The notes under the pieces: generated by a model
The model's database searches: none
What the model was told of the DNA's origin: nothing
The model's input: the letters and a program-made list of their open reading frames with translations, nothing else
Made by a program: the position numbers and the translations under genes
NCBI GenBank assembly: GCA_938084585.1
Contig: CALKFF010000029.1
Location: 1 to 64,000, forward strand
DNA length: 64,000 bases
DNA from: an uncultured Flavobacteriales bacterium
GTDB lineage: Bacteria > Bacteroidota > Bacteroidia > Flavobacteriales_D > Sanyastnellaceae
Direction of reading: 5' to 3'
Part shown: one piece after another, positions 1 to 64,000 of the stretch
How positions within the stretch are numbered: position 1 is the stretch's first letter
How the letters are laid out: every line of letters starts with the position of its first letter

Positions 1-89
1 GGAATCAAGGCCATGGCCACCGTGAGGCCGCTGAGAATTTCGAGGCGGTAATCGACCGCTTGGCGGAAGTCAAAGAGGGCTAAACGCAT
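1..89 (-). CDS. SulP-family anion transporter, N-terminal fragment
   Basis: Only the first 29 codons are in the window; the gene runs off the left edge. The start is the ATG read leftward from base 89. After a short basic leader the translation reads YRLEILSGLTVAMALIP, which resembles the beginning of the first membrane segment of SulP (SLC26-type) transporters, where a D/E-x-L-x-G-L-T-V motif precedes the first helix. SulP proteins move sulfate, bicarbonate or related anions across the inner membrane. The ion cannot be told from this fragment. A TACCTTTG box lies upstream at 116-123. Confidence 0.6.
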   Translation of the reverse strand, partial: MRLALFDFRQAVDYRLEILSGLTVAMALI

Positions 90-115
90 GGGGTGAGGTC
101 CTGAAAATGAAGCGG

Positions 116-123
116 CAAAGGTA
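116..123 (-). promoter_or_regulatory. Putative -7 box (TACCTTTG) for the SulP gene
   Basis: Exact match to the Bacteroidota -7 consensus TAnnTTTG on the minus strand, 26 bases before the ATG of the SulP gene. No TTTG is seen at the -33 position, so it is a candidate only. Confidence 0.35.
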
Positions 124-150
124 CTCGCGCGCTTGGACTTCAGCCCCCGT

Positions 151-477
151 TCAAGCCCCTTCGTTCACAAACATGTCGTGGACAATGTTGCCTTCCCCAA
201 ACACCTCCGTGCTTTCCAGCGCGTCGTGCATCCGCTGGCGCGCTTCCATCAACGACGCCTGCCCCTCGATGGTCGCATTTTCCAAAGCTTCACGTGACGG
301 CCATTGGGCGTAGGCCCAGTACGTGCCCCCCACCCACGTGTGCAACCGTGAACCCAAGCTGCCACAGTGGGCCTGGATTTCTCGGGTCACGTCGCACCAG
401 GCCGCTTCGAAAGCTTGCTCCTGGCCCTTTTTCACTTGGAACACATAGAGGATGGCGTGGGGTTTTGTGGCGCTCAT
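151..477 (-). CDS. Antibiotic biosynthesis monooxygenase (ABM)-fold protein
   Basis: A protein of 108 residues. It looks like a small dimeric alpha-beta barrel of the ABM type: a first strand (residues 8-16, ILYVFQVKK), a helix with F-x-x-A-W (22-30), a central G-G-T-Y-W-A-Y-A-Q-W strand (50-60) and a helix with REALE. Members include heme-degrading and quinol monooxygenases, but many are uncharacterised. No substrate can be assigned. It is divergent from the diheme peroxidase gene, and a TAATTTTG box precedes it. No signal peptide, so cytoplasmic. Confidence 0.6.
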   Translation of the reverse strand: MSATKPHAILYVFQVKKGQEQAFEAAWCDVTREIQAHCGSLGSRLHTWVGGTYWAYAQWPSREALENATIEGQASLMEARQRMHDALESTEVFGEGNIVHDMFVNEGA

Positions 478-493
478 GGTCTGGGTTTGCGCG

Positions 494-501
494 CAAAATT
501 A
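494..501 (-). promoter_or_regulatory. Putative -7 box (TAATTTTG) for the ABM-fold gene
   Basis: Exact TAnnTTTG match on the minus strand, 16 bases before the ATG at 477, in the short divergent spacer shared with the diheme peroxidase gene. No clear -33 TTTG partner. Confidence 0.4.
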
Positions 502-514
502 CAATCTTGCATGC

Positions 515-1537
515 ATGGGCCGGCCTTCACTCGCGTTCTGGATTCTTGCGGCATCGCTCGCTGCCGTGTGGGCAGGTTGCCGGCCAGACCCCACCCCGCC
601 GTTCACCTTGGACGACGTTCGGCCTGCGCCCCCTCACTTTCCCGACCTCGATTGGCCTGAGGACAACCCTTTGAACGAGGCCAAATGGGAATTGGGGCGA
701 CACTTGTTCTTCGACACCCGACTCTCCGCCCAAGGCGACGTCAGTTGTGCCACTTGCCACAACCCCTCCGCGGCCATGGCTGACAGCCACCCCGTCACGC
801 CCGGCACCGGCGGCCTCTTGGGCAACCGGAACGCCTCGGCGTTGGTGAACCTCGGGTGGCAACCCCGCTTCCACATGGAGGGCGGCGTTCCCAGTTTGGA
901 AACCCAAGCCCTGGCACCGTTGCAAGAGCCCCACGAGCTGGGGCGCGACTTGCTCGAGGTTGTGGCAGAACTGGCCCTCGACGCGCGCTACACACAATGG
1001 GCCCAGGAAGGCTTCGGACAGCCGTTTGACGCGTTTGTCTTCACGAGGTCACTTGCGGCGTTCCAACGCACCCTCATCTCAGGATCTGCGCCTTACGACC
1101 GATGGCTGCAAGGCGACGACTTCGCCATGTCTGAAACCACGCTTCGAGGCATGGAGTTGTTCGACGACCTCGCCTGCAGCAGCTGCCACAATGAGATTTG
1201 GTTCACCGACTTCCAAACGCACAACATCGGCCTGACAGAAGCCTATGCGGATCCAGGCACGTACCGGCTGACGTTCGACTCCTTGGACATCGGGGCGTTC
1301 AAAACACCCAGCTTGCGCAACATCGCACAAACCGCGCCCTACATGCACGACGGATCCCTCGCCACGCTGGACGACGTGATTGACCACTACGCCTCAGGAG
1401 GTGCAGGTCACCCCAACCAAGATCCTCGGGTGACGCCGTTTGAATTGGACGAGGGCCAGCGCGCAGACCTCTTGGCATTCATGCAGGCCTTGACGGACTC
1501 GTCGTTCGTGACGTGGTCGTCCACGCTTGCGCCCTGA
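515..1537 (+). CDS. Diheme cytochrome c peroxidase (CcpA/MauG family) lipoprotein
   Basis: 340 residues from the ATG at 515. Two c-type heme sites are visible: CATCH at residues 78-82 and CSSCH at 221-225, as expected for bacterial diheme peroxidases that reduce H2O2 with electrons from cytochrome c. The family motifs LFFDTRLS (65-71) and FKTPSLRNIAQTAPYMHDG (C-terminal half) agree. The N-terminus is a hydrophobic signal ending V-W-A-G-C, so it is probably a periplasm-facing lipoprotein anchored at Cys22. An in-frame ATG at 452 lies within the divergent neighbour and would hide the signal, so 515 is preferred. MauG-like enzymes acting on other substrates share this fold. Confidence 0.85.
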   Translation: MGRPSLAFWILAASLAAVWAGCRPDPTPPFTLDDVRPAPPHFPDLDWPEDNPLNEAKWELGRHLFFDTRLSAQGDVSCATCHNPSAAMADSHPVTPGTGGLLGNRNASALVNLGWQPRFHMEGGVPSLETQALAPLQEPHELGRDLLEVVAELALDARYTQWAQEGFGQPFDAFVFTRSLAAFQRTLISGSAPYDRWLQGDDFAMSETTLRGMELFDDLACSSCHNEIWFTDFQTHNIGLTEAYADPGTYRLTFDSLDIGAFKTPSLRNIAQTAPYMHDGSLATLDDVIDHYASGGAGHPNQDPRVTPFELDEGQRADLLAFMQALTDSSFVTWSSTLAP

Positions 1538-1550
1538 ATGACGTGCTTCG

Positions 1551-3077
1551 TCAGTCTGCGAATCCGCCCAACAATACCTTCTCAGATTGAATGCCTTGGC
1601 GGGTTCGCGCCACCAGCAAGTGGACGCCATGGAGGCCACTTAAATCCACGGTTTGACCAGGTTGAACCGGGCGACGAAGGCGGGTGCGTCCTGTGACGTC
1701 CACCACTTGGACTTCGCAGGGTTGCAAGGCGCGGACAGAACTGCCCAACACGTCGAACAACGCTTGTTCCGGACTTGGGGCCGGGTCAACGTCAGCAGTT
1801 TCCGCGCAGAAGGGCTGCCAGAAATTCCACATTTCCACCGCGCTGCTGATGTCCATGTTTCCCCAAGCGCCAAACCAATCGTGCCCTCCCCCGTTCACGC
1901 GGTAGACGCGAGCCTCATATCCATTGTCCCCTCCGTGATGTCGAATCAAGTCGACGTCTGAACCGTCTGTGGGGTCCAAGTTGGGCAAGGACGTTTCCTC
2001 GACCTGATCGCAGTTGTTTTGCTCCGCCCACCAAGCCACAATCGACTCGACGCCGGGCTGTTGTCCCCATCCAAACTGCCAGTTGTCCGTGCCGTTGTAA
2101 AGGATGGTTTCGTCCTGTGTGCCGTGGATGTGAACGACCGGCACCTGCTCCACTGGCGTGCAACTTTCCCAATCGTTGTTGGTCATGGTGCCCCCAACAG
2201 AGCCAATGCCCCGGAAGGTGTCTGCCGCACGGCACGCCAAGCTGTAACTCATATATCCCCCGTTGGAGTACCCGCAGCTGTAGGTGCAGCCTGCAGCATG
2301 GTTGTGTTCTGCTTGGAGGTGTTGGGCAAGCTGGACCAAAAACTCAGCGTCGGTCTCGGACCCCCAATCAAAATTGGCATTCCAGTGGTTGTTGCCGTTG
2401 CCGTCGGGCAAGCCTTGTGGCCACACCACGCCGAAGCCTTCTTGGTCGGCAAGCTCACGGAACCCACTGATGTCATACATCCCTTCAGCCGTGCCAAAGT
2501 AGCCGTGCAGCACAAACACCAAAGGGGCGTTGTCTGCCATTCCTTCTGGCGCGTAGTAGATGTATTCGCGGGTCGTGGATACGCCATTGACCATAGAATC
2601 AAACGATTCGGCGTACACGCAACTTCCGTCGTCTGTGTTGGCCCCTTGCACGTAGTTCAATGCATCCCAATCCGTACATCCCTCAAGCACCACCTGACAA
2701 CCGACTTCACCCAGTTCGAAAGAAAGAAATCCATAGCTGTCTTCAAACAAGGTGAAAGGCAGGGCAAAACCGGGAATCGCCGGAGTGCACGACACTTCTG
2801 TCCCATTCCAACCGTCTCCCCAAGAGTCCAGTGCAAGCAAATAGTAGCACCCATCTTCCAAGCACAACGTTTCGGAGGACGTCGCGAAATCTTCCACGCC
2901 TTGGTACGACGCCACCAAGGCATCGCCCGACTCCATCACCTGGTAGAGCTCCCAACTGACCTCGGCACCCCACTCGGCGGTGGTCGTCTCCAGGGTCAAT
3001 TCCGTGAATTCGCATTGGGCGGACGCGCCCCAGACAAGCAACAATGCTGCCGCAGTGAAAAGTGAATTGAATTTCAT
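1551..3077 (-). CDS. Secreted PHB-depolymerase-like esterase with T9SS sorting domain
   Basis: 508 residues from the ATG at 3077; an in-frame upstream codon at 3110 would bury the signal peptide (MKFNSLFTAAALLLVWGASA). Order: signal, a beta-rich region (about 20-130), a GCTDWDALNY...DDGSC module (about 134-155), then an alpha/beta hydrolase of the LpqC/PHB-depolymerase type with VFVLHGYFG, the nucleophile elbow CGYSNGG and the histidine motif GGGHDWFG. The last 70 residues form a short beta domain (QVVDVTGR, GVHLLVARTRQG) typical of T9SS type A sorting signals. Polymer or feruloyl/acetyl esterase activity is inferred; the substrate is unknown. A paralogue lies at 23768-24958. Confidence 0.75.
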   Translation of the reverse strand: MKFNSLFTAAALLLVWGASAQCEFTELTLETTTAEWGAEVSWELYQVMESGDALVASYQGVEDFATSSETLCLEDGCYYLLALDSWGDGWNGTEVSCTPAIPGFALPFTLFEDSYGFLSFELGEVGCQVVLEGCTDWDALNYVQGANTDDGSCVYAESFDSMVNGVSTTREYIYYAPEGMADNAPLVFVLHGYFGTAEGMYDISGFRELADQEGFGVVWPQGLPDGNGNNHWNANFDWGSETDAEFLVQLAQHLQAEHNHAAGCTYSCGYSNGGYMSYSLACRAADTFRGIGSVGGTMTNNDWESCTPVEQVPVVHIHGTQDETILYNGTDNWQFGWGQQPGVESIVAWWAEQNNCDQVEETSLPNLDPTDGSDVDLIRHHGGDNGYEARVYRVNGGGHDWFGAWGNMDISSAVEMWNFWQPFCAETADVDPAPSPEQALFDVLGSSVRALQPCEVQVVDVTGRTRLRRPVQPGQTVDLSGLHGVHLLVARTRQGIQSEKVLLGGFAD

Positions 3078-3106
3078 GATGATGTTTTTTTGGTTTCTGG
3101 CGAGAA

Positions 3107-3556
3107 TCAAGCCTGGTCGGCCACAGGAATTTTGTTGGACAGCATCAAAAACATGCCCGCCATCGGCAAAAGAGCCAACACCCCATGGAATGTGCTCAAC
3201 ACAGGGCGCAAGGACTCAGAAAAATCTGGTGGCGTGGGCATCACTTGGGCGAGGTAAACCCCAAACATATTGATGGCCGTCAACCCACAAAAAATCTTGA
3301 CCCCGAACGACTTGAACACTTTGGAGCCGTCGTAATTCAACTTATTGGGAAATGCCAGCACCCCTTGAAGGGTCCAGATCAACGCCACTGCAAGACGCTC
3401 CATGTCGCCGGTGGCCACGTATTGACTGGCTTCGTTGGGCACGACAATCAAGGCGTACAAGAAATAGCCAAGCAAGAAGAAAAAACGCTGACGGCGCACG
3501 ACGCCGTAAATCGAAACCAGCACAGGGAGGCCGGCCACAAGGGCAAGAATGTTCAT
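3107..3556 (-). CDS. Uncharacterised four-helix membrane protein
   Basis: 149 residues with about four hydrophobic segments (roughly 2-18, 24-40, 57-72 and 115-140) joined by short loops. I recognise no family motif. It lies 29 bases upstream of the T9SS esterase on the same strand and may share its transcript. A TTTG-N20-TAAGTTGC pair lies just upstream of the ATG. Confidence 0.55.
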   Translation of the reverse strand: MNILALVAGLPVLVSIYGVVRRQRFFFLLGYFLYALIVVPNEASQYVATGDMERLAVALIWTLQGVLAFPNKLNYDGSKVFKSFGVKIFCGLTAINMFGVYLAQVMPTPPDFSESLRPVLSTFHGVLALLPMAGMFLMLSNKIPVADQA

Positions 3557-3577
3557 GAAATGGAAGTAAGGTGTTTG

Positions 3578-3609
3578 GCAACTTACACAGGGTGTATGAC
3601 TTATGCAAA
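3578..3609 (-). promoter_or_regulatory. Putative Bacteroidota promoter for the membrane protein gene
   Basis: Minus strand: -33 TTTG at 3606-3609, a 20-base spacer, and a near-consensus -7 box TAAGTTGC at 3578-3585, ending 21 bases before the ATG at 3556. Confidence 0.4.
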
Positions 3610-3669
3610 AGTCTTGCCCCTAAACCCAGCCCAATATCCGCCTTGGCAACTCAAATTTCAGCCACCACG

Positions 3670-5115
3670 TCAACGTCGACTGACCACCAAAGGCAAGGCC
3701 TCGGCACGGCCTCCTCCAGTCTCAAAGCGGAGCACGTACACGCCCGAAGCCAAGTGCGCCACGCCGACATTCAACAGGCCAGGCACCGGCAGCGTCAGGT
3801 TGTCTGCCCCCATCACTTGGCGGCCGTGGGCGTCGAACAGCCTGAACGACACCTCGTCCACCTCGCGTTCCAAGAGCACGCTCACGTCGGTGTGCGCAGG
3901 TTGGGGAAACACCACATCCACGGCGGCGGTTTGGGCCGCCACCTGTTCCAGAAACACCTCCCGAATCGGACGGGGGACCAACGCCTCGTAGTCAAAATTG
4001 GGGTTGACCACCTCAACAATGCGGTCGTCCAAGTCCTGGGCCAGAAAGTCCCAGCCGTTGATTTCACGGTTGGACGTCGCCAGGAACACCCGGCCGTTGG
4101 GCGCGACCAACACGTCCCGAAGCCTGCCCATCTCCTGCTGCCACATCTTTTCCTCCAACTCCACCGTTTCGCCTGCGTCGTCCAAGTGCAACACCTTCAG
4201 GTGCTGCTGCTTGAGGAAACACAAGAGCAACGTGTTTTCCCACTCCGGGATGGACGGGTGGTTGAAGTACGACATGCCGCATGGCGCCTCGGTCGGGGTC
4301 CACGCGGAGATGGGCGGGATTTGCGTCAACGAATCGCACGCCGACACTTCCTCTGGGGTGTCGCAAAAGCCCTCGATGTGCGGCCATCCGTAGTTGCCCC
4401 CGGCCACAATTCGGTTCACCTCGTCGTCGTTCGCCGGACCGTGTTCGCTCAAGTACAGGTGCCCGCTGTCCGAGAACGTCAAGCCCTGGGGATTGCGGTG
4501 GCCGTAGCTGTAAACGCGGTTGCCAAAGGGGTTGTCCGGCGCTGGGTTCCCGTCCCAATCCATCCGAAGCACCTTGCCCCCAAGGTTGTCCACGTCCTGG
4601 GCAATCATCGCCATGTACATGTCGCCCGTGCAGAAGTACATGTAGCCGTCCGGGCCTTCCTGCAGGCGGCTGCCGTTGTGGGAGCTGTTCCCCGGCAATT
4701 CGTCCAGCAGCGTTTCGCCCGCCACCACCGCACCTTCTGACAGGCTGTAGGTCAACTTGTCCAGCCGCCCACGGAATTCCGAGTAGGTGTAGTTGACGTA
4801 GAGGTAGGGTTGCGCCGGAAAGTCAGGGTGCAGCATCATGGCGTGCGCGCCGCTGTTGTCAAACGACTGGTACACACCGGGGATTTGGTGCACCTCTTCC
4901 ACGGTGCCTTCGTCTGGATCGATTCGCGTGATCCGCCCGGTTTTCTCCATGCACCAGATGTGGTTGTCTGGCCCCCACACCAAATCCCAAGGCACCGTCA
5001 ACTCCGTCGCCACATCCTGCAACTCCAGCTCCGATTGGGCCAGCACCGGGGCCTCAAATCTGACCCAAATTGCAGCCATGCAAACCGCGAGCACCATGCT
5101 GTTCAAACGCATCAT
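3670..5115 (-). CDS. Secreted PQQ-dependent sugar dehydrogenase (soluble GDH family) with T9SS domain
   Basis: 481 residues. A signal peptide (about 1-26) is followed by a six-bladed propeller of the glucose/sorbosone dehydrogenase family: VPWDLVWGPD near the start, MEKTGRITRID, and the family block SEHGPANDDEVNRI...GGNYGWP near the middle. These enzymes oxidise aldose sugars with PQQ, or sometimes without cofactor in degenerate members. The C-terminal part (about 410-481) is a T9SS type A domain ending GVYVLRFETGGGRAEALPLVV, so the protein should be exported through the outer membrane. Two ATG codons are adjacent at 5115 and 5112. A TACCTTCG box sits 5 bases before the first. Confidence 0.8.
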   Translation of the reverse strand: MMRLNSMVLAVCMAAIWVRFEAPVLAQSELELQDVATELTVPWDLVWGPDNHIWCMEKTGRITRIDPDEGTVEEVHQIPGVYQSFDNSGAHAMMLHPDFPAQPYLYVNYTYSEFRGRLDKLTYSLSEGAVVAGETLLDELPGNSSHNGSRLQEGPDGYMYFCTGDMYMAMIAQDVDNLGGKVLRMDWDGNPAPDNPFGNRVYSYGHRNPQGLTFSDSGHLYLSEHGPANDDEVNRIVAGGNYGWPHIEGFCDTPEEVSACDSLTQIPPISAWTPTEAPCGMSYFNHPSIPEWENTLLLCFLKQQHLKVLHLDDAGETVELEEKMWQQEMGRLRDVLVAPNGRVFLATSNREINGWDFLAQDLDDRIVEVVNPNFDYEALVPRPIREVFLEQVAAQTAAVDVVFPQPAHTDVSVLLEREVDEVSFRLFDAHGRQVMGADNLTLPVPGLLNVGVAHLASGVYVLRFETGGGRAEALPLVVSRR

Positions 5116-5120
5116 GGCCG

Positions 5121-5128
5121 CGAAGGTA
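5121..5128 (-). promoter_or_regulatory. Putative -7 box (TACCTTCG) of the PQQ sugar dehydrogenase gene
   Basis: TAnnTTCG, one base off the TAnnTTTG consensus, on the minus strand 5 bases before the ATG at 5115. The identical octamer sits 5 bases before the Nif3-like gene (55198-55205) and 4 bases before a GTG at 14194. Expected transcripts would be almost leaderless. Confidence 0.35.
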
Positions 5129-5144
5129 ACTTGGCCTCAGGGTG

Positions 5145-5177
5145 AAAAAAAGGCGCCAGAGCTGGAACTCTGGCGCC
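5145..5177 (-). terminator. Rho-independent terminator of katG
   Basis: Perfect 10-base stem GGCGCCAGAG (5152-5161) / CTCTGGCGCC (5168-5177) with a 6-base loop, followed on the minus strand by seven T residues (5145-5151). It lies 33 bases after the katG stop codon. Confidence 0.85.
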
Positions 5178-5209
5178 CGTGCATGAAGTGCACATTGAGG
5201 TCAATTGGT

Positions 5210-7554
<2,345 letters not shown>

Positions 7555-7555
7555 A

Positions 7556-7589
7556 TCGATAATATCTTTGTAGTCATCGATATTGTCGA
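7556..7589. promoter_or_regulatory. Putative OxyR operator (inverted repeat)
   Basis: Inverted repeat TCGATAATAT (7556-7565) / ATATTGTCGA (7580-7589), 9 of 10 positions matching, with a 14-base spacer. It abuts the katG -33 element and covers the oxyR -7 box. That geometry would suit activation of katG and autorepression of oxyR. The match to OxyR is inferred from position and symmetry only. Confidence 0.5.
7563..7570 (+). promoter_or_regulatory. Putative oxyR -7 box (TATCTTTG)
   Basis: Exact TAnnTTTG match 21 bases before the oxyR ATG at 7592. No good TTTG at the -33 position. It lies inside the inverted repeat 7556-7589. Confidence 0.45.
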
Positions 7590-7591
7590 AC

Positions 7592-8554
7592 ATGACCTTG
7601 CAACAACTCAAATACGTGCAGGCGGTGGCGCGGGAGCGGCATTTCGGGAGGGCAGCGGAAGCATGTCGCGTGTCGCAGTCCACCCTGTCCATGCAAATCA
7701 AGAAACTTGAGTCGCTGCTCGGAAGCCCGCTCTTCGACCGAACTGCGTCGCCCTTGGCCTTGACCACTGTGGGGTCACGTGTGCTCCAAACCGCCCAGAA
7801 CATGACCGTCGAGCTTGACGATTTGGCGGCGTGGCTGACCCAATCCACAGAACGGTTGGACGGCAAACTCACCATGGCAGTCCTGCCCACCATTGCGCCT
7901 GCCTTGTTGCCGAGGGTCATGCCTGCGGTGACCGCCCACCTTCCGCAGCTGGGGATTCAGCTCCTCGAGCGAACCACCGCCGACATGGTGGCGCAGCTGT
8001 CTAAGGGGGCCATCGATGTGGGGATTTTGTCCACCCCATTGGACGTGGCCAAGCTCAGAACCGTGCCGTTGTACATGGAGCCCTTGCATGCCTATGTCCA
8101 CCCAGACCACCCTTCTGCCAACATTCCCTCCGGACAACTTGAAGCCAAACACCTTCCCCCAGAGTCCATGCTGCTGCTGGAAGAAGGACATTGTTTTCGG
8201 GCCCAAGCCCTTCAAATGTGCGCCTCAGAAGAGCGCGGGTGTCAACTGGGTTACCGCTGCGAAAGCGGGTCCATTGAAACACTCAAGAGACTTGTGCGGG
8301 AATCAGGTGGCTGCACCCTGATTCCGGGATTGGAAGCCTTGGCCAACCCTGACGACGTCCACCTCCGAACCTTCTGTTCTCCCGAGCCCGCCCGCGAAAT
8401 TTCTCTCGTGGTGCGCCCCAATTGGCACCGAGAAGCGCTTCTGCACGAGCTCAAAACCCTGCTGACGGAGGCTGTCCCGCGGGCCTACCGCCACACCAAA
8501 CCATACAGAAGGTTGTCCTGGGAGAATGTCAGCGGACAGGCTCACAGGAGGTGA
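7592..8554 (+). CDS. oxyR: OxyR, peroxide-sensing LysR-type regulator
   Basis: 320 residues. An N-terminal winged helix (MTLQQLKYV...RVSQSTLSMQIKKLE, residues 1-60) is followed by a LysR substrate-like domain. Cys201 and Cys210 in EEGHCFRAQALQMC align with the redox pair C199/C208 of E. coli OxyR (HC...C, nine residues apart), so a disulfide switch is expected. It is divergent from katG, with the operator-like repeat between them. The ATG at 7592 is chosen over an upstream TTG at 7583 because it fits the normal LysR start. The last 26 bases overlap the convergent lipoprotein gene. Confidence 0.92.
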   Translation: MTLQQLKYVQAVARERHFGRAAEACRVSQSTLSMQIKKLESLLGSPLFDRTASPLALTTVGSRVLQTAQNMTVELDDLAAWLTQSTERLDGKLTMAVLPTIAPALLPRVMPAVTAHLPQLGIQLLERTTADMVAQLSKGAIDVGILSTPLDVAKLRTVPLYMEPLHAYVHPDHPSANIPSGQLEAKHLPPESMLLLEEGHCFRAQALQMCASEERGCQLGYRCESGSIETLKRLVRESGGCTLIPGLEALANPDDVHLRTFCSPEPAREISLVVRPNWHREALLHELKTLLTEAVPRAYRHTKPYRRLSWENVSGQAHRR

Positions 8555-8816
8555 GCACGACCATCGGCCCCACCATGCAGATGCTGAACATGTTCTCCGC
8601 GTAGTCGTATTCCACCTCCAACCTCATCCCATCTTCGGGGACGTCCAAAAAGGACTCGAGGTTGATGGGCTCCAGCACTTCACCGCCTGACTCCAAGACC
8701 CAACCGCATCCATCCAAGCCTGTGTAATCCCGCAGGGTGGCGTTGCCACGGCCGAAGGAGCAACCGCCACACACACCCAGCGCCACGATCCAAAACCACG
8801 CCAATCTCATGTTCAT
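8529..8816 (-). CDS. Small uncharacterised lipoprotein
   Basis: 95 residues from the ATG at 8816 (another ATG at 8810). Signal RLAWFWIVALGVCGGC ends in a plausible lipobox with Cys18. The mature part is short with an acidic, tyrosine-containing stretch (VEYDYAENMFSICMVGP). No family recognised. Its end overlaps the 3' end of oxyR on the other strand by 26 bases. Confidence 0.6.
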   Translation of the reverse strand: MNMRLAWFWIVALGVCGGCSFGRGNATLRDYTGLDGCGWVLESGGEVLEPINLESFLDVPEDGMRLEVEYDYAENMFSICMVGPMVVLTSCEPVR

Positions 8817-8888
8817 GCCCACCAAGTTCCAAAAGAAAAACGGCGCACCCGAGGGCACGCCGTCTTCATGTTCATCCATTCACTGGGC

Positions 8889-9704
8889 TCAGTCCAACAA
8901 CGTGACGCGTCGTGTGACCTTGTTTCCCTCATTGGAAACGCGCAACAAGTAATTGCCAGCCTCCAACTCGCCGAGGTCCACGTTCTGCACAGCTGTCGCC
9001 CCCTGCACTTGAGAAGTCCACACCAGGTTGCCCACGATGTTGTACACCTCAAGTTGCGTGGTGCCGTGGAATCCGCTCAACGCCACTGAAAATTCGCCGT
9101 TCGAAGGGTTGGGGTACACCTCGATGTCTCCGCGACCCGCGGCCAAATCGCCGGTGTTGGCCACACCCAAGACGATCCCGTCGATGTCCGCCCCATTGAT
9201 GGCGTCCACTTGCTCCTCGAGGGAGTAGAGGTTGTACGTGTCCAACACGATTTCGTAGTCGGAGGGACGAATCACATTCACCGTGGGAAAACCAAGTGGG
9301 GCCCAAATGTTCATGTCCAAGGAAAGCGGGCTTTCGTTGACAATGGGGTAGGTCACGCCGTCGGTCCAGTCGCCCAAGGTGGCCGAGCCGGTGCCCATGA
9401 TGTCGTCCAAAGTGGTCGACCCGTCGCCCTCGTAGAACATCACACGCAGCTGGTTGGTGCCATCGGGGCCGTAGGCCTCGTGCAACTCCTGCAACGCATG
9501 AGAATTGTGAAGGTTCCAGCATGGACCGCACCAGGTGGCCGACACGTCAATCACGGCAATCAACCCTTGGTCGAGGATGTCCGCGTAGAGTTGGTGGGTG
9601 TTTCCGTCGAGGTCGGTGACGTTGAAATCAGGGGCTGTGCCAAATTGGGCCGATCCAGCCAGCGCCGCCATGCCAAGCGACAGAGAGAGGAAAAAGTGCT
9701 TCAT
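8889..9704 (-). CDS. Secreted thioredoxin-fold protein with T9SS sorting domain
   Basis: 271 residues from the ATG at 9704. Signal peptide (1-18), then a TlpA/AhpC-type thioredoxin domain: APDFNVTDLDGNTHQL and the active site SATWCGPCW (about residues 48-56). The substrate-side proline is in LGFPTVNVI. The C-terminal domain (about 190-271) has YPNPSNGEFSVAL, LEVYNIVGNLVW and GNYLLRVSNEGNKVTRRV, a clear T9SS type A signal. The protein should be a cell-surface or secreted disulfide oxidoreductase; its partner is unknown. A longer open frame upstream to 9974 lies in the neighbouring transporter gene and is not used. Confidence 0.85.
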   Translation of the reverse strand: MKHFFLSLSLGMAALAGSAQFGTAPDFNVTDLDGNTHQLYADILDQGLIAVIDVSATWCGPCWNLHNSHALQELHEAYGPDGTNQLRVMFYEGDGSTTLDDIMGTGSATLGDWTDGVTYPIVNESPLSLDMNIWAPLGFPTVNVIRPSDYEIVLDTYNLYSLEEQVDAINGADIDGIVLGVANTGDLAAGRGDIEVYPNPSNGEFSVALSGFHGTTQLEVYNIVGNLVWTSQVQGATAVQNVDLGELEAGNYLLRVSNEGNKVTRRVTLLD

Positions 9705-9751
9705 GTGGTTGTTTTTTGTTTGAAGATACGACTTCAAGACGCGCCAGGCAC

Positions 9752-11170
9752 TCACAAAAGTTGCACCCAGCTGGGCAACACCCAGCACGCCCACAACCAA
9801 GCCATGGCGGCGGCCACCAGGTTGAGCACCACCCCCACCCGAACCATGGTGGACATGCGCAGACGCCCGCTGCCAAACACGATCGCGTTGGGCGGGGTGG
9901 CCATCGGCAGCATGAATGCGCAGCTGCTCACCATCGTCACGGGCACCACAAGGAGCAGGGGGTTCATGTCCCACGACAGCGCAATTTGGGTCACCACAGG
10001 GACCATGACCACGGTCAACGCCAAGTTGCTCATCACCTCAGTCAGGAAGAGCGAGACCAGCACAAACCCTGCAACGAGCAAGCCGGGCGACATGGCCGGG
10101 GCGGACGACACCCACCGGGCCACCGCATCCAGCACACCTGCGTCGCTCAGTTGTCCGGCCAAGGTCAGCCCTCCGCCAAAAAGAAGCAGAATGTCCCACG
10201 GCAAGCGCGCCGTGTCAGCCCATGCGAGGAGCGCCCCTTCTTGTTTGGATCCAGAAGGGAGGACAAACAACGCCACGCCCGCCGCCATGGCGATGGTGGT
10301 GTCGTTGAGCGGCACGCCCAGGTGGTCCACCAACGCCCGACGCGCGACCCAAAGCAAGGCCGTGGTGGCAAACACCAACGCCACCCGACGCTCCGCTTGG
10401 GACCACCCACCCAAGGCCTGCAATTCACTTCGCAACGCCTCCGCCCCTCCCTCCAACGGACTGGACGACACGCGGCAAAGGACCCTCGTCAACAAGACAT
10501 ACACCAGCACCAACATCAGCGCTGAAAACGGCAAGGCCATCATGCTCCATTCCAAAAACGGCACCTCCAATCCGACCTCTTCCACCAGCCCCGCCATGGC
10601 CACGTTGGGCGGCGTGCCCACCAACGTGGCGATGCCCCCAAGGTTGGCGGCGTAAGCGGTGCCCAACAACAGCGCCACCGGGAACCGAGGGTGGTCGTCG
10701 AGGTTGATTTTGGACAAGACGGACAGCGCGATGGGCAACATCATCAGGGTCGTGGCCGTGTTGGAAATCCACATGCTGAGGGCGGCGGTGGCCACCATGA
10801 ATCCCGCAAGCAACCGTCGGGGCTGGCCTCCTGCGGCCACCAAGATGTGCAACGCAAACCGGCGGTGGAGGTTCCACCGCTCCAGCGCCAGGGCAATCAA
10901 AAACCCGCCAAGGAACAAGAACACAAACTTGGAGCCGTAGGGCGCCGCTGTCGAAGACACGTCCGCCACGCCGAGCGTCGGAAACAAGACCAAGGGCAAC
11001 ACTGAAGTGACCCCCAGCGGCACAGCTTCCGCAACCCACCACACCAGCATCCAGGTGGCGGCCGACAGCACGCGCACCATGTCGTCCGGCGCGCCCCATT
11101 CCGTGGCCGTCCACCACGTCAACGCCGCCAAGGCGGGGCCTGCAAGTTGGGCGACATGCTGGGCTTTCAT
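9752..11170 (-). CDS. SLC13/DASS-family sodium:dicarboxylate (or sulfate) symporter
   Basis: 472 residues, about 11-12 hydrophobic segments. Family marks are MWISNTATTLMMLPIA in the first half (the S-N-T-A-T sodium/substrate motif), the LGGFLIALALERWNLHRR block, and a second repeat with LTEVMSNLALTVVMVPV (S-N-L) in the C-terminal half. DASS transporters take up succinate, malate, citrate or sulfate with Na+. The substrate is not decidable here. The start lies 30 bases from divergent phzF, with TATTCTTG at 11176-11183 just upstream. Confidence 0.85.
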   Translation of the reverse strand: MKAQHVAQLAGPALAALTWWTATEWGAPDDMVRVLSAATWMLVWWVAEAVPLGVTSVLPLVLFPTLGVADVSSTAAPYGSKFVFLFLGGFLIALALERWNLHRRFALHILVAAGGQPRRLLAGFMVATAALSMWISNTATTLMMLPIALSVLSKINLDDHPRFPVALLLGTAYAANLGGIATLVGTPPNVAMAGLVEEVGLEVPFLEWSMMALPFSALMLVLVYVLLTRVLCRVSSSPLEGGAEALRSELQALGGWSQAERRVALVFATTALLWVARRALVDHLGVPLNDTTIAMAAGVALFVLPSGSKQEGALLAWADTARLPWDILLLFGGGLTLAGQLSDAGVLDAVARWVSSAPAMSPGLLVAGFVLVSLFLTEVMSNLALTVVMVPVVTQIALSWDMNPLLLVVPVTMVSSCAFMLPMATPPNAIVFGSGRLRMSTMVRVGVVLNLVAAAMAWLWACWVLPSWVQLL

Positions 11171-11200
11171 GCTTGCAAGAATAGCCTACATTGAGCGGTG

Positions 11201-11998
11201 ATGACAATTCCATTTTACCAAGTCACCGCCTTCAGCCGCAACGTATTTGGGGGCAACCAAGCCTGCGTGATGCCCATGGAAGGTTGGCTTTCTGACGACC
11301 TGCTTCTTCACATTGCCCAAGAAAACGCGGTGGCCGAGACGGCGTACCTCAAGCGCTTGGACCAAGGGGTTTACGCCTTGCGGTGGTTCACCCCGGACTT
11401 GGAGATGGACCTCTGCGGACACGCTACATTGGCCTGTGCCCACGTGGTGTTGAACCACTTGGCGCCCCAGCTGGACAAGGTTGAATTCGACACCCAAAGC
11501 GGCCGGTTGGTGGTGACTCGGTCAGCACACGGACTCGACATGGCCCTGCCCAACCGCATGCCCGCCTCCGCCCAACTTCCTCCTGCGTTGGCCGAGTCCT
11601 TGAACAAGCCTCCCCTGGAGGTGCACCTGGCCAGGGATTTCATGTTGGTCTACGCCAGCCAACAAGACGTCGAACAATTTGACGTCGACCGCGCGCTCTT
11701 CGACCGCACCGACCTCGGCACAGGTGGCGTGATCGTCACTGCCCCCGGCGAGGACTGCGACTTTGTCTCCAGGTTCTTCACCCCGCAGGCCACGATCTTG
11801 GAAGATCCTGTCACGGGGTCGGCCCATTGCACCTTGGCGCCTTTTTGGGGGGCGCGTTTGGGCAAAACCGTCATGCAGGCGCGACAACTTTCCGCCAGGC
11901 GAGGCGCGCTGCGCTGCGAAATGAAGGAAGACCACGTTCAAGTCTCCGGTCAAGCCACCACCTACCTCAAGGGAACCGTCCACCTGAACCAAACCTGA
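11201..11998 (+). CDS. PhzF-family isomerase-like protein
   Basis: 265 residues. It begins with the PhzF/diaminopimelate-epimerase fold signature (FYQVTAFSRNVFGGNQACVM), keeps the catalytic glutamate in QENAVAETAYL (about residue 46), then LRWFTPDLEMDLCGHATLA, and has the mirror half with DPVTGSAHCTLAPFW. PhzF enzymes isomerise small metabolites; most members are outside phenazine clusters and unassigned, as here. The ATG at 11201 is chosen over the GTG at 11198. A TACATTGA box is 6 bases upstream. The CIA30-like gene follows 19 bases later. Confidence 0.85.
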   Translation: MTIPFYQVTAFSRNVFGGNQACVMPMEGWLSDDLLLHIAQENAVAETAYLKRLDQGVYALRWFTPDLEMDLCGHATLACAHVVLNHLAPQLDKVEFDTQSGRLVVTRSAHGLDMALPNRMPASAQLPPALAESLNKPPLEVHLARDFMLVYASQQDVEQFDVDRALFDRTDLGTGGVIVTAPGEDCDFVSRFFTPQATILEDPVTGSAHCTLAPFWGARLGKTVMQARQLSARRGALRCEMKEDHVQVSGQATTYLKGTVHLNQT

Positions 11999-12017
11999 CG
12001 GCGCTTGTTCCAAGGGC

Positions 12018-12593
12018 ATGTTCCGTTGGATTTTGCTTTCAAGCCTTGCCGTCATGTCGTGCGCCTCTTCCTCTGTCCCACCCCGCTCCAACCAAGACGT
12101 GGTTTGGGACTTCCGCTCCACGGGCACCAGAGATTGGCGCCCCTTGAACGACGGCGTCATGGGCGGACGTTCCACAGGTAAAGTCGCCTACGGAGACAGC
12201 ACGATGGTGTGGCAGGGCGCCACAAGCCTCGAAAACAACGGCGGCTTCGCCTCGTTGCGTGCGCCATGGGGTCACTTGAACCTCAGCCAAGCCCGTGAAG
12301 TGGTGCTCACGTGCCGAGGCACGGGCGGCCCCTTCAAGCTGACCATGGAAACGTCAGAGCGGTGGTGGATGCCTTACGCCTACGCGTCGTTCAGCCCAAC
12401 GGAGGAATGGGGCGAGGTCGTGCTCGACGTGTCCGATTTCGGGTGGAGCCAAGCCCAAATGGGCGACCTGCGCAGCGTGACCCCCGCCAAGGAATGGTCC
12501 GACATCCTTCGAGTGGGGCTGATGAAGTACGACGGCACAGCGCAACCCTTCGAATTGGAGGTTCAATCGCTGCGCATCAGACAGGGCCGCTGA
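12018..12593 (+). CDS. CIA30-domain lipoprotein
   Basis: 191 residues. Lipoprotein signal FRWILLSSLAVMSC (Cys15), then a single CIA30-type beta domain with WRPLNDGVMGGRSTG (about 40-55), GGFASLRAPWG and W-M-P-Y-A-Y-ASF blocks. CIA30 domains are named from a complex I assembly factor, but bacterial secreted versions are of unknown role and may bind carbohydrate. It follows phzF closely and is probably co-transcribed. Confidence 0.75.
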   Translation: MFRWILLSSLAVMSCASSSVPPRSNQDVVWDFRSTGTRDWRPLNDGVMGGRSTGKVAYGDSTMVWQGATSLENNGGFASLRAPWGHLNLSQAREVVLTCRGTGGPFKLTMETSERWWMPYAYASFSPTEEWGEVVLDVSDFGWSQAQMGDLRSVTPAKEWSDILRVGLMKYDGTAQPFELEVQSLRIRQGR

Positions 12594-12599
12594 CGGGAC

Positions 12600-13739
12600 T
12601 CAATCGCGGGTCCACGCGGACTCCACCCACATCAGCGCCTCGGGCATCCGACGTCCCCAATCGGACTCAAAATGTTTGGCGCCGTCGTACACCTTGACCA
12701 CATGGTTGAGGTCTCGCCCTCGGGCCAATAGCGCCATCTCGTCGACCCCGGGTTGCAATTGTTCTTCCAACCCCACCGTGCCGTTGTCGATCCACAGGGG
12801 CACGTCGTGGCCTTCCCAACCTCGCGATTTCAATGAATCAGGGTAACTGAACCCGGCATACCCAAACGCAGGCGACATGCAAATGGCGGCGTCCACCACC
12901 TCGGGGTGGCGCTCTGCAGCGATGAAAGAAATGAGGCCGCCCATCGACGCCCCGCCCACAGTCGTGGGCGCGTCCTCAGGGACGTTGAATTGGCTTCGGA
13001 CCTCTGGCACGAGTTCCGTCATCAGCCAATCGACGTACCGCGCACCGCGCTGGCCAGGGCCGTATTCCACGGACCGCTCCGCCGTGCAAGCGGCGGTGAC
13101 GAGCAACGTGCGCGGAACAATCCCAGCACGCACCAACGAATCGAGGACCTCGTCCACCCCCCAATCCACGCCAAAGTTGGACGTCGCAGGATCGACCACG
13201 TTTTGGCCGTCGTGCATGACAAGAACCCTTTGAATGGGGGTGGGCGGGTTGGTTTGGGGCGGGGTCCACACCCACACTTCACGCGGCATCAACCCCTCAG
13301 CCTCGTGCACCCCGTGGCTTTCAAGCTCTCCTGTGATTTGGCCCACCACGCGGCGGGCGGTGTTGGCGTCGCTCCACGCCAGCACGGTGTCTTGCACATG
13401 CACCAGCCCCTCGACTTTCAAGTCGGCGTTGGGACGTTTTTGGCCTTCAGTGTCCAGGGCTTCGTGCGCCCAAGCGCCCAAGGTGAACTTGTACTCCAGG
13501 GACTGCGGCGTCAAGGGAGTGGTCCCCTCCCAACGGTCGTTGCCCATGTAGGTCAGGGGCAACCCGCATGGCTGCCACGGACCCCACGTCTTGGCGCTTC
13601 CCGCCACGCACAAGGACGAATCCGGGGACAGCCCTGGGGCCACCACGGTGAAGGACAACCGGGTTTCCGCCGATTCGGTTTGGGGTTCCGTGCATGCCAC
13701 CCCAAGCAGGGCACATCCCATGAAAGCAAGTCGTCGCAT
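12600..13739 (-). CDS. Alpha/beta-hydrolase lipoprotein, enterochelin-esterase-like
   Basis: 379 residues. Lipoprotein signal MRRLAFMGCALLGVAC (Cys16). An N-terminal starch-binding-like beta domain (about 30-120, with AKTWGPWQPCGLP) is followed by an esterase domain of the Fes/IroE/esterase D type: VLVMHDGQN (oxyanion side), GGASMGGLISFIAAERHPE (nucleophile Ser) and a C-terminal DGAKHFESDW histidine. Such proteins hydrolyse siderophore esters or sugar esters; the substrate cannot be inferred. It is convergent with the CIA30 gene, 6 bases apart. Confidence 0.75.
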   Translation of the reverse strand: MRRLAFMGCALLGVACTEPQTESAETRLSFTVVAPGLSPDSSLCVAGSAKTWGPWQPCGLPLTYMGNDRWEGTTPLTPQSLEYKFTLGAWAHEALDTEGQKRPNADLKVEGLVHVQDTVLAWSDANTARRVVGQITGELESHGVHEAEGLMPREVWVWTPPQTNPPTPIQRVLVMHDGQNVVDPATSNFGVDWGVDEVLDSLVRAGIVPRTLLVTAACTAERSVEYGPGQRGARYVDWLMTELVPEVRSQFNVPEDAPTTVGGASMGGLISFIAAERHPEVVDAAICMSPAFGYAGFSYPDSLKSRGWEGHDVPLWIDNGTVGLEEQLQPGVDEMALLARGRDLNHVVKVYDGAKHFESDWGRRMPEALMWVESAWTRD

Positions 13740-13748
13740 GCGGCGAAT

Positions 13749-14159
13749 CTACGCCTCGCCGGGCTCCGCAAGCCGGGCTTGAACTTCCGGAGACCACGTG
13801 CATGTTTCCCGGGTGCCAAACCACACCATGCGGTTCTGCGCCACCCATGCGTAGCCCCATCTCGGCACGGCGCGGCACAACCCTGACCAAGGGGCCGTCA
13901 GGAACGGCGCCAAAGCGCGCAGGGCGTCCGTGGCTACGCGAACATCCCCGCCCTTCCAAACCACCACCCCCGGAAGCGGTGCGGTGCGCAGACGTTCCGG
14001 CAACAAGCGCTGGGCCAAGTCGCCCTGCAAGGAGGCGAACTTCAAGGCATGCTCGGACACGTCCGAACGCAGGTGCCCGGCCACCCACTGCACGCTGCGC
14101 TGGCAGAGCACGCACGGTCCGTCGAAGAACACCACGGCAGATGTCGGGTCCGCATTCAT
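13749..14159 (-). CDS. DCC-family thiol-disulfide oxidoreductase-like protein (DUF393)
   Basis: 136 residues from the ATG at 14159. The family motif is FFDGPCVLCQRSVQWV (residues 11-26), with the paired cysteines C-x2-C after DG. The second half has the usual hydrophobic PFLTAPWSGLCRAVPRWGY block. DCC proteins are predicted thioredoxin-like membrane-associated proteins of unclear substrate. The start lies only 34 bases from the start of a small membrane protein gene on the other strand. Confidence 0.8.
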   Translation of the reverse strand: MNADPTSAVVFFDGPCVLCQRSVQWVAGHLRSDVSEHALKFASLQGDLAQRLLPERLRTAPLPGVVVWKGGDVRVATDALRALAPFLTAPWSGLCRAVPRWGYAWVAQNRMVWFGTRETCTWSPEVQARLAEPGEA

Positions 14160-14193
14160 CTGTCCAAAGATGCGACACTTGTACCTTCGCGGC

Positions 14194-14364
14194 GTGGAAG
14201 GCGCATTGGATTGGTTGAAGGCCCTCGGCGTGGCAGGATTTTTGTTCTTTTTGGGCAAAGGCATCTTGTGGCTCGTCGTATTTTGGCTGGTCTCCAAAGG
14301 CGTCATCCCCAAGGAGCGCATGGACGCCTTGAAAGCGAAGTTGTCTCGCAAACCCCGCACATGA
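14194..14364 (+). CDS. Small single-helix membrane protein upstream of hemJ
   Basis: 56 residues if read from the GTG at 14194; an in-frame ATG at 14170 would give 64. The GTG is preferred because the promoter-like octamer TACCTTCG (14182-14189) lies 4 bases before it and would be inside the longer reading. The protein has one strong hydrophobic helix (VAGFLFFLGKGILWLVVFWL) and a basic tail (KERMDALKAKLSRKPRT). Its stop overlaps the hemJ ATG by four bases (ATGA), so the two are translationally coupled. Function unknown, possibly related to HemJ. Confidence 0.65.
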   Translation: MEGALDWLKALGVAGFLFFLGKGILWLVVFWLVSKGVIPKERMDALKAKLSRKPRT

Positions 14365-14894
14365 GTTACGCTGTCCTCAAAGCCCTGCACATTGTCTTCG
14401 TGGTGACGTGGTTTGCGGGGTTGTTCTACATCGTGCGGCTGCTGATTTACATCCAAGAAGCCCACGACAAGCCCGCGCACGAGCGAGACGTGCTCCTGCC
14501 TCAGTTGAAACTCATGAGCCGGCGGCTTTGGAAAGGCATCACGTGGCCCTCGGCCATCCTCACGGCCATCCTGGGCACCTCCCTCGTGTGGAGCATTCCT
14601 GGCTATTTGCAAGCGCCTTGGATGCACTTGAAACTGACCTTGGTCGTGCTTTTGTTCGCGTACCACGGGTGGACCCACGTGCTGGTGGGCCAGTGCGACC
14701 TCGACGCATGCCGTTGGTCGTCCCAAGCGTTGCGCATGTGGAACGAACTGGCCACGCTGTTTTTGTTTGGGATCGTGATTTTGGTGGTGCTGAAAAGCGC
14801 CACGAACTGGGTCTACTTCGGGGTGGGCCTGTTGCTGCTGACCGTGGGATTGGCCTACGCCATTCAAGTCTACAAGCGGCGTCGCAAGTCCTGA
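14361..14894 (+). CDS. hemJ: HemJ, protoporphyrinogen IX oxidase
   Basis: 177 residues with four to five membrane helices. It begins YAVLKALHIVFVVTWFAGLFYIVRLLIY, the HemJ signature with the conserved His (residue 10) and the W-x-A-G-x-F-Y-x-x-R-L motif, and has LMSRRLWKGITWPSAIL and LKLTLVVLLFAYHGW further on. HemJ performs the penultimate step of protoheme synthesis at the inner membrane in organisms lacking HemG/HemY. The position next to the hem operon agrees. It is convergent with hemN, with only two bases between the stop codons. Confidence 0.9.
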   Translation: MSYAVLKALHIVFVVTWFAGLFYIVRLLIYIQEAHDKPAHERDVLLPQLKLMSRRLWKGITWPSAILTAILGTSLVWSIPGYLQAPWMHLKLTLVVLLFAYHGWTHVLVGQCDLDACRWSSQALRMWNELATLFLFGIVILVVLKSATNWVYFGVGLLLLTVGLAYAIQVYKRRRKS

Positions 14895-14896
14895 CG

Positions 14897-16267
14897 TCAC
14901 ACGGTCATCGAGAACACCCGGGTCGTCGGCGCTTTTCGCAAAAGGCGCAAATCCAAGGCCATGCACACGTTGCGCACGAAGGGCCTTCCCTTGTCTGTCA
15001 CGCGCAGGGTCCATCCATCTCGAACCACCAGCCCGTCGGACTCCATTTCGCCGAGCTTGGCAAGGCACGCTTCAAGCTCCGGGAACCGGTCTGCGGGGTC
15101 TTCGAACGACGTGGTGAATTGGCACATCAAGTTCAGGATGTGCTTGCGCACCAGCAGGTCTTCTTCGTGGAGCATGTGGCCTCGGAAGACCGGAATCTCT
15201 CCCTTCATCGCCCGCGCCTCGTACTCGGCCACGGTTTTCACGTTTTGGGCAAAGCCGCCCCACGAGTCGCTGATGGCCGACATCCCCAACCCCACCATCA
15301 ACTGGGTCTTGCCCGAGGTGTAGCCCATGAAATTGCGGTGCAAGGAACCGTCGTGGAACGCCTTCGCCAGGTCGTCGGACGGCAGCGCGAAGTGGTCCAT
15401 GCCAATCTCCTCGTAGCCCAACTCTAAGAAACGCTGCTTGCCCAGCTCGTACAGGTTTCGCTTGCCCTCGTTGCTGGGGAGGTCTTGCTCGTCGTACCCG
15501 CGCTGGCCGGTGCCTTTGATCCACGGCACGTGGGCGTAGCTGTAGAACGCAATCCGGTCGGGCTTGAGCTCCGCCGTTTTGTCAATGGTGTGGGCCATGG
15601 CCTCAAGGCTTTGGTGGGGCAAGCCAAACACCAGGTCGTGGCTCACCGACGTGTACCCCACCTCCCGGCTCTCGTCCGTCACCCGCTTGACGTCTTCGAA
15701 CGACTGAATGCGGTTGATGGCCTTTTGCACCACAGGATCGTAGTCTTGAATTCCGAAGCTGTTGCGCCGGAAGCCCAAACTGTGGAGCACCTCAAGGTGC
15801 GCCCGGGTCGTGTTGTTGGGGTGCGCTTCGAAACTCAGCAGCGGCGTGTCGCACAGCTCCGCATGCGCGAAGATGCCCTCGAGCAAATCACGCAAATGGT
15901 CCGGCGAGAAAAAGGTCGGGGTGCCGCCCCCCAAGTGCAGTTCCTTGATGCGCGGCGTGCCGTCGAACAACGCCCGGTAACTGGCCCATTCCGCCAGGAC
16001 CGCCTTGACGTAGGGCGACTCCACGCTGTGGCGCTTGGTGATGTGCTTGTGGCATCCACAAAACGTGCACAGCGACTCGCAAAACGGCAAGTGGATGTAC
16101 ACGCTGATGCCTTCCTTGGCGTTGGACGCCGAGAACGCCTCCGAGACGCTGGAGCGCCAGCGGGCCTCGGAGAACGTGTCCGCCTCCCAATACGGCACCG
16201 TTGGGTAGCTCGTGTAACGAGGCCCTGGGATGTTGTACTTCCGGATGAGGTGCTTGTCGAAGCTCAT
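14897..16267 (-). CDS. hemN: HemN, oxygen-independent coproporphyrinogen III oxidase
   Basis: 456 residues, the normal length for true HemN. The radical SAM cluster is C63-x3-C67-x2-C70 in FCESLCTFCGC, followed by the HemN-type fourth Cys (C72). The N-terminus KYNIPGPRYTSYPTVPYW is the HemN hallmark absent from HemW. Later blocks include HLGGGTPTFFSPDHL and SFGIQDYDPVVQKAINR. It converts coproporphyrinogen III to protoporphyrinogen IX without O2. It is last in the hemACDEBN transcription unit; its ATG overlaps the hemB stop by four bases. Confidence 0.95.
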   Translation of the reverse strand: MSFDKHLIRKYNIPGPRYTSYPTVPYWEADTFSEARWRSSVSEAFSASNAKEGISVYIHLPFCESLCTFCGCHKHITKRHSVESPYVKAVLAEWASYRALFDGTPRIKELHLGGGTPTFFSPDHLRDLLEGIFAHAELCDTPLLSFEAHPNNTTRAHLEVLHSLGFRRNSFGIQDYDPVVQKAINRIQSFEDVKRVTDESREVGYTSVSHDLVFGLPHQSLEAMAHTIDKTAELKPDRIAFYSYAHVPWIKGTGQRGYDEQDLPSNEGKRNLYELGKQRFLELGYEEIGMDHFALPSDDLAKAFHDGSLHRNFMGYTSGKTQLMVGLGMSAISDSWGGFAQNVKTVAEYEARAMKGEIPVFRGHMLHEEDLLVRKHILNLMCQFTTSFEDPADRFPELEACLAKLGEMESDGLVVRDGWTLRVTDKGRPFVRNVCMALDLRLLRKAPTTRVFSMTV

Positions 16268-17247
16268 GCCTGTCCGTGCTGCAAGCGGGCGAAGTCCAGC
16301 CCGAAATACGTGGCGACGAGGTCGGCCCCCGCACGCTTGAAGCTGAGCAAGGACTCCAGCATCGCCGCCTCTTCGTCCACCCAGCCCTGGGCAGCAGCCG
16401 CCTTGATCATGGCGTATTCGCCGCTGACCTGGTATGCCGCCACAGGCACGGATGAGGCCTGCTTGACGCGGTGCAAGACGTCGAGGTAGGGCAACCCCGG
16501 TTTGACCATCACGAGGTCGGCGCCTTCGGCGATGTCCAAGGCCGCCTCACGCAGTCCTTCTCGGACGTTGGCGGGGTCCATTTGGTAGGTGCGCTTGTCG
16601 CCAAATCCCGGCGCCGAATCCAGGGCGTCCCGGAACGGGCCGTAGAAACACGAGGCGTACTTGGCGCTGTAGCTGAGGATGCCCACGTCGGTGTGACCGG
16701 CCTGGTCGAGTCCCGCACGGATGGCGCCCACCCGGCCGTCCATCATGTCGCTGGGCGCGACCATGTCCACCCCAGCTTGGGCGTGGCTGACCGCCATCTT
16801 GGTGAGCACCTCGACCGTGGTGTCGTTCACAATTTGGCCTTCCTCCACAATCCCGTCGTGGCCAAACGACGAAAACGGGTCGAGCGCCACGTCCGTCATG
16901 ACCACCATGTCCGGGACAGCACGCTTGATGGCTTGCACCGCGCGCTGCATCAAGCCCTCGGCGTTGAGGGCCTCCGTGCCGGCGTTGTCTTTGAGCGCGT
17001 CGTCCACCTGAACGAACAACAAGACGCATTTCAGACCGTGGTCGCGGAGGACTTTCACGTGCTCCACCGTCAAATCAAGGCTTCGCTTGAAGTAGCCGGG
17101 CATGGACGGAATCTCGCGCGCCACCCCCTGCCCTTCGAGGACAAACAGCGGCGTGATGAAGTCCTCGCACCGCACGGCATGCTCGGCCACGAGGTCGCGC
17201 AAAAAGCCCGAGCGGCGAAGGCGACGGGGGCGTTGGGTGAGGTTCAT
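16264..17247 (-). CDS. hemB: HemB, porphobilinogen synthase
   Basis: 327 residues from the ATG at 17247. It condenses two 5-aminolevulinates to porphobilinogen. The Schiff-base lysines are K196 ([13 protein letters not shown]) and K249 ([11 protein letters not shown]). The segment [18 protein letters not shown] carries Asp and no cysteine at the positions used for catalytic zinc, so this is the Mg-type enzyme rather than the zinc type. It overlaps hemE by four bases upstream and hemN by four downstream. A far longer open frame upstream of the ATG lies over hemE and is not used. Confidence 0.95.
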
Positions 17248-18269
17248 GAGCTGGGGGTGTAAGATTTGACCGCCTCCACAAACGCTTTGACATGCGGGAC
17301 GGGGATGTTGGGCAGGATCCCATGGCCGAGGTTGACCACGTAACGGTCCTTGCCAAAGGCGTCGATCATCTCCTTGACCATCGATTGGATTTGGTCGGGA
17401 GGCGACATCAAACGCACGGGGTCGAAGTTGCCTTGAAGGGTGACGTCGTGGCCCGCGCGACGGCGCGCCTCCTCTGGACGGATCGTCCAATCGAGACCCA
17501 AGGCGCTGGCGCCCCACGTGCCCATGGCGTCCAGGGAATGCCAACACCCCTTCGCGAAGACGATGGTCGGAATGTCGTCGCGCAGCGCGTCCACGATTTG
17601 GCGCATGTATTGGCCCGAAAAGAGCTCCCAATCGACCGGCGACAAGACCCCGCCCCAGGAATCGAACAGCTGCACCGCATCCACCCCGTGCTTCACTTTG
17701 GCTTTGAGGTAGGCGATGGTGGTGTCGGTGATTTTCTGAAGCAACGCGTGGGCGGCTTCAGGCTCTGTGAATGCAAACGACTTGGCGATGTCGAAGTTGC
17801 GGCTTCCCTGCCCTTGCACCGCGTAACAGAAAATGGTCCAAGGCGAACCCGCAAAGCCGATGAGCGGTACCCGGTCGTTCAGCGTTTGCTTCGTCATCAC
17901 AATGGCGTCCATCACGTACGAGAGGGCCTCTTCGGCGTCTGGCACCCGCACGGCTTCCACGTCCGCCGCAATGCGCACGGGGTTGGCCAAGTAGGGGCCC
18001 TGGCCTGGCTTCATCTCAAACGCCAACCCCATGGCTTGGGGCACCACCAAAATGTCCGAGAACAAGATGGCCGCGTCGGTGCCGATTTGGTCGATCGGCA
18101 TGACGGTGATTTCCGTGGCGAGCTCGGGGGTTTGGCACCGGGTGAAGAAATCGTACTTCGCCTTGAGCTTCATGAAGTCCGGCAAGTAGCGGCCTGCTTG
18201 GCGCATGATCCAGACGGGAGGCCGTGGGACGGTGTCGCCGTTCAAGGCTTGCAAAAAGAGGTGGCTCAT
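17244..18269 (-). CDS. hemE: HemE, uroporphyrinogen decarboxylase
   Basis: 341 residues. N-terminal [16 protein letters not shown] is the active-site signature with the two conserved arginines. Further blocks are [23 protein letters not shown] and [13 protein letters not shown]. It decarboxylates the four acetate side chains of uroporphyrinogen III. It overlaps hemD (upstream) and hemB (downstream) by four bases each, so it is translationally coupled in the hem operon. Confidence 0.95.
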
Positions 18270-18907
18270 GATCTGAAATGTTCAATGGCTGCGCGCACGA
18301 CCGCCAGCTTGGTGGATTTGGAGGCCAACACCACAGGGTGGCCAAACGACTGCGCCACCGCTCCGGTGGTCGCTCCGATGCAAAAAGACGAGGCCAACTG
18401 GGCGTTGGATGCATGGTAGCTCCGGACGCCGCTGGGGCTGAAAAACAGGATGCCGTCCCAAGGGCCGTCCATCCGGCGGGAGGCATGAAGGGTGTCGTAC
18501 ACCTCCACCACCTCAAGCGCTGCTCCGGCATGGGCAAACGCGTCTTCCACCGTGGGCATGCGTGTGCTTCCGCACACGAACGTGCACGTTTCCCCCAGGG
18601 CCACGGCGTGCTCCGACATGGACGCTGCCCCGCTGTGGACGGACATCACCTGGGCGCCCCGGGACCGCAGTTTGTCGGCGGTTTTCTCGCCCACACAACG
18701 GACCTGAACACCTTTCCAATCCAGGGCGTGCAGAGCGTTTTGGCTGCTCACAAGCACGGTCCGTTCTCCAGGCTGAAGCTGGATCTCGCGGGCATGTTCG
18801 CGCGGCACGGTGTCCACAAAGTCGTGGGCCGTGCAACGGATGCCGGATTCCGTCAACTCCGCGAGCGCCGAAGCGTCCAGCCTGCGTGTGGAGAGCACCT
18901 CAATCAT
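18266..18907 (-). CDS. hemD: HemD, uroporphyrinogen-III synthase
   Basis: 213 residues from the ATG at 18907, which overlaps the hemC end by eight bases; a longer reading to 18952 would run further into hemC. HemD is weakly conserved, but the two-lobed fold marks are visible: [50 protein letters not shown] and [14 protein letters not shown], then [14 protein letters not shown]. The position between hemC and hemE is decisive. It closes and inverts ring D of hydroxymethylbilane. Confidence 0.88.
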
Positions 18908-19805
18908 CACCCTCGGTTCGTTTGCGGATGCCGTCCATGATGGCCTGTCCACCTAAAGACAACAGTTCGTGCGCCCAATCGGCGCCCAACGCGGCATGGG
19001 CCTCCTCCGAGGTGCGCTCGATGCGCAGTTCAGCTTGGCCGTCGAGGGAATTGAGGCAGCCCGTGAAGGTCACATGGTCGCCTTGGACCCTGGCGTGGGC
19101 GCCGATGGGCGCCGCGCACCCCCCTTCCAGGGCATACAGAAAAGCCCGTTCAATGGACGCCGCCATGGACGAGTCGGGGTGGTCCAGATGCGCCACCATG
19201 TGCTTCAAGTCCGCTCGGCCTTCCAAGCCCACCACCAAGATGCTGCCCTGGGCAGGTGCTGGGACCATCCAGTCCAAATGCTCCACGCCCTTGAGGCCGT
19301 CAAGCAAGCCGAGCCGATCGAGGCCTGCCGCGGCGAAGATGCCGCCACGCCAGGGGTTGCCCTGCACCTTGGTCAACCGCGTCTCGACGTTGCCGCGCAA
19401 CCCCACCGAAGTGTGGTTGGGGTGTCGGTACAGCCATTGGGCCTTGCGGCGAATGCTGCCGGTGGCCACCACGGTGGACGCAGGGTCTTGGCCGACCAGG
19501 ACGTCGCCTGGCAGCCCGCGCTCCAGCACCGCCCAAGCCTCCATGGGCGCGAGAAGTTGCGTGGGCACGTCCTTCATGCTGTGCACCGCCACATCCACCT
19601 CACCCGCAATCAGGGCGTTGTCGAGGGCTTTGGTGAAGATGCCCGTCCCCATGCTTTGCAAAGGCCGGTCTTGGATGCGGTCCCCTTTGGTTTGGATGAC
19701 CACAAGCTCGGCCGACACGCCAAGCTCCGCCAAGGCGCCTTGGACGCGTCGCGCCTGGTACAAGGCGAGTTGGCTCCCACGCGTGCCTATTTTCACGTTC
19801 AACAT
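18900..19805 (-). CDS. hemC: HemC, hydroxymethylbilane synthase
   Basis: 301 residues from the ATG at 19805. Marks: IGTRGSQLALYQA at the start, KGDRIQDRPL, the catalytic Asp in VDVAVHSMKDVPT, RRKAQW, LRGNVETRLTK and the dipyrromethane cofactor cysteine C230 in ALEGGCAAPIGAHA. It polymerises four porphobilinogens. The gene starts one base after the hemA stop. The upstream in-frame ATG at 19838 lies in hemA and is less likely. Confidence 0.95.
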   Translation of the reverse strand: MLNVKIGTRGSQLALYQARRVQGALAELGVSAELVVIQTKGDRIQDRPLQSMGTGIFTKALDNALIAGEVDVAVHSMKDVPTQLLAPMEAWAVLERGLPGDVLVGQDPASTVVATGSIRRKAQWLYRHPNHTSVGLRGNVETRLTKVQGNPWRGGIFAAAGLDRLGLLDGLKGVEHLDWMVPAPAQGSILVVGLEGRADLKHMVAHLDHPDSSMAASIERAFLYALEGGCAAPIGAHARVQGDHVTFTGCLNSLDGQAELRIERTSEEAHAALGADWAHELLSLGGQAIMDGIRKRTEGDD

Positions 19806-19806
19806 G

Positions 19807-21051
19807 TCAGGAATTGGAGGGATGAAACGCTTGGCCAAACACCTCCATGTCTTCCTCCACCTTGTCGCTTTTGGTCTTCAAATACGTGGCCACCTGGGTG
19901 GTGACTTTCTGAATGAGCTTGTCGGAGAGTTGCACCAACCGCGCCTCGTCCTCGCTGCCGTCGGCCTTGAGCTTGCCCAACTCGACGTCGCGGTAATTCC
20001 GCAAGGTTTGGGTCACGGCCCCCAACAAAGGGGCCACCTTGGAGGCGTCCACCCAGGCCTGAAATTCCTGCAATTCTTCCTCCACGATGCGCTCGGCATG
20101 GGGGAAGTGGTGCTTGCGCGCGTTCAACTGGCGCAAGGCGTGTTGGCTCATCTCGTCCACGTCCACCAACACCACGTTGGGGTGGTCCGCCACGGCAGGA
20201 TCCACATTGCGGGGCATGCTCATGTCGAGGACGAGCAAGGTTTGGTCGGCGCGAATCATGTCAGGGGTGACGGTGTGCCCTTGCGCCCCAGTGGCGACAA
20301 TCAGCACCCGTGCCTTGCGGATGGCCGTGACCAGCCCGTCGAGGGGCGCTGGGGTGAACCCGTACACGTCCGCCGCGTGCCTGGCCTTGGCTTCGTCGCG
20401 GTTGACCACGGTGATGGACGCCTTGCTGGCGTGCTTCGCCAAGTTCTTGCAAGTGTTTCTGCCCAGCTTGCCGAGTCCAAACAACACCACCTCCACCCCT
20501 TCCAGGCTGGACAAGTGATGTCGCATGCATTGCACCGCACTGAACGCGACCGACGTCGCGCCGGAGCTCAGCCCCGTCTCCGACTTCACCCGCTTGCTGG
20601 CCTTGAGCACCAACGACACCACGCGGTCCAACCACGCGACGTCTCCACCGAGGTCTTTGGCCTGACGAAGCGCCAGTTTCAATTGGCCGGCGATTTCTGT
20701 GTCGCCTGGGATTTGGGATTCAAGGGCGCAGCCCACGCGGAACAAGTGCGCCACCGCCTCCATGCCATGAACGGCAAGTTGGGCTCGGGCCCACGCGTCG
20801 TCGTCCACGGCCATGTGCGCTTGAATCACGTCGTGGGCATGGTCCGTCTCCAAGTCCGACCAGTACACCTCTGTGCGGTTGCAGGTGGAAAGCACCATCG
20901 CGTTGTGGGCCCCTTGGGCATTCAGCGCCGCGAGCAACTTCCCCTGGGTTTTAGGGGCCAGGGTGAAGGCGTCGCGCGAGCTGGCTTCCGCCTTCTTGAA
21001 GGAAAAACTCAACGCTTGAAACGTCCCCAGCACCTTGTCCACACTTGCCAT
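19807..21051 (-). CDS. hemA: HemA, glutamyl-tRNA reductase
   Basis: 414 residues. Catalytic Cys57 in LSTCNRTEVY, then a Rossmann NADPH domain (VVLFGLGKLGRNTCKNL) and the C-terminal dimerisation helix (residues 330-414). It starts the C5 pathway by reducing glutamyl-tRNA(Glu) to glutamate-1-semialdehyde, which HemL (divergent neighbour) converts to 5-aminolevulinate. It is first in the hemACDEBN unit. A TAGTTTTG box lies five bases before the ATG, so the transcript may be leaderless, or translation may start at a nearby later codon. Confidence 0.94.
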   Translation of the reverse strand: MASVDKVLGTFQALSFSFKKAEASSRDAFTLAPKTQGKLLAALNAQGAHNAMVLSTCNRTEVYWSDLETDHAHDVIQAHMAVDDDAWARAQLAVHGMEAVAHLFRVGCALESQIPGDTEIAGQLKLALRQAKDLGGDVAWLDRVVSLVLKASKRVKSETGLSSGATSVAFSAVQCMRHHLSSLEGVEVVLFGLGKLGRNTCKNLAKHASKASITVVNRDEAKARHAADVYGFTPAPLDGLVTAIRKARVLIVATGAQGHTVTPDMIRADQTLLVLDMSMPRNVDPAVADHPNVVLVDVDEMSQHALRQLNARKHHFPHAERIVEEELQEFQAWVDASKVAPLLGAVTQTLRNYRDVELGKLKADGSEDEARLVQLSDKLIQKVTTQVATYLKTKSDKVEEDMEVFGQAFHPSNS

Positions 21052-21056
21052 CGTGG

Positions 21057-21064
21057 CAAAACTA
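21057..21064 (-). promoter_or_regulatory. Putative -7 box (TAGTTTTG) of the hemACDEBN operon
   Basis: Exact TAnnTTTG on the minus strand five bases before the hemA ATG (21051). A transcript from it would begin about at the ATG. No TTTG at -33. Confidence 0.4.
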
Positions 21065-21203
21065 GGGGGGTGTTTTCGTGGGAAGGGCCTTCAGATTGTC
21101 CGCGTTTTGTCAAACGTGACGGCCAAGGGCACGAAGGCCTTTGAGCCGGGAGAAGTGGTTTGTTCTTTCGCCGTGCGGCAGGCCAAACCTCCGCACGCCC
21201 CTC

Positions 21204-22247
21204 ATGAAACAAGGCATCTTTCTCATCAATCTGGGCTCACCCGACAGCCCCACCAAGGAAGACGTGCGCACGTATTTGGACGAATTCCTCATGGACCCGC
21301 GCGTGGTGGACTTGCCCAAGGTGTTCCGGACACTGCTCGTGCGCGGCATCATCTTGAACACCCGACCCAAGAAGTCGGCGGAGGCGTACGCAGAGATTTG
21401 GACGGACGAAGGTTCGCCGCTCATCGTGTACTCCGAGAAGGTGAGGGACCTGCTTCAAGACCGGGTCGACCTCCCTGTGGTGCTGGGCATGCGCTACGGT
21501 TCCATGAGCATCGAAAAGGGCCTCGCACAATTGAAGGAACACGGTGTGGAGCACGCCTTGGTGATTCCCCTGTACCCACAATTCGCCATGTCCACCACCG
21601 AGACGGTCGTGGAGAAGGTGAAAGAGGTGGTGCACGCCTCCCACCCGGGCATGAAGACCGAGTTCTTGCCCCCGTTTTACGGCACCGATGAGTACATCCA
21701 TGCCTTGGCGGAATCGGCGAAGTTGGCCGCGAACCACGAAGACTACGACCGCATCCTGTTCTCGTACCATGGCGTGCCAGAGCGCCACATCCGCAAGTCC
21801 GACCTCACCGGCAAGCACTGCAAGATCGACGGCTCCTGTTGCAACACCCCGAGCCCTGCCCATGCCGAGTGCTACCGGCACCAGTGCTTCGCGACGACCA
21901 AAAACTTGGCCAAGGCCCTCCACCTGCCCGAGGAAAAGTGCTTCAGCGCGTTCCAAAGCCGCCTGGGCCTCGACCCTTGGCTGAAGCCCTATACCGCCGA
22001 CACCCTCGAGAAGATGCCCGACCAAGGCATCAAAAAGCTCGCGGTGTTGACGCCTTCATTCGTGTCCGACTGCCTGGAGACGCTCGAGGAGATGGACATG
22101 GAAAACCGGGAGATCTTCATGGAGGCCGGCGGCGAAACCTACGATTTCATCCCGTGCCTGAACACCAGCGAGGCCTGGATTCAAGCCCTGGAAACGTGGT
22201 CCAACGCGTGGCAGCGCGGGGACCTCACCACCACACCTTTGACATGA
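21204..22247 (+). CDS. hemH: HemH, ferrochelatase with a cysteine cluster
   Basis: 347 residues from the ATG at 21204. Begins [20 protein letters not shown] and has [26 protein letters not shown], the metal-site histidine in [12 protein letters not shown], and SFQSR-like [16 protein letters not shown] with the catalytic Glu region [11 protein letters not shown]. It inserts Fe2+ into protoporphyrin. The segment after SYHG contains several cysteines ([20 protein letters not shown]), resembling the internal iron-sulfur site known in some bacterial ferrochelatases. Divergent from hemA; overlaps hemL by four bases. Confidence 0.93.
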
Positions 22248-23527
22248 TCTACCAACGTTCTTCGGCCCTTTTCTCCGAAGCCCAAGCCGCCATCCCCGGC
22301 GGCGTGAACTCCCCGGTTCGGGCGTTCAAGTCCGTGGGCGGCCACCCCATCTACATGGAAAGTGCCCGCGGTGCGCACCTGCGCGACGTGGACGGCAACA
22401 CCTACATCGACTACATCAACTCCTGGGGACCCCAAATCCTGGGCCACGCCCACCCGCCCGTAATCAACGCCGTGAAACGGGCGGCGGAGAAAGGGACGTC
22501 GTTTGGCACCCCCACCGAATTGGAAACGCAGATCGCGGAACTCATTTGTGAGATGGTCCCCTACATCGACCAAATCCGGATGGTCAACTCCGGCACCGAG
22601 GCGTGCATGAGTGCGATTCGGTTGGCCCGTGGATTCACGGGACGGGAGAAGATTGTGAAGTTCGCAGGCTGCTACCACGGCCACTCCGACGCGTTCCTCA
22701 TCCAAGCCGGGAGCGGTGCGGTCACCTTCGGTGCGCCAAGCTCGCCCGGCGTCACCCGTGGCACGGCGAAAGACACCCTGCTCGCGCCTTACAACGACCT
22801 CGGCGCGGTCGAGGCGTTGCTCCAGCAACACGACGGTCAAGTCGCCGCCATCATCGTCGAACCTGTCGCCGGCAACATGGGGTGCATTCCGCCGCAACCC
22901 GGATTCTTGGAAGGGTTGAAAGCCGCCTGTGCCGCACACGGCACGCTGCTCATCTTTGACGAAGTGATGACCGGCTTCAGGCTGGCGGCCGGAGGCGCAG
23001 CCGAAGTCTATGACGTCGCGCCCGACATGGTGTGCTTCGGCAAAGTCATCGGCGGCGGGCTCCCTGTGGGGGCGTTCGCAGCCCGCCGGGAAATCATGGC
23101 CCACCTGGCCCCCGAAGGCCCTGTGTACCAAGCGGGCACGCTCTCGGGCAACCCCTTGGCCATGTCGGCGGGATTCACCCTGCTGTCGGAACTCCACGCC
23201 ACGCCGGAAGTCTATGCGGGCCTGGCCGAACGGGGCGCGTCCCTCGCCCACGGCATCCGCGAAGTGATGACGGAGAATTCGATCCCACACCAGGTCAACC
23301 AGGTCGGGTCCATGTTGTCGTTGCACCTCTGCGAGGACCCTGTGGTGGATTTCGACACCGCGAAGGCTGGCGACAACGCGCATTTCAAAGCGCTCTTCCA
23401 CCACATGCTGGACGCCGGCGTTTACCTCCCTCCGTCCGCCTACGAATCGTGGTTCTTGTGCAGCCTCATCGACGACGCGGCACAGGACCAAACCCTGAAT
23501 GCCCTGCGGTCCTTCAACCTCAGCTGA
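22244..23527 (+). CDS. hemL: HemL, glutamate-1-semialdehyde 2,1-aminomutase
   Basis: 427 residues from the ATG at 22244, which overlaps the hemH stop. Class III aminotransferase: [16 protein letters not shown] near the start, [38 protein letters not shown] and the PLP lysine K267 in [15 protein letters not shown], then [10 protein letters not shown]. It makes 5-aminolevulinate from the HemA product. Its coupling to hemH rather than to hemA is notable. The next gene on the other strand ends immediately after its stop. Confidence 0.95.
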
Positions 23528-23683
23528 TCACTTCTTGGGCTGGTGCCGCTCGTTGTGGTCGCGGCGCCGCTTGGTCATTTGCTCCAGTTCGGCACCCCAG
23601 TCGTTCAAGTCTTCCGGGTCCTCCGGATTGAACTTCGGAGGGCGCTTGGCGTGCACGTTCTTCAAGTCTCGCTTCCTGCCCAT
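23528..23683 (-). CDS. Small basic protein of 51 residues
   Basis: Open frame from the ATG at 23683 to the TGA at 23528-23530, directly abutting the hemL stop on the other strand. The product (starts MGRKRDLKNVHAKRPPKFN, ends ERHQPKK) is very hydrophilic, lysine/arginine rich, with an acidic patch EDPEDLNDWGAELEQM in the middle. No cysteine and no hydrophobic segment. It looks like a real short gene by composition and by lying tightly between neighbours. Function unknown. Confidence 0.55.
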   Translation of the reverse strand: MGRKRDLKNVHAKRPPKFNPEDPEDLNDWGAELEQMTKRRRDHNERHQPKK

Positions 23684-23767
23684 GTCGATTCAATCGCATT
23701 TGGCAGGAAGTTGTTCATGCCTGAACACAACGTGTTGACATCCAAATCCATGCCCTACCTTGGAGAC

Positions 23768-24958
23768 ATGTCCAAGCTCACCTTCTTCTCGAAAATCGTG
23801 GCAGCCATGTTCTGCATCCTTGCAGGCGTTGGCGTGTCGCGGGGACAGTTGACCACGGAGACCCTTGTGGTCGATGGCGACGCCCGAACCTATTTATTGT
23901 ACTTGCCTGATGGGCATTCTGCGGACCAAACCTGGCCGCTTGTCATGAACTTCCACGGGGGCAGTGGCGCGGCTGAAGGCCAATTGGCTGTGGCCGACAT
24001 GCGGGACCGCGCAGACGAGGAGGGCATCATCTTGGCCTACCCGCAAGCCCTGCCTGACCCCAACGACGGCGGGTCCACGAATTGGCAAGTGGTGACTTCC
24101 GGTGACCTGCCCTTCACGGTGCCCAACCCGCACAGCGACATCGACTTCATCTCGGACCTCGTCGACGCGTTGGTGGCCAACCAAGGGGTCAATCCTGCAA
24201 GGGTGTATGCAATGGGATATTCCAATGGGGGTGGGTTCGCCTACGATTTGGCCTGCCGGCTGAACGACAAAATCACCGGCATCGGGGCCGTGGCACGCAC
24301 CATGTACGCCGAGTCGATGACCTCGTGTGTGGTGACGCACCCCACTCCGGTGGTGACAATTTTGGGCACGAACGATTTCATCTCGAACTACGACGGGGTG
24401 GAATACCAGGGCACGTTGTACTACCACAGCAGCGACGACGTCAACGCCCACTGGGTGGAGGTCAACGGACTCAACCCTGCACCTGAGGTGACCCTCTTGC
24501 CCAACCTGGATGCGACGGACGGCAGCACGGTGGAAGAATCCACGTGGCTCAGCGACGACGGGTGCCACGCCTTGCACCACTACAAAGTGATCGGGGGCGA
24601 TCACGATTGGCCGGGCTCGTTTGGCAATGGAGACATCGTGGCCCACGACTTGATTTGGGACAAGTTGAAAGTCCACGACCACCACGGGCTCATCGGATGC
24701 GAGACCTCTGGGCATGCTGAAGTGGAGGCTGTGGCGAACCACTCCGTGTATCCCAACCCTGCAATGCAAGGGCAATCTGTCGTGTTGACCAGCGGCCAGC
24801 CGTTCGGCGAGGCCATTGTGTTGAATGCCGCAGGCCAAACCGTGAAGCAGCGCAGCTTCCCCCCCACCACACGCACTGATCTGACTTTGTCCAACCTGCC
24901 TGCCGGATTCTACTTTGTGGAGCACGGCGCCATTCGGACCCCGTTGGTCATTCACTGA
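23768..24958 (+). CDS. Secreted PHB-depolymerase-like esterase with T9SS domain
   Basis: 396 residues from the ATG at 23768, chosen because it starts a good signal peptide (KLTFFSKIVAAMFCILAGVGVSRG) and because TACCTTGG lies four bases upstream. The hydrolase has VMNFHGGSG, the nucleophile elbow MGYSNGGGFAYDLACR and GGDHDWPGSFGNGD with the catalytic His. C-terminal 80 residues (VYPNPAMQGQSVVL, EAIVLNAAGQTVKQ, PAGFYFVEHG) are a T9SS type A signal. It is a paralogue of the 1551-3077 product, sharing the unusual LPNLD.TDGS block before the histidine region, but without the DDGSC module. Substrate unknown. Confidence 0.78.
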   Translation: MSKLTFFSKIVAAMFCILAGVGVSRGQLTTETLVVDGDARTYLLYLPDGHSADQTWPLVMNFHGGSGAAEGQLAVADMRDRADEEGIILAYPQALPDPNDGGSTNWQVVTSGDLPFTVPNPHSDIDFISDLVDALVANQGVNPARVYAMGYSNGGGFAYDLACRLNDKITGIGAVARTMYAESMTSCVVTHPTPVVTILGTNDFISNYDGVEYQGTLYYHSSDDVNAHWVEVNGLNPAPEVTLLPNLDATDGSTVEESTWLSDDGCHALHHYKVIGGDHDWPGSFGNGDIVAHDLIWDKLKVHDHHGLIGCETSGHAEVEAVANHSVYPNPAMQGQSVVLTSGQPFGEAIVLNAAGQTVKQRSFPPTTRTDLTLSNLPAGFYFVEHGAIRTPLVIH

Positions 24959-24968
24959 TTCCCCACCC

Positions 24969-26411
24969 ATGCGAACGATCTCATATCTTCTGAGTGCAGC
25001 GTTGTCTGTGGGGCTTGGGCTGCAAGGCTTGGCCCAATGCAACAGCTGCGAACCCGACCTCAGTTGTGCTGCAGCTGATTTTCCCGTGTTGTGTCCCGAG
25101 ACGCTGGCCGACGCCACGGCGGGCGAGCCTTACGAGGAAATCATCACCTTCAACTTGCCGCCTGTTGTGGTCGACCCGGCGACCGACCTCTCTGTGGACC
25201 TGCTGTCCGTGACGATCTCCAGCGTGTTGGGACTTCCATTTGGGTTGGAGTTCACGCCGAGCAATGCGGACGGCACCTACGAACCGGGCAACGGCGAAAC
25301 ATACGGCTGCGCCACCGTGTGCGGCACGCCCCTCTCGGCTGGAGAATACCTCGTGGACATCAACGTGGCGGTGGTGGCCTCGGCGTTTGGGTTCGAACAA
25401 AGCGTGGACCAAAGTTTCTCCCTCGCCCTCACTGTCCTGCCTGGGGACAACCCCGACGCGGTGAGTTCCTTCGAACTCAGCACCCTGTCTGGCTGCGCGC
25501 CACTGGACATGACTGGAACGGCGCTTGTCACCGACGCCGGCGCCTCGTACGCCTGGGACTTCGGCAACGGGCAGGGCTCCGACGAGGCCAACCCCTCCTT
25601 CAGCTTCGACTCGACGGGCACGTACACGGTGCAATTGGCCACGGAAGTGGAAGCCTTGACGTTGACCCAAGTGGCCATCAGCTCACTTGGTGGCGGATGG
25701 GGCCAGGACGTGGACGATTTCTTTGGCCAACCCGACCCCTACTTCGTGTTGAGTGACGCCAACGGCACCCTGTACACCTCCGCCTACGGCTCAGAAACCC
25801 AAAACCCCACCCTCGGCGGGTTCAGCATTTCCTTGAATTTCGGGGCGTCCTACAGCATCGCCTTTTACGACAGCGACAGCTTCTCCAGCGACGACTTCCT
25901 GGGGGCGTCGGACTTTGTGGCGGAAGGGGGTGGCGAAGTGACGGTCTCCAACAGCACGACCGCCACCTTGACACTGACGTCATCCGTCGTGGGCACCTTC
26001 AACGAGTCGCTGAGCGTCGTGGTTTTCGACGACTTGGACGTCTGGCTTGACATGGACGGCGACGGCTTCGGAGACCCTGCGGTGCCCGTCGACGCGTGCG
26101 ACCCTGGCAACACCCTTCCCTACGCCTTCAACGACGCGGACTGCGATGATGCGAACGCCAACGTGTACCTCGACGCTGACCCCACAGGCGAAGGCGTCGA
26201 CAACAACTGCGACGGCCTTTTGAGTCCCGACGAGATGGTGCCTTGCCCTGGAGATTTGAACCTGGACACCCAGGTGTCCGTGGCCGACGTGCTGGTCATG
26301 TTGAGTGACTTTGGATGCATGTCGGCATGCGAGTCGGACTTGACGTCCGATGGGTCGGTCAGCGTGGAAGATCTCTTGGCGCTGCTGGCCTACTTCGGAA
26401 CGCAGTGCTGA
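24969..26411 (+). CDS. Secreted PKD/C2-like protein with dockerin-like C-terminus
   Basis: 480 residues from the ATG at 24969. Signal peptide (1-22, ending QGLAQ). A cysteine-bearing beta region (23-160) is followed by a PKD-like domain (about 170-240, YAWDFGNGQGSDEANP), a C2-like beta region (about 245-320, DPYFVLSDANGTLYTSAYG), a MopE-type acidic segment (DADCDDANANVYLDA, VDNNCDGLLSP) and a C-terminal pair of EF-hand-like loops (DLNLDTQVSVADVL and DLTSDGSVSVEDLL) separated by a C-x3-C. The end resembles a type I dockerin. No enzyme domain. Likely a surface calcium-binding or adhesive protein; it follows the esterase gene by 10 bases. Confidence 0.65.
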   Translation: MRTISYLLSAALSVGLGLQGLAQCNSCEPDLSCAAADFPVLCPETLADATAGEPYEEIITFNLPPVVVDPATDLSVDLLSVTISSVLGLPFGLEFTPSNADGTYEPGNGETYGCATVCGTPLSAGEYLVDINVAVVASAFGFEQSVDQSFSLALTVLPGDNPDAVSSFELSTLSGCAPLDMTGTALVTDAGASYAWDFGNGQGSDEANPSFSFDSTGTYTVQLATEVEALTLTQVAISSLGGGWGQDVDDFFGQPDPYFVLSDANGTLYTSAYGSETQNPTLGGFSISLNFGASYSIAFYDSDSFSSDDFLGASDFVAEGGGEVTVSNSTTATLTLTSSVVGTFNESLSVVVFDDLDVWLDMDGDGFGDPAVPVDACDPGNTLPYAFNDADCDDANANVYLDADPTGEGVDNNCDGLLSPDEMVPCPGDLNLDTQVSVADVLVMLSDFGCMSACESDLTSDGSVSVEDLLALLAYFGTQC

Positions 26412-26429
26412 AGCTGCAAAGACGGAGCC

Positions 26430-29009
26430 TCAGCAGAACGATCCGTACACCGACAAAATGTCCAGGAAGTCGCTCACAGTGACTTGGCCGTCGCCGTCCA
26501 CATCGGCGGTGCACCCGGAAGTGCACCCGAATTCCGACAGCGCAGCCAGGATGTCCGACACCGTGACGACCCCGTCGCTGTCGATGTCTTGTGGGCAACC
26601 GCAAGGCTCGCAACTTCCGTCGTCGTAGAGGGCGTCTGATTCGTAGTTGCACGCTTCGGGGTCGGTGCAGCCGAGCACGCAATCGCCTTCGATGTTGGCG
26701 TCAAGCCAGGCCATGCGGTCGTCGATCCAGTTGCGCAGGAAGTCAACTTCCTCCTCGTACGTCTGGCCAATGAATACGTTGGGCCACACGTACTGCCCAA
26801 GGCGCGGCCAGCGGGCGTGGTCACGCACCTGGGGCGCAGCGAGCACACCGGCCAAAGAATCGATCATGGCGTCGATCGCCTCGTCGCTCCACACGCCCGA
26901 GCGGTAGTCGTCCCACATGCACCTCGTAAGTCCACGGTAACCTGGGTCCTCCCGAAGACGTTCCCACCAGAACGGATGCAGGACCCGACACCCGGTGTTG
27001 GACTCAAAGCCCGCCGTGTTGTAGCTGTCGCAACCGTCGGAGTTGCCAAACCCAAGGTTGTAGTCCCACCACGGACCCATCACAATTTTGCCGCCGTCCG
27101 AATCCTTCTCTTTGTAGAAGTAGGTGCTGAGTCGGTACGCGTCGACATTCTTGGTGATTTCGTTGGCGAAATACATCTGGATGAACGACTGGGCGTCGAT
27201 GTATGGGGCATACCCGAGCACGGGGTCGGTGAAGTTGCTGCCGGCAAGGGCGTGCTCGAACGCCGTGAAGTGGTTTTCGATGTAGTCCAGTTGCAGCGGG
27301 TGCAGGTCGTTCGCTTCGGGTTTGTGCATTTGGATGGTTTGGACTTCGCCGCCCAGCTTGGGGTACGGGGAGTTCCATCCCCCTTCGAAGTCCCCTTGAA
27401 CGCGGTCCACTTTCATGATGTACCCCCCAGTCAATTCGTTGCCCGCCGTGTCTGTCGGCAGCAGCGTGGCGATGTCCACTCGGTCGTTGTCGCGCTTGAC
27501 GCTCTCCATGAACATGTACACCCCGCGGTAGTCGCCGTTGACGTACAATTCGCAATGCCGGTAGCGCGGCGTGTAGCGCCCCAGAACCGACCCCATCTTG
27601 TAGATGACGGCGTTGCGAATGAGCGTCTTGTCGGAGTACGGGCCATGAAGGATCCAGTCGTTCTCGACCGGCAATCCCATCAGCGACACGTTGTTGTTGG
27701 CCCCGGTGGAATCCTGGGTTTCCAAGGCGTAAGACTGCTTGGGGAAGAATTGCGAGGACGAGCCCCGGATTTCGATGGTGATTTGGCCGTCGTATTCGTT
27801 GGGGGCGTCGCCCAAGGTGTTGAAGCCGCTGGGGAGGTTGGTCACCTTCATGTTGGCCACGATCCGGGGATCGTCGAGGATGGGGGTGTCCGTGGTGATT
27901 TGGACCAAGGGCAAATTCGACTCGTTCATGTAGATGCACGATCCGTCGTCCTGGGTGGCCGAGTCGAAGTGGTTGATGGCGGCCGGGTCGGTGCACCCGC
28001 TGATGGCGGCGCATGTGCCGTCCGTGGTGCACTGCGAAAAGCACGTGCTGATGGTGAACGACGAGGTCACGTTCTCCAGCAACCGGTCGTTCCAATGCGA
28101 CGGGTCGGCGCAATCCTGGCCGCCGATGTACTCCTTGCAGCTCCAATCCTGGCACGCGCCGTTGGTGAAGGTGTAGTTGCCGGTGAAGCCGTGGGGAATT
28201 TCCATCACCAGCGTCCACACGTCGTCGCCGTCAGGGTCTGAAAACGCGTGGGTCCCGGGGTACCCGAAGGTTCCGCCCGCGAGGTACACGCCCTCGGGCG
28301 ACACGTTTTCGTTGGACATGTTGAGGTTGAACGTCACGAAGTGGAAGTCCGGAGCAGGTGCGGCGAACCAACTTGGGGGTGTGCCGAAGGTTTGGGCCTC
28401 GTCCGACGTGCCCACAAACAAGAACGGCCGCGCCGTCAAATCCGAGGACCCCGGCCCCACGTTGTGCACCTCAATGGCGAGGGTGTTTTCACCTTGCACC
28501 AACGCTGTGGCAGGATCGAGGTTGATCAAATCCGGGGTGCCGCCGTTGTACAACACCGCTTCTTGGTCCACGGATATCGTCGCGTCCCACGCCACAAACT
28601 CCCCAGGATCGCCGCAGTTGCCACGGCCGATTTCCATGCCGTTGAGGTAGGCCACGTACCCGTCGTCGTAATCCATGGCGAACACCGCCTCCTCGATCGC
28701 CGCGAGGTTGTCGAGCGTGAATTGATGGCGCAGGTAGATGCTCGTCGTGGTGGGCACCACCGTGGCGTCGTCCCCGTCGCCGTAGCCAAAGCCAGAAGGC
28801 CCCTCTTCCCAGACGTCGTCGTTGAAACTGGCCTCGTTCCAATATTGGACGGGCTCAAACGACGGCACGAGGTACCGCCACGTTGTGCCGTCTTGCACCA
28901 CGGCTTCCCAGTGGTCGGTTTGGGCTGCCGCAGTGGATGACACGACCAACAAGGCCGCCACCACAAGGCACACATTTCGCAGGCGTCGGAAAGGCATGAA
29001 AGATCGCAT
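26430..29009 (-). CDS. Secreted CotH-kinase-family protein with dockerin-like C-terminus
   Basis: 859 residues from the ATG at 29009, where a signal peptide begins; a longer reading to 29135 has no signal-like start. Order: signal, a beta domain (about 35-190, GFGYGDGDDATV, VAYLNGMEIGRG), a second beta domain (210-290), a GCTDP...DDGSC module (about 325-348), the CotH domain (about 355-770) with FPKQSYALET, WILHGPYSDKTLIRN, YRGVYMFMESVKRDNDRVDI and GGYIMKVDR, a second GCTDP...DDGSC module and two EF-hand-like loops (DIDSDGVVTVSDIL, DVDGDGQVTVSDFL). CotH of Bacillus phosphorylates spore-coat proteins; CotH-like domains here could phosphorylate surface proteins, but activity is unproven. Confidence 0.78.
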   Translation of the reverse strand: MRSFMPFRRLRNVCLVVAALLVVSSTAAAQTDHWEAVVQDGTTWRYLVPSFEPVQYWNEASFNDDVWEEGPSGFGYGDGDDATVVPTTTSIYLRHQFTLDNLAAIEEAVFAMDYDDGYVAYLNGMEIGRGNCGDPGEFVAWDATISVDQEAVLYNGGTPDLINLDPATALVQGENTLAIEVHNVGPGSSDLTARPFLFVGTSDEAQTFGTPPSWFAAPAPDFHFVTFNLNMSNENVSPEGVYLAGGTFGYPGTHAFSDPDGDDVWTLVMEIPHGFTGNYTFTNGACQDWSCKEYIGGQDCADPSHWNDRLLENVTSSFTISTCFSQCTTDGTCAAISGCTDPAAINHFDSATQDDGSCIYMNESNLPLVQITTDTPILDDPRIVANMKVTNLPSGFNTLGDAPNEYDGQITIEIRGSSSQFFPKQSYALETQDSTGANNNVSLMGLPVENDWILHGPYSDKTLIRNAVIYKMGSVLGRYTPRYRHCELYVNGDYRGVYMFMESVKRDNDRVDIATLLPTDTAGNELTGGYIMKVDRVQGDFEGGWNSPYPKLGGEVQTIQMHKPEANDLHPLQLDYIENHFTAFEHALAGSNFTDPVLGYAPYIDAQSFIQMYFANEITKNVDAYRLSTYFYKEKDSDGGKIVMGPWWDYNLGFGNSDGCDSYNTAGFESNTGCRVLHPFWWERLREDPGYRGLTRCMWDDYRSGVWSDEAIDAMIDSLAGVLAAPQVRDHARWPRLGQYVWPNVFIGQTYEEEVDFLRNWIDDRMAWLDANIEGDCVLGCTDPEACNYESDALYDDGSCEPCGCPQDIDSDGVVTVSDILAALSEFGCTSGCTADVDGDGQVTVSDFLDILSVYGSFC

Positions 29010-29077
29010 GGCTTGAAAATACGACATAGCAGGGAGCCTCCTCGCGTGAAGCGACACCAGACGGGCCTGGGCGGGTG

Positions 29078-29085
29078 TAATTTTG
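29078..29085 (+). promoter_or_regulatory. Putative -7 box (TAATTTTG) for gap
   Basis: Exact TAnnTTTG match 66 bases before the gap ATG at 29152, in the spacer divergent from the CotH-like gene. No TTTG at the -33 position. Confidence 0.35.
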
Positions 29086-29151
29086 GCATGAGTTCGCGAC
29101 AACCTTCGCGTCACCTTAAACCCATTCTTCCACACCCTACACCCTCATTTC

Positions 29152-30612
29152 ATGGACGTTTCCAACGCCGCCGAGACCTACAGCCACGAGCTGGAAGGTT
29201 TCGTGAGCCAACAACGGGCCGCCGTTGACTTGCAACACAGCATTGGCAAGTTGCTCTTGGACCATTCGATTGAACTGGTCCTGTTCCGAAACCACCTCGT
29301 CAACGTCAGCACCTCGGAGATTCTCCGGTTGCATGCGTACGCTGCCAAGGTGGTCGGCGAATCGATTTCTGTGTTTGACAGCGCCGAATTGGCCGAGCTC
29401 TTGCATGGCATGAAGCTCGCCCCCGCCAAAATTGACATCGGAAAACTGTCCGCGGAATGGCGCCACGAAGGCGGCGCCTTCGACAGCAAGGAGGCGTTCT
29501 TGGCGTCCAAGCTTGGAGGGTTCATGGCCGGCGGCGACGACCGCCCCGAGCCGAGGGACGTGGTGTTGTACGGGTTTGGCCGCATTGGCCGCCTCTGCGC
29601 CAGGGAATTGATCAAGCAAGCCGGCAAGGGACAGCAGCTGCGCCTGCGCGCTGTCGTGACCCGAAAGGTCGACGCGGACATCCTCGCCAGCCGGGCCGCC
29701 CTCATCGCCAACGACTCCGTCCACGGCGAATTTGGCGGGTCCATCGACGTGGATGTCGAGGCGAAATGCCTCATTGTCAACGGCCAGCGCATCCACATGA
29801 TCGCCGCCAGCGACCCGGCAAGCATCGACTACACGTCGTACGGCATCCAAGACGCCTTGGTCGTCGACAACACAGGGGTGTACCGAGACCGTGAGGCCTT
29901 GTCGCTTCACCTGCAGAGTGCCGGGGTGTCCAAGGTATTGCTCACGGCCCCGGGCAAAGGCATCCCCAACGTGGTCTACGGCATCAACCACGGCGACCTC
30001 GACCTCGACCAAGAGACGGTGTACTCCGCGGCGAGCTGCACGACCAACGCCATCAGCCCTGTGCTCAAAGTCATTGAGGACCACTTCGGGGTGGCAAGCG
30101 GCCACATCGAGACGGTGCACGCCTACACCAACGACCAAAACCTGCTCGACAACATGCACAAGAAGCACCGTCGAGGACGCTCGGCGGCGGTCAACATGGT
30201 CATCACCGAAACAGGTGCCGGCAAAGCCGTGACCAAGGTCATCCCTGAGTTGGAGGGCAAGCTCACCGCCAACGCTGTGCGCGTCCCCACACCCAACGGC
30301 TCCCTGGCCATCCTGAACTTGACCCTGGACAAGGCGACGACACGGGACCAGCTTTTGGCCACCCTGAAATCGGCGGCGCTGCAAGGCGCGCTTGTCAACC
30401 AAATCCACTTCTCCATGAACGAGGAATTGGTGAGCAACGACATCATCGGCAACGAGTGTTGCTCGGTCTTCGACAGCCCTGCAACCATTGTGTCCCAAGA
30501 CGGACAGCGGGTGGTGCTGTACGTCTGGTACGACAACGAGTTTGGCTACACCAAGCAGGTCATCCGACTCGCCAAGTACGTCGCCAAGGTGCGCCGCAAC
30601 ATCTACTACTGA
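29152..30612 (+). CDS. gap: Glyceraldehyde-3-phosphate dehydrogenase, long form
   Basis: 486 residues, about 150 longer than classical GAPDH. Residues 1-135 form a mostly helical N-terminal extension. The dehydrogenase core starts at YGFGRIGRLCARELI (NAD site), and the catalytic cysteine is in SAASCTTNAISPVLKV. VHAYTNDQNLLD and WYDNEFGYTKQVIRLAKYV complete the signature. This extended type is common in Bacteroidota. It oxidises glyceraldehyde-3-phosphate in glycolysis or acts in reverse; the coenzyme preference is not decided here. It has its own spacer from the CotH gene and is followed by a small membrane protein gene. Confidence 0.92.
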   Translation: MDVSNAAETYSHELEGFVSQQRAAVDLQHSIGKLLLDHSIELVLFRNHLVNVSTSEILRLHAYAAKVVGESISVFDSAELAELLHGMKLAPAKIDIGKLSAEWRHEGGAFDSKEAFLASKLGGFMAGGDDRPEPRDVVLYGFGRIGRLCARELIKQAGKGQQLRLRAVVTRKVDADILASRAALIANDSVHGEFGGSIDVDVEAKCLIVNGQRIHMIAASDPASIDYTSYGIQDALVVDNTGVYRDREALSLHLQSAGVSKVLLTAPGKGIPNVVYGINHGDLDLDQETVYSAASCTTNAISPVLKVIEDHFGVASGHIETVHAYTNDQNLLDNMHKKHRRGRSAAVNMVITETGAGKAVTKVIPELEGKLTANAVRVPTPNGSLAILNLTLDKATTRDQLLATLKSAALQGALVNQIHFSMNEELVSNDIIGNECCSVFDSPATIVSQDGQRVVLYVWYDNEFGYTKQVIRLAKYVAKVRRNIYY

Positions 30613-30735
30613 CAGGCCACGTGCCCCACGAAACCCGCAAAACAACGCACCAAACTCAGAAAACACAGACCAGCAAAGAGGTTCCAGCCAATCCAAGTCA
30701 AAAACGCAACGTACATTGCCCCAAACCCTTACATC

Positions 30736-31125
30736 ATGAAAACTTCTGTTTCACTCACCATCCTTGGTGTTTACAACGCCCTGATGGGCGTCATGTGCTT
30801 GTTGATGCCCGGAGACATGGGCGCCGCCGCCATCGGCGAAGCCAACGCGGCCAACCCTGAATTGCTGGAAATGGCCACCATGTTCCACTACGGCATCGGA
30901 CACGCCATCTCCATGTGCGGCCTCATCCTGCTCATGATCCGCAAGAGCGCGATGGACACCGCGAAAAACGCCCTGCTCGCTTATTGCATCGGCACAGCCT
31001 TACTCCTCACCTTGTTCGCTACCGTGTTCTCGAACTCCCCCGTCATGGAGTTCAGCCTGGAAATGGCCGTGCCCGACATCTTGGCGCTCGGCGTGGCCCT
31101 CTTCGGCTACTTCAAAGCCAAGTGA
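30736..31125 (+). CDS. Uncharacterised four-helix membrane protein
   Basis: 129 residues, about four membrane segments (roughly 5-25, 50-68, 80-98 and 108-126) with a short acidic loop (IGEANAANPELLEM). No recognised motif. A TACATTGC box lies at 30712-30719, 16 bases before the ATG, so it may be transcribed separately from gap. A strong hairpin terminator follows. Confidence 0.55.
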   Translation: MKTSVSLTILGVYNALMGVMCLLMPGDMGAAAIGEANAANPELLEMATMFHYGIGHAISMCGLILLMIRKSAMDTAKNALLAYCIGTALLLTLFATVFSNSPVMEFSLEMAVPDILALGVALFGYFKAK

Positions 31126-31148
31126 ACCAACTCACATTCTGAATGCAC

Positions 31149-31174
31149 ACAAGGCACCCTGCGGGGTGCCTTGT
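31149..31174 (+). terminator. Rho-independent-type terminator hairpin
   Basis: Perfect 11-base stem ACAAGGCACCC (31149-31159) / GGGTGCCTTGT (31164-31174) with a TGCG loop, then TACTTTT. It ends the small membrane protein transcript and sits immediately before the next promoter box. Confidence 0.8.
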
Positions 31175-31182
31175 TACTTTTG
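31175..31182 (+). promoter_or_regulatory. Putative -7 box (TACTTTTG) of the sulfotransferase gene
   Basis: Exact TAnnTTTG, beginning one base after the terminator hairpin and ending five bases before the ATG at 31188. The region at -33 is occupied by the hairpin, with no TTTG. Confidence 0.4.
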
Positions 31183-31187
31183 GCGCC

Positions 31188-31859
31188 ATGGATTTGGCCT
31201 CGGCTCCTTTCGACCTCCCGCCCAAAATCGTGGGCGTCGGTTTCCAAAAAACCGGCACCTCCTCGCTGCGCGACGCGTTGCGCATCTTGGGGTACCGCGT
31301 GGGGGACAACAACCACCAAGTGCTTTGGCCTTACCTCCACGGCAACATGGGGCGGGTGCTGCGCAAGCTGGGGCAATTCGACGCGGTGGAAGACAACCCT
31401 TGGCCGCTCATGTACAAGGACCTTGACGCCTTGGTGCCAGGCAGCAAATTCATCCTGACCGTCCGCGATCCTGAGCGTTGGTACGAGAGCGTGGCGCGCC
31501 ACATCGGCGACCTTCGCGACCCGATGCACGAGTGGATCTACGGCCAGGGAAAAAGCCTCCCCAAGGACGACAAGGCCCACACCCTCGACGTCTACAACCG
31601 GCACAATCAAGCGGTGAAAAATCACTTCAACGACCGCCCCAACGACTTGCTCGTGGTGGACTTCACGCAGGGTGCCGGTTGGGAAGAACTCTGCGCGTTT
31701 CTCGGACATCCTGTGCCAGACACGCCGTTCCCCCATGCCAACAACAAGCGCAAGGAGTCGGACGCCGGGCCCTCGCTGCGCAGGCGGTTGAAGGTGGCCA
31801 AGAAGCGCGTCAAGTACGCGGCCCAAATCGCCTACCTCCGCGCCAGGGGGTTGCTCTGA
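31188..31859 (+). CDS. Sulfotransferase-family protein
   Basis: 223 residues from the ATG at 31188; a reading from 31143 would span the terminator hairpin and promoter box. The PAPS 5'-phosphosulfate loop is VGFQKTGTSSLRDAL (about 17-31, Lys21), and the 3'-phosphate region is FILTVRDPERWYESV. A basic C-terminal tail (RRRLKVAKKRVKYA) follows. Family members move sulfate from PAPS to lipids, sugars or proteins. The acceptor is unknown and no PAPS synthesis genes are in the window. Confidence 0.8.
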   Translation: MDLASAPFDLPPKIVGVGFQKTGTSSLRDALRILGYRVGDNNHQVLWPYLHGNMGRVLRKLGQFDAVEDNPWPLMYKDLDALVPGSKFILTVRDPERWYESVARHIGDLRDPMHEWIYGQGKSLPKDDKAHTLDVYNRHNQAVKNHFNDRPNDLLVVDFTQGAGWEELCAFLGHPVPDTPFPHANNKRKESDAGPSLRRRLKVAKKRVKYAAQIAYLRARGLL

Positions 31860-31934
31860 GGGCGCGTCAGATACGCTTCAGGGCGGTCTTCCCGTGGGGC
31901 GAATCCACGCCCCCAGCCATGCTAACTTGCCGCC

Positions 31935-33140
31935 ATGCAGAAGAAAATCATGCTCCTCGGCTCTGGCGAGCTCGGAAAAGAAGTCGTCATCGCCCTCCAG
32001 CGGCTCGGCCAACACGTCATCGCGGTGGACGCGTATGCCGGCGCGCCAGCCATGCAAGTGGCCGACGACTTTGAGGTGATTTCCATGCTCGACGGGGACG
32101 CCCTCGACGCGATCGTCGCCAAGCACCAACCCGACATCGTGGTGCCGGAGGTGGAATCCATCCGCACAGAGCGGTTCTACGACTACGAGAAGCAAGGCAT
32201 CCGCGTGGTGCCGTCTGCCAAAGCGGCCCACTACACGATGAACCGACGGGCCATCCGCGACCTCGCGGCGGTGGACCTCGAGCTGAAAACGGCGCCGTTC
32301 AAGTACGCCACGTCGCTGGAAGAGCTCCAAGCTGGCGTCGACGCCGTGGGCATGCCCTGCGTGGTCAAGCCGCTGATGTCCAGTTCCGGCAAGGGCCAAA
32401 GCGTCATCCGCACCCAAGCCGACGTTGAGAAGGCGTGGAACTACGCCATGGAAGGCTCGCGTGGAGATTTGGCCGAGATCATCGTGGAGGCGTTCATCGA
32501 CTTCGACTACGAAATCACCCTGCTCACCCTGACGCAAGACGCAGGCGACACGCTCTTTTGCGCGCCCATCGGCCACCGCCAAGAGCGGGGCGATTACCAG
32601 GAAAGTTGGCAACCCGCCGTGATGGAGCCCGATTTGCTTCAGCAAGCCCAAGCCATGGCTGCGGCCGTCACCGCCGAGCTGGGCGGAAGCGGCATCTGGG
32701 GCGTGGAGTTCTTCATCCAAAACCCCAGGGACGGCCAACCGGGCACGGTCTACTTCTCGGAACTGTCCCCCAGGCCCCACGACACGGGCATGGTGACCCT
32801 GGCTGGGACGCAGAACTTCTCGGAATTCGAGTTGCATGCGCGTGCTGTCCTGGGCCTCCCCGTGCCAGCCATCGTGCAACAACGCCCGGGCGCGAGCGCT
32901 GTGGTCTTGGCTCCTGAGTCCTTGGCGCCCCACGCCGGGGCAGCGCCCATCCTCACCGGGCTCGCAGAGGCCGCGGCTGAGCCCGACAGCGACCTGCGGG
33001 TCTTCGGAAAGCCCACCGTGCGCCCCTTCCGGCGCATGGCGGTGGCGGTGACCCACGGCGCCCCAGGCGACGACGTGGAACGCTTGGTCGAGCGCGCCAA
33101 AGCCATGGCCGCGAACATCCAAGTGGACGTCCAGCACTGA
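31935..33140 (+). CDS. purT: PurT, formate-dependent GAR transformylase
   Basis: 401 residues. N-terminal [20 protein letters not shown], then [10 protein letters not shown], an ATP-grasp domain with [17 protein letters not shown] (nucleotide loop) and [15 protein letters not shown], and the C-terminal block [16 protein letters not shown]. This is the ATP- and formate-using enzyme of purine synthesis, distinct from folate-dependent PurN. A near-consensus TAACTTGC box is four bases before the ATG, so the mRNA may be leaderless. Confidence 0.93.
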
Positions 33141-33178
33141 GCCGTAAACAAACCGCTGAGACCGCCTGTTTTGGGGAC

Positions 33179-34615
33179 ATGAATGTGCTCAACACCACGG
33201 CCTGCGTGCTGTCGCTCGGATTCTTGACGTCATGGGGCGCGGCCGCTCAAGGCGTGCTGATGTCCCTCAACCACGACAACCAAGGACTGGGATTGGCAGC
33301 GACATACCTCAACAGCGAGTTCTACACGATGGTGGGCGAGAACGGGACGACCCCTGACGGGTATGCGTCCGGCGTGGCGGATTTGGACTGCTTCGGCGAA
33401 CGGTTTTTCTACGTCCTCGCCAACCCCTACCGCCTGGTGACCCTGGACGCCGTCACGGGCGAGTTGCTGGGCAACGTCACCATCGACAACGCCATGGACG
33501 CGGATGTGCCGGCGTCCAACATCGCCTACGACTGGACCGACGACAAGCTCTATGGGATCGCCCACTCTTACAACGCGGGTACCGACATTCAACTCATCCG
33601 CATCGACCCTGAAACCGGCACGGTGGAAGCTGTGGGCGACGACCCAGACGACGACGCGTCGTTCGGCAGCGGCAACTGCGACATCGACGCGCTCGGCAAC
33701 CGGTACTTCCTGTTCGCCGGAGGCAAGTTGAAAGTGTGGGACACAGGCACGGGTGCGCAGACCGCGAATGTGTCGCTGCCCACGCTGTTTGGCGCCTCCA
33801 ACCTGGAATCGTGGACCAACCCGATGTACCACCCCGTGGAAGACCGCCTCTACGCCTTGCACATGCTCCAACCGGAGAGTTACGATTTCAACGGACCTCC
33901 CTTCCAAACCGAGTTGCGGCTTGCGCGCCTCCACCCTGAAACTGCCGAAGTCGAGTGGTTCACGTCCAGCGCCATCAGCATGGACGGCATCCAGAGCGGG
34001 GTGTGCGACTTGGACCCGTTCAACAACCGTGTCTTTTACCAACGCGTCGATGGAATGAAGATCTTCAGCACAGACGGCACGGCGTTGTCCACCATCTCCA
34101 GCCCCAGCAACAGCATCTCGCCCTGGGCCAACGTGCAATACCACGACCTCTCCACCCCACCCACAGCCGTGGTGGGCGAGGACTCCGACGGCCAAACGGT
34201 GGAGTGGGACGGCACGTCCTCATTGACCCTCTCGCACGGGTTGGGCAACGCCGTGGCGTTCGACGGATGGACGGGCATGTCGGGTGAAAACTCCATGAAT
34301 CTGACCTGGACCGTGGGCGCGTACGGCACAGTCCACGTGCATGGGCACAGACAAGGCGAAAGCGGCGAAAGCGTCGAGGTCCGGAGGACGTTCCATGTGG
34401 TGCCGCCTGCCACTGACAACCAGGAGGAATTGTCGGCCCAACCGTGTCCCTCAAGCGTGACGCCTGTCGAGGTGTTTGACCTCGGTGGTCGGTCCTTGGG
34501 CACGTTCAGCGTCGTGCGCTGGACAACCCAAAGTCCGACCGAGTTGGGCTTGCCCCGCGGGGTGATTTTTGCACACCAAAAGGGCTGCGGAACACGGAAG
34601 TTGATGGTGCACTGA
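33179..34615 (+). CDS. Secreted propeller-like protein, possible T9SS cargo
   Basis: 478 residues. Signal peptide (1-23, ending SWGAAAQ). The body is rich in repeats of beta type resembling propeller blades (VADLDCFGERFFYVLANPY, IAYDWTDDKLYGIAH, CDIDALGNRYFLF, VCDLDPFNNRVFYQRV), with similar phrases spaced about 80-110 residues apart. The last 50 residues (VEVFDLGGRSLGTF, LPRGVIFAHQKGC, RKLMVH) look like a shortened or diverged T9SS type A signal. No catalytic motif seen. Function unknown, perhaps binding. Confidence 0.55.
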   Translation: MNVLNTTACVLSLGFLTSWGAAAQGVLMSLNHDNQGLGLAATYLNSEFYTMVGENGTTPDGYASGVADLDCFGERFFYVLANPYRLVTLDAVTGELLGNVTIDNAMDADVPASNIAYDWTDDKLYGIAHSYNAGTDIQLIRIDPETGTVEAVGDDPDDDASFGSGNCDIDALGNRYFLFAGGKLKVWDTGTGAQTANVSLPTLFGASNLESWTNPMYHPVEDRLYALHMLQPESYDFNGPPFQTELRLARLHPETAEVEWFTSSAISMDGIQSGVCDLDPFNNRVFYQRVDGMKIFSTDGTALSTISSPSNSISPWANVQYHDLSTPPTAVVGEDSDGQTVEWDGTSSLTLSHGLGNAVAFDGWTGMSGENSMNLTWTVGAYGTVHVHGHRQGESGESVEVRRTFHVVPPATDNQEELSAQPCPSSVTPVEVFDLGGRSLGTFSVVRWTTQSPTELGLPRGVIFAHQKGCGTRKLMVH

Positions 34616-34850
34616 CCCGATCACCAAAGGGGGTCGCTGGACACCGTTCCTGCCGCAGGGGTGCGCGACTGGAGGCACAACGCTCAAGATGAGGGGCATT
34701 GGTGGAGAACATGCCCCGTGAAGAGGGGGGAAATTCCAATTCCAAGTCATATTTTCGCTCGGCCGTAAACGCACGGCACGACGACCCCTTCGGACGTCCA
34801 TTGGACACGTTCGAAAACGCGGGTCCTAAGACAACCACCACTTCCCTGCA

Positions 34851-37800
34851 ATGAGCGCCTCGGACCACGTCAAGCCCATCTACCTCGGGCAGCAACCATA
34901 CCAAACCCCCGACACCTCTTCCTCTGGCGAGGAGGTCACCCTCGGCGAAGAGACCTACTACAAGATCAGCTCCGTCGATCGGATGCGTCCTTTCTTCATG
35001 AGCATCGTGAGCCACTCGGACCACTGGATGTTCATCGCCAGCAACGGCGGATTGAGCGCGGGCCGGAAGAACAGCGACTTCGCCCTCTTCCCCTACTACA
35101 CCGACGACAAAATCACCGAGGCCGCGGAAACCACCGGCAGCAAGACTGTGGTGTTGGTCGACGCCGGGGAGCGCCGCCTGCTTTGGCAGCCCTTTTCAGA
35201 CCAAAACAAAGGGGTCTACCGCCTCGAGCGCAACCTGTACAAGAACGCCTACGGCAACAAGGTCCTGTTCGAAGAAGTCAACCAAGACCTCGGACTCACC
35301 TTCCAGTACCAGTGGGCAGCCAGCGAGAAGTTTGGCTTCGTCCGCCACGCCAAGTTGACATCAACCGGGGCTTCCTCCGTGAAGGTGAGCGTGCTCGACG
35401 GCATCCAAAACATCCTGCCCTACGGCGTGCCTGAAGGGCTCCAGCGGGGCAGCAGCAACCTGGTGGACGCGTACAAGAAGTGCGAACTCGAAGAGGGCAA
35501 CCTCGGCCTGTACGCCTTGAGCGCCATCATCTCCGACAAGGCCGAGCCGAGCGAAGCGTTGAAGGCGAACGTGGTGTGGTCCATCGGCTTGGACGCCCCC
35601 AAGGTGCTCTTGTCTTCCAAGCAGCTCCCCGCCTTCCAAACCGGCGGAACCGTGGTCACAGAAACCGACATCAAAGCGGAACGCGGCGCCTACTTCGTCC
35701 AGTCTGACTTCGAATTGGCGGCCGGCGCCACCCAAGACTGGGTCATGGCCACGAATTTGGGCCAGTCGATCCGCAGCGTGGTGAAGCTGAAGCAAGACCT
35801 GAAGGCACCCGATGCGCTCAAGTCCGCGTTGCTTGAAGACATCGAAGAAGGCTCTCAACGGCTCATCGAATTGGTGGCCGCCAGCGACGGATTGCAACTC
35901 ACAGCCGACCGCCGCCGCAACATCCGACACTTCGCCAACACGATGTTCAACATCATGCGGGGCGGCATTTTCGACGAGAACTACACCATCGAGCGGGCCG
36001 ACTTCATGGCCTACATCGACCGGGCCAACCACAAGGTCTTCTTCAAGAAGTCCGAACTCATGCAAGGGTGGCCCGAGAAATTCGACCTGGCCTTCTTGCA
36101 AGCCCAAGCTGGACAGGACGACGACCTCAACTTCAAGCGCTTGTGCGCCGAGTACCTGCCGTTGAAGTTCAGCCGCCGCCACGGCGACCCCAGCCGTCCT
36201 TGGAACCGCTTCTCCATCAACCTGCGCGACGAAGAAACCGGGTCGAAGATTTTGGACTACCAGGGCAACTGGCGCGACATCTTCCAGAACTGGGAAGCCT
36301 TGGTGCACTCGTACCCCGAGTTCATCGAAGGCATGATTTTCAAGTTCTTGAACGCGACCACCTTCGACGGCTACAACCCCTACCGCGTGTTCAAGGATGG
36401 CTTCGAGTGGGAAGAAATTGAGCCGGACAACCCTTGGTCGTACATCGGCTACTGGGGCGACCACCAAATCATCTACCTCCTGAAATTCCTGGAGTTCTTG
36501 CAGGCGTACTACCCCGAGAAACTCGAAGACTACTTCCAGAACGACTCGTTCGTCTACGCCAACGTCCCCTACCGGATCAAGCCGTACGACGCCCTTCTGG
36601 AGGACCCCAAGAACACCATCGATTACGACCACGAGGCAGGCCAAAAAATCGACCTCAAGCGTGGCGAAATCGGCGGCGACGGCGCACTCCTTCGCGAGAC
36701 GCACGTCTTCATCTACAAGGTGAACTTCATCGAGAAGTTGATGGCCACCATGCTCGCCAAAGTCGCCAACTTCATCCCCGAGGGCGGCATTTGGATGAAC
36801 ACCCAACGTCCGGAGTGGAACGACGCCAACAACGCCCTGGTGGGCAACGGCGTGTCCATGGTGACGTTGTACTACCTCCGCCGGTTCTTGGTCTACTTCC
36901 AGGACATCTTGGCGAAGACCAACCACCAAGAAGTCTCTGTGTCTGAGGAATTGCTGGACTGCTTCCGCCGCATCGACGCCACTTTGCGCGAGCACCAGGG
37001 GCTGACGACGGGCGACATTTCCAACGCCCAGCGCCGCGCCATCTTGGACGGTTTGGGCACCGCATCCAGCGACTACCGCCACAAAATCTACAAGGAGGAC
37101 TTCTCCGGCCGCAAGGGCACATTGGCGTTGTCGGACCTGGCGAGCTTTGTCAAGGTGGCACTCTCTCACCTCGAGCACTCCATCCGAGCCAACAAGCGGA
37201 CTGACGGCCTGTACCACGCGTACAACCTGATGACGGTGGAAGCCGATGGCGGCGTGGACATCACTTACCTCCCTGAAATGTTGGAAGGTCAAGTGGCCGT
37301 GCTCAGCTCGGGCTTGCTCGACGCGAAGGAAAGCCTCGAGGTGCTCGACGCCCTCAAGGCCAGCGCCCTGTTCCGGGAGGACCAGTACAGCTACGTGCTC
37401 TACCCCAACAAGGACTTGCCGCGCTTCCTGGACAAGAACAACCTGGCCCCCCAAGCCGTGGCGGACTCGGCGTTGTTGTCCCAACTTTTGGCCGACGGCA
37501 ACCAAGACATCGTCACCCAAGATTGCCTCGGCGGGTTCCACTTCAACGGCAACTTCCACAACGTGAAAGCCCTGCGGGCCGCCTTGGCGGACCTTCCCCC
37601 AGCGTACGACGCCTTGGTGGCCAAGGAGCAGCAAAGCGTGGAGGCCATCTACGAAGGCATCTTCAACCACAAGGCGTTCACCGGCCGGTCCGGCACGTTC
37701 TTCGGCTACGAAGGCCTGGGCTCGATTTACTGGCACATGGTCTCCAAGCTCCGCTTGGCGGCGTTTGAGGTGACCCAAGACGCGGTCGCCCAACAGGAAT

Positions 37801-38312
37801 CTTCGGAGGTGGTGGGCCGTTTGTTTGACCACTACTTCGAGATCAACGCAGGCATCGGTGCCCACAAGTCGCCCGAGCTCTACGGTGCGTTCCCGACAGA
37901 CCCCTACTCGCACACCCCTGGTGGCAAAGGCGCCCAGCAGCCTGGCATGACGGGCCAAGTGAAGGAGGACCTGCTCTGTCGCTTCGGCGAATTGGGCGTT
38001 CGGGTGTCGGAGGGCAAAATTCACTTCGACCGCGCTCTCATGCACGCCGAAGAATTCCTGTCGGCGCCGGCGAGCTTTGAGTACGTCGACGTCACCCAAA
38101 CCTGGAAGACGGTCGACTTGCCTGCAGACAGCTTGGCGTACACCCTGTGCCAAGTGCCTGTGGTGCACCTCCGTGGGGACAGCCCCTCGGTGGAACTCAC
38201 CTTGGCCGACGGTCGGACCGAGCGGTTCGACGGACTGGAATTGGACCTCGAATGGAGCCGGAAGATTTTCCGCCGTTCCAACGACGTGGTCCGAATGACC
38301 GTCACGGCTTAA
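34851..38312 (+). CDS. Glycoside phosphorylase, GH94/GH149-like; probable beta-1,3-glucan phosphorylase
   Basis: 1153 residues, no signal peptide, so cytoplasmic. The N-terminal beta region (about 1-290) and a long helical (alpha/alpha)6-like region (300-1060) match the build of inverting disaccharide and oligosaccharide phosphorylases. RPWNRFSINLRD and GNWRDIFQNWEAL are in the middle, and QRPEWNDANNALVGNGVS (652-669) parallels the W-N-D catalytic region of GH94. Length and the linked GH17 and GH30 genes favour the beta-1,3-oligoglucan phosphorylase families (GH149 or GH161) over cellobiose phosphorylase. Expected reaction: oligo-beta-1,3-glucan plus phosphate gives glucose-1-phosphate. First of a five-gene operon; the next gene starts 9 bases later. 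The family number is inferred. Confidence 0.72.
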   Translation: MSASDHVKPIYLGQQPYQTPDTSSSGEEVTLGEETYYKISSVDRMRPFFMSIVSHSDHWMFIASNGGLSAGRKNSDFALFPYYTDDKITEAAETTGSKTVVLVDAGERRLLWQPFSDQNKGVYRLERNLYKNAYGNKVLFEEVNQDLGLTFQYQWAASEKFGFVRHAKLTSTGASSVKVSVLDGIQNILPYGVPEGLQRGSSNLVDAYKKCELEEGNLGLYALSAIISDKAEPSEALKANVVWSIGLDAPKVLLSSKQLPAFQTGGTVVTETDIKAERGAYFVQSDFELAAGATQDWVMATNLGQSIRSVVKLKQDLKAPDALKSALLEDIEEGSQRLIELVAASDGLQLTADRRRNIRHFANTMFNIMRGGIFDENYTIERADFMAYIDRANHKVFFKKSELMQGWPEKFDLAFLQAQAGQDDDLNFKRLCAEYLPLKFSRRHGDPSRPWNRFSINLRDEETGSKILDYQGNWRDIFQNWEALVHSYPEFIEGMIFKFLNATTFDGYNPYRVFKDGFEWEEIEPDNPWSYIGYWGDHQIIYLLKFLEFLQAYYPEKLEDYFQNDSFVYANVPYRIKPYDALLEDPKNTIDYDHEAGQKIDLKRGEIGGDGALLRETHVFIYKVNFIEKLMATMLAKVANFIPEGGIWMNTQRPEWNDANNALVGNGVSMVTLYYLRRFLVYFQDILAKTNHQEVSVSEELLDCFRRIDATLREHQGLTTGDISNAQRRAILDGLGTASSDYRHKIYKEDFSGRKGTLALSDLASFVKVALSHLEHSIRANKRTDGLYHAYNLMTVEADGGVDITYLPEMLEGQVAVLSSGLLDAKESLEVLDALKASALFREDQYSYVLYPNKDLPRFLDKNNLAPQAVADSALLSQLLADGNQDIVTQDCLGGFHFNGNFHNVKALRAALADLPPAYDALVAKEQQSVEAIYEGIFNHKAFTGRSGTFFGYEGLGSIYWHMVSKLRLAAFEVTQDAVAQQESSEVVGRLFDHYFEINAGIGAHKSPELYGAFPTDPYSHTPGGKGAQQPGMTGQVKEDLLCRFGELGVRVSEGKIHFDRALMHAEEFLSAPASFEYVDVTQTWKTVDLPADSLAYTLCQVPVVHLRGDSPSVELTLADGRTERFDGLELDLEWSRKIFRRSNDVVRMTVTA

Positions 38313-38321
38313 CCTCTGGGC

Positions 38322-39581
38322 ATGCGTAGCCTGCCCTTGACTTTGGCGCAAACAGGACGATCGTTGGTCGTCCTGTTGTGTTTGACTGCGACCTTCGCTT
38401 CGTGCGGAGACACCAACCCCACCGATCCCATGAAACACCTCTCGGCCGCTGAACTTTTGGGCAACCCCGACTGCCCCGCCATCTCGTACGGGGGGTACAG
38501 AGAGACGAGCCGTGCGGAACAACCCACCCTCGACCAGTTGAAAGAGGACATGCGCATCCTGCACGCCATGGGCATTCGGTTCTTGCGCACCTACAACGTC
38601 CAACTGCCCCACGCTTCCAACGTGGTTCAGGCCATCGCCGAGTTGAAGCTAGAGGACCCGACCTTCGAGATGTACGTGATGCTCGGGGCTTGGATCGATT
38701 GTGTGGGCGCGTGGACGGGCACCCCCAACCACGCAGAGCAAGATTACGAAGCCAACGAGGCGGAGATTGACCGGGCGGTGGCGCTGGCCCAAGCCCACCC
38801 CGACATCGTCAAGGTGTTGGCCGTCGGCAACGAAGCCATGGTGCACTGGGCTGCTTCGTACTTCGTGGCGCCTGGGGTCATCCTGCATTGGGTGAACCAC
38901 CTCCAGGACCTGAAAGCCGAGGGCGAACTCCCCAGCGACTTGTGGGTCACCAGTTCAGACAACTTCGCCTCTTGGGGCGGCGGCGGGCCGGAGTACCACA
39001 ACGCCGACCTCGACAGCCTCATCCAAGCCGTGGACTTCGTGTCCATGCACACTTACCCGTTCCACGACACCCACTACAACCCCACTTTCTGGAAGGGCGA
39101 AGGACTTGACCCCCACGACGTGGACGGCGCGATGGCGCGGGCCGTGGCGTACAGCCAAAACCAATACGCCCAAGTGGTGAACTACGTGCGGCGCATCGAC
39201 GCCGACAAGCCTGTCCACATTGGTGAGACCGGCTGGGCGAGCGTGTCCGACGGCTTTTACGGGCCGGAAGGGTCTCGGGCCGCCGACGAGTACAAGCAGG
39301 CCCTGTTCCACCAAGGGATGCGCGACTGGACGCAATCCGAGGGCATCAGCTGCTTTTACTTCGAGGCGTTTGACGAGCCTTGGAAGAGCGCGGCGAACCC
39401 CACCGACTCTGAGAACCACTTTGGGCTGTTCACCCGCGACGGCGAAGCGAAGTACGCGCTTTGGCCCCTCGTGAAGCAGGGGGTGTTCGAGGGCCTCACC
39501 CGCGACGGCCACCCCATCAAGCCCACCTATTCTGGCGAGCGCGACTTGCTCGACCGCCATGTTTTGAACCCAGCCCATTGA
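38322..39581 (+). CDS. GH17-family beta-1,3-glucanase-like lipoprotein
   Basis: 419 residues. Lipoprotein signal (LVVLLCLTATFASC, Cys28). The barrel begins AISYGGYR, and the catalytic pair is E171 in VGNEAMV (acid/base) and E302 in IGETGWAS (nucleophile), with the GH17 C-terminal FYFEAFDEPWK. GH17 enzymes cut or rearrange beta-1,3-glucans such as laminarin. Being a lipoprotein it should act in the periplasm or at the cell surface. Spacing to the next gene is two bases. Confidence 0.85.
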   Translation: MRSLPLTLAQTGRSLVVLLCLTATFASCGDTNPTDPMKHLSAAELLGNPDCPAISYGGYRETSRAEQPTLDQLKEDMRILHAMGIRFLRTYNVQLPHASNVVQAIAELKLEDPTFEMYVMLGAWIDCVGAWTGTPNHAEQDYEANEAEIDRAVALAQAHPDIVKVLAVGNEAMVHWAASYFVAPGVILHWVNHLQDLKAEGELPSDLWVTSSDNFASWGGGGPEYHNADLDSLIQAVDFVSMHTYPFHDTHYNPTFWKGEGLDPHDVDGAMARAVAYSQNQYAQVVNYVRRIDADKPVHIGETGWASVSDGFYGPEGSRAADEYKQALFHQGMRDWTQSEGISCFYFEAFDEPWKSAANPTDSENHFGLFTRDGEAKYALWPLVKQGVFEGLTRDGHPIKPTYSGERDLLDRHVLNPAH

Positions 39582-39583
39582 CC

Positions 39584-42061
39584 ATGAAACACCTTCCTTT
39601 GATGCTTGCCTTCTTGGCCACTGTGCTGCTGGGCACCTCCTGCGGATCCACCACGGAAGCCCGACGCGTTTGGGTCGAGGAAGGGCAGCTCGTCACGGAC
39701 GCCGGTCCACTCTTCATGTACGGCGTGTGTTACCACCCGGTGCCGGTGGGAGAATCCGAGCGCAGCTTTGAGACGTTGACCCAGGATTTGGCCTTGATGA
39801 AAGACATGGGCATCAACACGCTGCGCGTGTACGAACCCATCGCCTCCAAGGAAGTGCTTGATGAAATCAGCGCAGCTGGCCTCTCGGTCATTGTTGGGCT
39901 GGGGTACAACCAAGGCGGCGTCTACGACTTGCAGTCCGGGACGTACCTCGACTACGTGAAGCGGTTCAAGTCGCATCCGGCCATCCTGCTTTGGGAATTG
40001 GGCAACGAGTACAACTTCCACCCTGAGTGGTTCGGCGGATCGTTGGACGTGTGGTACGAGACCCTTCGCGAGGTGGCCGCGGCCATCCAAGCGGAGGACC
40101 CCAACCACCCTGTGTCCACGGCGCACGGCGAGTTGCCAGACCAGGCGCTCATCGACGAGCTGACCGACATCGACGTTTGGGGCATGAACGTGTACCGCTG
40201 GGATGTGTCTTACACCGCCGCCTTGGACTTTGCCAAGCGCAGTGACAAGCCCGTGTATTTCTCTGAAATTGGGGCGGACAGCTACATGACGACTGCGGCG
40301 CTGGGCTACGACCAAGGCCACAATCCAAGGGCGCAAGCCGACGCCACCCGCAACTTGCTCGAGCCCCTGCTCTCGGACTCGGTCCCCAGCGCGGGAGCGG
40401 TGTTGTTTTCCTTCACCGACGGTTGGTGGAAGGCAGGGAACCCCAATGAGCAGGACCCCGGGGGCATGGCCCCTGCAAGCAGCGGCGTCCCCTACGACAG
40501 CGACGCCAATGAAGAGCACTGGGGCTTGGTGGACATCCACCGCAACCCGAAGGACGCCTACCACGTGGTGAAGTCCCTGTTTCAATCGCATCAAGCCTCT
40601 GACATGAAGGAGAAGACGTTCCGGAAGACCGTGTTTGAGACCTCCCGCCGAGGAGGCCGCTTCCACGAGGTCCCTCAAGCCACTGTGGACGGTTGGGAGA
40701 ACCCCCAATCTGAGGTGTTGCACGTGAAGGTGAATGCGCAGGACAAAAGACAAACGATCGAAGGCTTTGGCGGGTCCTTCACGGACGCCTCGGCCTACCT
40801 CGTGCACCAGTTGAGCGCACCCCAACGCGACAGCATCCTCAAGGCCTACTTCGCCGAGGAGGGCGCCAATTACAGCCTCACCCGGACGCACATGAATTCG
40901 TGCGATTTCTCCCGGTTCCACTACAGCTACGCCGAAGTGGAAGGAGACCTGGAGTTGGAGCACTTCAACATGGACCAGGACCGAGAATTCCTGTTCCCGA
41001 TGATCCGGGCAGCCCAAGACATCTCCAAAGACGGTTTCCAACTCATTGCCTCACCTTGGACGGCTCCGCCGTGGATGAAAGACAACAACAACTGGGTCGG
41101 CGGGCGCCTGCGCAAGGACATGCAACCCACGTGGGCCAACTTCTTCGTCAAGTACGCCAAGGAGTGCTTGGACGAGGGGCTTCCCTTGTGGGGCTTCACC
41201 GTGGAAAACGAGCCCCACGGCAACGGCGACAACTGGGAAAGCATGCTCTACTCGCCCGACGAGATGACGGAATTCGTGAAAGAGCACCTCGGCCCAGCGC
41301 TGGAAACGAACGGCTTGGGGCACTTGAACATCTTGGGCTACGACCAAAACCGCGCGGGACTGGACGAGTGGACGGCTTCCATGTACCGCGACGAGGAAAG
41401 CGCGAAGTACTTCGCCGGGACCGCCATCCACTGGTACGAAAGCACGTACGACGTCTTCGCGGACGACCTCGACCGGGCACACGACGCGGCTCCCGACAAG
41501 CTCCTCATCGAAACCGAAGGGTGCATCGATGCGGAGGTGCCGGTTTGGCAAGACGACGACTGGTACTGGCAAAAGGAAGCCACCGACTGGGGCTTCACTT
41601 GGCGCGAAGAGGAAAAGAAATACTTGCACCCCAAGTACTCCCCGGTTCACCGCTACGCCCGGGACATCATCGGGTGCTTGAACCACTGGGTGCACGGCTG
41701 GGTCGACTGGAACATGGTGTTGGACAGGCAGGGCGGCCCCAACTGGTTTGAAAACTGGTGCATCGCCCCGGTCATCGTCGACCCGGAACAAGACGAGGTG
41801 TACTTCACGCCGCTCTACGACGTGATGTGCCACTTCAGCAAGTTCATCCGCCCTGGCGCCACCGTGCTCGGCAGCGCATGTCCGGATGAAGACGTGATGG
41901 CCGTGGCCACCTCCAACGAAGACGGCTCCTACACCCTCGTGTGCTTCAACCAAGGCGACACCCCTCGGTCTGTGCACATCGAAGGCTTGCCCACCGACGT
42001 CCGGATTGAGCTGGATGCGCAAGCCCTCCAAACGATTGTCCTCACCCCTTACGACCTCTAA
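39584..42061 (+). CDS. Two-domain glycosidase lipoprotein: clan GH-A barrel fused to GH30
   Basis: 825 residues from the ATG at 39584. Lipoprotein signal ending TVLLGTSC (Cys20). Domain 1 (about 28-335) is a TIM barrel of GH2/GH5 type with E142 in WELGNEYN and E228 in VYFSEIGADS, the expected acid/base and nucleophile. Domain 2 (about 385-825) is GH30: TIEGFGGSFTDASAY, SPWTAPPWMKD, acid/base E543 in TVENEPHG, probable nucleophile E645 in IETEGC, and the C-terminal beta sandwich (SNEDGSYTLVCFNQ). GH30 members include beta-1,6-glucanases and glucosylceramidases; the glucan context suggests removal of beta-1,6 branches. In-frame codons before 39584 lie in the previous gene. Confidence 0.82.
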   Translation: MKHLPLMLAFLATVLLGTSCGSTTEARRVWVEEGQLVTDAGPLFMYGVCYHPVPVGESERSFETLTQDLALMKDMGINTLRVYEPIASKEVLDEISAAGLSVIVGLGYNQGGVYDLQSGTYLDYVKRFKSHPAILLWELGNEYNFHPEWFGGSLDVWYETLREVAAAIQAEDPNHPVSTAHGELPDQALIDELTDIDVWGMNVYRWDVSYTAALDFAKRSDKPVYFSEIGADSYMTTAALGYDQGHNPRAQADATRNLLEPLLSDSVPSAGAVLFSFTDGWWKAGNPNEQDPGGMAPASSGVPYDSDANEEHWGLVDIHRNPKDAYHVVKSLFQSHQASDMKEKTFRKTVFETSRRGGRFHEVPQATVDGWENPQSEVLHVKVNAQDKRQTIEGFGGSFTDASAYLVHQLSAPQRDSILKAYFAEEGANYSLTRTHMNSCDFSRFHYSYAEVEGDLELEHFNMDQDREFLFPMIRAAQDISKDGFQLIASPWTAPPWMKDNNNWVGGRLRKDMQPTWANFFVKYAKECLDEGLPLWGFTVENEPHGNGDNWESMLYSPDEMTEFVKEHLGPALETNGLGHLNILGYDQNRAGLDEWTASMYRDEESAKYFAGTAIHWYESTYDVFADDLDRAHDAAPDKLLIETEGCIDAEVPVWQDDDWYWQKEATDWGFTWREEEKKYLHPKYSPVHRYARDIIGCLNHWVHGWVDWNMVLDRQGGPNWFENWCIAPVIVDPEQDEVYFTPLYDVMCHFSKFIRPGATVLGSACPDEDVMAVATSNEDGSYTLVCFNQGDTPRSVHIEGLPTDVRIELDAQALQTIVLTPYDL

Positions 42062-42073
42062 ACCTCGCGGATC

Positions 42074-43510
42074 ATGGACCCTTCGACCTCACCCCCCACC
42101 TCGACCGTTTCCATGGGCCAAAAAGTGGCCTTCGGATTTGGCATGTTGGCCAACCAGATGTTCCCGGCTGCCTTGGGCGTGTTCATCATTGTGCTGGTGC
42201 AAGACCTCGGGTTTGCCGCCCTGCTTTGGGGCATCATCCAGTTTTTGCCCCGCGTATTCGACGCCATCACCGACCCGGTCATGGGGTTCATCTCCGACAA
42301 CACCCGCTCCAAATGGGGGCGACGCCGGCAGTATGTGTTCATTGGCGCCCTCCTGATGGGCGTCGCCTACATCGCCATGTGGCAACTCCACAAGGGCGAC
42401 GGGGTCACGTACAACTTCATTTACTTCCTCAGTTGGTCGCTCGTCTTCTACCTCGGGCTGACCATCTTCAGCGTCCCCTACGTGGCCATGGGCTACGAGA
42501 TCAGCGAGGACTTCCACGAGCGGACGCAAATCATGGCCGTCGCCCAGTTCATCGGACAATGGGCCTGGGTCATCGCGCCTTGGTTCTGGGTCATCCTCTA
42601 CGACCCCAGTTGGTTCCCAGAAGGCGCCGACGCCGGGGTCCGCGAACTCTCCATCTGGGTCGCCATCCCTTGCACGCTGTTTGCCATGGTGCCGGCGTTG
42701 TTCCTCAAGAGCAAGTCGACTGTGGACCGGACCGACTTCTCCCCCATCAACGTGTCCGCCGTGTTGGGCAGCGTGGGGAAGATTTTCGTGTCGGCGTTTG
42801 AAGCCTTCCGAATCAAGCAGTTCCGCCAAATCGCAGGGGCGACATTCTTGATTTTCAACTCCTTCAACGTCATCGCGGCCTTCACGTTTTTGATCATCGT
42901 GCATTACATGTTCAACAGCGACCCTGCCAGCGCCGGCACCTGGCCAGCCATGCACGGCTCGGTGGGCGCCTTGATCACCACCTTCCTGGTCATCCCTGTG
43001 GTGACGTTCATGTCCAAGAAGTTGGGCAAGAAACGGGCCTTCATGGCGTGCCAGTTCATCTCGATCGTGGGCTACGTGCTGTTTTGGTTCCTCTTCATCC
43101 CGGGCAAGCCGTACCTGTTCCTGTTCGCCTTGCCGTTCCACTCGTTTGGCATCGGCAGCTTGTTCACCATCATGATGAGCATGACGGCGGACGTGTGCGA
43201 TTTGGACGAGCTCCAAACCGGCAAGCGCCGCGAAGGCGTGCTCGGTGCGGTGTACTGGTGGATGGTGAAGCTTGGCTTCGGTGTGGCCGCCCTCTTGAGC
43301 GGGGCCATCCTGTCCTTCGTGGGCTTCGACGCGGACAACGTCACCGAGTCGGCCGTCACAGGCATGCGGGCGTTCTACTCCCTCCTGCCCATCGCCGGCG
43401 TCATTGGCGCCTTGCTCATCATGAAGAACTACGACATCACCGAGGAAAGCGCCGCAAAGTTGAAGGAAGAACTCCTCCAAAAGCGCGCTGAGATCGCCCA
43501 ACAAGCCTGA
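42074..43510 (+). CDS. GPH-family glycoside:cation symporter (MelB-like)
   Basis: 478 residues, twelve membrane helices. The family hallmark is in the first loop: VFDAITDPVMGFISDNTRSKWGRRR (residues 62-85), broken here only by its own length. Further marks are FSVPYVAMGYEIS and the C-terminal DVCDLDELQTGKRREGVLGAVYWW. These inner-membrane carriers bring in disaccharides or oligosaccharides with Na+ or H+. Set in the glucan operon between the exported glycosidases and the cytoplasmic GH17, it should carry laminari-oligosaccharides or gentiobiose-type sugars (inference). Confidence 0.88.
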   Translation: MDPSTSPPTSTVSMGQKVAFGFGMLANQMFPAALGVFIIVLVQDLGFAALLWGIIQFLPRVFDAITDPVMGFISDNTRSKWGRRRQYVFIGALLMGVAYIAMWQLHKGDGVTYNFIYFLSWSLVFYLGLTIFSVPYVAMGYEISEDFHERTQIMAVAQFIGQWAWVIAPWFWVILYDPSWFPEGADAGVRELSIWVAIPCTLFAMVPALFLKSKSTVDRTDFSPINVSAVLGSVGKIFVSAFEAFRIKQFRQIAGATFLIFNSFNVIAAFTFLIIVHYMFNSDPASAGTWPAMHGSVGALITTFLVIPVVTFMSKKLGKKRAFMACQFISIVGYVLFWFLFIPGKPYLFLFALPFHSFGIGSLFTIMMSMTADVCDLDELQTGKRREGVLGAVYWWMVKLGFGVAALLSGAILSFVGFDADNVTESAVTGMRAFYSLLPIAGVIGALLIMKNYDITEESAAKLKEELLQKRAEIAQQA

Positions 43511-43512
43511 CC

Positions 43513-44412
43513 ATGAAACTGATGAACATGTCGTACAGGGCCGACAAGGTCCTGTCGCTGGCCGGAAACGGCCCCAACCGTGAAGACCGCGCGGAGCTCC
43601 AAAAGCAATGCGCGTCCTTGGTGGAAGACAAGATGCACGGCATCTGCTTCAGTCCGTACGAAGGCGACCAGCAACCGGGGGATGCCTTCACAGAAGCGCA
43701 AGTGCGGCGCAAGCTTGAGCTGCTCCAGCCCCACACGAAGTGGATCCGCATTTTCTCCTGCACCGACGGGAACGACATGATTCCAAAGCTCGCCCGTGAG
43801 TATGGATTCAAAACCCTCGTCGGCGCTTGGCTCGGTGAAGAAAAGGACAAGAACGAGGAGGAAATGACGCGCCTCGTGGAATTGGCCCAAGCCGGGTTCG
43901 TGGACGTGGCGGCCGTCGGCAACGAAGTGCTTTACCGCGAGGAAATGGCCGAGGCCGAGCTCATCGCATGCATCGACCGCGTGCGAAACGCCCTCCCAGA
44001 CGTGCCGGTGGGTTACGTCGACGCGTACTACGAATTCAGCGACCGTCCCGCGTTGGCGCAGGCGTGCGATGTGATTTTGGCCAACTGCTACCCCTACTGG
44101 GAAGGCTGCCACATGGACTACTCTCTGCTCTACATGAAGCAGATGTACTATCAGGTGAAGCAAGCGCAGCCCGACAAAAAGATCATCATCACCGAAACGG
44201 GCTGGCCCAGCGAGGGCGAGGCTTTGGGCGGAGCTGAACCCAGCTACGAGAACGCTCTGAAATACTTCATCAACGCCCAAAGGTGGGCCCGCAAAGAGGA
44301 CATCGACATGTTCTACTTCGCGGCGTTCGACGAGGCGTGGAAGGTCGGCACGGAAGGCAGCGTGGGCGCATTCTGGGGCCTCTGGGACAAAGACGAGAAG
44401 CGGAAGTTCTGA
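43513..44412 (+). CDS. Cytoplasmic GH17-family beta-1,3-glucan hydrolase or transglycosidase
   Basis: 299 residues, no signal peptide. GH17 motifs are clear: ICFSPYEG, IRIFSCTDGND, VGNEVLYR (E138, acid/base) and IIITETGWPSEGEA (E228, nucleophile), then FYFAAFDEAWK. The length equals the bare catalytic barrel. Sharing an operon with a cytoplasmic phosphorylase suggests it trims imported beta-1,3-glucan chains or rearranges them into phosphorylase substrates. Last gene of the glucan unit; the 55-base gap after it contains the next promoter. Confidence 0.85.
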   Translation: MKLMNMSYRADKVLSLAGNGPNREDRAELQKQCASLVEDKMHGICFSPYEGDQQPGDAFTEAQVRRKLELLQPHTKWIRIFSCTDGNDMIPKLAREYGFKTLVGAWLGEEKDKNEEEMTRLVELAQAGFVDVAAVGNEVLYREEMAEAELIACIDRVRNALPDVPVGYVDAYYEFSDRPALAQACDVILANCYPYWEGCHMDYSLLYMKQMYYQVKQAQPDKKIIITETGWPSEGEALGGAEPSYENALKYFINAQRWARKEDIDMFYFAAFDEAWKVGTEGSVGAFWGLWDKDEKRKF

Positions 44413-44432
44413 CCGCGGGCCTGCCCCGGACA

Positions 44433-44464
44433 TTTGCCCGGGGATAAGGCATTGCCTAGTTTGC
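44433..44464 (+). promoter_or_regulatory. Promoter of the lipid operon (TTTG-N20-TAGTTTGC)
   Basis: -33 TTTG at 44433-44436, spacer of 20 bases, -7 box TAGTTTGC at 44457-44464 (TAnnTTTG with the last base changed). The GTG start of the next gene is only three bases downstream, so the transcript is probably leaderless. Confidence 0.65.
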
Positions 44465-44467
44465 AGG

Positions 44468-45271
44468 GTGTCTCAACTGCGCTGGCTGGTCTTTGGTGTG
44501 CTCTTTTCTTTCGCCCTGCAGGCGGAAGCCAAGCACTTCATCCACATTCAGGAGGACGCGTTGGCGGATCAAAAGACCGCCGTGCTCATCCTGAACGGGT
44601 TTGGCGGCACGCGGAAAGGTTGCCAAGCGCAGATGGCGTTTTGGGCCGACCATGGCATGGACGTGTTCATCCCCGATGTCTTGCGCAGGTCGTCGCTGTC
44701 AGAGAGCTCTGACGCCCTTGAAGCTTTTGTGGAAGCGCAACACCTCGAGGACTACCGGGAGGTCAAGGCCATTTGCTACATCGCCGGGGCGTACCTGCTG
44801 CACACCCAACTCGAGGCGCATCCCATGGCCAACCTCACGCGCATCGTCTACGACCGGAGCCCGACGCAAGAGCGCGCCCCTCAAACGGCCATGGCACGCA
44901 TCCCCAAGCTGGGCATGCTGAAGCTGGGCAAGGTGCTGAGGGACTTGAGCGTGGCGACCTGGCCCGATGTGCCAAAATCGGATCGGCTCAAGAAGGGGCT
45001 CGCCATTGAAAACCGGGCCACGCCGCTGATGCGTTTTTTGCAAGAGGAGGCCGAGGCCATGGGGCCTTTGGTGTACGATTGGCAAGCCATCGACCCTACC
45101 GCCCACGACGCCTTCCACGTGGCCTTGGACCACGACATGATGTACGTGCGGTGGGACTTGCTCGGGGAACCGTTCCTGCACTTCTTCGAGCACGGGGTCT
45201 TTCCCGCGGATTTGCCGCGCGACCGCATCCACGACCGGCCGTTTGACCCCACGTACCCCTTGCCAGAATGA
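44468..45271 (+). CDS. Secreted protein of unknown function heading the lipid operon
   Basis: 267 residues from the GTG at 44468, the only start giving a full signal peptide (QLRWLVFGVLFSFALQAEA). AVLILNGFGGTRKGCQAQMAF looks like the first strand and oxyanion loop of an alpha/beta hydrolase, and FHVALDHDMMY and FEHGVFP supply histidines. However, the expected G-x-S-x-G elbow is absent: the matching place reads CYIAGAYLL. It may be inactive or act differently. Its stop overlaps the start of the YnbA-like gene by four bases, tying it to phospholipid work. Confidence 0.55.
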   Translation: MSQLRWLVFGVLFSFALQAEAKHFIHIQEDALADQKTAVLILNGFGGTRKGCQAQMAFWADHGMDVFIPDVLRRSSLSESSDALEAFVEAQHLEDYREVKAICYIAGAYLLHTQLEAHPMANLTRIVYDRSPTQERAPQTAMARIPKLGMLKLGKVLRDLSVATWPDVPKSDRLKKGLAIENRATPLMRFLQEEAEAMGPLVYDWQAIDPTAHDAFHVALDHDMMYVRWDLLGEPFLHFFEHGVFPADLPRDRIHDRPFDPTYPLPE

Positions 45272-45879
45272 AGGTGCCCACGACATACGATTTGAAGCCG
45301 GCCTTCCAGCGCATGCTTCTCCCCATGCTCGGCCGTTTGAAGCAGGCTGGGGTCACGCCCAACGCCTTGACATGGATGGCCATCTTGCTGTCCGGAGGGC
45401 TGGGGTACGCCTTCGTGCTCGGCCTGGGGCAACGCGGTTGGTTCTACACCGTGGCGGCCGGGCTGCTCCTGCGCATGGCCTTGAACGCCTTGGACGGCAT
45501 GATGGCTCGGCAATTCAGCATGACCTCGACGGCCGGGGCCGTCTTGAACGAACTCGGCGATGTCGTCAGCGACGCGCTGGTGATGTGGCCGCTGGCGTTG
45601 TTGCCAGGGGTTCACGCAGGCTGGGTTGGCGCGTTGCTTTGGATGTCGGCGGTGAACGAATACGCCGGCGTGCTGGGCGCCTCGGTGGGCGGAGAACGGC
45701 GGTACGAAGGCCCCATGGGCAAGAGCGACCGGACCCTCGTTTGGGGGGTGTTTTGTCTGCTCCTCGGCGCAGGTGTGCCCGTCGAAGGCCACGTCCAAAC
45801 TGGGGTGTGGGTCGTTTTGGTGGGATTGTGCTGGAGCACATTTCGACGCGTCCGCGCCATCCTCAATGAAACGCCATGA
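45268..45879 (+). CDS. YnbA-like CDP-alcohol phosphatidyltransferase
   Basis: 203 residues, about six hydrophobic segments, inner membrane. The family motif D-x2-D-G-x2-A-R-x8-G-x3-D-x3-D reads N73-A-L-D76-G-x2-A-R81-x8-G90-x3-N94-x3-D98, so the first and third acidic positions are Asn. As I recall, E. coli YnbA has the same Asn variants (ALNALDG, ILNE.GDV), so this is a subfamily trait. Members join CDP-diacylglycerol to an alcohol head group. The alcohol is unknown. It overlaps the genes on both sides by four bases. Confidence 0.75.
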   Translation: MKVPTTYDLKPAFQRMLLPMLGRLKQAGVTPNALTWMAILLSGGLGYAFVLGLGQRGWFYTVAAGLLLRMALNALDGMMARQFSMTSTAGAVLNELGDVVSDALVMWPLALLPGVHAGWVGALLWMSAVNEYAGVLGASVGGERRYEGPMGKSDRTLVWGVFCLLLGAGVPVEGHVQTGVWVVLVGLCWSTFRRVRAILNETP

Positions 45880-46838
45880 ACAAACTCATCGACCTCTGGG
45901 ACATCGCTGCCGAATTGCAATGGGTGATCTTCATCATCCTCTGCATCTTGGTCGCCTCCTCTGTGGCGTGGAACCTCTGGAACTTCCTCAAACCGGGCAA
46001 GCTCGTCCAAGAATTGCTCGTAAGGACCCGTTCGTGGTGGATCATGTGCGCGTGCTTCATCGTCACCACCTTGGCCCACCCCATTGTCACCCATGTGGGG
46101 TTGGCGTTCTTGAGCTTTGCGCTGTGTCGGGAGATGTATCCCTTGCTGAAGCTGGACGTTCGGGAGCGGAACGTCGTCTTGGTGTGCTACGGGGTCATCC
46201 CCATCCAATACACCCTCGCTTACTTGGGCATGACCACCCTGTTTTTGGCGTTCATTCCGGTGCTCATGTTCGTCTTCATTCCCTTCCTGCTTGTCGTGAA
46301 GGGTGAGACCCAAGGCATTGTGCGTTCCATTTCCCTGATGCCGTATTCGTTGGTGGCTTGGGTGTACGGCATGAGCCACTTGGCGCTGCTTTTTCAATTG
46401 CCCGACATCCCTGGATTCACAGCTGGGCCTCAGGGCCTGCTCTTGTACCTCATTTTCTTGGTCGGGATCAACGACGTGCTGCAATTCGCTTGGGGCAAAA
46501 CCCTGGGCAGGCGCGCCGTGCTTCCCAAGGTCAGCCCCAACAAAACGTGGGAAGGCCTCGTGGGTGGGGTGTTGTCCGTGAGCCTGATTGCGGTGGGGCT
46601 GCGCTTCTTGACGCCGCTCGAGCCGTGGCAAGCCGCCCTGACTGGCTTTTGTGTGGCCGTCATGGGCTTCATGGGCGACGCCATCGCCTCGGGCATCAAG
46701 CGCGACCTGGGCATCAAAAACTCCGGCAACGCCATCCCTGGCCACGGCGGGTATTTGGACCGCCTCGACGGGTTCTCCGCCGCCGCGGCGCCCTTCTTTC
46801 ATTTGGTGTACTTCTTCAGCGTCACGTCTGCCGCCTGA
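45876..46838 (+). CDS. CdsA-like phosphatidate cytidylyltransferase (YnbB-like)
   Basis: 320 residues, eight or so membrane helices. The C-terminal signature GDAIASGIKRDLGIKNSG and IPGHGGYLDRLDGF is that of CTP:phosphatidate cytidylyltransferases, with the preceding LPKVSPNKTWEG block. The enzyme makes CDP-diacylglycerol for the neighbouring phosphatidyltransferase. A second, housekeeping cdsA probably exists elsewhere (inference), since this copy is embedded in an accessory operon. It starts four bases inside the previous gene. Confidence 0.85.
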   Translation: MNKLIDLWDIAAELQWVIFIILCILVASSVAWNLWNFLKPGKLVQELLVRTRSWWIMCACFIVTTLAHPIVTHVGLAFLSFALCREMYPLLKLDVRERNVVLVCYGVIPIQYTLAYLGMTTLFLAFIPVLMFVFIPFLLVVKGETQGIVRSISLMPYSLVAWVYGMSHLALLFQLPDIPGFTAGPQGLLLYLIFLVGINDVLQFAWGKTLGRRAVLPKVSPNKTWEGLVGGVLSVSLIAVGLRFLTPLEPWQAALTGFCVAVMGFMGDAIASGIKRDLGIKNSGNAIPGHGGYLDRLDGFSAAAAPFFHLVYFFSVTSAA

Positions 46839-46847
46839 TCCCCTTTC

Positions 46848-47561
46848 ATGACGCACGGCCCCATCGATTCTGAGTTGTTCGACGCCCACGTCCCCAAGGG
46901 CCGTCAATGGCTGCTTTGGGTGCTGTACAAACTGATGTGGCGCACCTTCTTTGGGGTCATCATCGGCCTGCGGTACCATTGGAGCAAAACGCCTCACCCG
47001 CTGGGACCGGTCATCTACGTGGCCAACCACAACAGCCACCTCGACGGCATGTCGTTGATGACCATCGTCCCCTCCCACCGCATCCACCTCACCCACTCGG
47101 TCGCGGCGCAGGACTTTTTCGGCAATTCGGGGTTTCGAAGGTGGTCGATGAAGAACCTGGTCAACGCCGTGCTCATTTCCCGCAGCAAACGCGAGGCCGA
47201 CGTGGATCCCGTGCAGCTCTTGGACGCCATGATTCGGCAAGGACACAGCCTGATTCTCTTCCCAGAAGGCACAAGAGGCGTGCCAGGGGTGATGGCCGAC
47301 TTCAAGCGCGGGGTGGGGCATTTGGCCTCGCGGCACCCCGACGTCCCCGTCATCCCCGTCTACCTCGACGGGTTGTACCGCAACCTGCCCAAGGGCCGCT
47401 CCATCATTGTGCCGTTGGGCGGCACCCTGGTGATGGGGGACCCGGTGTACTTTCCTGAAGGCACTTCGGTCGACGACATCACAGAACAAACCCAAGCCGC
47501 CATCCACAACATGGCCGAGGAATTGCGTCAACAAAACCAAGTTCCCGACCATGGCCGCTGA
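46848..47561 (+). CDS. PlsC-like 1-acylglycerol-3-phosphate acyltransferase
   Basis: 237 residues. Acyltransferase block I is NHNSHLD (His61, Asp66), block III is FPEGTRG (about 140-146), and block IV is VPVIPVYLDGLY. One N-terminal membrane helix (about 22-42). It would make phosphatidate, the substrate of the CdsA-like enzyme next to it. Its 3' end overlaps the desaturase-like gene by 11 bases. Confidence 0.85.
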   Translation: MTHGPIDSELFDAHVPKGRQWLLWVLYKLMWRTFFGVIIGLRYHWSKTPHPLGPVIYVANHNSHLDGMSLMTIVPSHRIHLTHSVAAQDFFGNSGFRRWSMKNLVNAVLISRSKREADVDPVQLLDAMIRQGHSLILFPEGTRGVPGVMADFKRGVGHLASRHPDVPVIPVYLDGLYRNLPKGRSIIVPLGGTLVMGDPVYFPEGTSVDDITEQTQAAIHNMAEELRQQNQVPDHGR

Positions 47562-48366
47562 CCCCACCAGCATCGCGCCTCCCGGCAGGGACGCGCTGAG
47601 GTCGCCTGACCTTGCTTGGCCCACCGTGTTGTTGGCCACCAAGACGTTTAGCCTTTGGGTCGCTGTGGGCTGCCTGGCCGCACAAGACGTCTTGCCGCTC
47701 TGGGTGACGTGTCTGGCCAACTCGGTGCTGGCGTACATCTCCTTCACCCCACAACACGACGCGGTGCACGATTCCGTGTCCAAAGCCCACCCCTGGCTCA
47801 ACGGACTCGTGGGGCGAATCTGCGGCATTCCACTGTTTTCGCCGTTCCCCGCCTTTCGCAGGTTGCACCTGGCGCACCACAAACACACCAACGACCCGCA
47901 CCACGACCCTGACTTCTGGAGCGGCAAGGGACCGTGGTACTTGCTCCCACTTCGCTGGATGACCCAAGAATGGCGTTACTGGGTGGTGAGCGCCACGGTC
48001 GTCAAGGAAACGGTCAAGGCCCGCAAGCGCGAAGTCGGCATCACCTTGGTTGTGCTGTACGGCACGGCGCTGGCGTTGGCCCTGAACGGCCACGGATGGG
48101 CGGTCTTGTGGGCGTGGATTGTCCCTTCTCGGCTGGCCAACACCATGCTTGCCTTCCTCTTCGACTACCTCCCCCACAGGCCACATCAAGTCCCGCTGCA
48201 CGAGGACCCGTTCCAAGCCACCCGAAACATCGAAGGCCAAACGCTCGCCTTCTTCTTCTTGTCCCAGAATTACCACCAGGTGCACCACATCTTCCCCTCG
48301 GTGCCCTTCTACCGATACCTGCGCATTTGGAAGCGTCACCGCGGGTGGTTTGAATCCAAGGCTTGA
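47551..48366 (+). CDS. Membrane fatty-acid desaturase/hydroxylase-like diiron protein
   Basis: 271 residues with paired hydrophobic stretches. The three histidine boxes are H69-D-A-V-H73, H106-L-A-H109-H110 (and KHTND after it) and H242-Q-V-H245-H246, typical of membrane diiron desaturases and carotenoid ketolase/hydroxylase enzymes. In this operon a role on an acyl chain or lipid head group is likely. It could also belong to a carotene hydroxylase branch. Last gene of the operon, ending 8 bases before a terminator hairpin. Confidence 0.75.
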   Translation: MAADPTSIAPPGRDALRSPDLAWPTVLLATKTFSLWVAVGCLAAQDVLPLWVTCLANSVLAYISFTPQHDAVHDSVSKAHPWLNGLVGRICGIPLFSPFPAFRRLHLAHHKHTNDPHHDPDFWSGKGPWYLLPLRWMTQEWRYWVVSATVVKETVKARKREVGITLVVLYGTALALALNGHGWAVLWAWIVPSRLANTMLAFLFDYLPHRPHQVPLHEDPFQATRNIEGQTLAFFFLSQNYHQVHHIFPSVPFYRYLRIWKRHRGWFESKA

Positions 48367-48374
48367 ACGCAAAA

Positions 48375-48396
48375 AAGGCACCCGATTGGGTGCCTT
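48375..48396 (+). terminator. Terminator hairpin of the lipid operon
   Basis: Stem AAGGCACCC (48375-48383) / GGGTGCCTT (48388-48396), loop GATT, with an A run before and a T-rich CTTGCTTG after. It lies between the desaturase-like gene and convergent tRNA-Glu and could serve both. The stem sequence is shared with 31149-31174. Confidence 0.75.
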
Positions 48397-48404
48397 CTTG
48401 CTTG

Positions 48405-48476
48405 TAGCCCGTAGGGGATTTGAACCCCTGCTACCAGGATGAAAACCTGGCGTCCTAACCCCTAGACGAACGGGCC
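48405..48476 (-). tRNA. tRNA-Glu (anticodon UUC)
   Basis: 72 bases on the minus strand. The acceptor stem is GGCCCGT / ACGGGCT with discriminator A. The anticodon stem CCAGG/CCTGG encloses the loop TTTTCAT, giving anticodon TTC (complement of bases 48441-48443). The T arm is AGGGG-TTCAAAT-CCCCT. CCA is not encoded. A CTTG-N20-TATCTTTG promoter lies just upstream. The charged form feeds HemA as well as translation. Confidence 0.96.
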
Positions 48477-48487
48477 AAAGAGGACCG

Positions 48488-48519
48488 CAAAGATAGTCAG
48501 GTTCTTTCTTCTCCGCAAG
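48488..48519 (-). promoter_or_regulatory. tRNA-Glu promoter (CTTG-N20-TATCTTTG)
   Basis: Minus strand: -33 CTTG at 48516-48519, 20-base spacer, exact -7 box TATCTTTG at 48488-48495, 11 bases before the tRNA 5' end. It is the same spacing as the katG and lipid operon promoters. Confidence 0.65.
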
Positions 48520-48557
48520 GTGCACCAGAAAAAATGCGCCTCAGGGGAACGACCGCG

Positions 48558-49031
48558 TCACGCCAGGTACGCGCGCAGCATCCAAGAGGTCTTTTCCTGC
48601 TCACAGACATAATCGCTCATAAGGGCGTGGGTCCCCTCGTCGCCGGCTTCCTCAGTGGCCGCGAGCAAGGCGCGCTCACGGACGAGCAACACCCCAAAGG
48701 CCGCCGCGCAGTGACGGACTGCTTCCACCCCATCGTGCACATCCTTGACCGCGGGAATGGTGGCGCCGGCCACGTAGTCTTGCATGGTGTGCAACGGCTG
48801 GCCACCCAAGGTCAACACGCGCTCGGCCACCTCGTCGATCTTGAGTTGGAGGTCGGTGTAGAACTCTTCGAATTTGGCGTGCAGCTCGAAGAAGTTTTGG
48901 CCCTGAACGTTCCAGTGGAACCCGCGCACGTTTTGGCAGAAGACGTGCAAGTCGCACAGCAGGGCGTTGAGCTCCTTGCACAGGGCGGCGCTGTCGTCGG
49001 GGTTCAGGCCGATGGGAAGGTTGGCGTCCAT
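48558..49031 (-). CDS. dps: Dps-family ferritin-like DNA-protection protein
   Basis: 157 residues, four-helix ferritin-like fold. The inter-subunit ferroxidase residues are in FHWNVQGQNFFELHAKFEEFYTDL (His, then D/E positions) and IDEVAERVLTLGG. Dps dodecamers store iron and consume H2O2 to protect DNA. It follows proS by three bases on the same strand, so it may be co-transcribed, though an OxyR link (as in other Bacteroidota) cannot be shown here. Confidence 0.9.
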   Translation of the reverse strand: MDANLPIGLNPDDSAALCKELNALLCDLHVFCQNVRGFHWNVQGQNFFELHAKFEEFYTDLQLKIDEVAERVLTLGGQPLHTMQDYVAGATIPAVKDVHDGVEAVRHCAAAFGVLLVRERALLAATEEAGDEGTHALMSDYVCEQEKTSWMLRAYLA

Positions 49032-49034
49032 GGG

Positions 49035-50507
49035 TCAGTAGGCTTTGGCGAACAACACGCGACGGGCGCTGGGCGCGCCTGTCTTGATGCACGTCCCTGA
49101 GGTGGTGTCGCCGTCGTAAGGGATGCAACGGATGGTCGCCTTGGTTTCTTGCTTGATACGCTCTTCGGTTTCGGCGGTGCCGTCCCAGTGGGCGCTCACG
49201 AAGCCGCCTTTGTCCAACGCCTCCAAGAACCCCTCCCAGGTGTCGACCACGTGGGTGTGCGTCTTGATGCGCTCGTGGACGCTCGCCGTGAGGGACGCTT
49301 GGATGTCGTCGAGCTGCGTCCGGACGTGGGCCGCAAGGCCGTCCAAGGACACGAAATCTTTGGTCTTGGTGTCGCGACGCGCCAGCTCGCACGTGCCCTT
49401 CGCCAAATCGCGCGGGCCCATCGCAATGCGCAACGGCACCCCCTTCAACTCGTACTCGGCGAATTTCCAACCGCTGCGCTTGGTGTCGTCGTCGTCCAGC
49501 TTCACGCGGATGCCCGCCGCCTTCAACTCGTCGGCGACTTCCTGGCACTTGGCCACGATCTCGTCCATTTGGTCTTGGCCTTTGTAAATGGGCACGATGA
49601 CCACCTCAATGGGCGCGAGCTTCGGGGGAAGCACCAAGCCTTGGTCGTCGCTGTGGGTCATGATGAGGGCGCCCATCAAGCGCGTGCTCACCCCCCATGA
49701 AGTGGCCCACACGTGCGACTTGCCGCCTTCTTTGTCGGCGAAGGTGACGTCGAAGGCCTTGGCAAAGTTTTGGCCCAAAAAGTGGGACGTCCCCGCCTGC
49801 AAGGCCTTGCCATCCTGCATCAGTGCTTCAATGCAGTAGGTGTCCTCGGCGCCTGCGAAGCGTTCGGTCTCCGTCTTCACACCTTTCACCACAGGCATGG
49901 CCATGTAATTCTCGGCGAAGTCCGCGTAGACCTCGAGCATCTTCTTGGCCTCCTCCACGGCTTCATCCTTGGTGGCGTGGGCGGTGTGCCCCTCCTGCCA
50001 AAGGAATTCTGCCGTCCGCAAGAACAGGCGCGTCCGCATCTCCCAGCGCACGACGTTGGCCCACTGGTTCACCAGCAAGGGCAAATCGCGGTAGCTCTGG
50101 ATCCAGTTCTTGTAGGTGTTCCAAATGATGGTCTCGGAGGTCGGACGCACAATCAACTCTTCCTCCAAACGGGCGTCCGGATCCACGACCACCCCCTCGC
50201 CGTTGGGGTCGTTCTTCAACCGGTAGTGGGTCACCACCGCGCACTCCTTGGCAAAGCCTTCCACGTGGGCGGCCTCCTTGCTGAGGTAGCTCTTGGGAAT
50301 GAAGAGCGGGAAGTACGCGTTCACGTGTCCGGTGTCTTTGAACATGCCGTCAAGCACGTCTTTCATGCGCTCCCAAATGGCAAACCCGTAAGGCTTGATG
50401 ACCATGCATCCCTTCACATCGCTGTGCTGGGCGAGGTCCGCCTGCACGACGAGTTCATTGTACCACTTGCTGTAATCATCGTCGCGGGACGTCAGTTTGC
50501 TGGCCAT
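49035..50507 (-). CDS. proS: Prolyl-tRNA synthetase, archaeal/eukaryal-type
   Basis: 490 residues, the short type without the editing insertion. Motif 2 is [23 protein letters not shown]...[33 protein letters not shown], and motif 3 is in [15 protein letters not shown]. The C-terminal anticodon-binding domain starts around residue 300 (VIVPIYK). It attaches proline to tRNA-Pro. An exact TAGTTTTG box lies 47 bases upstream, and a small GACTC-TGA-GAGTC inverted repeat lies in the leader. Confidence 0.95.
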
Positions 50508-50554
50508 TTTGGTATGGTTTGTGCTGTAGCGTGTGAGAGACTCTGAGAGTCACG

Positions 50555-50562
50555 CAAAACTA
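50555..50562 (-). promoter_or_regulatory. Putative -7 box (TAGTTTTG) for proS
   Basis: Exact TAnnTTTG on the minus strand, 47 bases before the proS ATG. A TAACTTGA box for the divergent lipoprotein gene lies at 50573-50580, so two promoters share 83 bases. Confidence 0.45.
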
Positions 50563-50590
50563 CAGAATGTGCTAACTTGAACCACCGCCC

Positions 50591-51664
50591 ATGACCCGCT
50601 CCTTCCCCACCTTCTTTTCGACGCCTGCCGCATGGATTTCACTGCTGGGGCTGACCGTGATGATGGCGAGCTGCGGCGGGGCGTACCGGCAGGCTTCGGC
50701 CTTGGAGGACGACGAACTGTACCTCAGCCAAGGCGAAGCGTTTTTGACCGACGAAGAATACCTCTCGTACGCGTTCGAGCAGGCAGGCTTCAGCGAGTCT
50801 GAAGACTTCGAGATGGACGCCCGCTCTGGCGACGGGTTCAACAGCAACTTCGGGTACGTGCCGCAAAGCCTGCGTGGCCGGTCCATGCTCCGCGGGTACA
50901 TGACGCCGTACGGTGCAGCAGGCTTTGGCCCCAACCCCTACGACCCCTACGGCAGCGCCTTTTACGGAGGTTACAACCCCTACGACCCCTACGCATCGAG
51001 CATGAGTTGGAACAACGGCTGGAACAACAGCTGGGGCTCTCCCGGCGGTTGGGGGATGAATCCCTACATGGGATACGGCTACGGATCTGGGTTCGGATAC
51101 AACCCATACGCTTACAACCCCTATGGGTTCAACAACGGGTTCAACAACGGCTGGGGTGGTGGATACAACGTCTACCAAGGCTCTGGGTGGCTCGGTGGGG
51201 GCGAAGGCTCAGGGGGCACACCGATTGTGGTGGCGCCGCGGACCCCGATTTGGGCTTCGTCGTCCATCAACAGCGCCACAGGCGGGGGCCGCTTGCTGAC
51301 CAACAAAATGGACGAGGGCGTCCCGGGCTACACGTCCGGCGCCGCACAGCCTCGGGTCTTCTGGCGCACCGTGTCCGACGCCGCTGAAACCATCGAAGGC
51401 TCCTGGGAAGACAACCGACCTGCACCGGTTGCCCCACAGGCAGATCGGTCGACGTCGCGCCAATCCTCGAATTCTGGCCAGTCCAACTGGTCTTCTTCCC
51501 CATCGCGAAGCTCCAGCTCGTGGTCGTCGGGGTCCAGGCCTTCCAACTCAGGGAGCAATCGGTCGCAAACCCGCCCTAGCGCCCCGAGCAGGCCTTCAAG
51601 CGGGGGACGAAGCTCTGGGGGCAGCAGCCGTTCAGGAGGCCGTGGCGGTTCACCCCGACGCTGA
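50591..51664 (+). CDS. Low-complexity lipoprotein (Asn/Gly/Tyr then Ser/Arg rich)
   Basis: 357 residues. Lipoprotein signal ending TVMMASC (Cys28). After an acidic section (DDELYLSQGEAFLTDEEYLSYAFE) comes a long tract built on NPYDPY, NNGWNN, GYGSGFGYNPYAY and similar units (about 115-205), then a short ordered part, and a Ser/Arg/Gly-rich tail (about 290-357). No catalytic motif. It is paired with a FadL-like barrel gene six bases downstream and is probably co-transcribed. Possibly a cell-surface matrix or gliding-related protein, but this is speculative. Confidence 0.6.
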   Translation: MTRSFPTFFSTPAAWISLLGLTVMMASCGGAYRQASALEDDELYLSQGEAFLTDEEYLSYAFEQAGFSESEDFEMDARSGDGFNSNFGYVPQSLRGRSMLRGYMTPYGAAGFGPNPYDPYGSAFYGGYNPYDPYASSMSWNNGWNNSWGSPGGWGMNPYMGYGYGSGFGYNPYAYNPYGFNNGFNNGWGGGYNVYQGSGWLGGGEGSGGTPIVVAPRTPIWASSSINSATGGGRLLTNKMDEGVPGYTSGAAQPRVFWRTVSDAAETIEGSWEDNRPAPVAPQADRSTSRQSSNSGQSNWSSSPSRSSSSWSSGSRPSNSGSNRSQTRPSAPSRPSSGGRSSGGSSRSGGRGGSPRR

Positions 51665-51670
51665 GTGGAC

Positions 51671-53179
51671 ATGATTCGCTTCTTCGCACGTGCATGTGTC
51701 GTCGCGGCTTTCGTCGCGGCCTTGCCTGCCATGGGCCTCGCCCAGAACGAAGACGACGTGCTTCGTTACGGATGGGTTGCCCCCTTGGGCAGCAGCAGAA
51801 CCATGGCCATGGGTGGGGCGTTCGGCGCGCTGGGGGCCGACCTCGGCAGCATGGGCATCAACCCCGCGGGGTTGGGCTTGTACCGGCGAGGAGATTTGGC
51901 CATCACCACCGGCCTGAACAGCGCCAACACCGACGCCAGTTGGAACACAACCTCAGCCACCTCGGCCAAATTCCAGGGCACCACAGGCAACCTTGGGGTG
52001 GCCCTCACCTACCCCAGCGTGGACGCCGATTGGCCGTTTTTCACGTTGGCGGTGGGACGGCAAGTGCGCATGCCTTTCAACCAGCGCATCTTCATCGAAG
52101 GCGTGCCCTCTGAATCGACGGTGTCTGACCTGTTCGTGCAGCAGGCCCTGGACGACGCCGCCATCTACGGTTACGCCTCCACCGACGAAGCCTTGGGCGG
52201 CGGCGACATCTTCCCATATTCGGCGTCGTTGGCTTGGCGCACCCTGTTGCTCTTGCCCGACAACGACGACATCTACGCCACGGCCGTGGGGGGTCCGGTG
52301 GAAGTCAAGCGCGTCATCGAGCGGTCCGGCCGCATGTGGGAAACCCAAATCGGGTTTGGCACCTGTTACCGCGACAGGCTGAGCATCGGCGCCACGCTGG
52401 GCCTGCCCAAAGTGGAATTTGAGGAGACATCCACCCACCAGGAAACCACGATGTCTGCAGAGGACGACCTCAGGGTGTGGGACTACAACGAGCGGCTCAA
52501 CGTCGATGGACAGGGCATCCTGCTGCGTGCTGGGGTGAACTGGCGCGTCACCTCCCAGCTGCGCCTGGGACTCGCCCACCAAACCCGGGGCCGCATGACC
52601 CTGCTGGACAACTACAGCACCTCGCTGTCCACGCAATGGGCGGACGGCAGCGAGCGCGCCGCTTCCAGCCCCATCACCAACAACGAATACCTGGTCTACT
52701 CTCCGCGGCGGACCACCGTGTCGGCAAGCTTCCTTATGGGCAAGCTGGGGGTGCTGGCCGCGGACTACGTCCACACCGACCTGCGAGATGGCGAACTCGG
52801 CGACCCGGGCACCATCCTCTCGTCCGGGTACGATTACGCGGCGGAGAATGTGGCCGTGGACAGCAGCTTGCAAGTCGTCCGTGAAGCCAGGGTGGGCTTG
52901 GAACTTCGCCTGGGGCCCTCGAAAGAATACCGCATCCGGATGGGTGGCGGCACCGGGAACTCCCCGTTCAACCCCAACGGCGTGGCCACCGACGGCAGCC
53001 GTCACCACGCGAGCTTTGGCGCCGAATACCGCATCGGCGACGTGCACTTCAGCGTGGCGTGGCGCCGCACGTGGCACAAGGAAGACTACCTGTTCATGGG
53101 GGCCTTCCATCCCGAGAGCCGCGGCACCTTGGGCCGCACTTCCGCAGCGTTGATGTTCGGCGCGGGGTTGCGGCTCTGA
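51671..53179 (+). CDS. Outer-membrane beta-barrel, FadL/OMPP1-like
   Basis: 502 residues from the ATG at 51671 (a GTG at 51665 is also in frame). Signal peptide (1-22, ending GLAQ). Then LRYGWVAPLGSSRTMAMGGAFGALGADLGSMGINPAGLG, the hatch-like start of FadL-type proteins (AMGGAF...NPAGL). The rest is alternating hydrophobic/polar beta strands ending SAALMFGAGLRL. FadL homologues carry hydrophobic compounds across the outer membrane. The substrate is unknown. A shared bidirectional terminator follows. Confidence 0.75.
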   Translation: MIRFFARACVVAAFVAALPAMGLAQNEDDVLRYGWVAPLGSSRTMAMGGAFGALGADLGSMGINPAGLGLYRRGDLAITTGLNSANTDASWNTTSATSAKFQGTTGNLGVALTYPSVDADWPFFTLAVGRQVRMPFNQRIFIEGVPSESTVSDLFVQQALDDAAIYGYASTDEALGGGDIFPYSASLAWRTLLLLPDNDDIYATAVGGPVEVKRVIERSGRMWETQIGFGTCYRDRLSIGATLGLPKVEFEETSTHQETTMSAEDDLRVWDYNERLNVDGQGILLRAGVNWRVTSQLRLGLAHQTRGRMTLLDNYSTSLSTQWADGSERAASSPITNNEYLVYSPRRTTVSASFLMGKLGVLAADYVHTDLRDGELGDPGTILSSGYDYAAENVAVDSSLQVVREARVGLELRLGPSKEYRIRMGGGTGNSPFNPNGVATDGSRHHASFGAEYRIGDVHFSVAWRRTWHKEDYLFMGAFHPESRGTLGRTSAALMFGAGLRL

Positions 53180-53208
53180 GCCGGCGCTTGCCAACCCTCC
53201 GCGCAAGA

Positions 53209-53234
53209 AAAAAGCCCACCGAAGTGGGCTTTTT
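53209..53234. terminator. Bidirectional terminator hairpin
   Basis: Stem AAAAAGCCCAC (53209-53219) / GTGGGCTTTTT (53224-53234) with a CGAA loop, between the convergent FadL-like and zinc-ribbon-family genes. The A/T runs on both sides let it work in both directions. Confidence 0.85.
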
Positions 53235-53258
53235 CTCAGGTCAGGCTGTCGCCGTTCC

Positions 53259-54056
53259 TCACTTCTTCAACTTGGCGATGGCCTTGTCGAGAAGGGTGTT
53301 CATGCGCGTCAATTCCTCTTCCGCGAGTTCCTTGTCCACAAGGATGCGGCCGCTGTGCTCGTCGACGATGATGCGCTTGCGCTGGGCAATGTCAATTTGA
53401 CGCTGGGGTGGAATTTTGATGAAGGTGCCCGCGCTGGCTTGACGCTCGATGGGCACAACAGCCAATCCATTCTTCGCGGCGCCACGGATGCGGCGGTACG
53501 AGTTCACGAGGCGATCGTCGATGCCCTTGGCCATCTTGTCGCTGTGCGTTTGGAGGACCTCCTCCTCGGCTTGGGTCTCGGCAATGATGGCCTCCAACTC
53601 TGCCTTCTTGGCGTCGAGGTCGGCTTGGCGCTGGTTGAAACGCTCACGGGTGCCTTCGAGGCCTTCTGCCTTTTGCTCGGTTTGGGCTTGGCACTCACGG
53701 ATGCGCTTCTCGCAAAGCTCAATCTCGAGGGTCTGGTACTCGATTTCCTTGGCGAGCGATTCGAACTCGCGGTTGTTCCGCACGTTGTTCTGCTGCTCGG
53801 TGTACTTCTCGATCAACGCCTGGCTGTCCTTGATCTGCATCTGGTAGGCCAAAATGCGTTGGTTCACCTGGTCGTTGTCGTCCTCCATGCGCTCGAGGCG
53901 GGCACGCAGGCCTTCCAACTCGTCCTCAAGGTCACGCACTTCCAAAGGAAGTTCGCCGCGCACCACGCGAAGGCGGTCGATGCGGGAGTCAATGATCTGA
54001 AGGTCGTAGAGGGCGCGGAGCTTGTCCTCGGCAGTGCTTGTTTTCTTCTTGGCCAT
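53259..54056 (-). CDS. Zinc-ribbon-family coiled-coil protein lacking the zinc cysteines
   Basis: 265 residues from the ATG at 54056. Residues 10-180 are a long coiled coil (LEDELEGLRARLERMEDDN, CEKRIRECQAQTEQKAEGL). The C-terminal part matches the C4 zinc ribbon of this Bacteroidota family (normally C-G-x-C-F...IPPQRQ...IIVCEHCGRILVD), but here S208, T211, D232 and S235 occupy the four cysteine places while IPPQRQ and GRILVD are kept. Function of the family is not established. It follows the Nif3-like gene by 23 bases, a common pairing in this phylum. Confidence 0.8.
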   Translation of the reverse strand: MAKKKTSTAEDKLRALYDLQIIDSRIDRLRVVRGELPLEVRDLEDELEGLRARLERMEDDNDQVNQRILAYQMQIKDSQALIEKYTEQQNNVRNNREFESLAKEIEYQTLEIELCEKRIRECQAQTEQKAEGLEGTRERFNQRQADLDAKKAELEAIIAETQAEEEVLQTHSDKMAKGIDDRLVNSYRRIRGAAKNGLAVVPIERQASAGTFIKIPPQRQIDIAQRKRIIVDEHSGRILVDKELAEEELTRMNTLLDKAIAKLKK

Positions 54057-54079
54057 GCGGGTCGAAGTCAATCTTGGTT

Positions 54080-55192
54080 TCAGCGAAAAGCAACAGGGTT
54101 CGTCTGGATTTCAGACAAACGGACTGCAAAATTAGGGAATTTCTCGTTGATTTTGTTGGCAATCAGGGCGCTGGTTTGCCATTCACTTTCGAAGTGGCCC
54201 ACGTCCAGGATTTGGACTTGCCCCTCGGCTTGGAAATATTCGTGGTACTTCACGTCGGAGGTCACGTAAACGTCTGCCTTGGCGCGTTTTGCATCCGAGA
54301 TCAAAAACGCACCCGAGCCACCGCACACCGCGATGCGCTTCACCTCCTTGCGAACCGGTGCCGTGTGCTTCACAGCCTCACAACCCAAGACGGCCTTCAC
54401 ATGGTCCGCGAACGCCTCCCACGGCATGGCCTCGGCCAATTCACCCACCATGCCGGACCCCACGTCTGTCCTGGTCTGCACCAAATTCACCCGGTCAAAG
54501 GCGACTTCCTCGTACGGATGGGCCGCCTTCATGGCCGATTCCACGGCGCGGGCCAACGCAGAAGGCACCGCCATCTCGAGCTTGATTTCTGACTCGCGGT
54601 GCAACTTCCCCAGCTCCCCCACGTGCGGATCGGCGCCTTCCAAGGCCCGGAACGTGCCGACACCCGACGCCGAGAAACTGCATTCGTCGTAGTTCCCAAG
54701 GTGCCCTGCGCCGGCTTTGGCCATCGCACCCCGAACCGCATCTGCCTGGGTTTCCGGCACAAACACCGACCACTTTTCAAGGCCTTCTCCCTTCGGACGG
54801 AGGATCTGCAGGGAATCTGAGAGACAGCCCAGAGATTCTGCCAACGTCCGGTTCACCCCGGTTGACACGTTGTCGAGGTTGGTGTGGATGGCGTACAAGG
54901 CGATGCCCGACCGAATGGCCCGCATCACTGTGCGCTCGACGTCGTTGCTGCCGTTCAACATTTTCAAGCCGCCAAAAATGACGGGGTGGTGACTCACGAT
55001 CATTTGACACCCCGTGCGCTCCGCCTCGATCACCACCTCTTCCGTGCAGTCCAAACTGACCAGCACCTGCGTCACCTCCGCGTCAGCGTGGCCCACCAGG
55101 AGCCCGACGTTGTCGTACGATTCTGCGAACTGTCGGGGCGCCCACGTTTCCAGCCAACCGGCGATGTCGCGTACCTTCAAGGCCTTGTCCAT
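54080..55192 (-). CDS. Nif3-like dinuclear metal protein
   Basis: 370 residues from the ATG at 55192; the upstream in-frame ATG at 55240 lies inside lpxK on the other strand. Marks: SYDNVGLLVG, CQMIVSHHPVIFGGLK (metal ligands) and IHTNLDNVSTGVN at the N-terminal half, and GSGAFL, DVYVTSDVKYHEYFQA, VGHFESE in the C-terminal half, with a PII-like insert of about 120 residues between. Role uncertain; GTP cyclohydrolase activity has been proposed for relatives. Its start codon overlaps that of lpxK on the opposite strand, and a TACCTTCG box is five bases upstream. Confidence 0.85.
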   Translation of the reverse strand: MDKALKVRDIAGWLETWAPRQFAESYDNVGLLVGHADAEVTQVLVSLDCTEEVVIEAERTGCQMIVSHHPVIFGGLKMLNGSNDVERTVMRAIRSGIALYAIHTNLDNVSTGVNRTLAESLGCLSDSLQILRPKGEGLEKWSVFVPETQADAVRGAMAKAGAGHLGNYDECSFSASGVGTFRALEGADPHVGELGKLHRESEIKLEMAVPSALARAVESAMKAAHPYEEVAFDRVNLVQTRTDVGSGMVGELAEAMPWEAFADHVKAVLGCEAVKHTAPVRKEVKRIAVCGGSGAFLISDAKRAKADVYVTSDVKYHEYFQAEGQVQILDVGHFESEWQTSALIANKINEKFPNFAVRLSEIQTNPVAFR

Positions 55193-56258
55193 GCAGCCGA
55201 AGGTACACTTTCCAGCGCAGTTCCCCGGGGCCGTCTCCAACGCGTTCTCGTCGCGCCAGACGCGCCAAGGACACGCTTGGCTGGGCCCGTGGTTCTTTCC
55301 TCTTGCGACGCTCTATGCCGCCGCGCTTTGGCTGAGGCACAAAGCCTACGACTGGGGCTTCTTGCACAGCGAACGCGGCGCTTTGCCCACGTTGGTCGTG
55401 GGCAACCTGGAGTTGGGTGGCACGGGAAAAACCCCGCACGCCATGGATTTGGCCAAGCGGCTCGAATCGCGACTCGGAACCGGCACCGTCGCCATCCTTT
55501 CCCGAGGACACGGACGTTCCTCCAAGCAGTTTCAATGGGTGGACAAGGCATGCACGTGGGAACAAGTGGGGGATGAACCTTGGATGATGGCCCGGTCGCT
55601 TCGCTCCATCCCAGTTGCCGTCGGGGCCAACCGCCTCGAAGCCATGCGCGCCATGGCCCAAACCCGACCAGAACTCAAGGCCGTGGTGCTCGACGACGGC
55701 ATGCAGCACCGCGCCCTCGTCCCGGACCGCCTGGTCTGCTTGCAGTCGCGATCGAATGCCACTTGGGCTTCCGTCCTGCCCGCTGGGCCTTGGAGGGATT
55801 TGCCATCGCGGCGGGGTGTGGCCCACCTCGTCGTTGCCACCCAACCCGACGTCCAAGGAGAAGTCCAGAGCCGCACAGTGGCCCACCCCCCAACATGCGT
55901 TCATCCCACGCCTGCCGACACTCCTCTTGAACGTCCCGCTTTGCTGGTTACGGGCACCGCCCAACCTCAGCGCGTGGTGGCATCCGCAGTTCACCTCAAC
56001 GTGGCCCTGGCGGCGTGTGCACATTACCCGGACCACCATCCTTACTCGGCGCAAGACATCGAAGCGTGGCATGCCTACGGTCAAGCGCATGGCGTGCAGG
56101 ACTTGGTGACCACCGCCAAGGACGCGGCGAGGCTCGACCCTTGGTTGACACAGCTGGATGGATGGCGTGTTTGGACCCTCCCTGTGGAGGTGCAATGGGA
56201 GGATCAAGACGCGGTGGACAGGTTCCTCAACTCCTGGGTCCGCACCTTACCTTCGTGA
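55191..56258 (+). CDS. lpxK: LpxK, tetraacyldisaccharide 4'-kinase
   Basis: 355 residues. A membrane helix (about 29-47) leads to PTLVVGNLELGGTGKTPHAMDLAKRL, the LpxK variant P-loop, followed by ILSRGHGR and VVLDDGMQHR. It phosphorylates the lipid A disaccharide precursor at the inner membrane. The start at 55191 shares the CATG with the start of the Nif3-like gene, and no better internal start gives the full helix. Followed after one base by the TlpA-like gene. Confidence 0.88.
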   Translation: MQPKVHFPAQFPGAVSNAFSSRQTRQGHAWLGPWFFPLATLYAAALWLRHKAYDWGFLHSERGALPTLVVGNLELGGTGKTPHAMDLAKRLESRLGTGTVAILSRGHGRSSKQFQWVDKACTWEQVGDEPWMMARSLRSIPVAVGANRLEAMRAMAQTRPELKAVVLDDGMQHRALVPDRLVCLQSRSNATWASVLPAGPWRDLPSRRGVAHLVVATQPDVQGEVQSRTVAHPPTCVHPTPADTPLERPALLVTGTAQPQRVVASAVHLNVALAACAHYPDHHPYSAQDIEAWHAYGQAHGVQDLVTTAKDAARLDPWLTQLDGWRVWTLPVEVQWEDQDAVDRFLNSWVRTLPS

Positions 56259-56259
56259 C

Positions 56260-57453
56260 ATGACCCACGCTTTTTCCCGTTTCATGATCGCGGCCACCTG
56301 TTGGGCCGCGGCCAGCGCTTGGATTGGTTGCGATTCGCCATCCGCCTCAGGACCTGCAGGAACCATTTCAGGAGAGATTCAAGGGGCCAAGCCAGGCAGC
56401 TCTGTCGTGCTTCGCAGCTTTCGTCGTGGAAACCTGGTCAACGTCGCGGAAGCTTCGTTGGATTCTGCCGGCAATTTCACCTTGACGCCAGAAAAAGCAC
56501 TCGTATTGGGACACCACCAACTGGTCGTCAACCGCACGAATCCCCTGGTGCTCATCACCGACAGCACAGAACAAGTGCACGTGCGCGCTTCCGTCACGCC
56601 GCAGGGCAACTACCTCGTCGGGGCGGACATCGACGGTTCACCCAAGTCGGAGGAAGTGGCCGAATTGTACGACGTCATCATGCCCATCACCGCCCGGCTG
56701 AAAGACGTGGAACGCCGAGGCCGTTCCGTGGATGTGACCAAGCGCCAAGAGGCCAAGACGCTGGCCGCCGCCATGGCCGACAGCATCAATGCGGCAAGCC
56801 TGGCGTTTGCGGAAGCCCACGCGGGAAGCTTGGCTGCCCTGAATGCCCTGGAGGGGTTGGATCCCAAAGAACACAAAGAGCTCTTCAAGGCCACCCTGGC
56901 CGCGCTGGAAGGCGCGCACGCGGACAATTCATTCTTCCGCCAGGTCAAAGGCCAGTACGACCGAGCCAACAAGGCCCGGACCATCGACATGACCCAAAAG
57001 CCCAAGCGCGGCACGAAAAACGGCAAATACGCGGCGGGCGACATGGCCCCCGACATCGTGATGAACGACCCTTCCGGGGTGGAGCGCAAATTGAGCGACC
57101 TCCGCGGCAAGGTGATTCTCGTGGATTTTTGGGCGTCTTGGTGCGGACCTTGCCGGCGCGAAAACCCCAATGTGGTGCGCGCTTACGCCAAATACAAAGA
57201 CCAAGGATTTGAGGTCTTCTCGGTCTCCTTGGACAGCAAAGCCGACCGTTGGGCCAGCGCCATCGAACAGGACCAACTCACTTGGCCCAACCACGTGAGC
57301 GACTTGAAAGGCTGGCGCAACGCAGCCGCACAGGAGTACGGCATCAGCAGCATTCCTCACACGATGCTCATCGACCGCGACGGATCCATCTTGGCCACCC
57401 ACCTCCGTGGCGGCGCCTTGGAGTCTTCCCTCCGCGGCATCTTCGGCGAGTGA
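56260..57453 (+). CDS. TlpA-like thioredoxin lipoprotein
   Basis: 397 residues from the ATG at 56260. Lipoprotein signal ending ASAWIGC (Cys24), then a DUF4369-like beta domain (about 30-130, ISGEIQGAKPGSSVVL), a helical middle and a redoxin domain (about 260-397) with MAPDIVMNDPSG, FWASWCGPCRRENP (redox Cys pair) and the cis-Pro in SSIPHTMLIDRDG. It should reduce periplasmic disulfides. It is set between lpxK and lpxH-like with one-base spacing or overlap. Confidence 0.85.
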   Translation: MTHAFSRFMIAATCWAAASAWIGCDSPSASGPAGTISGEIQGAKPGSSVVLRSFRRGNLVNVAEASLDSAGNFTLTPEKALVLGHHQLVVNRTNPLVLITDSTEQVHVRASVTPQGNYLVGADIDGSPKSEEVAELYDVIMPITARLKDVERRGRSVDVTKRQEAKTLAAAMADSINAASLAFAEAHAGSLAALNALEGLDPKEHKELFKATLAALEGAHADNSFFRQVKGQYDRANKARTIDMTQKPKRGTKNGKYAAGDMAPDIVMNDPSGVERKLSDLRGKVILVDFWASWCGPCRRENPNVVRAYAKYKDQGFEVFSVSLDSKADRWASAIEQDQLTWPNHVSDLKGWRNAAAQEYGISSIPHTMLIDRDGSILATHLRGGALESSLRGIFGE

Positions 57454-58238
57454 TGCCACGCTGCGTCCACCTGGCTTCGGACCTGCATCTGGGCGCGCCC
57501 GACCCGGCCCGCTCTCGAGAACGTGAACGTGCGTTCGTCCGCTGGATGCGTGACGCCGCGGAAGGACGTGGGTTCGCCCAGGGCAAGCCCGCCACAGAAC
57601 TCCACCTCGTCGGGGACATCTTCGACTTTTGGCACGAATACCACCACGTGGTGCCCAGAGGCGGTGCCCGCGTCATGGGCGCCATCGCAGAACTCACCGA
57701 CGCCGGACTGCCCGTCCATTACCATGTGGGCAACCACGACCTCTGGACTTACGGCTACCTTGAAGAAGAACTTGGCGTCTCCATCCACCGCGAGCCCATC
57801 CTCTTGGATTGCGACGGCACGCTTTGCATGGTGGGGCATGGCGACGGACTCGGGCCAGGGGACGCCACCTACAAGGTGCTCAAGAAGGTGTTCACCTCCC
57901 CTTGGGGTCAAGCCCTCTTCAAGACCTTCCATCCGGACTGGGGGGTGAAACTGGCGCGGGACTGGTCCAAGCAAAGCCGCGCCCGTGGTGAGCACCCCAT
58001 GGGCAAGTTGGAGGACGAACATTTGGTCCAACACGCCATGGCCGTGTTGGAGGATGTGGATGCGCCGTCGCCGGACGTGTTCATCTTTGGCCACCGCCAC
58101 CACCCCGTCCACGCCCCCCTGCCCCAGGGCGACGCAGCCTACCTCAACTTGGGAGACTGGCTGACCCACATGACCTCTGCGGTGATTCACGAAGGCAAAA
58201 CAGAACTCATCGACCACAAGGAGGGCATCCAAGCCTGA
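57453..58238 (+). CDS. lpxH: UDP-2,3-diacylglucosamine hydrolase-like metallophosphatase
   Basis: 261 residues. Metallophosphatase motifs: ASDLHLGAP, VGDIFDFWHEY, VGNHDLW, VGHGDGLG and FGHRHHPVH. The F-D-F-W motif and the position after lpxK suggest LpxH (release of lipid X from UDP-2,3-diacylglucosamine), peripheral to the inner membrane. LpxH2-type homologues share these motifs, so the assignment is probable rather than certain. Its ATG overlaps the preceding stop by one base. Confidence 0.75.
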   Translation: MPRCVHLASDLHLGAPDPARSRERERAFVRWMRDAAEGRGFAQGKPATELHLVGDIFDFWHEYHHVVPRGGARVMGAIAELTDAGLPVHYHVGNHDLWTYGYLEEELGVSIHREPILLDCDGTLCMVGHGDGLGPGDATYKVLKKVFTSPWGQALFKTFHPDWGVKLARDWSKQSRARGEHPMGKLEDEHLVQHAMAVLEDVDAPSPDVFIFGHRHHPVHAPLPQGDAAYLNLGDWLTHMTSAVIHEGKTELIDHKEGIQA

Positions 58239-58250
58239 CCTTCCCCCAAC

Positions 58251-58282
58251 AAAAAGGGCCTCCCAGCGGGAAGCCCTTTTTT
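58251..58282. terminator. Terminator hairpin between convergent genes
   Basis: AAAAAGGGC-c-TCCC (from 58251) pairs with GGGA-a-GCCCTTTTTT (to 58282), loop AGC. It lies between the lpxH-like gene and the large T9SS protein gene and can serve both. Confidence 0.8.
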
Positions 58283-58301
58283 CATGAGGTCGTGTTCAAG
58301 C

Positions 58302-61300
58302 TCAGCGACGCACCACAAACTTGGCGGCACGACTCTGACCACCCTGCACCATGCGGACCACGTAGTGTCCTGGGGCGAGATCGTTCACATCCAAAGTCAA
58401 CTGACGCTCCCCTGTCATGGTGAAGGCCTCCTGCATCCAGCGACGTCCAGCCAAGTCGTAGACTTCGACTTCCACGTTGCCCTGAACACCCGTGGTTGGG
58501 AGGTTCAAGTCGCCACCCGCCGCAGGGTTGGGGTACACGTTCCAAGACTCTTGGAAGGCCACAGGTTCCTCTTCCTCCACGTCGGCTGCGATGCCGCTGA
58601 CGAAGATGCCACGGCCGTGTGTGCCCGCGTAGATGGCGACGCTGTTGGTGACGTTGCTCCACACGTGGGACTCACGGAACTGCTGCTTCAAGTCAAAGAC
58701 AGGCGCAGTCACCACGTCATGGCCGGTGGACATGCCGAGGTTGCTGTAGTTCCAGTCGTCGCCTCCGTTGTCGGTCACGAACACCCCGAACTCCGTGCCC
58801 ACCACGAGGGTGGCGCCAGAAGCGTCGTTGGCGTCGACCACCACGTCGTAGCAAGGCATGCTTGACAACGAGGCGTCCCAAATGTTGTTCCACGTCACGT
58901 CGTCTGACAACGCGTTGAACGATTCGCGCACTTTTCCGGTGGAGCCGCCGTACCCACCCACGGTGACCACCACGTGATTCGCGTCGTTGGGGTCGATGCT
59001 CAATCCGGTGACCGCACCTCCAGCTTGGCTCAAAATGGTTTCCACCTCGAGGGCGCCATTGTCGACGTCCTCTTGCGAGTACACGTCACGCAAACCGGTC
59101 ACGCGGGTCACTTGGCCGTTCCAGCCGGTGAAGAACATCACGTTGCCCGCCTCGTCGCCGGTCTCGACAAACTCGATGGCCTTGGTGCCGTTCCATCCGG
59201 AAGGCGCGTCGGCGATGCGGATCCAAGAGGGCGTGGTGTTGAAGTTCAACACATCGCGGGAGATCCAAACCCCGAGGTTTTGGTTGTCGTACGCACGCAA
59301 TCCGATGCAGAACATGCTTGTGTAAGGGTCGGTCACACGAATGCGCTCTGGCACGTTGGTCAACACGTCTGAGGGGTAGTGGTACGTGGTGTCGCACACC
59401 TGGTACTCGTCGTAGACCGTGGTCACCACGTAGGTGGTGTCGTACAAGCCTGTGGCCACTTCCACCACCGTCTCGATGGTTTCGTCGCCCACTTGGGTGT
59501 ACAGGGTGTCGGTCACCACAATCTCGTTTGTGAACATGATGCTGTCCACGCCGATGGAATCTGAGAATTGCTGGCAGTCCACCGCCATCTCGCCCTCTTG
59601 GGGAGCGAGCCAGAAGTAGTCGGGGTCTTCGGTCAGCGGCTCGTCCAAAATCCGCTCTGGACGCACCAACTCTTCCCAGAAGTGAAGGGTGTCGTCCTCC
59701 GACATGGCGAACTCAAAGGGCAAGTTTTGGCTTGCGGTCTCCAGCGTGAAGGTGCCTCCCACAGAATCTTGTCCGAAGGTGTTCACCAAAATCACAGACT
59801 GTTGGCTGTGCGCGTCGTCGAAGTTCTCGTACAACCGGGAGCACGAGTAGAATTGACCCAAGTCGTTGGCCAAGCCATCGCCGTCGGTGTCCACGAAGTA
59901 ATCTGTGAAGCTGTCGTCCAAAATCGCGCCGGCGTTGTTCACTTCACCTGGGGCGTAGGTGCCACGCACGAACCCGCCGTACTGAGATGCGGCCGTCCAG
60001 GCGTAGTTGTAACCAGTCGCCTCGGTGACGTGGCTGATGGTGGCGTCGAATCCGTCGCCGCCGTTCACCTCCACCGCCATTTGTTCGCTCAAGAAGGACC
60101 CGTCTGAAGGGATCAACAAGCTTCCGTTGTCCTGGGTGCCACCGAGCACCTCTTGGCCAGCACCGTGTGCGATGCCGTAGAACTGGGTCACGTTGTAGTT
60201 GCGGTTGCAGGCGGTGTAAGATTCGCCGTTGTCGTCGCTGCGGTAGATGCCGCCGTCGGTCGCGATGTACATGGTGCCGTCTTGCAAGAAGCGCACCTCG
60301 TGAATGTCTGCGTGGACGCCGTAAGCGAAGCCTGGCGCGTCGAATGGCGCAGCAGCAGGTTCAGCTTGTTGGTAGGGACCGGAACGCCACAACTCGATGC
60401 CACCCACAAACGCGAGGTTGGGGTCGGCCTTGCTGATGCCGAGGGCCAAGTCGTACTTGCCTTGATTCCGGGGGAGTGGGGTGGCGGTGTCGATCTCGCC
60501 GGGCCACACGTTGGACCAGCTGCCGGATTGGCCTGCGTTGTCGCTGTGGAACAACCCGTAGAAGAAGCCGCCTGAGGTGGCGTACACCGCAAACGCGTTG
60601 TAGTTGCCGTTCTCGTCGGCAGTCAGGGCGATGTCCACACGTGCACGGCCCACGCCGCTCTGAGGTGGGTTGCCGTCCTGGCCGCTTCCTTGGGAAATCA
60701 ATTCGAGGTCTGCAAAATTTCCATTGATGGAGCGGTACACACGGCCGTTCACACCGGCCACGAGGCAGTATGAACCGTCAGGGGCGATGGCCACGTCAGA
60801 CGCTGCGCTGGGGGCGTTGGTGCCGCCCTGAACTTCGTTGAGGTCTCCGTTCGTGATGGAGCCGTACCCGCTGGCCGACGCAAACCACACGCGGTCGTCG
60901 TTGTTGGGGTCGGCAATCAATGCGTCTGTCGCCGTGAAGCTGCCAGAGCCTGACACCTGCTCCCAAGACGCACCTGCGTCTGTGGAACGCCAGATGCCCT
61001 CGCCACGGAATCCGGAATCGCCTTCACCTGAAGCACCTTCCCACGCGGTGCCTGTGCCCACGTAGAGGTCGCCGTTGCCCGCCAACGCGATGGATCCGAC
61101 CATCAAGCTGGGGAAGGTGGTGATTTGGGTCCAGTTGTCGCCGCGGTTCATGGATTTCCACAATCCGCCGGACACCGAACCTGCGTAGAGCCCGTTGGCG
61201 CCAAAGGGCTCAATGGCGCGTGTACGTCCACCGATGTTGTCTGGTCCGAGCTCGTGCCATGAGAGGCTTGAGGCTTTGGCGGCCAAATCGCGCTTGGCCT

Positions 61301-61535
61301 TCTTTTCCACCTTCTGGCGGAGTTCCGCAAGTCCGGCGTAGTCGACCACACCGTTCTCGTCGCCGAGCAACGCTTGGCGGATTTCGAGCGCGCCGTTGGG
61401 CTCGGCGGCTTTCTCCTGGAGACGTGGGCTGTACGCTTCAGACTCTGAGTTGGACAGGGTGAACCATCCCATCACGGACAGGCCGAGGATGGCGGTTCCA
61501 GCAGCAACGCTGCGCAAGGTTGAATTCAACATCAT
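58302..61535 (-). CDS. Large secreted BNR/sortilin-type propeller protein with T9SS domain
   Basis: 1077 residues (two adjacent ATGs at 61535 and 61532). N-terminal signal-like helix (1-27), then a conserved N-terminal segment of VPS10/BNR proteins (LGPDNIGGRTRAIEP). Repeats with Asp-box character: GLYAGSVSGGLWKSMNRGDNW, GIWRSTDAGASWEQV, IATDGGIYRSDDNGESY, GVFVTDNGGDDWNY. A long insert (about 560-720) holds Thr/Tyr-rich beta sequence. The C-terminus (VYPNPAAGGDLNLP, VEVYDLAGRRWMQEA, PGHYVVRMVQGGQSRAAKFVV) is a T9SS type A signal. Probably a surface-bound binding protein or degradative enzyme; activity is not evident. Confidence 0.75.
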   Translation of the reverse strand: MMLNSTLRSVAAGTAILGLSVMGWFTLSNSESEAYSPRLQEKAAEPNGALEIRQALLGDENGVVDYAGLAELRQKVEKKAKRDLAAKASSLSWHELGPDNIGGRTRAIEPFGANGLYAGSVSGGLWKSMNRGDNWTQITTFPSLMVGSIALAGNGDLYVGTGTAWEGASGEGDSGFRGEGIWRSTDAGASWEQVSGSGSFTATDALIADPNNDDRVWFASASGYGSITNGDLNEVQGGTNAPSAASDVAIAPDGSYCLVAGVNGRVYRSINGNFADLELISQGSGQDGNPPQSGVGRARVDIALTADENGNYNAFAVYATSGGFFYGLFHSDNAGQSGSWSNVWPGEIDTATPLPRNQGKYDLALGISKADPNLAFVGGIELWRSGPYQQAEPAAAPFDAPGFAYGVHADIHEVRFLQDGTMYIATDGGIYRSDDNGESYTACNRNYNVTQFYGIAHGAGQEVLGGTQDNGSLLIPSDGSFLSEQMAVEVNGGDGFDATISHVTEATGYNYAWTAASQYGGFVRGTYAPGEVNNAGAILDDSFTDYFVDTDGDGLANDLGQFYSCSRLYENFDDAHSQQSVILVNTFGQDSVGGTFTLETASQNLPFEFAMSEDDTLHFWEELVRPERILDEPLTEDPDYFWLAPQEGEMAVDCQQFSDSIGVDSIMFTNEIVVTDTLYTQVGDETIETVVEVATGLYDTTYVVTTVYDEYQVCDTTYHYPSDVLTNVPERIRVTDPYTSMFCIGLRAYDNQNLGVWISRDVLNFNTTPSWIRIADAPSGWNGTKAIEFVETGDEAGNVMFFTGWNGQVTRVTGLRDVYSQEDVDNGALEVETILSQAGGAVTGLSIDPNDANHVVVTVGGYGGSTGKVRESFNALSDDVTWNNIWDASLSSMPCYDVVVDANDASGATLVVGTEFGVFVTDNGGDDWNYSNLGMSTGHDVVTAPVFDLKQQFRESHVWSNVTNSVAIYAGTHGRGIFVSGIAADVEEEEPVAFQESWNVYPNPAAGGDLNLPTTGVQGNVEVEVYDLAGRRWMQEAFTMTGERQLTLDVNDLAPGHYVVRMVQGGQSRAAKFVVRR

Positions 61536-61675
61536 GGATTCGGTCTAGATTCAGGCAAAAAGACGCCCGGAAGTTACAACAGAAGAACCTCCCGGATTCT
61601 CCAAAAGTCGCCTCGTGTGGAAGGAGTGAACGGCTCAAGGGCGAGAGTCTCGCTTCCTCGAGCATGGGATGCAGT

Positions 61676-62578
61676 TCAGACCACGTGCTTTTCCGCGTGG
61701 TACGAGGAGCGCACAAGCGGCCCACTCTCCACATGGCGGAAGCCTTTCTCCTTCCCAATGGCCTCCAATTCCGCGAACACGTCCGGGTGGATGAACTCCA
61801 CCACAGGAAGGTGCTTTGGGGTCGGTTGCAGGTACTGTCCCAAAGTGATGACCTGGCATCCCACGCTTCGCAGGTCGTCCATGGTCTCCACCACTTCGTC
61901 GAAGGTCTCGCCCAAGCCAAGCATCACCCCGCTTTTGGTGCGGAGGCCGGCGTCAGACAAGCGCTTGATGACTTCGAGGCTGCGGTCGTATTTGGCTTGA
62001 ATGCGCACAGACTTCGTCAGGCGACGCACCGTTTCCAAGTTGTGCGACACCACCTCAGGTGCCACTTGGATGATGTGCTGGAGGTTGGCCCACTTTCCGG
62101 CAAAGTCAGGGATGAGCGTTTCCAGGGTCGTGCCCGGGCTCTGGTGGCGGATGGCGCGCACCGTTTGGGCCCAAATCTCGGCGCCACCGTCGGGCAAATC
62201 GTCCCGGTCCACGGACGTGATGACGGCGTGCTTCACCCCCATGAGCTTGACCGAGTTCGCCACGCGGCCGGGCTCAAAAACGTCGACCTCCTCCGGCTTG
62301 CCGGTGACCACATTGCAGAATCCGCAGCTGCGGGTGCAGATGTTGCCCAGGATCATGAACGTGGCCGTCCCTTCCCCCCAGCACTCGCCCATGTTGGGGC
62401 AATGTCCGCTCTCGCAAATCGTGTGAAGCTTGTGCTCCGATACAATGTTGCGCACCTCGCGGTAGGCCTCTCCAGTGGGCAGTTTGACCCGAAGCCACTT
62501 GGGCTTGGGCACGCGCTGCTTGGGGGCGCCGTTGGAAGAACCTTCTTGTCCAGAGTTTCCGGGTGAGCCTGCGGTCAT
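61676..62578 (-). CDS. lipA: LipA, lipoyl synthase
   Basis: 300 residues. The auxiliary cluster is C55-x4-C60-x5-C66 ([12 protein letters not shown]), the radical SAM cluster C81-x3-C85-x2-C88 (CTRSCGFC), and the closing Ser is in [10 protein letters not shown]. It inserts two sulfurs into octanoyl groups on lipoyl carrier proteins. The first 25 residues are a variable Gly/Ser-rich leader. A near-consensus GACCTTTG box lies four bases before the ATG. Confidence 0.95.
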
Positions 62579-62602
62579 GGTGCAAAGGTCGGAAAGGAAT
62601 CC

Positions 62603-63379
62603 TCAGCTTCGTGCGTCGCCCAATCCCTTGGCAGACCATTGTGCACCCCAAGCGTAGCGCAACAGGAACGTGAATTGCATTCGCCGGGGTGCCACAAACG
62701 CCATGATTTCCACGGGGCGCCAATACACGTCCGCATGCAACCCCACGTCCAGGGTTCGGGTGACCGTGCGAGTCTCGCTGAATTCAAAGCTGACGGTCTG
62801 CCCCAAGGACACCCCCGGATTCCACGTCAAGCTCTCCAGGCCGTTGACCCAAGGGGCCCGGCCGTAAATCCGATCTGAGAAATGCTCCTCCGGCACGTAA
62901 CGCTCGACTTGCAGGGAGGTGTATGGAATCTCAGGGTATCCGATTTCCAAAAACACCGGCTTGGCGATGCCCAACACGGCGCCCAGGCTTCTCGTGTGAG
63001 AGACGGTGACCCCGCCACGGCGGTATTTCTCCGCCACGACCGACTCCTTGTAGCGTTGAAGGCGCAAGGCGTGGAAGGCGTTGACCTTGCCAAAGACGTA
63101 AGGCAAGCCCTCCTCGTACACCGGGTTCCGGGTTTTTTCCTCTTTCAAGTGGCGCACGAACACGAGCTCACCTTGCCACCCTCGGACGACGAACGCCCCG
63201 TCGAAAGTGCCGCGCTGAAATCCCACGCCCGCCCCCTGGCTGTGCAAGGTGACGTGGAAGCGTCCGGCGTCGGTGAGCACCACATCGGCCCCTTCGCCAA
63301 AGACCGCGTCGAAGCCTGTGGTTTGGGCTCGCGCCCCAAACGCACCGAGCGCGAAGACCACAATCAGCCACGCCCTCAT
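62603..63379 (-). CDS. Uncharacterised secreted protein
   Basis: 258 residues from the ATG at 63379, giving a signal peptide (MRAWLIVVFALGAFGARAQ). The rest is rich in alternating beta strands with Tyr and aromatic residues (VTLHSQGAGVGFQRG, GVTVSHTRSLGAVLGIA, FEFSETRTVTRTLDVGLHADVYW) and ends with beta-like MQFTFLLRYAWG. It may be a small outer-membrane barrel. No named family recognised. Confidence 0.55.
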   Translation of the reverse strand: MRAWLIVVFALGAFGARAQTTGFDAVFGEGADVVLTDAGRFHVTLHSQGAGVGFQRGTFDGAFVVRGWQGELVFVRHLKEEKTRNPVYEEGLPYVFGKVNAFHALRLQRYKESVVAEKYRRGGVTVSHTRSLGAVLGIAKPVFLEIGYPEIPYTSLQVERYVPEEHFSDRIYGRAPWVNGLESLTWNPGVSLGQTVSFEFSETRTVTRTLDVGLHADVYWRPVEIMAFVAPRRMQFTFLLRYAWGAQWSAKGLGDARS

Positions 63380-63451
63380 TGCCTGCAGGCCCGTTTCAGA
63401 TGTTGTGTTCCAGATGCGCATCGCTCACGAAGTTAGGTGCATCTTGCGCTC

Positions 63452-63889
63452 ATGTCGAACCCAGACTCCCCCACCTGGAACTACAAAGTGTCCTACGTCG
63501 ATCCGTTGCGCACGGAGAACACGCACCTCAAGTCAGGCCAAACACTCCTCACCGACGCCCCCACAGACAACCACGGCTTGGGCGAGGCGTTTTCCCCCAC
63601 GGACCTCCTGAGCACGTCTCTCGCGGCGTGTGTCATGACCATCATGGGCATCCACGTCCATGGCAAGGACTACGACCTGCTTGGCATCGACACCCAAGTC
63701 CAAAAAACAATGGCGGCCAACCCCCGTCGGGTCGCCGCCATCGTGATGGAGTTGGACGTTCGCGTGTCTGCACAAGCGACCGACCAAGATTTGAAGGTGC
63801 TCGAGCGCGTGGCTCGGGCATGTCCTGTTGCGCAGAGTTTGCACCCCGACGTCAAGCAGGATCTGACGTTTCGATTTGTCCGAGCTTAA
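63452..63889 (+). CDS. OsmC-family peroxiredoxin-like protein
   Basis: 145 residues from the ATG at 63452 (a GTG at 63437 is in frame upstream). The two conserved cysteines are C60 (STSLAACVMTIMG) and C124 (ARACPVAQSL), as in OsmC/Ohr, which reduce organic hydroperoxides. The order E-x-F-S-P-T-D-L fits OsmC rather than Ohr. Its stop codon overlaps the convergent lipoprotein gene stop. Confidence 0.82.
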   Translation: MSNPDSPTWNYKVSYVDPLRTENTHLKSGQTLLTDAPTDNHGLGEAFSPTDLLSTSLAACVMTIMGIHVHGKDYDLLGIDTQVQKTMAANPRRVAAIVMELDVRVSAQATDQDLKVLERVARACPVAQSLHPDVKQDLTFRFVRA

Positions 63890-64000
63890 CGGACTTCAGC
63901 CGTCGGTGCTTCAGCGTAAGCCGCACATGAAGTGTACAACGTGCCGCAAGAGCTGAGCGCTGCGGCGGTCAAAAGCACAATGGCTGCGATGCGAAGGGTG
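63886..64000 (-). CDS. Small lipoprotein, C-terminal part only
   Basis: An open minus-strand frame enters from the right edge and ends at the TAA read from 63888. The 38 visible residues are a hydrophobic signal (RIAAIVLLTAAALSSCG, lipobox L-S-S-C) and a short mature part (TLYTSCAAYAEAPTAEVR). The start lies outside the window. Very short Bacteroidota lipoproteins of this build are of unknown function. Its stop is shared with that of the OsmC-like gene (TTAA). Confidence 0.6.
   Translation of the reverse strand, partial: TLRIAAIVLLTAAALSSCGTLYTSCAAYAEAPTAEVR

Follow-up and report, generated by a model that had tools for sequence, protein, structure and literature searches.

A putative laminarin-type GH149 gene cluster in an uncultured Flavobacteriales bacterium and its candidate, loosely linked SusC-SusD locus

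Introduction

How would a bacterium take up a polysaccharide when the gene cluster that appears to degrade it encodes exported glucanases, an inner-membrane transporter and a phosphorylase, and no SusC/SusD importer? The question is raised by a five-gene operon in the 64,000-nucleotide stretch of DNA analysed here (hereafter, the window). We examined which families these genes belong to, how often their arrangement recurs, where an importer might be encoded, and in which cellular compartments the enzymes might act.

A five-gene operon with a GH149 phosphorylase

The operon comprises five ORFs on the plus strand (34851-44412 of the window) with intervening gaps of 9, 2, 12 and 2 bases, and all five of the tightly packed genes reported in the preliminary description, with spacings of 2-12 bases, were recovered. 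The start of the third gene was set at the ATG at 39584, where the lipoprotein signal MKHLPLMLAFLATVLLGTSC begins, and the gaps were computed from there. The features are as follows.

34851-38312, plus strand: predicted GH149 beta-1,3-glucan phosphorylase, 1153 aa (NF058639, PDB 6HQ6, motifs)
38322-39581, plus strand: GH17 lipoprotein (GH17A), 419 aa (PF00332, motifs)
39584-42061, plus strand: GH-A/GH30 fusion lipoprotein, 825 aa (Pfam GH2_C, GH30 and GH30C; split-gene comparison; AlphaFold barrel model)
39584-40603, plus strand, within the fusion: signal sequence with lipobox LLGTSC, followed by the clan GH-A barrel, whose GNE (140) holds the acid/base and FSEIG (226) the nucleophile
40604-40606, plus strand, within the fusion: in-frame ATG (Met341), possible internal translation start, coinciding with the first codon of stand-alone GH30 genes
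40757-42037, plus strand, within the fusion: GH30 catalytic barrel and beta-sandwich (PF02055 251.8 bits, PF17189 27.1 bits), ENEP at 541, ETEG at 643
42074-43510, plus strand: putative MFS_2 / GPH-type sugar transporter, inner membrane, 478 aa (PF13347)
43513-44412, plus strand: GH17 without signal peptide (GH17B), 299 aa (PF00332, motifs)

We take the five ORFs to be real genes because their family matches lie above cut-offs, their catalytic motifs are intact, and the same order is found in many genomes. Promoter and terminator scans returned nothing exceeding chance. Only a few genes away from the operon, on its upstream side (29152-30612), the window encodes a long-form glyceraldehyde-3-phosphate dehydrogenase (486 aa, NF006139).

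The first gene product had been described as a GH94/GH149-like phosphorylase; the GH149 half of this assignment held and the GH94 half fell. The HMM search that had been proposed for the 34851-38312 product exceeded the curated GH149 cut-off, with 1726.9 bits against 1150 for NCBIfam NF058639 (1,3-beta-D-glucan phosphorylase GH149) over residues 23-1152; the protein also matched PDB 6HQ6, the solved GH149 enzyme Pro_7066, end to end with 1473 bits, and a Pfam search of all 1153 residues gave no match. Membership of GH161 was rejected, as it reached only ~60 bits in the PDB, and so was membership of GH94, a ‘cellobiose phosphorylase’ PDB entry likewise reaching only ~60 bits. A phosphorylase for another linkage, such as cellobiose, had been named as a case against the preliminary reading; with the family being GH149, cellobiose is ruled out as a substrate by homology. 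The GH-Q active site is intact: comparison with Pro_7066 (PMC6771811) places the WND motif at W656-N657-D658 (catalytic D658), the RD motif at R475-D476 and the phosphate histidine at H962 of YWHM. Pro_7066 and EgP1 both act on beta-1,3 linkages (PMC6484121, PMC5827456). The phosphorylase is thus a GH149 member, predicted to phosphorolyse beta-1,3-gluco-oligosaccharides; it carries no signal peptide and is predicted to be cytoplasmic, and homology in this respect bears out the earlier proposal of phosphorolysis inside the cell.

GH17A matched PF00332 with 33.2 bits (cut-off 28.2) and displays GNE at 169 and GETGW at 301; it is a predicted periplasmic endo-beta-1,3-glucanase. GH17B (53.6 bits to PF00332; GNE at 136, TETGW at 227) is a predicted cytoplasmic exo-glucosidase or transglycosylase, and both homology and the absence of a signal peptide agree with its earlier description as a cytoplasmic GH17. 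The transporter matched PF13347 (MFS_2) with 203 bits, which supports the MFS/GPH-type importer proposed before, although its 172.7 bits to TIGR00792 (GPH:cation symporter) fall under the cut-off of 231.35; we regard it as GPH-like and as a putative sugar importer.

Recurrence of the gene order and comparison with laminarin loci

Scanning 84,980 species genomes, we found 167 GH149 loci and compared the best 80 of them with the window. Among these best 80 of 167, dozens of Flavobacteriales share the order GH149-GH17-[GH-A]-GH30-MFS-GH17. When the 49 loci of the best 80 with at least 6.5 kb downstream were queried by tblastn, MFS was present in 49, GH17A in 44, GH30 in 41, GH17B in 41 and GH-A in 31, with all five present in 20/49. 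The recount by tblastn matters for GH30, as ORF-based ‘no GH30’ calls were caused in part by antisense ORFs on GC-rich contigs; locus L029 has GH30 by tblastn, contrary to its ORF-based call. In loci L049, L050, L059, L066, L077, L086, L087 and L088, MFS and GH17 form a single protein of ~780 aa like that of Formosa, and another GH17 comes next.

The arrangement is also documented in the literature. Muricauda has a published GH17A-GH30-MFS-GH17B set with GH149 upstream, and Polaribacter and Formosa share the four-gene core (PMC13188888); the same order is termed ‘variant B’ in PMC6298971 and ‘variant 1’ in PMC10108472. Variant B / variant 1 and the Muricauda and Formosa laminarin PULs match the window in GH149, an endo GH17, GH30, MFS and a further GH17, with order and strand conserved. 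The window differs from variant B / variant 1 in that no SusCD or GH16 is adjacent and GH30 is fused to a GH-A barrel, and from Formosa in that MFS and GH17B are separate genes rather than fused. One variant 1 locus is written GH149-GH0-GH30_1-GH17 (PMC10108472), and this ‘GH0’ may correspond to the GH-A gene of the window. In Formosa, for which a laminarin-specific proteome has been reported, GH17A is an endo enzyme that cuts the backbone, GH17B is an exo beta-1,3-glucanase, and GH30 is an exo-beta-1,6-glucosidase that removes beta-1,6 branches (PMC6246565).

The recurring order and the match to a published laminarin locus support the inference of substrate, and not novelty; homology (GH149, Formosa/Muricauda-type order) therefore favours the laminarin-type beta-1,3-glucan target that had been proposed. 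The activities of GH149, GH17 and GH30 would fit any beta-1,3/1,6-glucan, the source of which sequence cannot name, and the target might be a different glucan with beta-1,3 linkages (callose, a glucan of fungal or Euglena-like type, or one with mixed linkages) instead of algal laminarin. Given that the closest studied loci are laminarin-induced, or laminarin-assigned in phytoplankton blooms (PMC6246565, PMC10108472), we consider this rather unlikely.

The preliminary description had treated the lack of SusC/SusD as unusual for a glucan locus, a view that does not survive comparison: 17/23 well-flanked loci among the best 80 of 167 have no SusC/D within the flank, a SusCD-less variant 1 has been reported for the NS4 MAG W_MB115 (PMC10108472), and PMC5827456 describes Bacteroidetes GH149 ‘CAZyme clusters’ without susCD. 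These clusters combine GH149, beta-1,3-glucanases and a GH30 beta-glucosidase, as in the window; unlike the window, they have no fused GH-A/GH30 gene mentioned in the passages that describe them. The window clusters the GH17 pair, GH30, MFS and GH149 in the variant B / variant 1 order and lacks the adjacent SusC/SusD pair of a canonical PUL, the nearest pair being ~33 kb off in a genus-mate; by the literature’s definition, the operon is hence a CAZyme cluster and not a PUL. We read it as the likely counterpart of the published variant B / variant 1 laminarin loci, but with no SusCD of its own. The five-gene arrangement is ordinary and widespread, and SusCD-lessness is likewise ordinary; only the fusion and its retained internal start codon are features that specialists may not expect.

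A SusC-SusD-GH16-GH3 locus collinear with the window in a genus-mate

No TonB-receptor (SusC) or SusD matches were found on the contig of the window, C29. The genome, which is 78% complete, has two SusD matches. Contig C37 carries GH3, a T9SS-sorted protein, SusC, SusD and GH16 on one strand (2470-13025, minus strand, of its first 20000 bases). A second SusCD pair, accompanied by an alpha-amylase, forms a starch or glycogen locus on contig C3 (4154-12527). The C37 SusC matched TIGR04056 with 869 bits; it scored 518-592 bits against four complete SusCs of GH149-linked loci and 287 against the starch SusC of the genome, and the C37 SusD similarly scored 174-255 bits against SusDs of GH149-linked loci versus 51 against the starch SusD. 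The SusC of L038, a SusCD-linked related locus, was no nearer to the C37 SusC than the starch SusC.

C37 and the operon can be related through G155, a genome of the same genus, in which one contig carries the C37 genes and then collinear blocks of window sequence (base 10 to 35602). There, SusC (13408-16476, minus strand) lies upstream of GH149 (from ~49129, plus strand) at a distance of ~33 kb; in G173, which belongs to another genus, SusC and GH149 also share a contig, ~37 kb apart. From the collinearity in G155, C37 very probably adjoins the left end of the window. A segment of ~14 kb in the window (12562-26458) is absent between the matching blocks of G155, a possible insertion; with this additional sequence in between, the distance from SusC to GH149 in the genome of the window would be at least ~47 kb.

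Within the family of the window, 25/114 genomes have GH149 and 50/114 have the SusC ortholog. The ortholog was found in 20/25 GH149-positive and 30/89 GH149-negative genomes (Fisher p 6e-5, relatedness uncontrolled); the 5/25 GH149-positive genomes without it at the strict threshold are 79-93% complete. The four genera with GH149 all fall within the six that have a C37-type SusC.

Because the SusC ortholog is linked to the GH149 operon by collinearity, the importer would be encoded outside the operon rather than missing. The earlier statement that no SusC/SusD is present stands for the window and contig C29; a SusCD missing from the genome is rejected by the C37 locus and its collinearity in G155. 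A locus that is SusCD-less in one window can thus have its partner tens of kb off, which calls of PULs based on adjacency would miss. The gene set of C37 (SusC, SusD, GH16, GH3) resembles the variant A laminarin PUL, GH16-GH3-SusCD (PMC6298971), from which it differs by a single GH16 instead of two framing GH3, by the T9SS-sorted protein in between, and by its position beyond the window edge. Laminarin genes are dispersed in Maribacter, and enzymes and SusCD need not share a locus (PMC11345257); Maribacter differs in having no GH17 or GH30 set, whereas the genes here are in two compact loci.

Might the operon instead stand alone, with no need of SusCD, and scavenge only short laminari-oligosaccharides that other cells release from laminarin and that diffuse in through porins? 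PMC5827456 interprets type I proteobacterial GH149 clusters in this way, and the lack of SusC/D in the operon, in the 64-kb window and near the 17/23 related loci (best 80 of 167) would fit such a lifestyle. The genome, however, encodes a SusCD of the beta-glucan type next to GH16 and GH3, in a locus that the genus-mate shows to be collinear with the window, and the predicted periplasmic polysaccharide-active modules of the operon would be superfluous for di- and trisaccharides; we hold stand-alone scavenging to be improbable.

Predicted location of the enzymes and a model for laminarin catabolism

In Bacteroidetes, lipoproteins destined for the cell surface have acidic residues directly after the lipidated cysteine (PMC5080379). 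Two acidic residues at positions +2 to +5 were present in 0/47 GH17A and 0/31 GH-A lipoproteins and in 4/6 SusDs of related loci among the best 80 of 167, a SusD count that leaves out the SusD of the genome itself. The absence of this surface-export signal makes a periplasmic location more likely than a surface one for the two exported proteins of the operon; the GH17A and GH-A/GH30 lipoproteins probably act in the periplasm and not outside the cell, as is also argued for exported enzymes in Formosa and Muricauda. The earlier proposal that enzymes of the operon cut the glucan outside thus finds no support.

Taken together, with families, gene order, catalytic motifs and the SusCD position read from the sequence, and with activities, locations and regulatory links predicted, we consider it very likely that the operon is a laminarin (beta-1,3/1,6-glucan) catabolic cluster of a marine or brackish Flavobacteriales bacterium, partnered with the loosely linked SusC-SusD-GH16-GH3 locus. 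A surface GH16 would trim laminarin, and the distant SusCD would import the pieces into the periplasm. There, the GH17A lipoprotein would cut the backbone while the GH-A/GH30 lipoprotein trims; by analogy with FbGH30, the most likely task of GH30 would be to take off beta-1,6 branches. The MFS/GPH carrier would move oligosaccharides inward, where GH149 would phosphorolyse them to glucose-1-phosphate and GH17B would finish or reshape short chains. Glucose-1-phosphate would then enter glycolysis via phosphoglucomutase, for which two family matches in the genome are candidate genes. That GH149 would instead work in synthesis and use glucose-1-phosphate to lay down a beta-1,3-glucan store can practically be set aside: the reaction is reversible in vitro (PMC5827456), but the family is taken as degradative in bacteria, a sugar importer gene lies downstream in 49/49 sufficiently flanked related loci (best 80 of 167), and most of these loci also encode exported glucanases.

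An unassigned clan GH-A domain

In the proposed laminarin cluster, the third gene product has an N-terminal clan GH-A domain. Its only Pfam match is the GH2 barrel PF02836 (28.7 bits, cut-off 21), which 27/29 members match; the best PDB profile match is the GH158 structure 9oro (E 1.3e-11, partial). A fold search with the AlphaFold model of the barrel (pLDDT 85) placed it nearest to GH2 barrels (Z 28), GH157 (Z 27) and GH158. With the GH158 and GH157 endo-beta-1,3-glucanases and the GH2 barrels, the domain shares the clan GH-A barrel and the acid/base and nucleophile glutamates, whereas the similarity is weak (~20% identity). Assignment to GH2 was rejected, as N-terminal GH2 sandwich domains were listed in none of the 29 members. 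Matches to GH72 in Pfam occur in 18/29 homologues and not in the copy of the window.

In 27 loci of the best 80 of 167, the GH-A domain was compared with a ~1050-aa GH2-barrel protein: 17 carry the one, 8 the other, none both and 2 neither. The mutual exclusion suggests a single role that both proteins fill, in a count in which related species cluster. The domain may be an unclassified laminarin enzyme, and the comparison singles out a conserved, as yet unassigned clan GH-A lipoprotein of laminarin loci.

The GH-A/GH30 fusion and its internal start codon

The GH30 domain is complete, with barrel, C-terminal sandwich and both catalytic glutamates; it scored 205.8 bits against NF053856, the equivalog for endo-beta-1,6-glucanases of the BT3312 type, below the cut-off of 700, and we regard it as glucosylceramidase-like and a probable beta-1,6-glucosidase. 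In most relatives, GH-A (~335 aa) and GH30 (~495 aa) are neighbouring separate genes, each encoding a lipoprotein. The two are fused in 11 distinct genomes of the family (the window, G154, G156, G098, G151, G152, G164, G165, G168, G170 and G173), some of these sequences being fragmentary and two having a single stop in the draft; they are split in G160 of the same genus, in G049 of the same family and in the outgroup L028. The split GH30 frames of G160, G049 and L028 leave no room for a signal peptide, and the L032 GH30 also appears signal-less. The GH30 of split family members therefore appears cytoplasmic, and that of fused ones exported.

At the very site where the stand-alone GH30 begins, 11/11 fused genomes have retained a start codon (10 ATG, 1 TTG). 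The junction linker around it varies: among the 11 fused genes, identity is at most 64% in every other column from -7 to +6. The retention of a start codon in a variable linker permits, and does not prove, a second product from inside the gene. We find it possible, if doubtful, that the fused gene makes two proteins, a periplasmic GH-A+GH30 lipoprotein and a cytoplasmic GH30 initiated at the ATG at 40604; if so, the internally started GH30 would strip branches from imported oligosaccharides and so clear the way for GH149. Across this one family, the compartment in which GH30 resides seems to have shifted.

Follow-up and report, generated by a model that had tools for sequence, protein, structure and literature searches.

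Organization of the locus and its transcription signals

The window, which is the whole stretch of 64,000 nucleotides that was analyzed, contains a run of five tightly packed genes between positions 44468 and 48366, all on the forward strand. The first gene, here designated hyd (44468 to 45271; GTG start codon), encodes an exported protein of 267 amino acids. It is followed by an orthologue of Escherichia coli ynbA (45268 to 45879), which codes for a protein with the CDP-alcohol phosphotransferase (CDP-AP) fold (PF01066), and an orthologue of E. coli ynbB (45876 to 46838), which codes for a CdsA-like CTP:phosphatidate cytidylyltransferase (PF01148). The last two genes encode a PlsC-like 1-acylglycerol-3-phosphate acyltransferase (46848 to 47561; PF01553) and a diiron desaturase/hydroxylase-like protein (47551 to 48366; PF00487). 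Three of the junctions are overlaps (4, 4, and 11 bp, the longest being that between the plsC and desaturase genes), and one is a 9-bp gap. Thus, the five open reading frames are located where the initial annotation had placed them, and four of the five proteins have Pfam matches.

The sequence TAGTTTG (44457 to 44463, forward strand), a Bacteroidota-type −7 promoter element, ends 4 nucleotides 5′ of the GTG codon, an arrangement of the leaderless type. Thirteen of 25 hyd genes, one of which (L241) is apparently a second copy of another (L051), have an in-frame TA-N(1-2)-TTTG-N(3-5)-start arrangement. In 200 shuffles, it occurred on average in 0.42 of the 25 and never in more than 2. There was no sigma-70-type promoter in positions 44300 to 48600, which fits with the Bacteroidota-type element being the genuine promoter. 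These results support the leaderless-type promoter that had been proposed, but coding starts at 44468 rather than at 44433, the position of a possible further TTTG element upstream. A terminator-like stem-loop of nine pairs (48375 to 48396, forward strand) lies 3′ of the last gene and is followed by a tRNA-Glu gene on the reverse strand (48404 to 48476). The stem is weak evidence alone because the region has 8 terminator-like sites compared to 4.6 expected. None of the five proteins matched a defense system family in PADLOC. YnbB matched 15 phage records, none of which spanned 80% of the protein.

ynbA, ynbB, and plsC form a conserved cassette

Strong matches to YnbA and to YnbB were found in the identical 7 of 395 Bacteroidota genomes. 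In all six of the others, plsC was the third gene, and this repeated order indicates that the five-gene run is not due to chance. Among the best 80 of 583 confirmed ynbA loci, some form of ynbB was present in 77, plsC in 59, ynbC in 32, and ynbD in 30. Thus, ynbA-ynbB-plsC is a conserved cassette.

The desaturase-like gene is co-directional with plsC but is outside this cassette. Its product matched FA_desaturase well above the family cutoff (131.1 versus 29.7 bits). Its score on the NCBIfam model for CrtR-type carotene hydroxylase was below the cutoff (118.6 bits versus 475), and there were no sequence relatives in the PDB. No desaturase was found near the cassette in any of the best 80 of the 583 loci. 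With a profile that was built from one sequence, and that could therefore have missed distant relatives, 5 of the 199 genomes in the order had relatives; in the four besides the window genome these were on contigs different from that with ynbA. The co-occurrence that the initial annotation had suggested checking held for YnbA, YnbB, and PlsC in the 7 of 395 genomes, but not for the desaturase, whose proposed membership in the lipid path was not sustained.

The genome has separate genes for ordinary phospholipid synthesis, as had been presumed. A second CdsA-like protein adjoins Psd on one contig (C11), a PssA-like protein is encoded on another (C27), and three further PF01553 proteins are encoded elsewhere. 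With these separate cdsA-psd and pssA-like genes, the cassette is not left as the only source of such enzymes, the finding that would have made it the ordinary route. Open-access literature found with the cassette enzymes as a set named only a psd-pssA pair and a cdsA.

The proposed parallel with the E. coli ynbABCD operon proved to be true orthology. YnbA (201 columns; E value of 5e-35 for the pair) and YnbB (295 columns) are each 35% identical to their E. coli counterparts over nearly the full length, and the two genes are adjacent in the same order. The locus in the window differs in lacking ynbC and ynbD and in having hyd upstream and plsC and the desaturase gene downstream; the operon of E. 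coli K-12 lacks plsC. Plasmid cassettes in Citrobacter, E. coli, Rhizobium, Pseudanabaena, and Bacteroides finegoldii have the order ynbA-ynbB-plsC but, unlike the window, four of the six examined carry ynbC- or ynbD-type genes and none carries hyd. In the Chryseobacterium/Capnocytophaga-type ynb operon a CdsA-like gene also adjoins ynbA. Its product is, unlike that in the window, a short protein, and in one such locus (L058) genes for a patatin and a short-chain dehydrogenase, together with ynbD and ynbC, replace plsC and hyd.

Hyd is an almost obligate partner of YnbA

Hyd matched no Pfam or NCBIfam family above the cutoff (best Pfam, DLH; 12.5 bits versus 21). The AlphaFold2 model (pLDDT 92) predicted an alpha/beta-hydrolase fold, with a best Foldseek E value of 4.2e-8 and a best VIA match of Z 14.9 (3.1 Å; 200 residues aligned). 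BlEst2 and MGS-MChE2, which have this fold, resembled predicted Hyd at Z values of about 14 to 15, but Hyd does not have a GxSxG motif. In order to locate the nucleophile elbow, strand 98 to 103 and helix 105 to 117 of the model were used. At this position all 20 aligned sequences have x-Y-I-x-G, the elbow residue being Ile, and the alignment also has invariant Y-I-x-G, Y-x-R-S-x-x-Q-E-R-A, and H-D motifs. The predicted structure is thus an alpha/beta-hydrolase fold without the nucleophile serine. Homology with E. coli YnbC, part of which is a hydrolase, was considered and rejected, as the alignment was not meaningful (E value, 0.20).

Within the order, hyd was detected in 37 of 199 genomes, all of which are among the 39 that have ynbA (Fisher P = 3e-38, a value that ignores the kinship of the genomes). 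The two genes were within 100 bp of each other in 32 of the 37 and within 2.1 kb in 34. Four congeners of the window genome had neither gene. Hyd was encoded in 17 of the best 80 of the 583 confirmed cassette loci and never together with ynbC. A culturable strain of this type is Fluviicola chungangensis, whose locus (L109) has hyd-ynbA-ynbB-plsC. These results identify hyd as a conserved, almost obligate partner of ynbA and not a bystander. The initial annotation had missed this partnership of the secreted first protein.

YnbA has a variant active site

The identities proposed for the CdsA-like and PlsC-like proteins were confirmed, with YnbB matching CTP_transf_1 (PF01148; 170.9 bits versus a cutoff of 24) and the PlsC-like protein matching Acyltransferase (PF01553; 76.9 bits versus 23) and having HX4D (NHNSHLD) and FPEGTR motifs. 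The K-D of the C-terminal CdsA signature (PROSITE pattern) is K-N in the window YnbB and its five nearest relatives; D was found in 67 of 73 sequences.

YnbA matched CDP-OH_P_transf (PF01066) at 35.8 bits (cutoff, 22), and its AlphaFold2 model (pLDDT 91.5) had the six transmembrane helices of the CDP-AP fold. The model aligned with the phosphatidylinositol phosphate (PIP) synthase 5d92 (Z 19.6; 2.9 Å; 189 residues) and with AF2299 (4o6m; Z 19.3; 2.5 Å; 186 residues). The eight-residue signature of CDP-AP enzymes, D1xxD2GxxAR...GxxxD3xxxD4, has been termed absolutely conserved (PMC4634129), and D1 and D3 are described as metal ligands in MtPgsA1 (PMC6506517). In the window YnbA the corresponding sequence is N73xxD76GxxAR...G90xxxN94E95xxD98xxxD102, with Asn at D1 and D3.

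Both substitutions were present in all complete YnbA sequences examined. They were found in 90 of 92 capA sequences (the remaining two, L108 and L123, were unparsed but appeared the same by eye), in both capB sequences, and in 27 of the 28 new loci returned from the 39 genomes of the order with a match, the remaining one (L212) being incomplete at a contig end. The best 80 of the 583 confirmed loci were picked by the pattern NA[LI]DGM[ML]A or Y[DEA]GP[ML]GKSD, which biases that set for Asn at D1; D3 is in neither pattern. The order loci are free of this bias, and so are a further 14 sequences (the window, six genomes of the phylum found by BLAST, E. coli K-12, and four further capA and two capB sequences found via YnbB), all of which had both Asn residues. 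The plasmid cassettes have the same two, and record titles place relatives with this signature in Bacteroidota, Pseudomonadota, Gemmatimonadota, and Cyanobacteria. Asp was present at D1 and D3 in all 18 other PF01066 proteins from the same 7 cassette genomes.

The rest of the site is retained. D2, D4 (the catalytic base), G, A, E95, and D102 were invariant in 40 YnbA sequences, as were R155 and R194, which align with MtPIPS R155 and R195, the suggested binding residues for the acceptor phosphate (PMC4634129). YnbA shares its predicted fold, D2 and D4, and the two phosphate-binding Arg residues with MtPgsA1, RsPIPS, and Bacteroides BT_1523 but differs from them in having Asn at D1 and D3, in lacking R94, and in not reaching the model cutoffs. 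R94, next to D4, is given as required for inositol phosphate in one study (PMC6506517). All 90 parsed capA sequences have V or I at this position, and V, I, or L occurs across YnbA; the two capB sequences have R. With Asn at D1 and D3, normal two-metal catalysis is doubtful. Neither the Asn substitutions nor hyd were reported in the open-access papers that were searched, and among these nothing on CDP-alcohol with degenerate motifs was relevant by title. Open-access papers that name ynbA together with phosphatidyltransferase were transcript or screen lists.

Potential function of the cassette

Gene content, orthology, linkage, the variant motif, the predicted folds, and the separate housekeeping genes are the basis on which we infer the reactions, the class of acceptor, and the role of Hyd. 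The best explanation, for which we consider the chances evenly balanced, is that the Bacteroidota ynbA-ynbB cassette is a dedicated secondary phospholipid branch with a phosphorylated head-group acceptor. The PlsC-like protein would convert lysophosphatidate to phosphatidate, and YnbB would convert phosphatidate to CDP-diacylglycerol. YnbA would then transfer the phosphatidyl group to a small acceptor that carries a phosphate and is probably something other than inositol phosphate, yielding a phosphatidyl-X-phosphate or related anionic lipid that exported Hyd may bind or handle on the periplasmic side. The follow-up steps in other forms of the cassette may be carried out by YnbC, which has hydrolase and methyltransferase parts, and by YnbD, which combines PAP2 with a dual-specificity phosphatase. 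The desaturase, presumably recruited locally, may act on the acyl chains. Several points argue against this explanation: the Asn residues at both metal ligands, the absence from the window of YnbD, the phosphatase expected for a phosphatidyl-X-phosphate, the different role published for YnbB, and a Hyd with no assignable chemistry. Of the whole path from acylglycerol phosphate to a modified phospholipid that had been proposed, the extra plsC and the orthologues of YnbA and YnbB are upheld and the desaturase is not. The proposal also presupposes that YnbA is an ordinary CDP-alcohol phosphotransferase, yet Asn replaces two of its four signature Asp residues.

The published role concerns the glycolipid MPIase, to which two reports link E. 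coli YnbB (PMC7018664, PMC6362211). This link qualifies the statement in the initial annotation that the E. coli ynbA-ynbB pair has an unknown product. YnbB, or YnbA, could join CDP-diacylglycerol and a sugar-1-phosphate to form a sugar-PP-diacylglycerol, and the presence of some ynbB near ynbA in 77 of the best 80 of the 583 loci fits such a reaction. A phosphate as the acceptor nucleophile could explain why the phosphate-binding Arg residues of YnbA are retained while its metal site has changed. Overproduction of YnbB increases MPIase, and formation of GlcNAc-PP-DAG from CDP-DAG and GlcNAc-1-P is reported for CdsA/YnbB (PMC6362211, PMC7018664, PMC10881803). We nevertheless regard this as unlikely: that reaction was assigned to CdsA/YnbB with partially purified CdsA8 (PMC6362211), the ynbB knockout is described in another report as having no MPIase defect (PMC7018664), and the neighborhoods that were read had no sugar-handling gene in the conserved cassette. 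Loss of both metal-binding Asp residues throughout the order loci and capA sequences could instead mean that YnbA is a dead transferase whose role is that of a sensor or scaffold, or of a CDP-diacylglycerol-binding protein that partners YnbB. This too seems unlikely, since the invariance of D2, D4, G, A, E95, D102, and the acceptor Arg residues in 40 sequences exceeds what a dead enzyme would seem to need.

A housekeeping function, with YnbA as the PGP synthase of lineages without pgsA, is quite improbable. The only PF01066 proteins in G000 and in the 100%-complete G041 are a PssA-like protein and YnbA, as this function would suggest, but the other five cassette genomes have three to four further PF01066 proteins, and the protein from the one such genome that was tested on the models (L177) passes the PgsA cutoff (114.8 versus 109.1), whereas the window YnbA scores 13.3. 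Phosphatidylinositol synthesis, as by the Bacteroides thetaiotaomicron BT_1522-1526 cluster, is very improbable. PIP synthases and archaetidylinositol phosphate synthase are the nearest solved folds and sequence profiles, but YnbA falls below the NCBIfam cutoffs for PIP synthase (44.9 versus 170) and BT1523 (21.8 versus 350), myo-inositol phosphate synthase was found in 2 of the 7 cassette genomes, and the Arg required for inositol phosphate is replaced by V, I, or L.

A more speculative proposal, which we hold to be unlikely, is that YnbA, with Asn at D1 and D3 but with its phosphate-binding Arg residues retained, represents a chemically distinct CDP-AP class. It would transfer the phosphatidyl group to a phosphate, such as that of a sugar-1-phosphate, and so form a pyrophosphate-linked lipid, which exported Hyd, without its nucleophile, would carry or display. 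If true, this would be a lipid class that has been overlooked from E. coli to Bacteroidota.

Under the favored explanation of a dedicated phospholipid branch, Hyd would provide an exported handle on the cassette product. ynbA is a gene of E. coli K-12 without an assigned activity, and its whole clade breaks a signature regarded as absolutely conserved in CDP-AP enzymes. Surveys based on the signature would skip this clade; a study of inositol lipids in Bacteroidetes, for example, used PHI-BLAST with DX2DGX2AR...GX3DX3D (PMC9246714). The cassette has a key lipid enzyme with an altered active site, and its product may be a new membrane lipid.

A ynbAB-type operon with a leaderless-type promoter

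Five open reading frames lie in one direction at 44468-48366 of the window, with overlaps of 4, 4, and 11 bp and a single 9-bp gap. Pfam profiles identified the second (ynbA, 45268-45879) as a CDP-alcohol phosphatidyltransferase (35.8 bits; cutoff, 22), the third (ynbB, 45876-46838) as a cytidylyltransferase (170.9 bits; cutoff, 24), the fourth (plsC, 46848-47561) as a PlsC-type acyltransferase (76.9 bits; cutoff, 23), and the fifth (47551-48366) as an FA_desaturase (131.1 bits; cutoff, 29.7). No family profile searched scored above its cutoff for the first, hyd (44468-45271). The reactions that the cassette enzymes would catalyze are taken from knowledge of their families.

A GH17 gene ends 55 bp upstream of the run. 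Of the proteins encoded directly upstream (38322-44412), two are of the GH17 family, another combines GH2-C-like and GH30 domains, and a further one is an MFS_2 sugar transporter; this region is likely a cluster for the use of laminarin-type glucan. Downstream are a terminator-like stem and then tRNA-Glu.

The sequence TAGTTTG, which resembles the Bacteroidota -7 consensus, ends 4 nt ahead of the GTG start of hyd. An in-frame TA-N(1-2)-TTTG-N(3-5)-start arrangement was present in 13 of 25 hyd genes (12 of 24 distinct genes, as those of loci L241 and L051 are apparently one sequence), whereas 200 shuffles averaged 0.42 such genes and never exceeded 2. This recurrence, together with the spacing of TAGTTTG, supports the leaderless-type promoter proposed in the initial annotation.

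Assignment of the operon to the YnbAB type was also borne out, with window YnbA and YnbB each 35% identical to their E. coli counterparts (over 201 and 295 columns, respectively). Among 395 Bacteroidota genomes, YnbA matches at E ≤ 2.9e-37 (next best, 6.1e-9) and YnbB matches at E ≤ 3.4e-127 (next best, 3.4e-39) were found in the identical seven, and the order ynbA-ynbB-plsC was kept in all six of the other cassette genomes. A scan of species genomes yielded 80 cassette loci, the best 80 of 583 confirmed, chosen with motif patterns biased to Asn at the first signature position of YnbA. Some ynbB was present in 77 of these 80, plsC in 59, ynbC in 32, ynbD in 30, and hyd in 17; hyd and ynbC occurred together in none. 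Related cassettes were found on plasmids of Citrobacter, E. coli, Rhizobium, Pseudanabaena, and Bacteroides finegoldii. Locus L043 (7385-11525), from an IncF plasmid of E. coli, has a ynbA-ynbB-plsC-ynbC cassette near a colicin M gene; its ynbA frame is present, although the distributed gene table omits it, and ynbD is matched over a short stretch. A Chryseobacterium-type operon (L058, 9995-16447) contains ynbA, a short CdsA-like gene, and genes for a patatin phospholipase and a short-chain dehydrogenase, followed by ynbD and ynbC. In the YnbB C-terminal signature (window 46695-46775), K-N replaces the K-D of CdsA in 6 of 73 sequences, namely, window YnbB and the five most closely related to it.

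The initial annotation over-extended the phospholipid path in including the desaturase, which accompanied none of the best 80 of 583 cassette loci. Its relatives (42 to 65% identity) in four other genomes of the order, all ynbA bearing, are on contigs other than those with ynbA; in G560 the neighbors are a TetR regulator and another PF00487 protein, and in G585 the neighbor is a PF01553 acyltransferase. The desaturase is most plausibly a local addition to the run.

An Asn-variant YnbA active site

The most interesting features, missed by the initial annotation, are the Asn-variant active site of YnbA and its near-obligate exported partner, hyd. In MtPgsA1 the signature aspartates are D68, D71, D89, and D93 (D1 to D4 here); Mg-1 is reported to be bound by D68, D71, and D89 and Mg-2 by D89 and D93, with D93 the presumed base (PMC6506517). 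The eight-residue CDP-alcohol phosphotransferase signature has been termed absolutely conserved (PMC4634129). Profile alignment placed YnbA N73, D76, N94, and D98 at D1 to D4. Asn occupied both D1 and D3 in 90 of 92 sequences of the main YnbA type (the remaining two, unparsed, were the same by eye), in both sequences of a second type, in all 14 YnbA sequences picked without a motif pattern, and in 27 of 28 loci of the order, the 28th being interrupted by a contig end. The seven cassette genomes encode 18 further PF01066 proteins, and every one of these has Asp at both positions. E95 directly followed N94 in all parsed sequences of the main type. The second type (L042, 7354-9636; L047, 6725-8897), about 20% identical and with the same two Asn, has Ile in place of the signature Arg and Arg at the position of MtPgsA1 R94, and is paired with ynbB and plsC.

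R155 and R194, invariant in 40 of 40 YnbA, correspond to a pair of arginines in MtPIPS for which binding of the acceptor phosphate has been proposed (PMC4634129). R94 of MtPgsA1, described as critical to activity and as conserved among inositol phosphate-using enzymes (PMC6506517), is replaced by V or I in 90 of 90 parsed sequences of the main type. An AlphaFold2 model of YnbA (pLDDT, 91.5) matched the PIP synthase 5d92 (Z, 19.6; 2.9 Å; 189 residues) and AF2299 (Z, 19.3). Together, the alignment and model indicate that YnbA probably retains the CDP-alcohol phosphotransferase fold, base, and phosphate pocket with an altered metal site, and the missing R94 equivalent makes inositol an unlikely head group. 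Consistent with the latter, myo-inositol phosphate synthase was found in two of the seven cassette genomes.

The exported partner

All 20 hyd proteins compared have Y104-I105-x-G107 at the GxSxG site of alpha/beta hydrolases and share Y128-x-R130-S131-x-x-Q134-E135-R136-A137, H222, and D223. The hyd model (pLDDT, 92) folds as an alpha/beta hydrolase, with a best Foldseek E of 4.2e-8 and VIA Z scores reaching 14.9; Ile would occupy the elbow because helix 105-117 comes after strand 98-103. The N termini look like signal peptides, and that of G317 hyd has a lipobox-like VSGC by eye. In the same genome, a small multipass membrane protein, DMT/EamA-like by eye and with no Pfam match at 0.001, is encoded between plsC and hyd (L036, 6876-7223, minus strand).

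Of 199 genomes of the order, 39 had ynbA and 37 had hyd, and all 37 hyd genomes also carried ynbA: within 100 bp in 32, within 2.1 kb in 34, and on other contigs in 3. Strong hyd matches were restricted to 3 of the 395 Bacteroidota genomes, all among the seven with the cassette, and no Methyltransf_20 domain, as in YnbC, turned up in any of the seven. Thus, hyd and ynbC look like alternative additions to the cassette, although their products are built of different domains and hyd has no nucleophile serine.

Possible products

The initial annotation had set the operon apart from housekeeping genes, and had held that it would be the ordinary phospholipid route if other cdsA and pss/pgsA genes were lacking. 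That separation held in the window's genome (78% complete): a second CdsA-like protein adjoins phosphatidylserine decarboxylase on contig C11 (Psd model, 256.9 bits; cutoff, 225), a PssA-like protein is encoded on C27 (68.6 bits, under the cutoff of 107, yet with pssA as best match), and three further PF01553 proteins are encoded elsewhere. YnbA may nevertheless make PG in genomes G000 and G041 (100% complete), because only a PssA-like protein and YnbA, and no pgsA, were seen there. YnbA has also been described as a predicted diacylglycerol choline-phosphotransferase (PMC12871917). The main alternative to the proposed phospholipid side branch ties the cassette to the E. coli glycolipid MPIase, to which reports on E. 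coli YnbB point (PMC6362211, PMC7018664, PMC10881803).

The operon belongs to the known ynbAB kind, to which the Asn-variant site and the hyd partner are added here.
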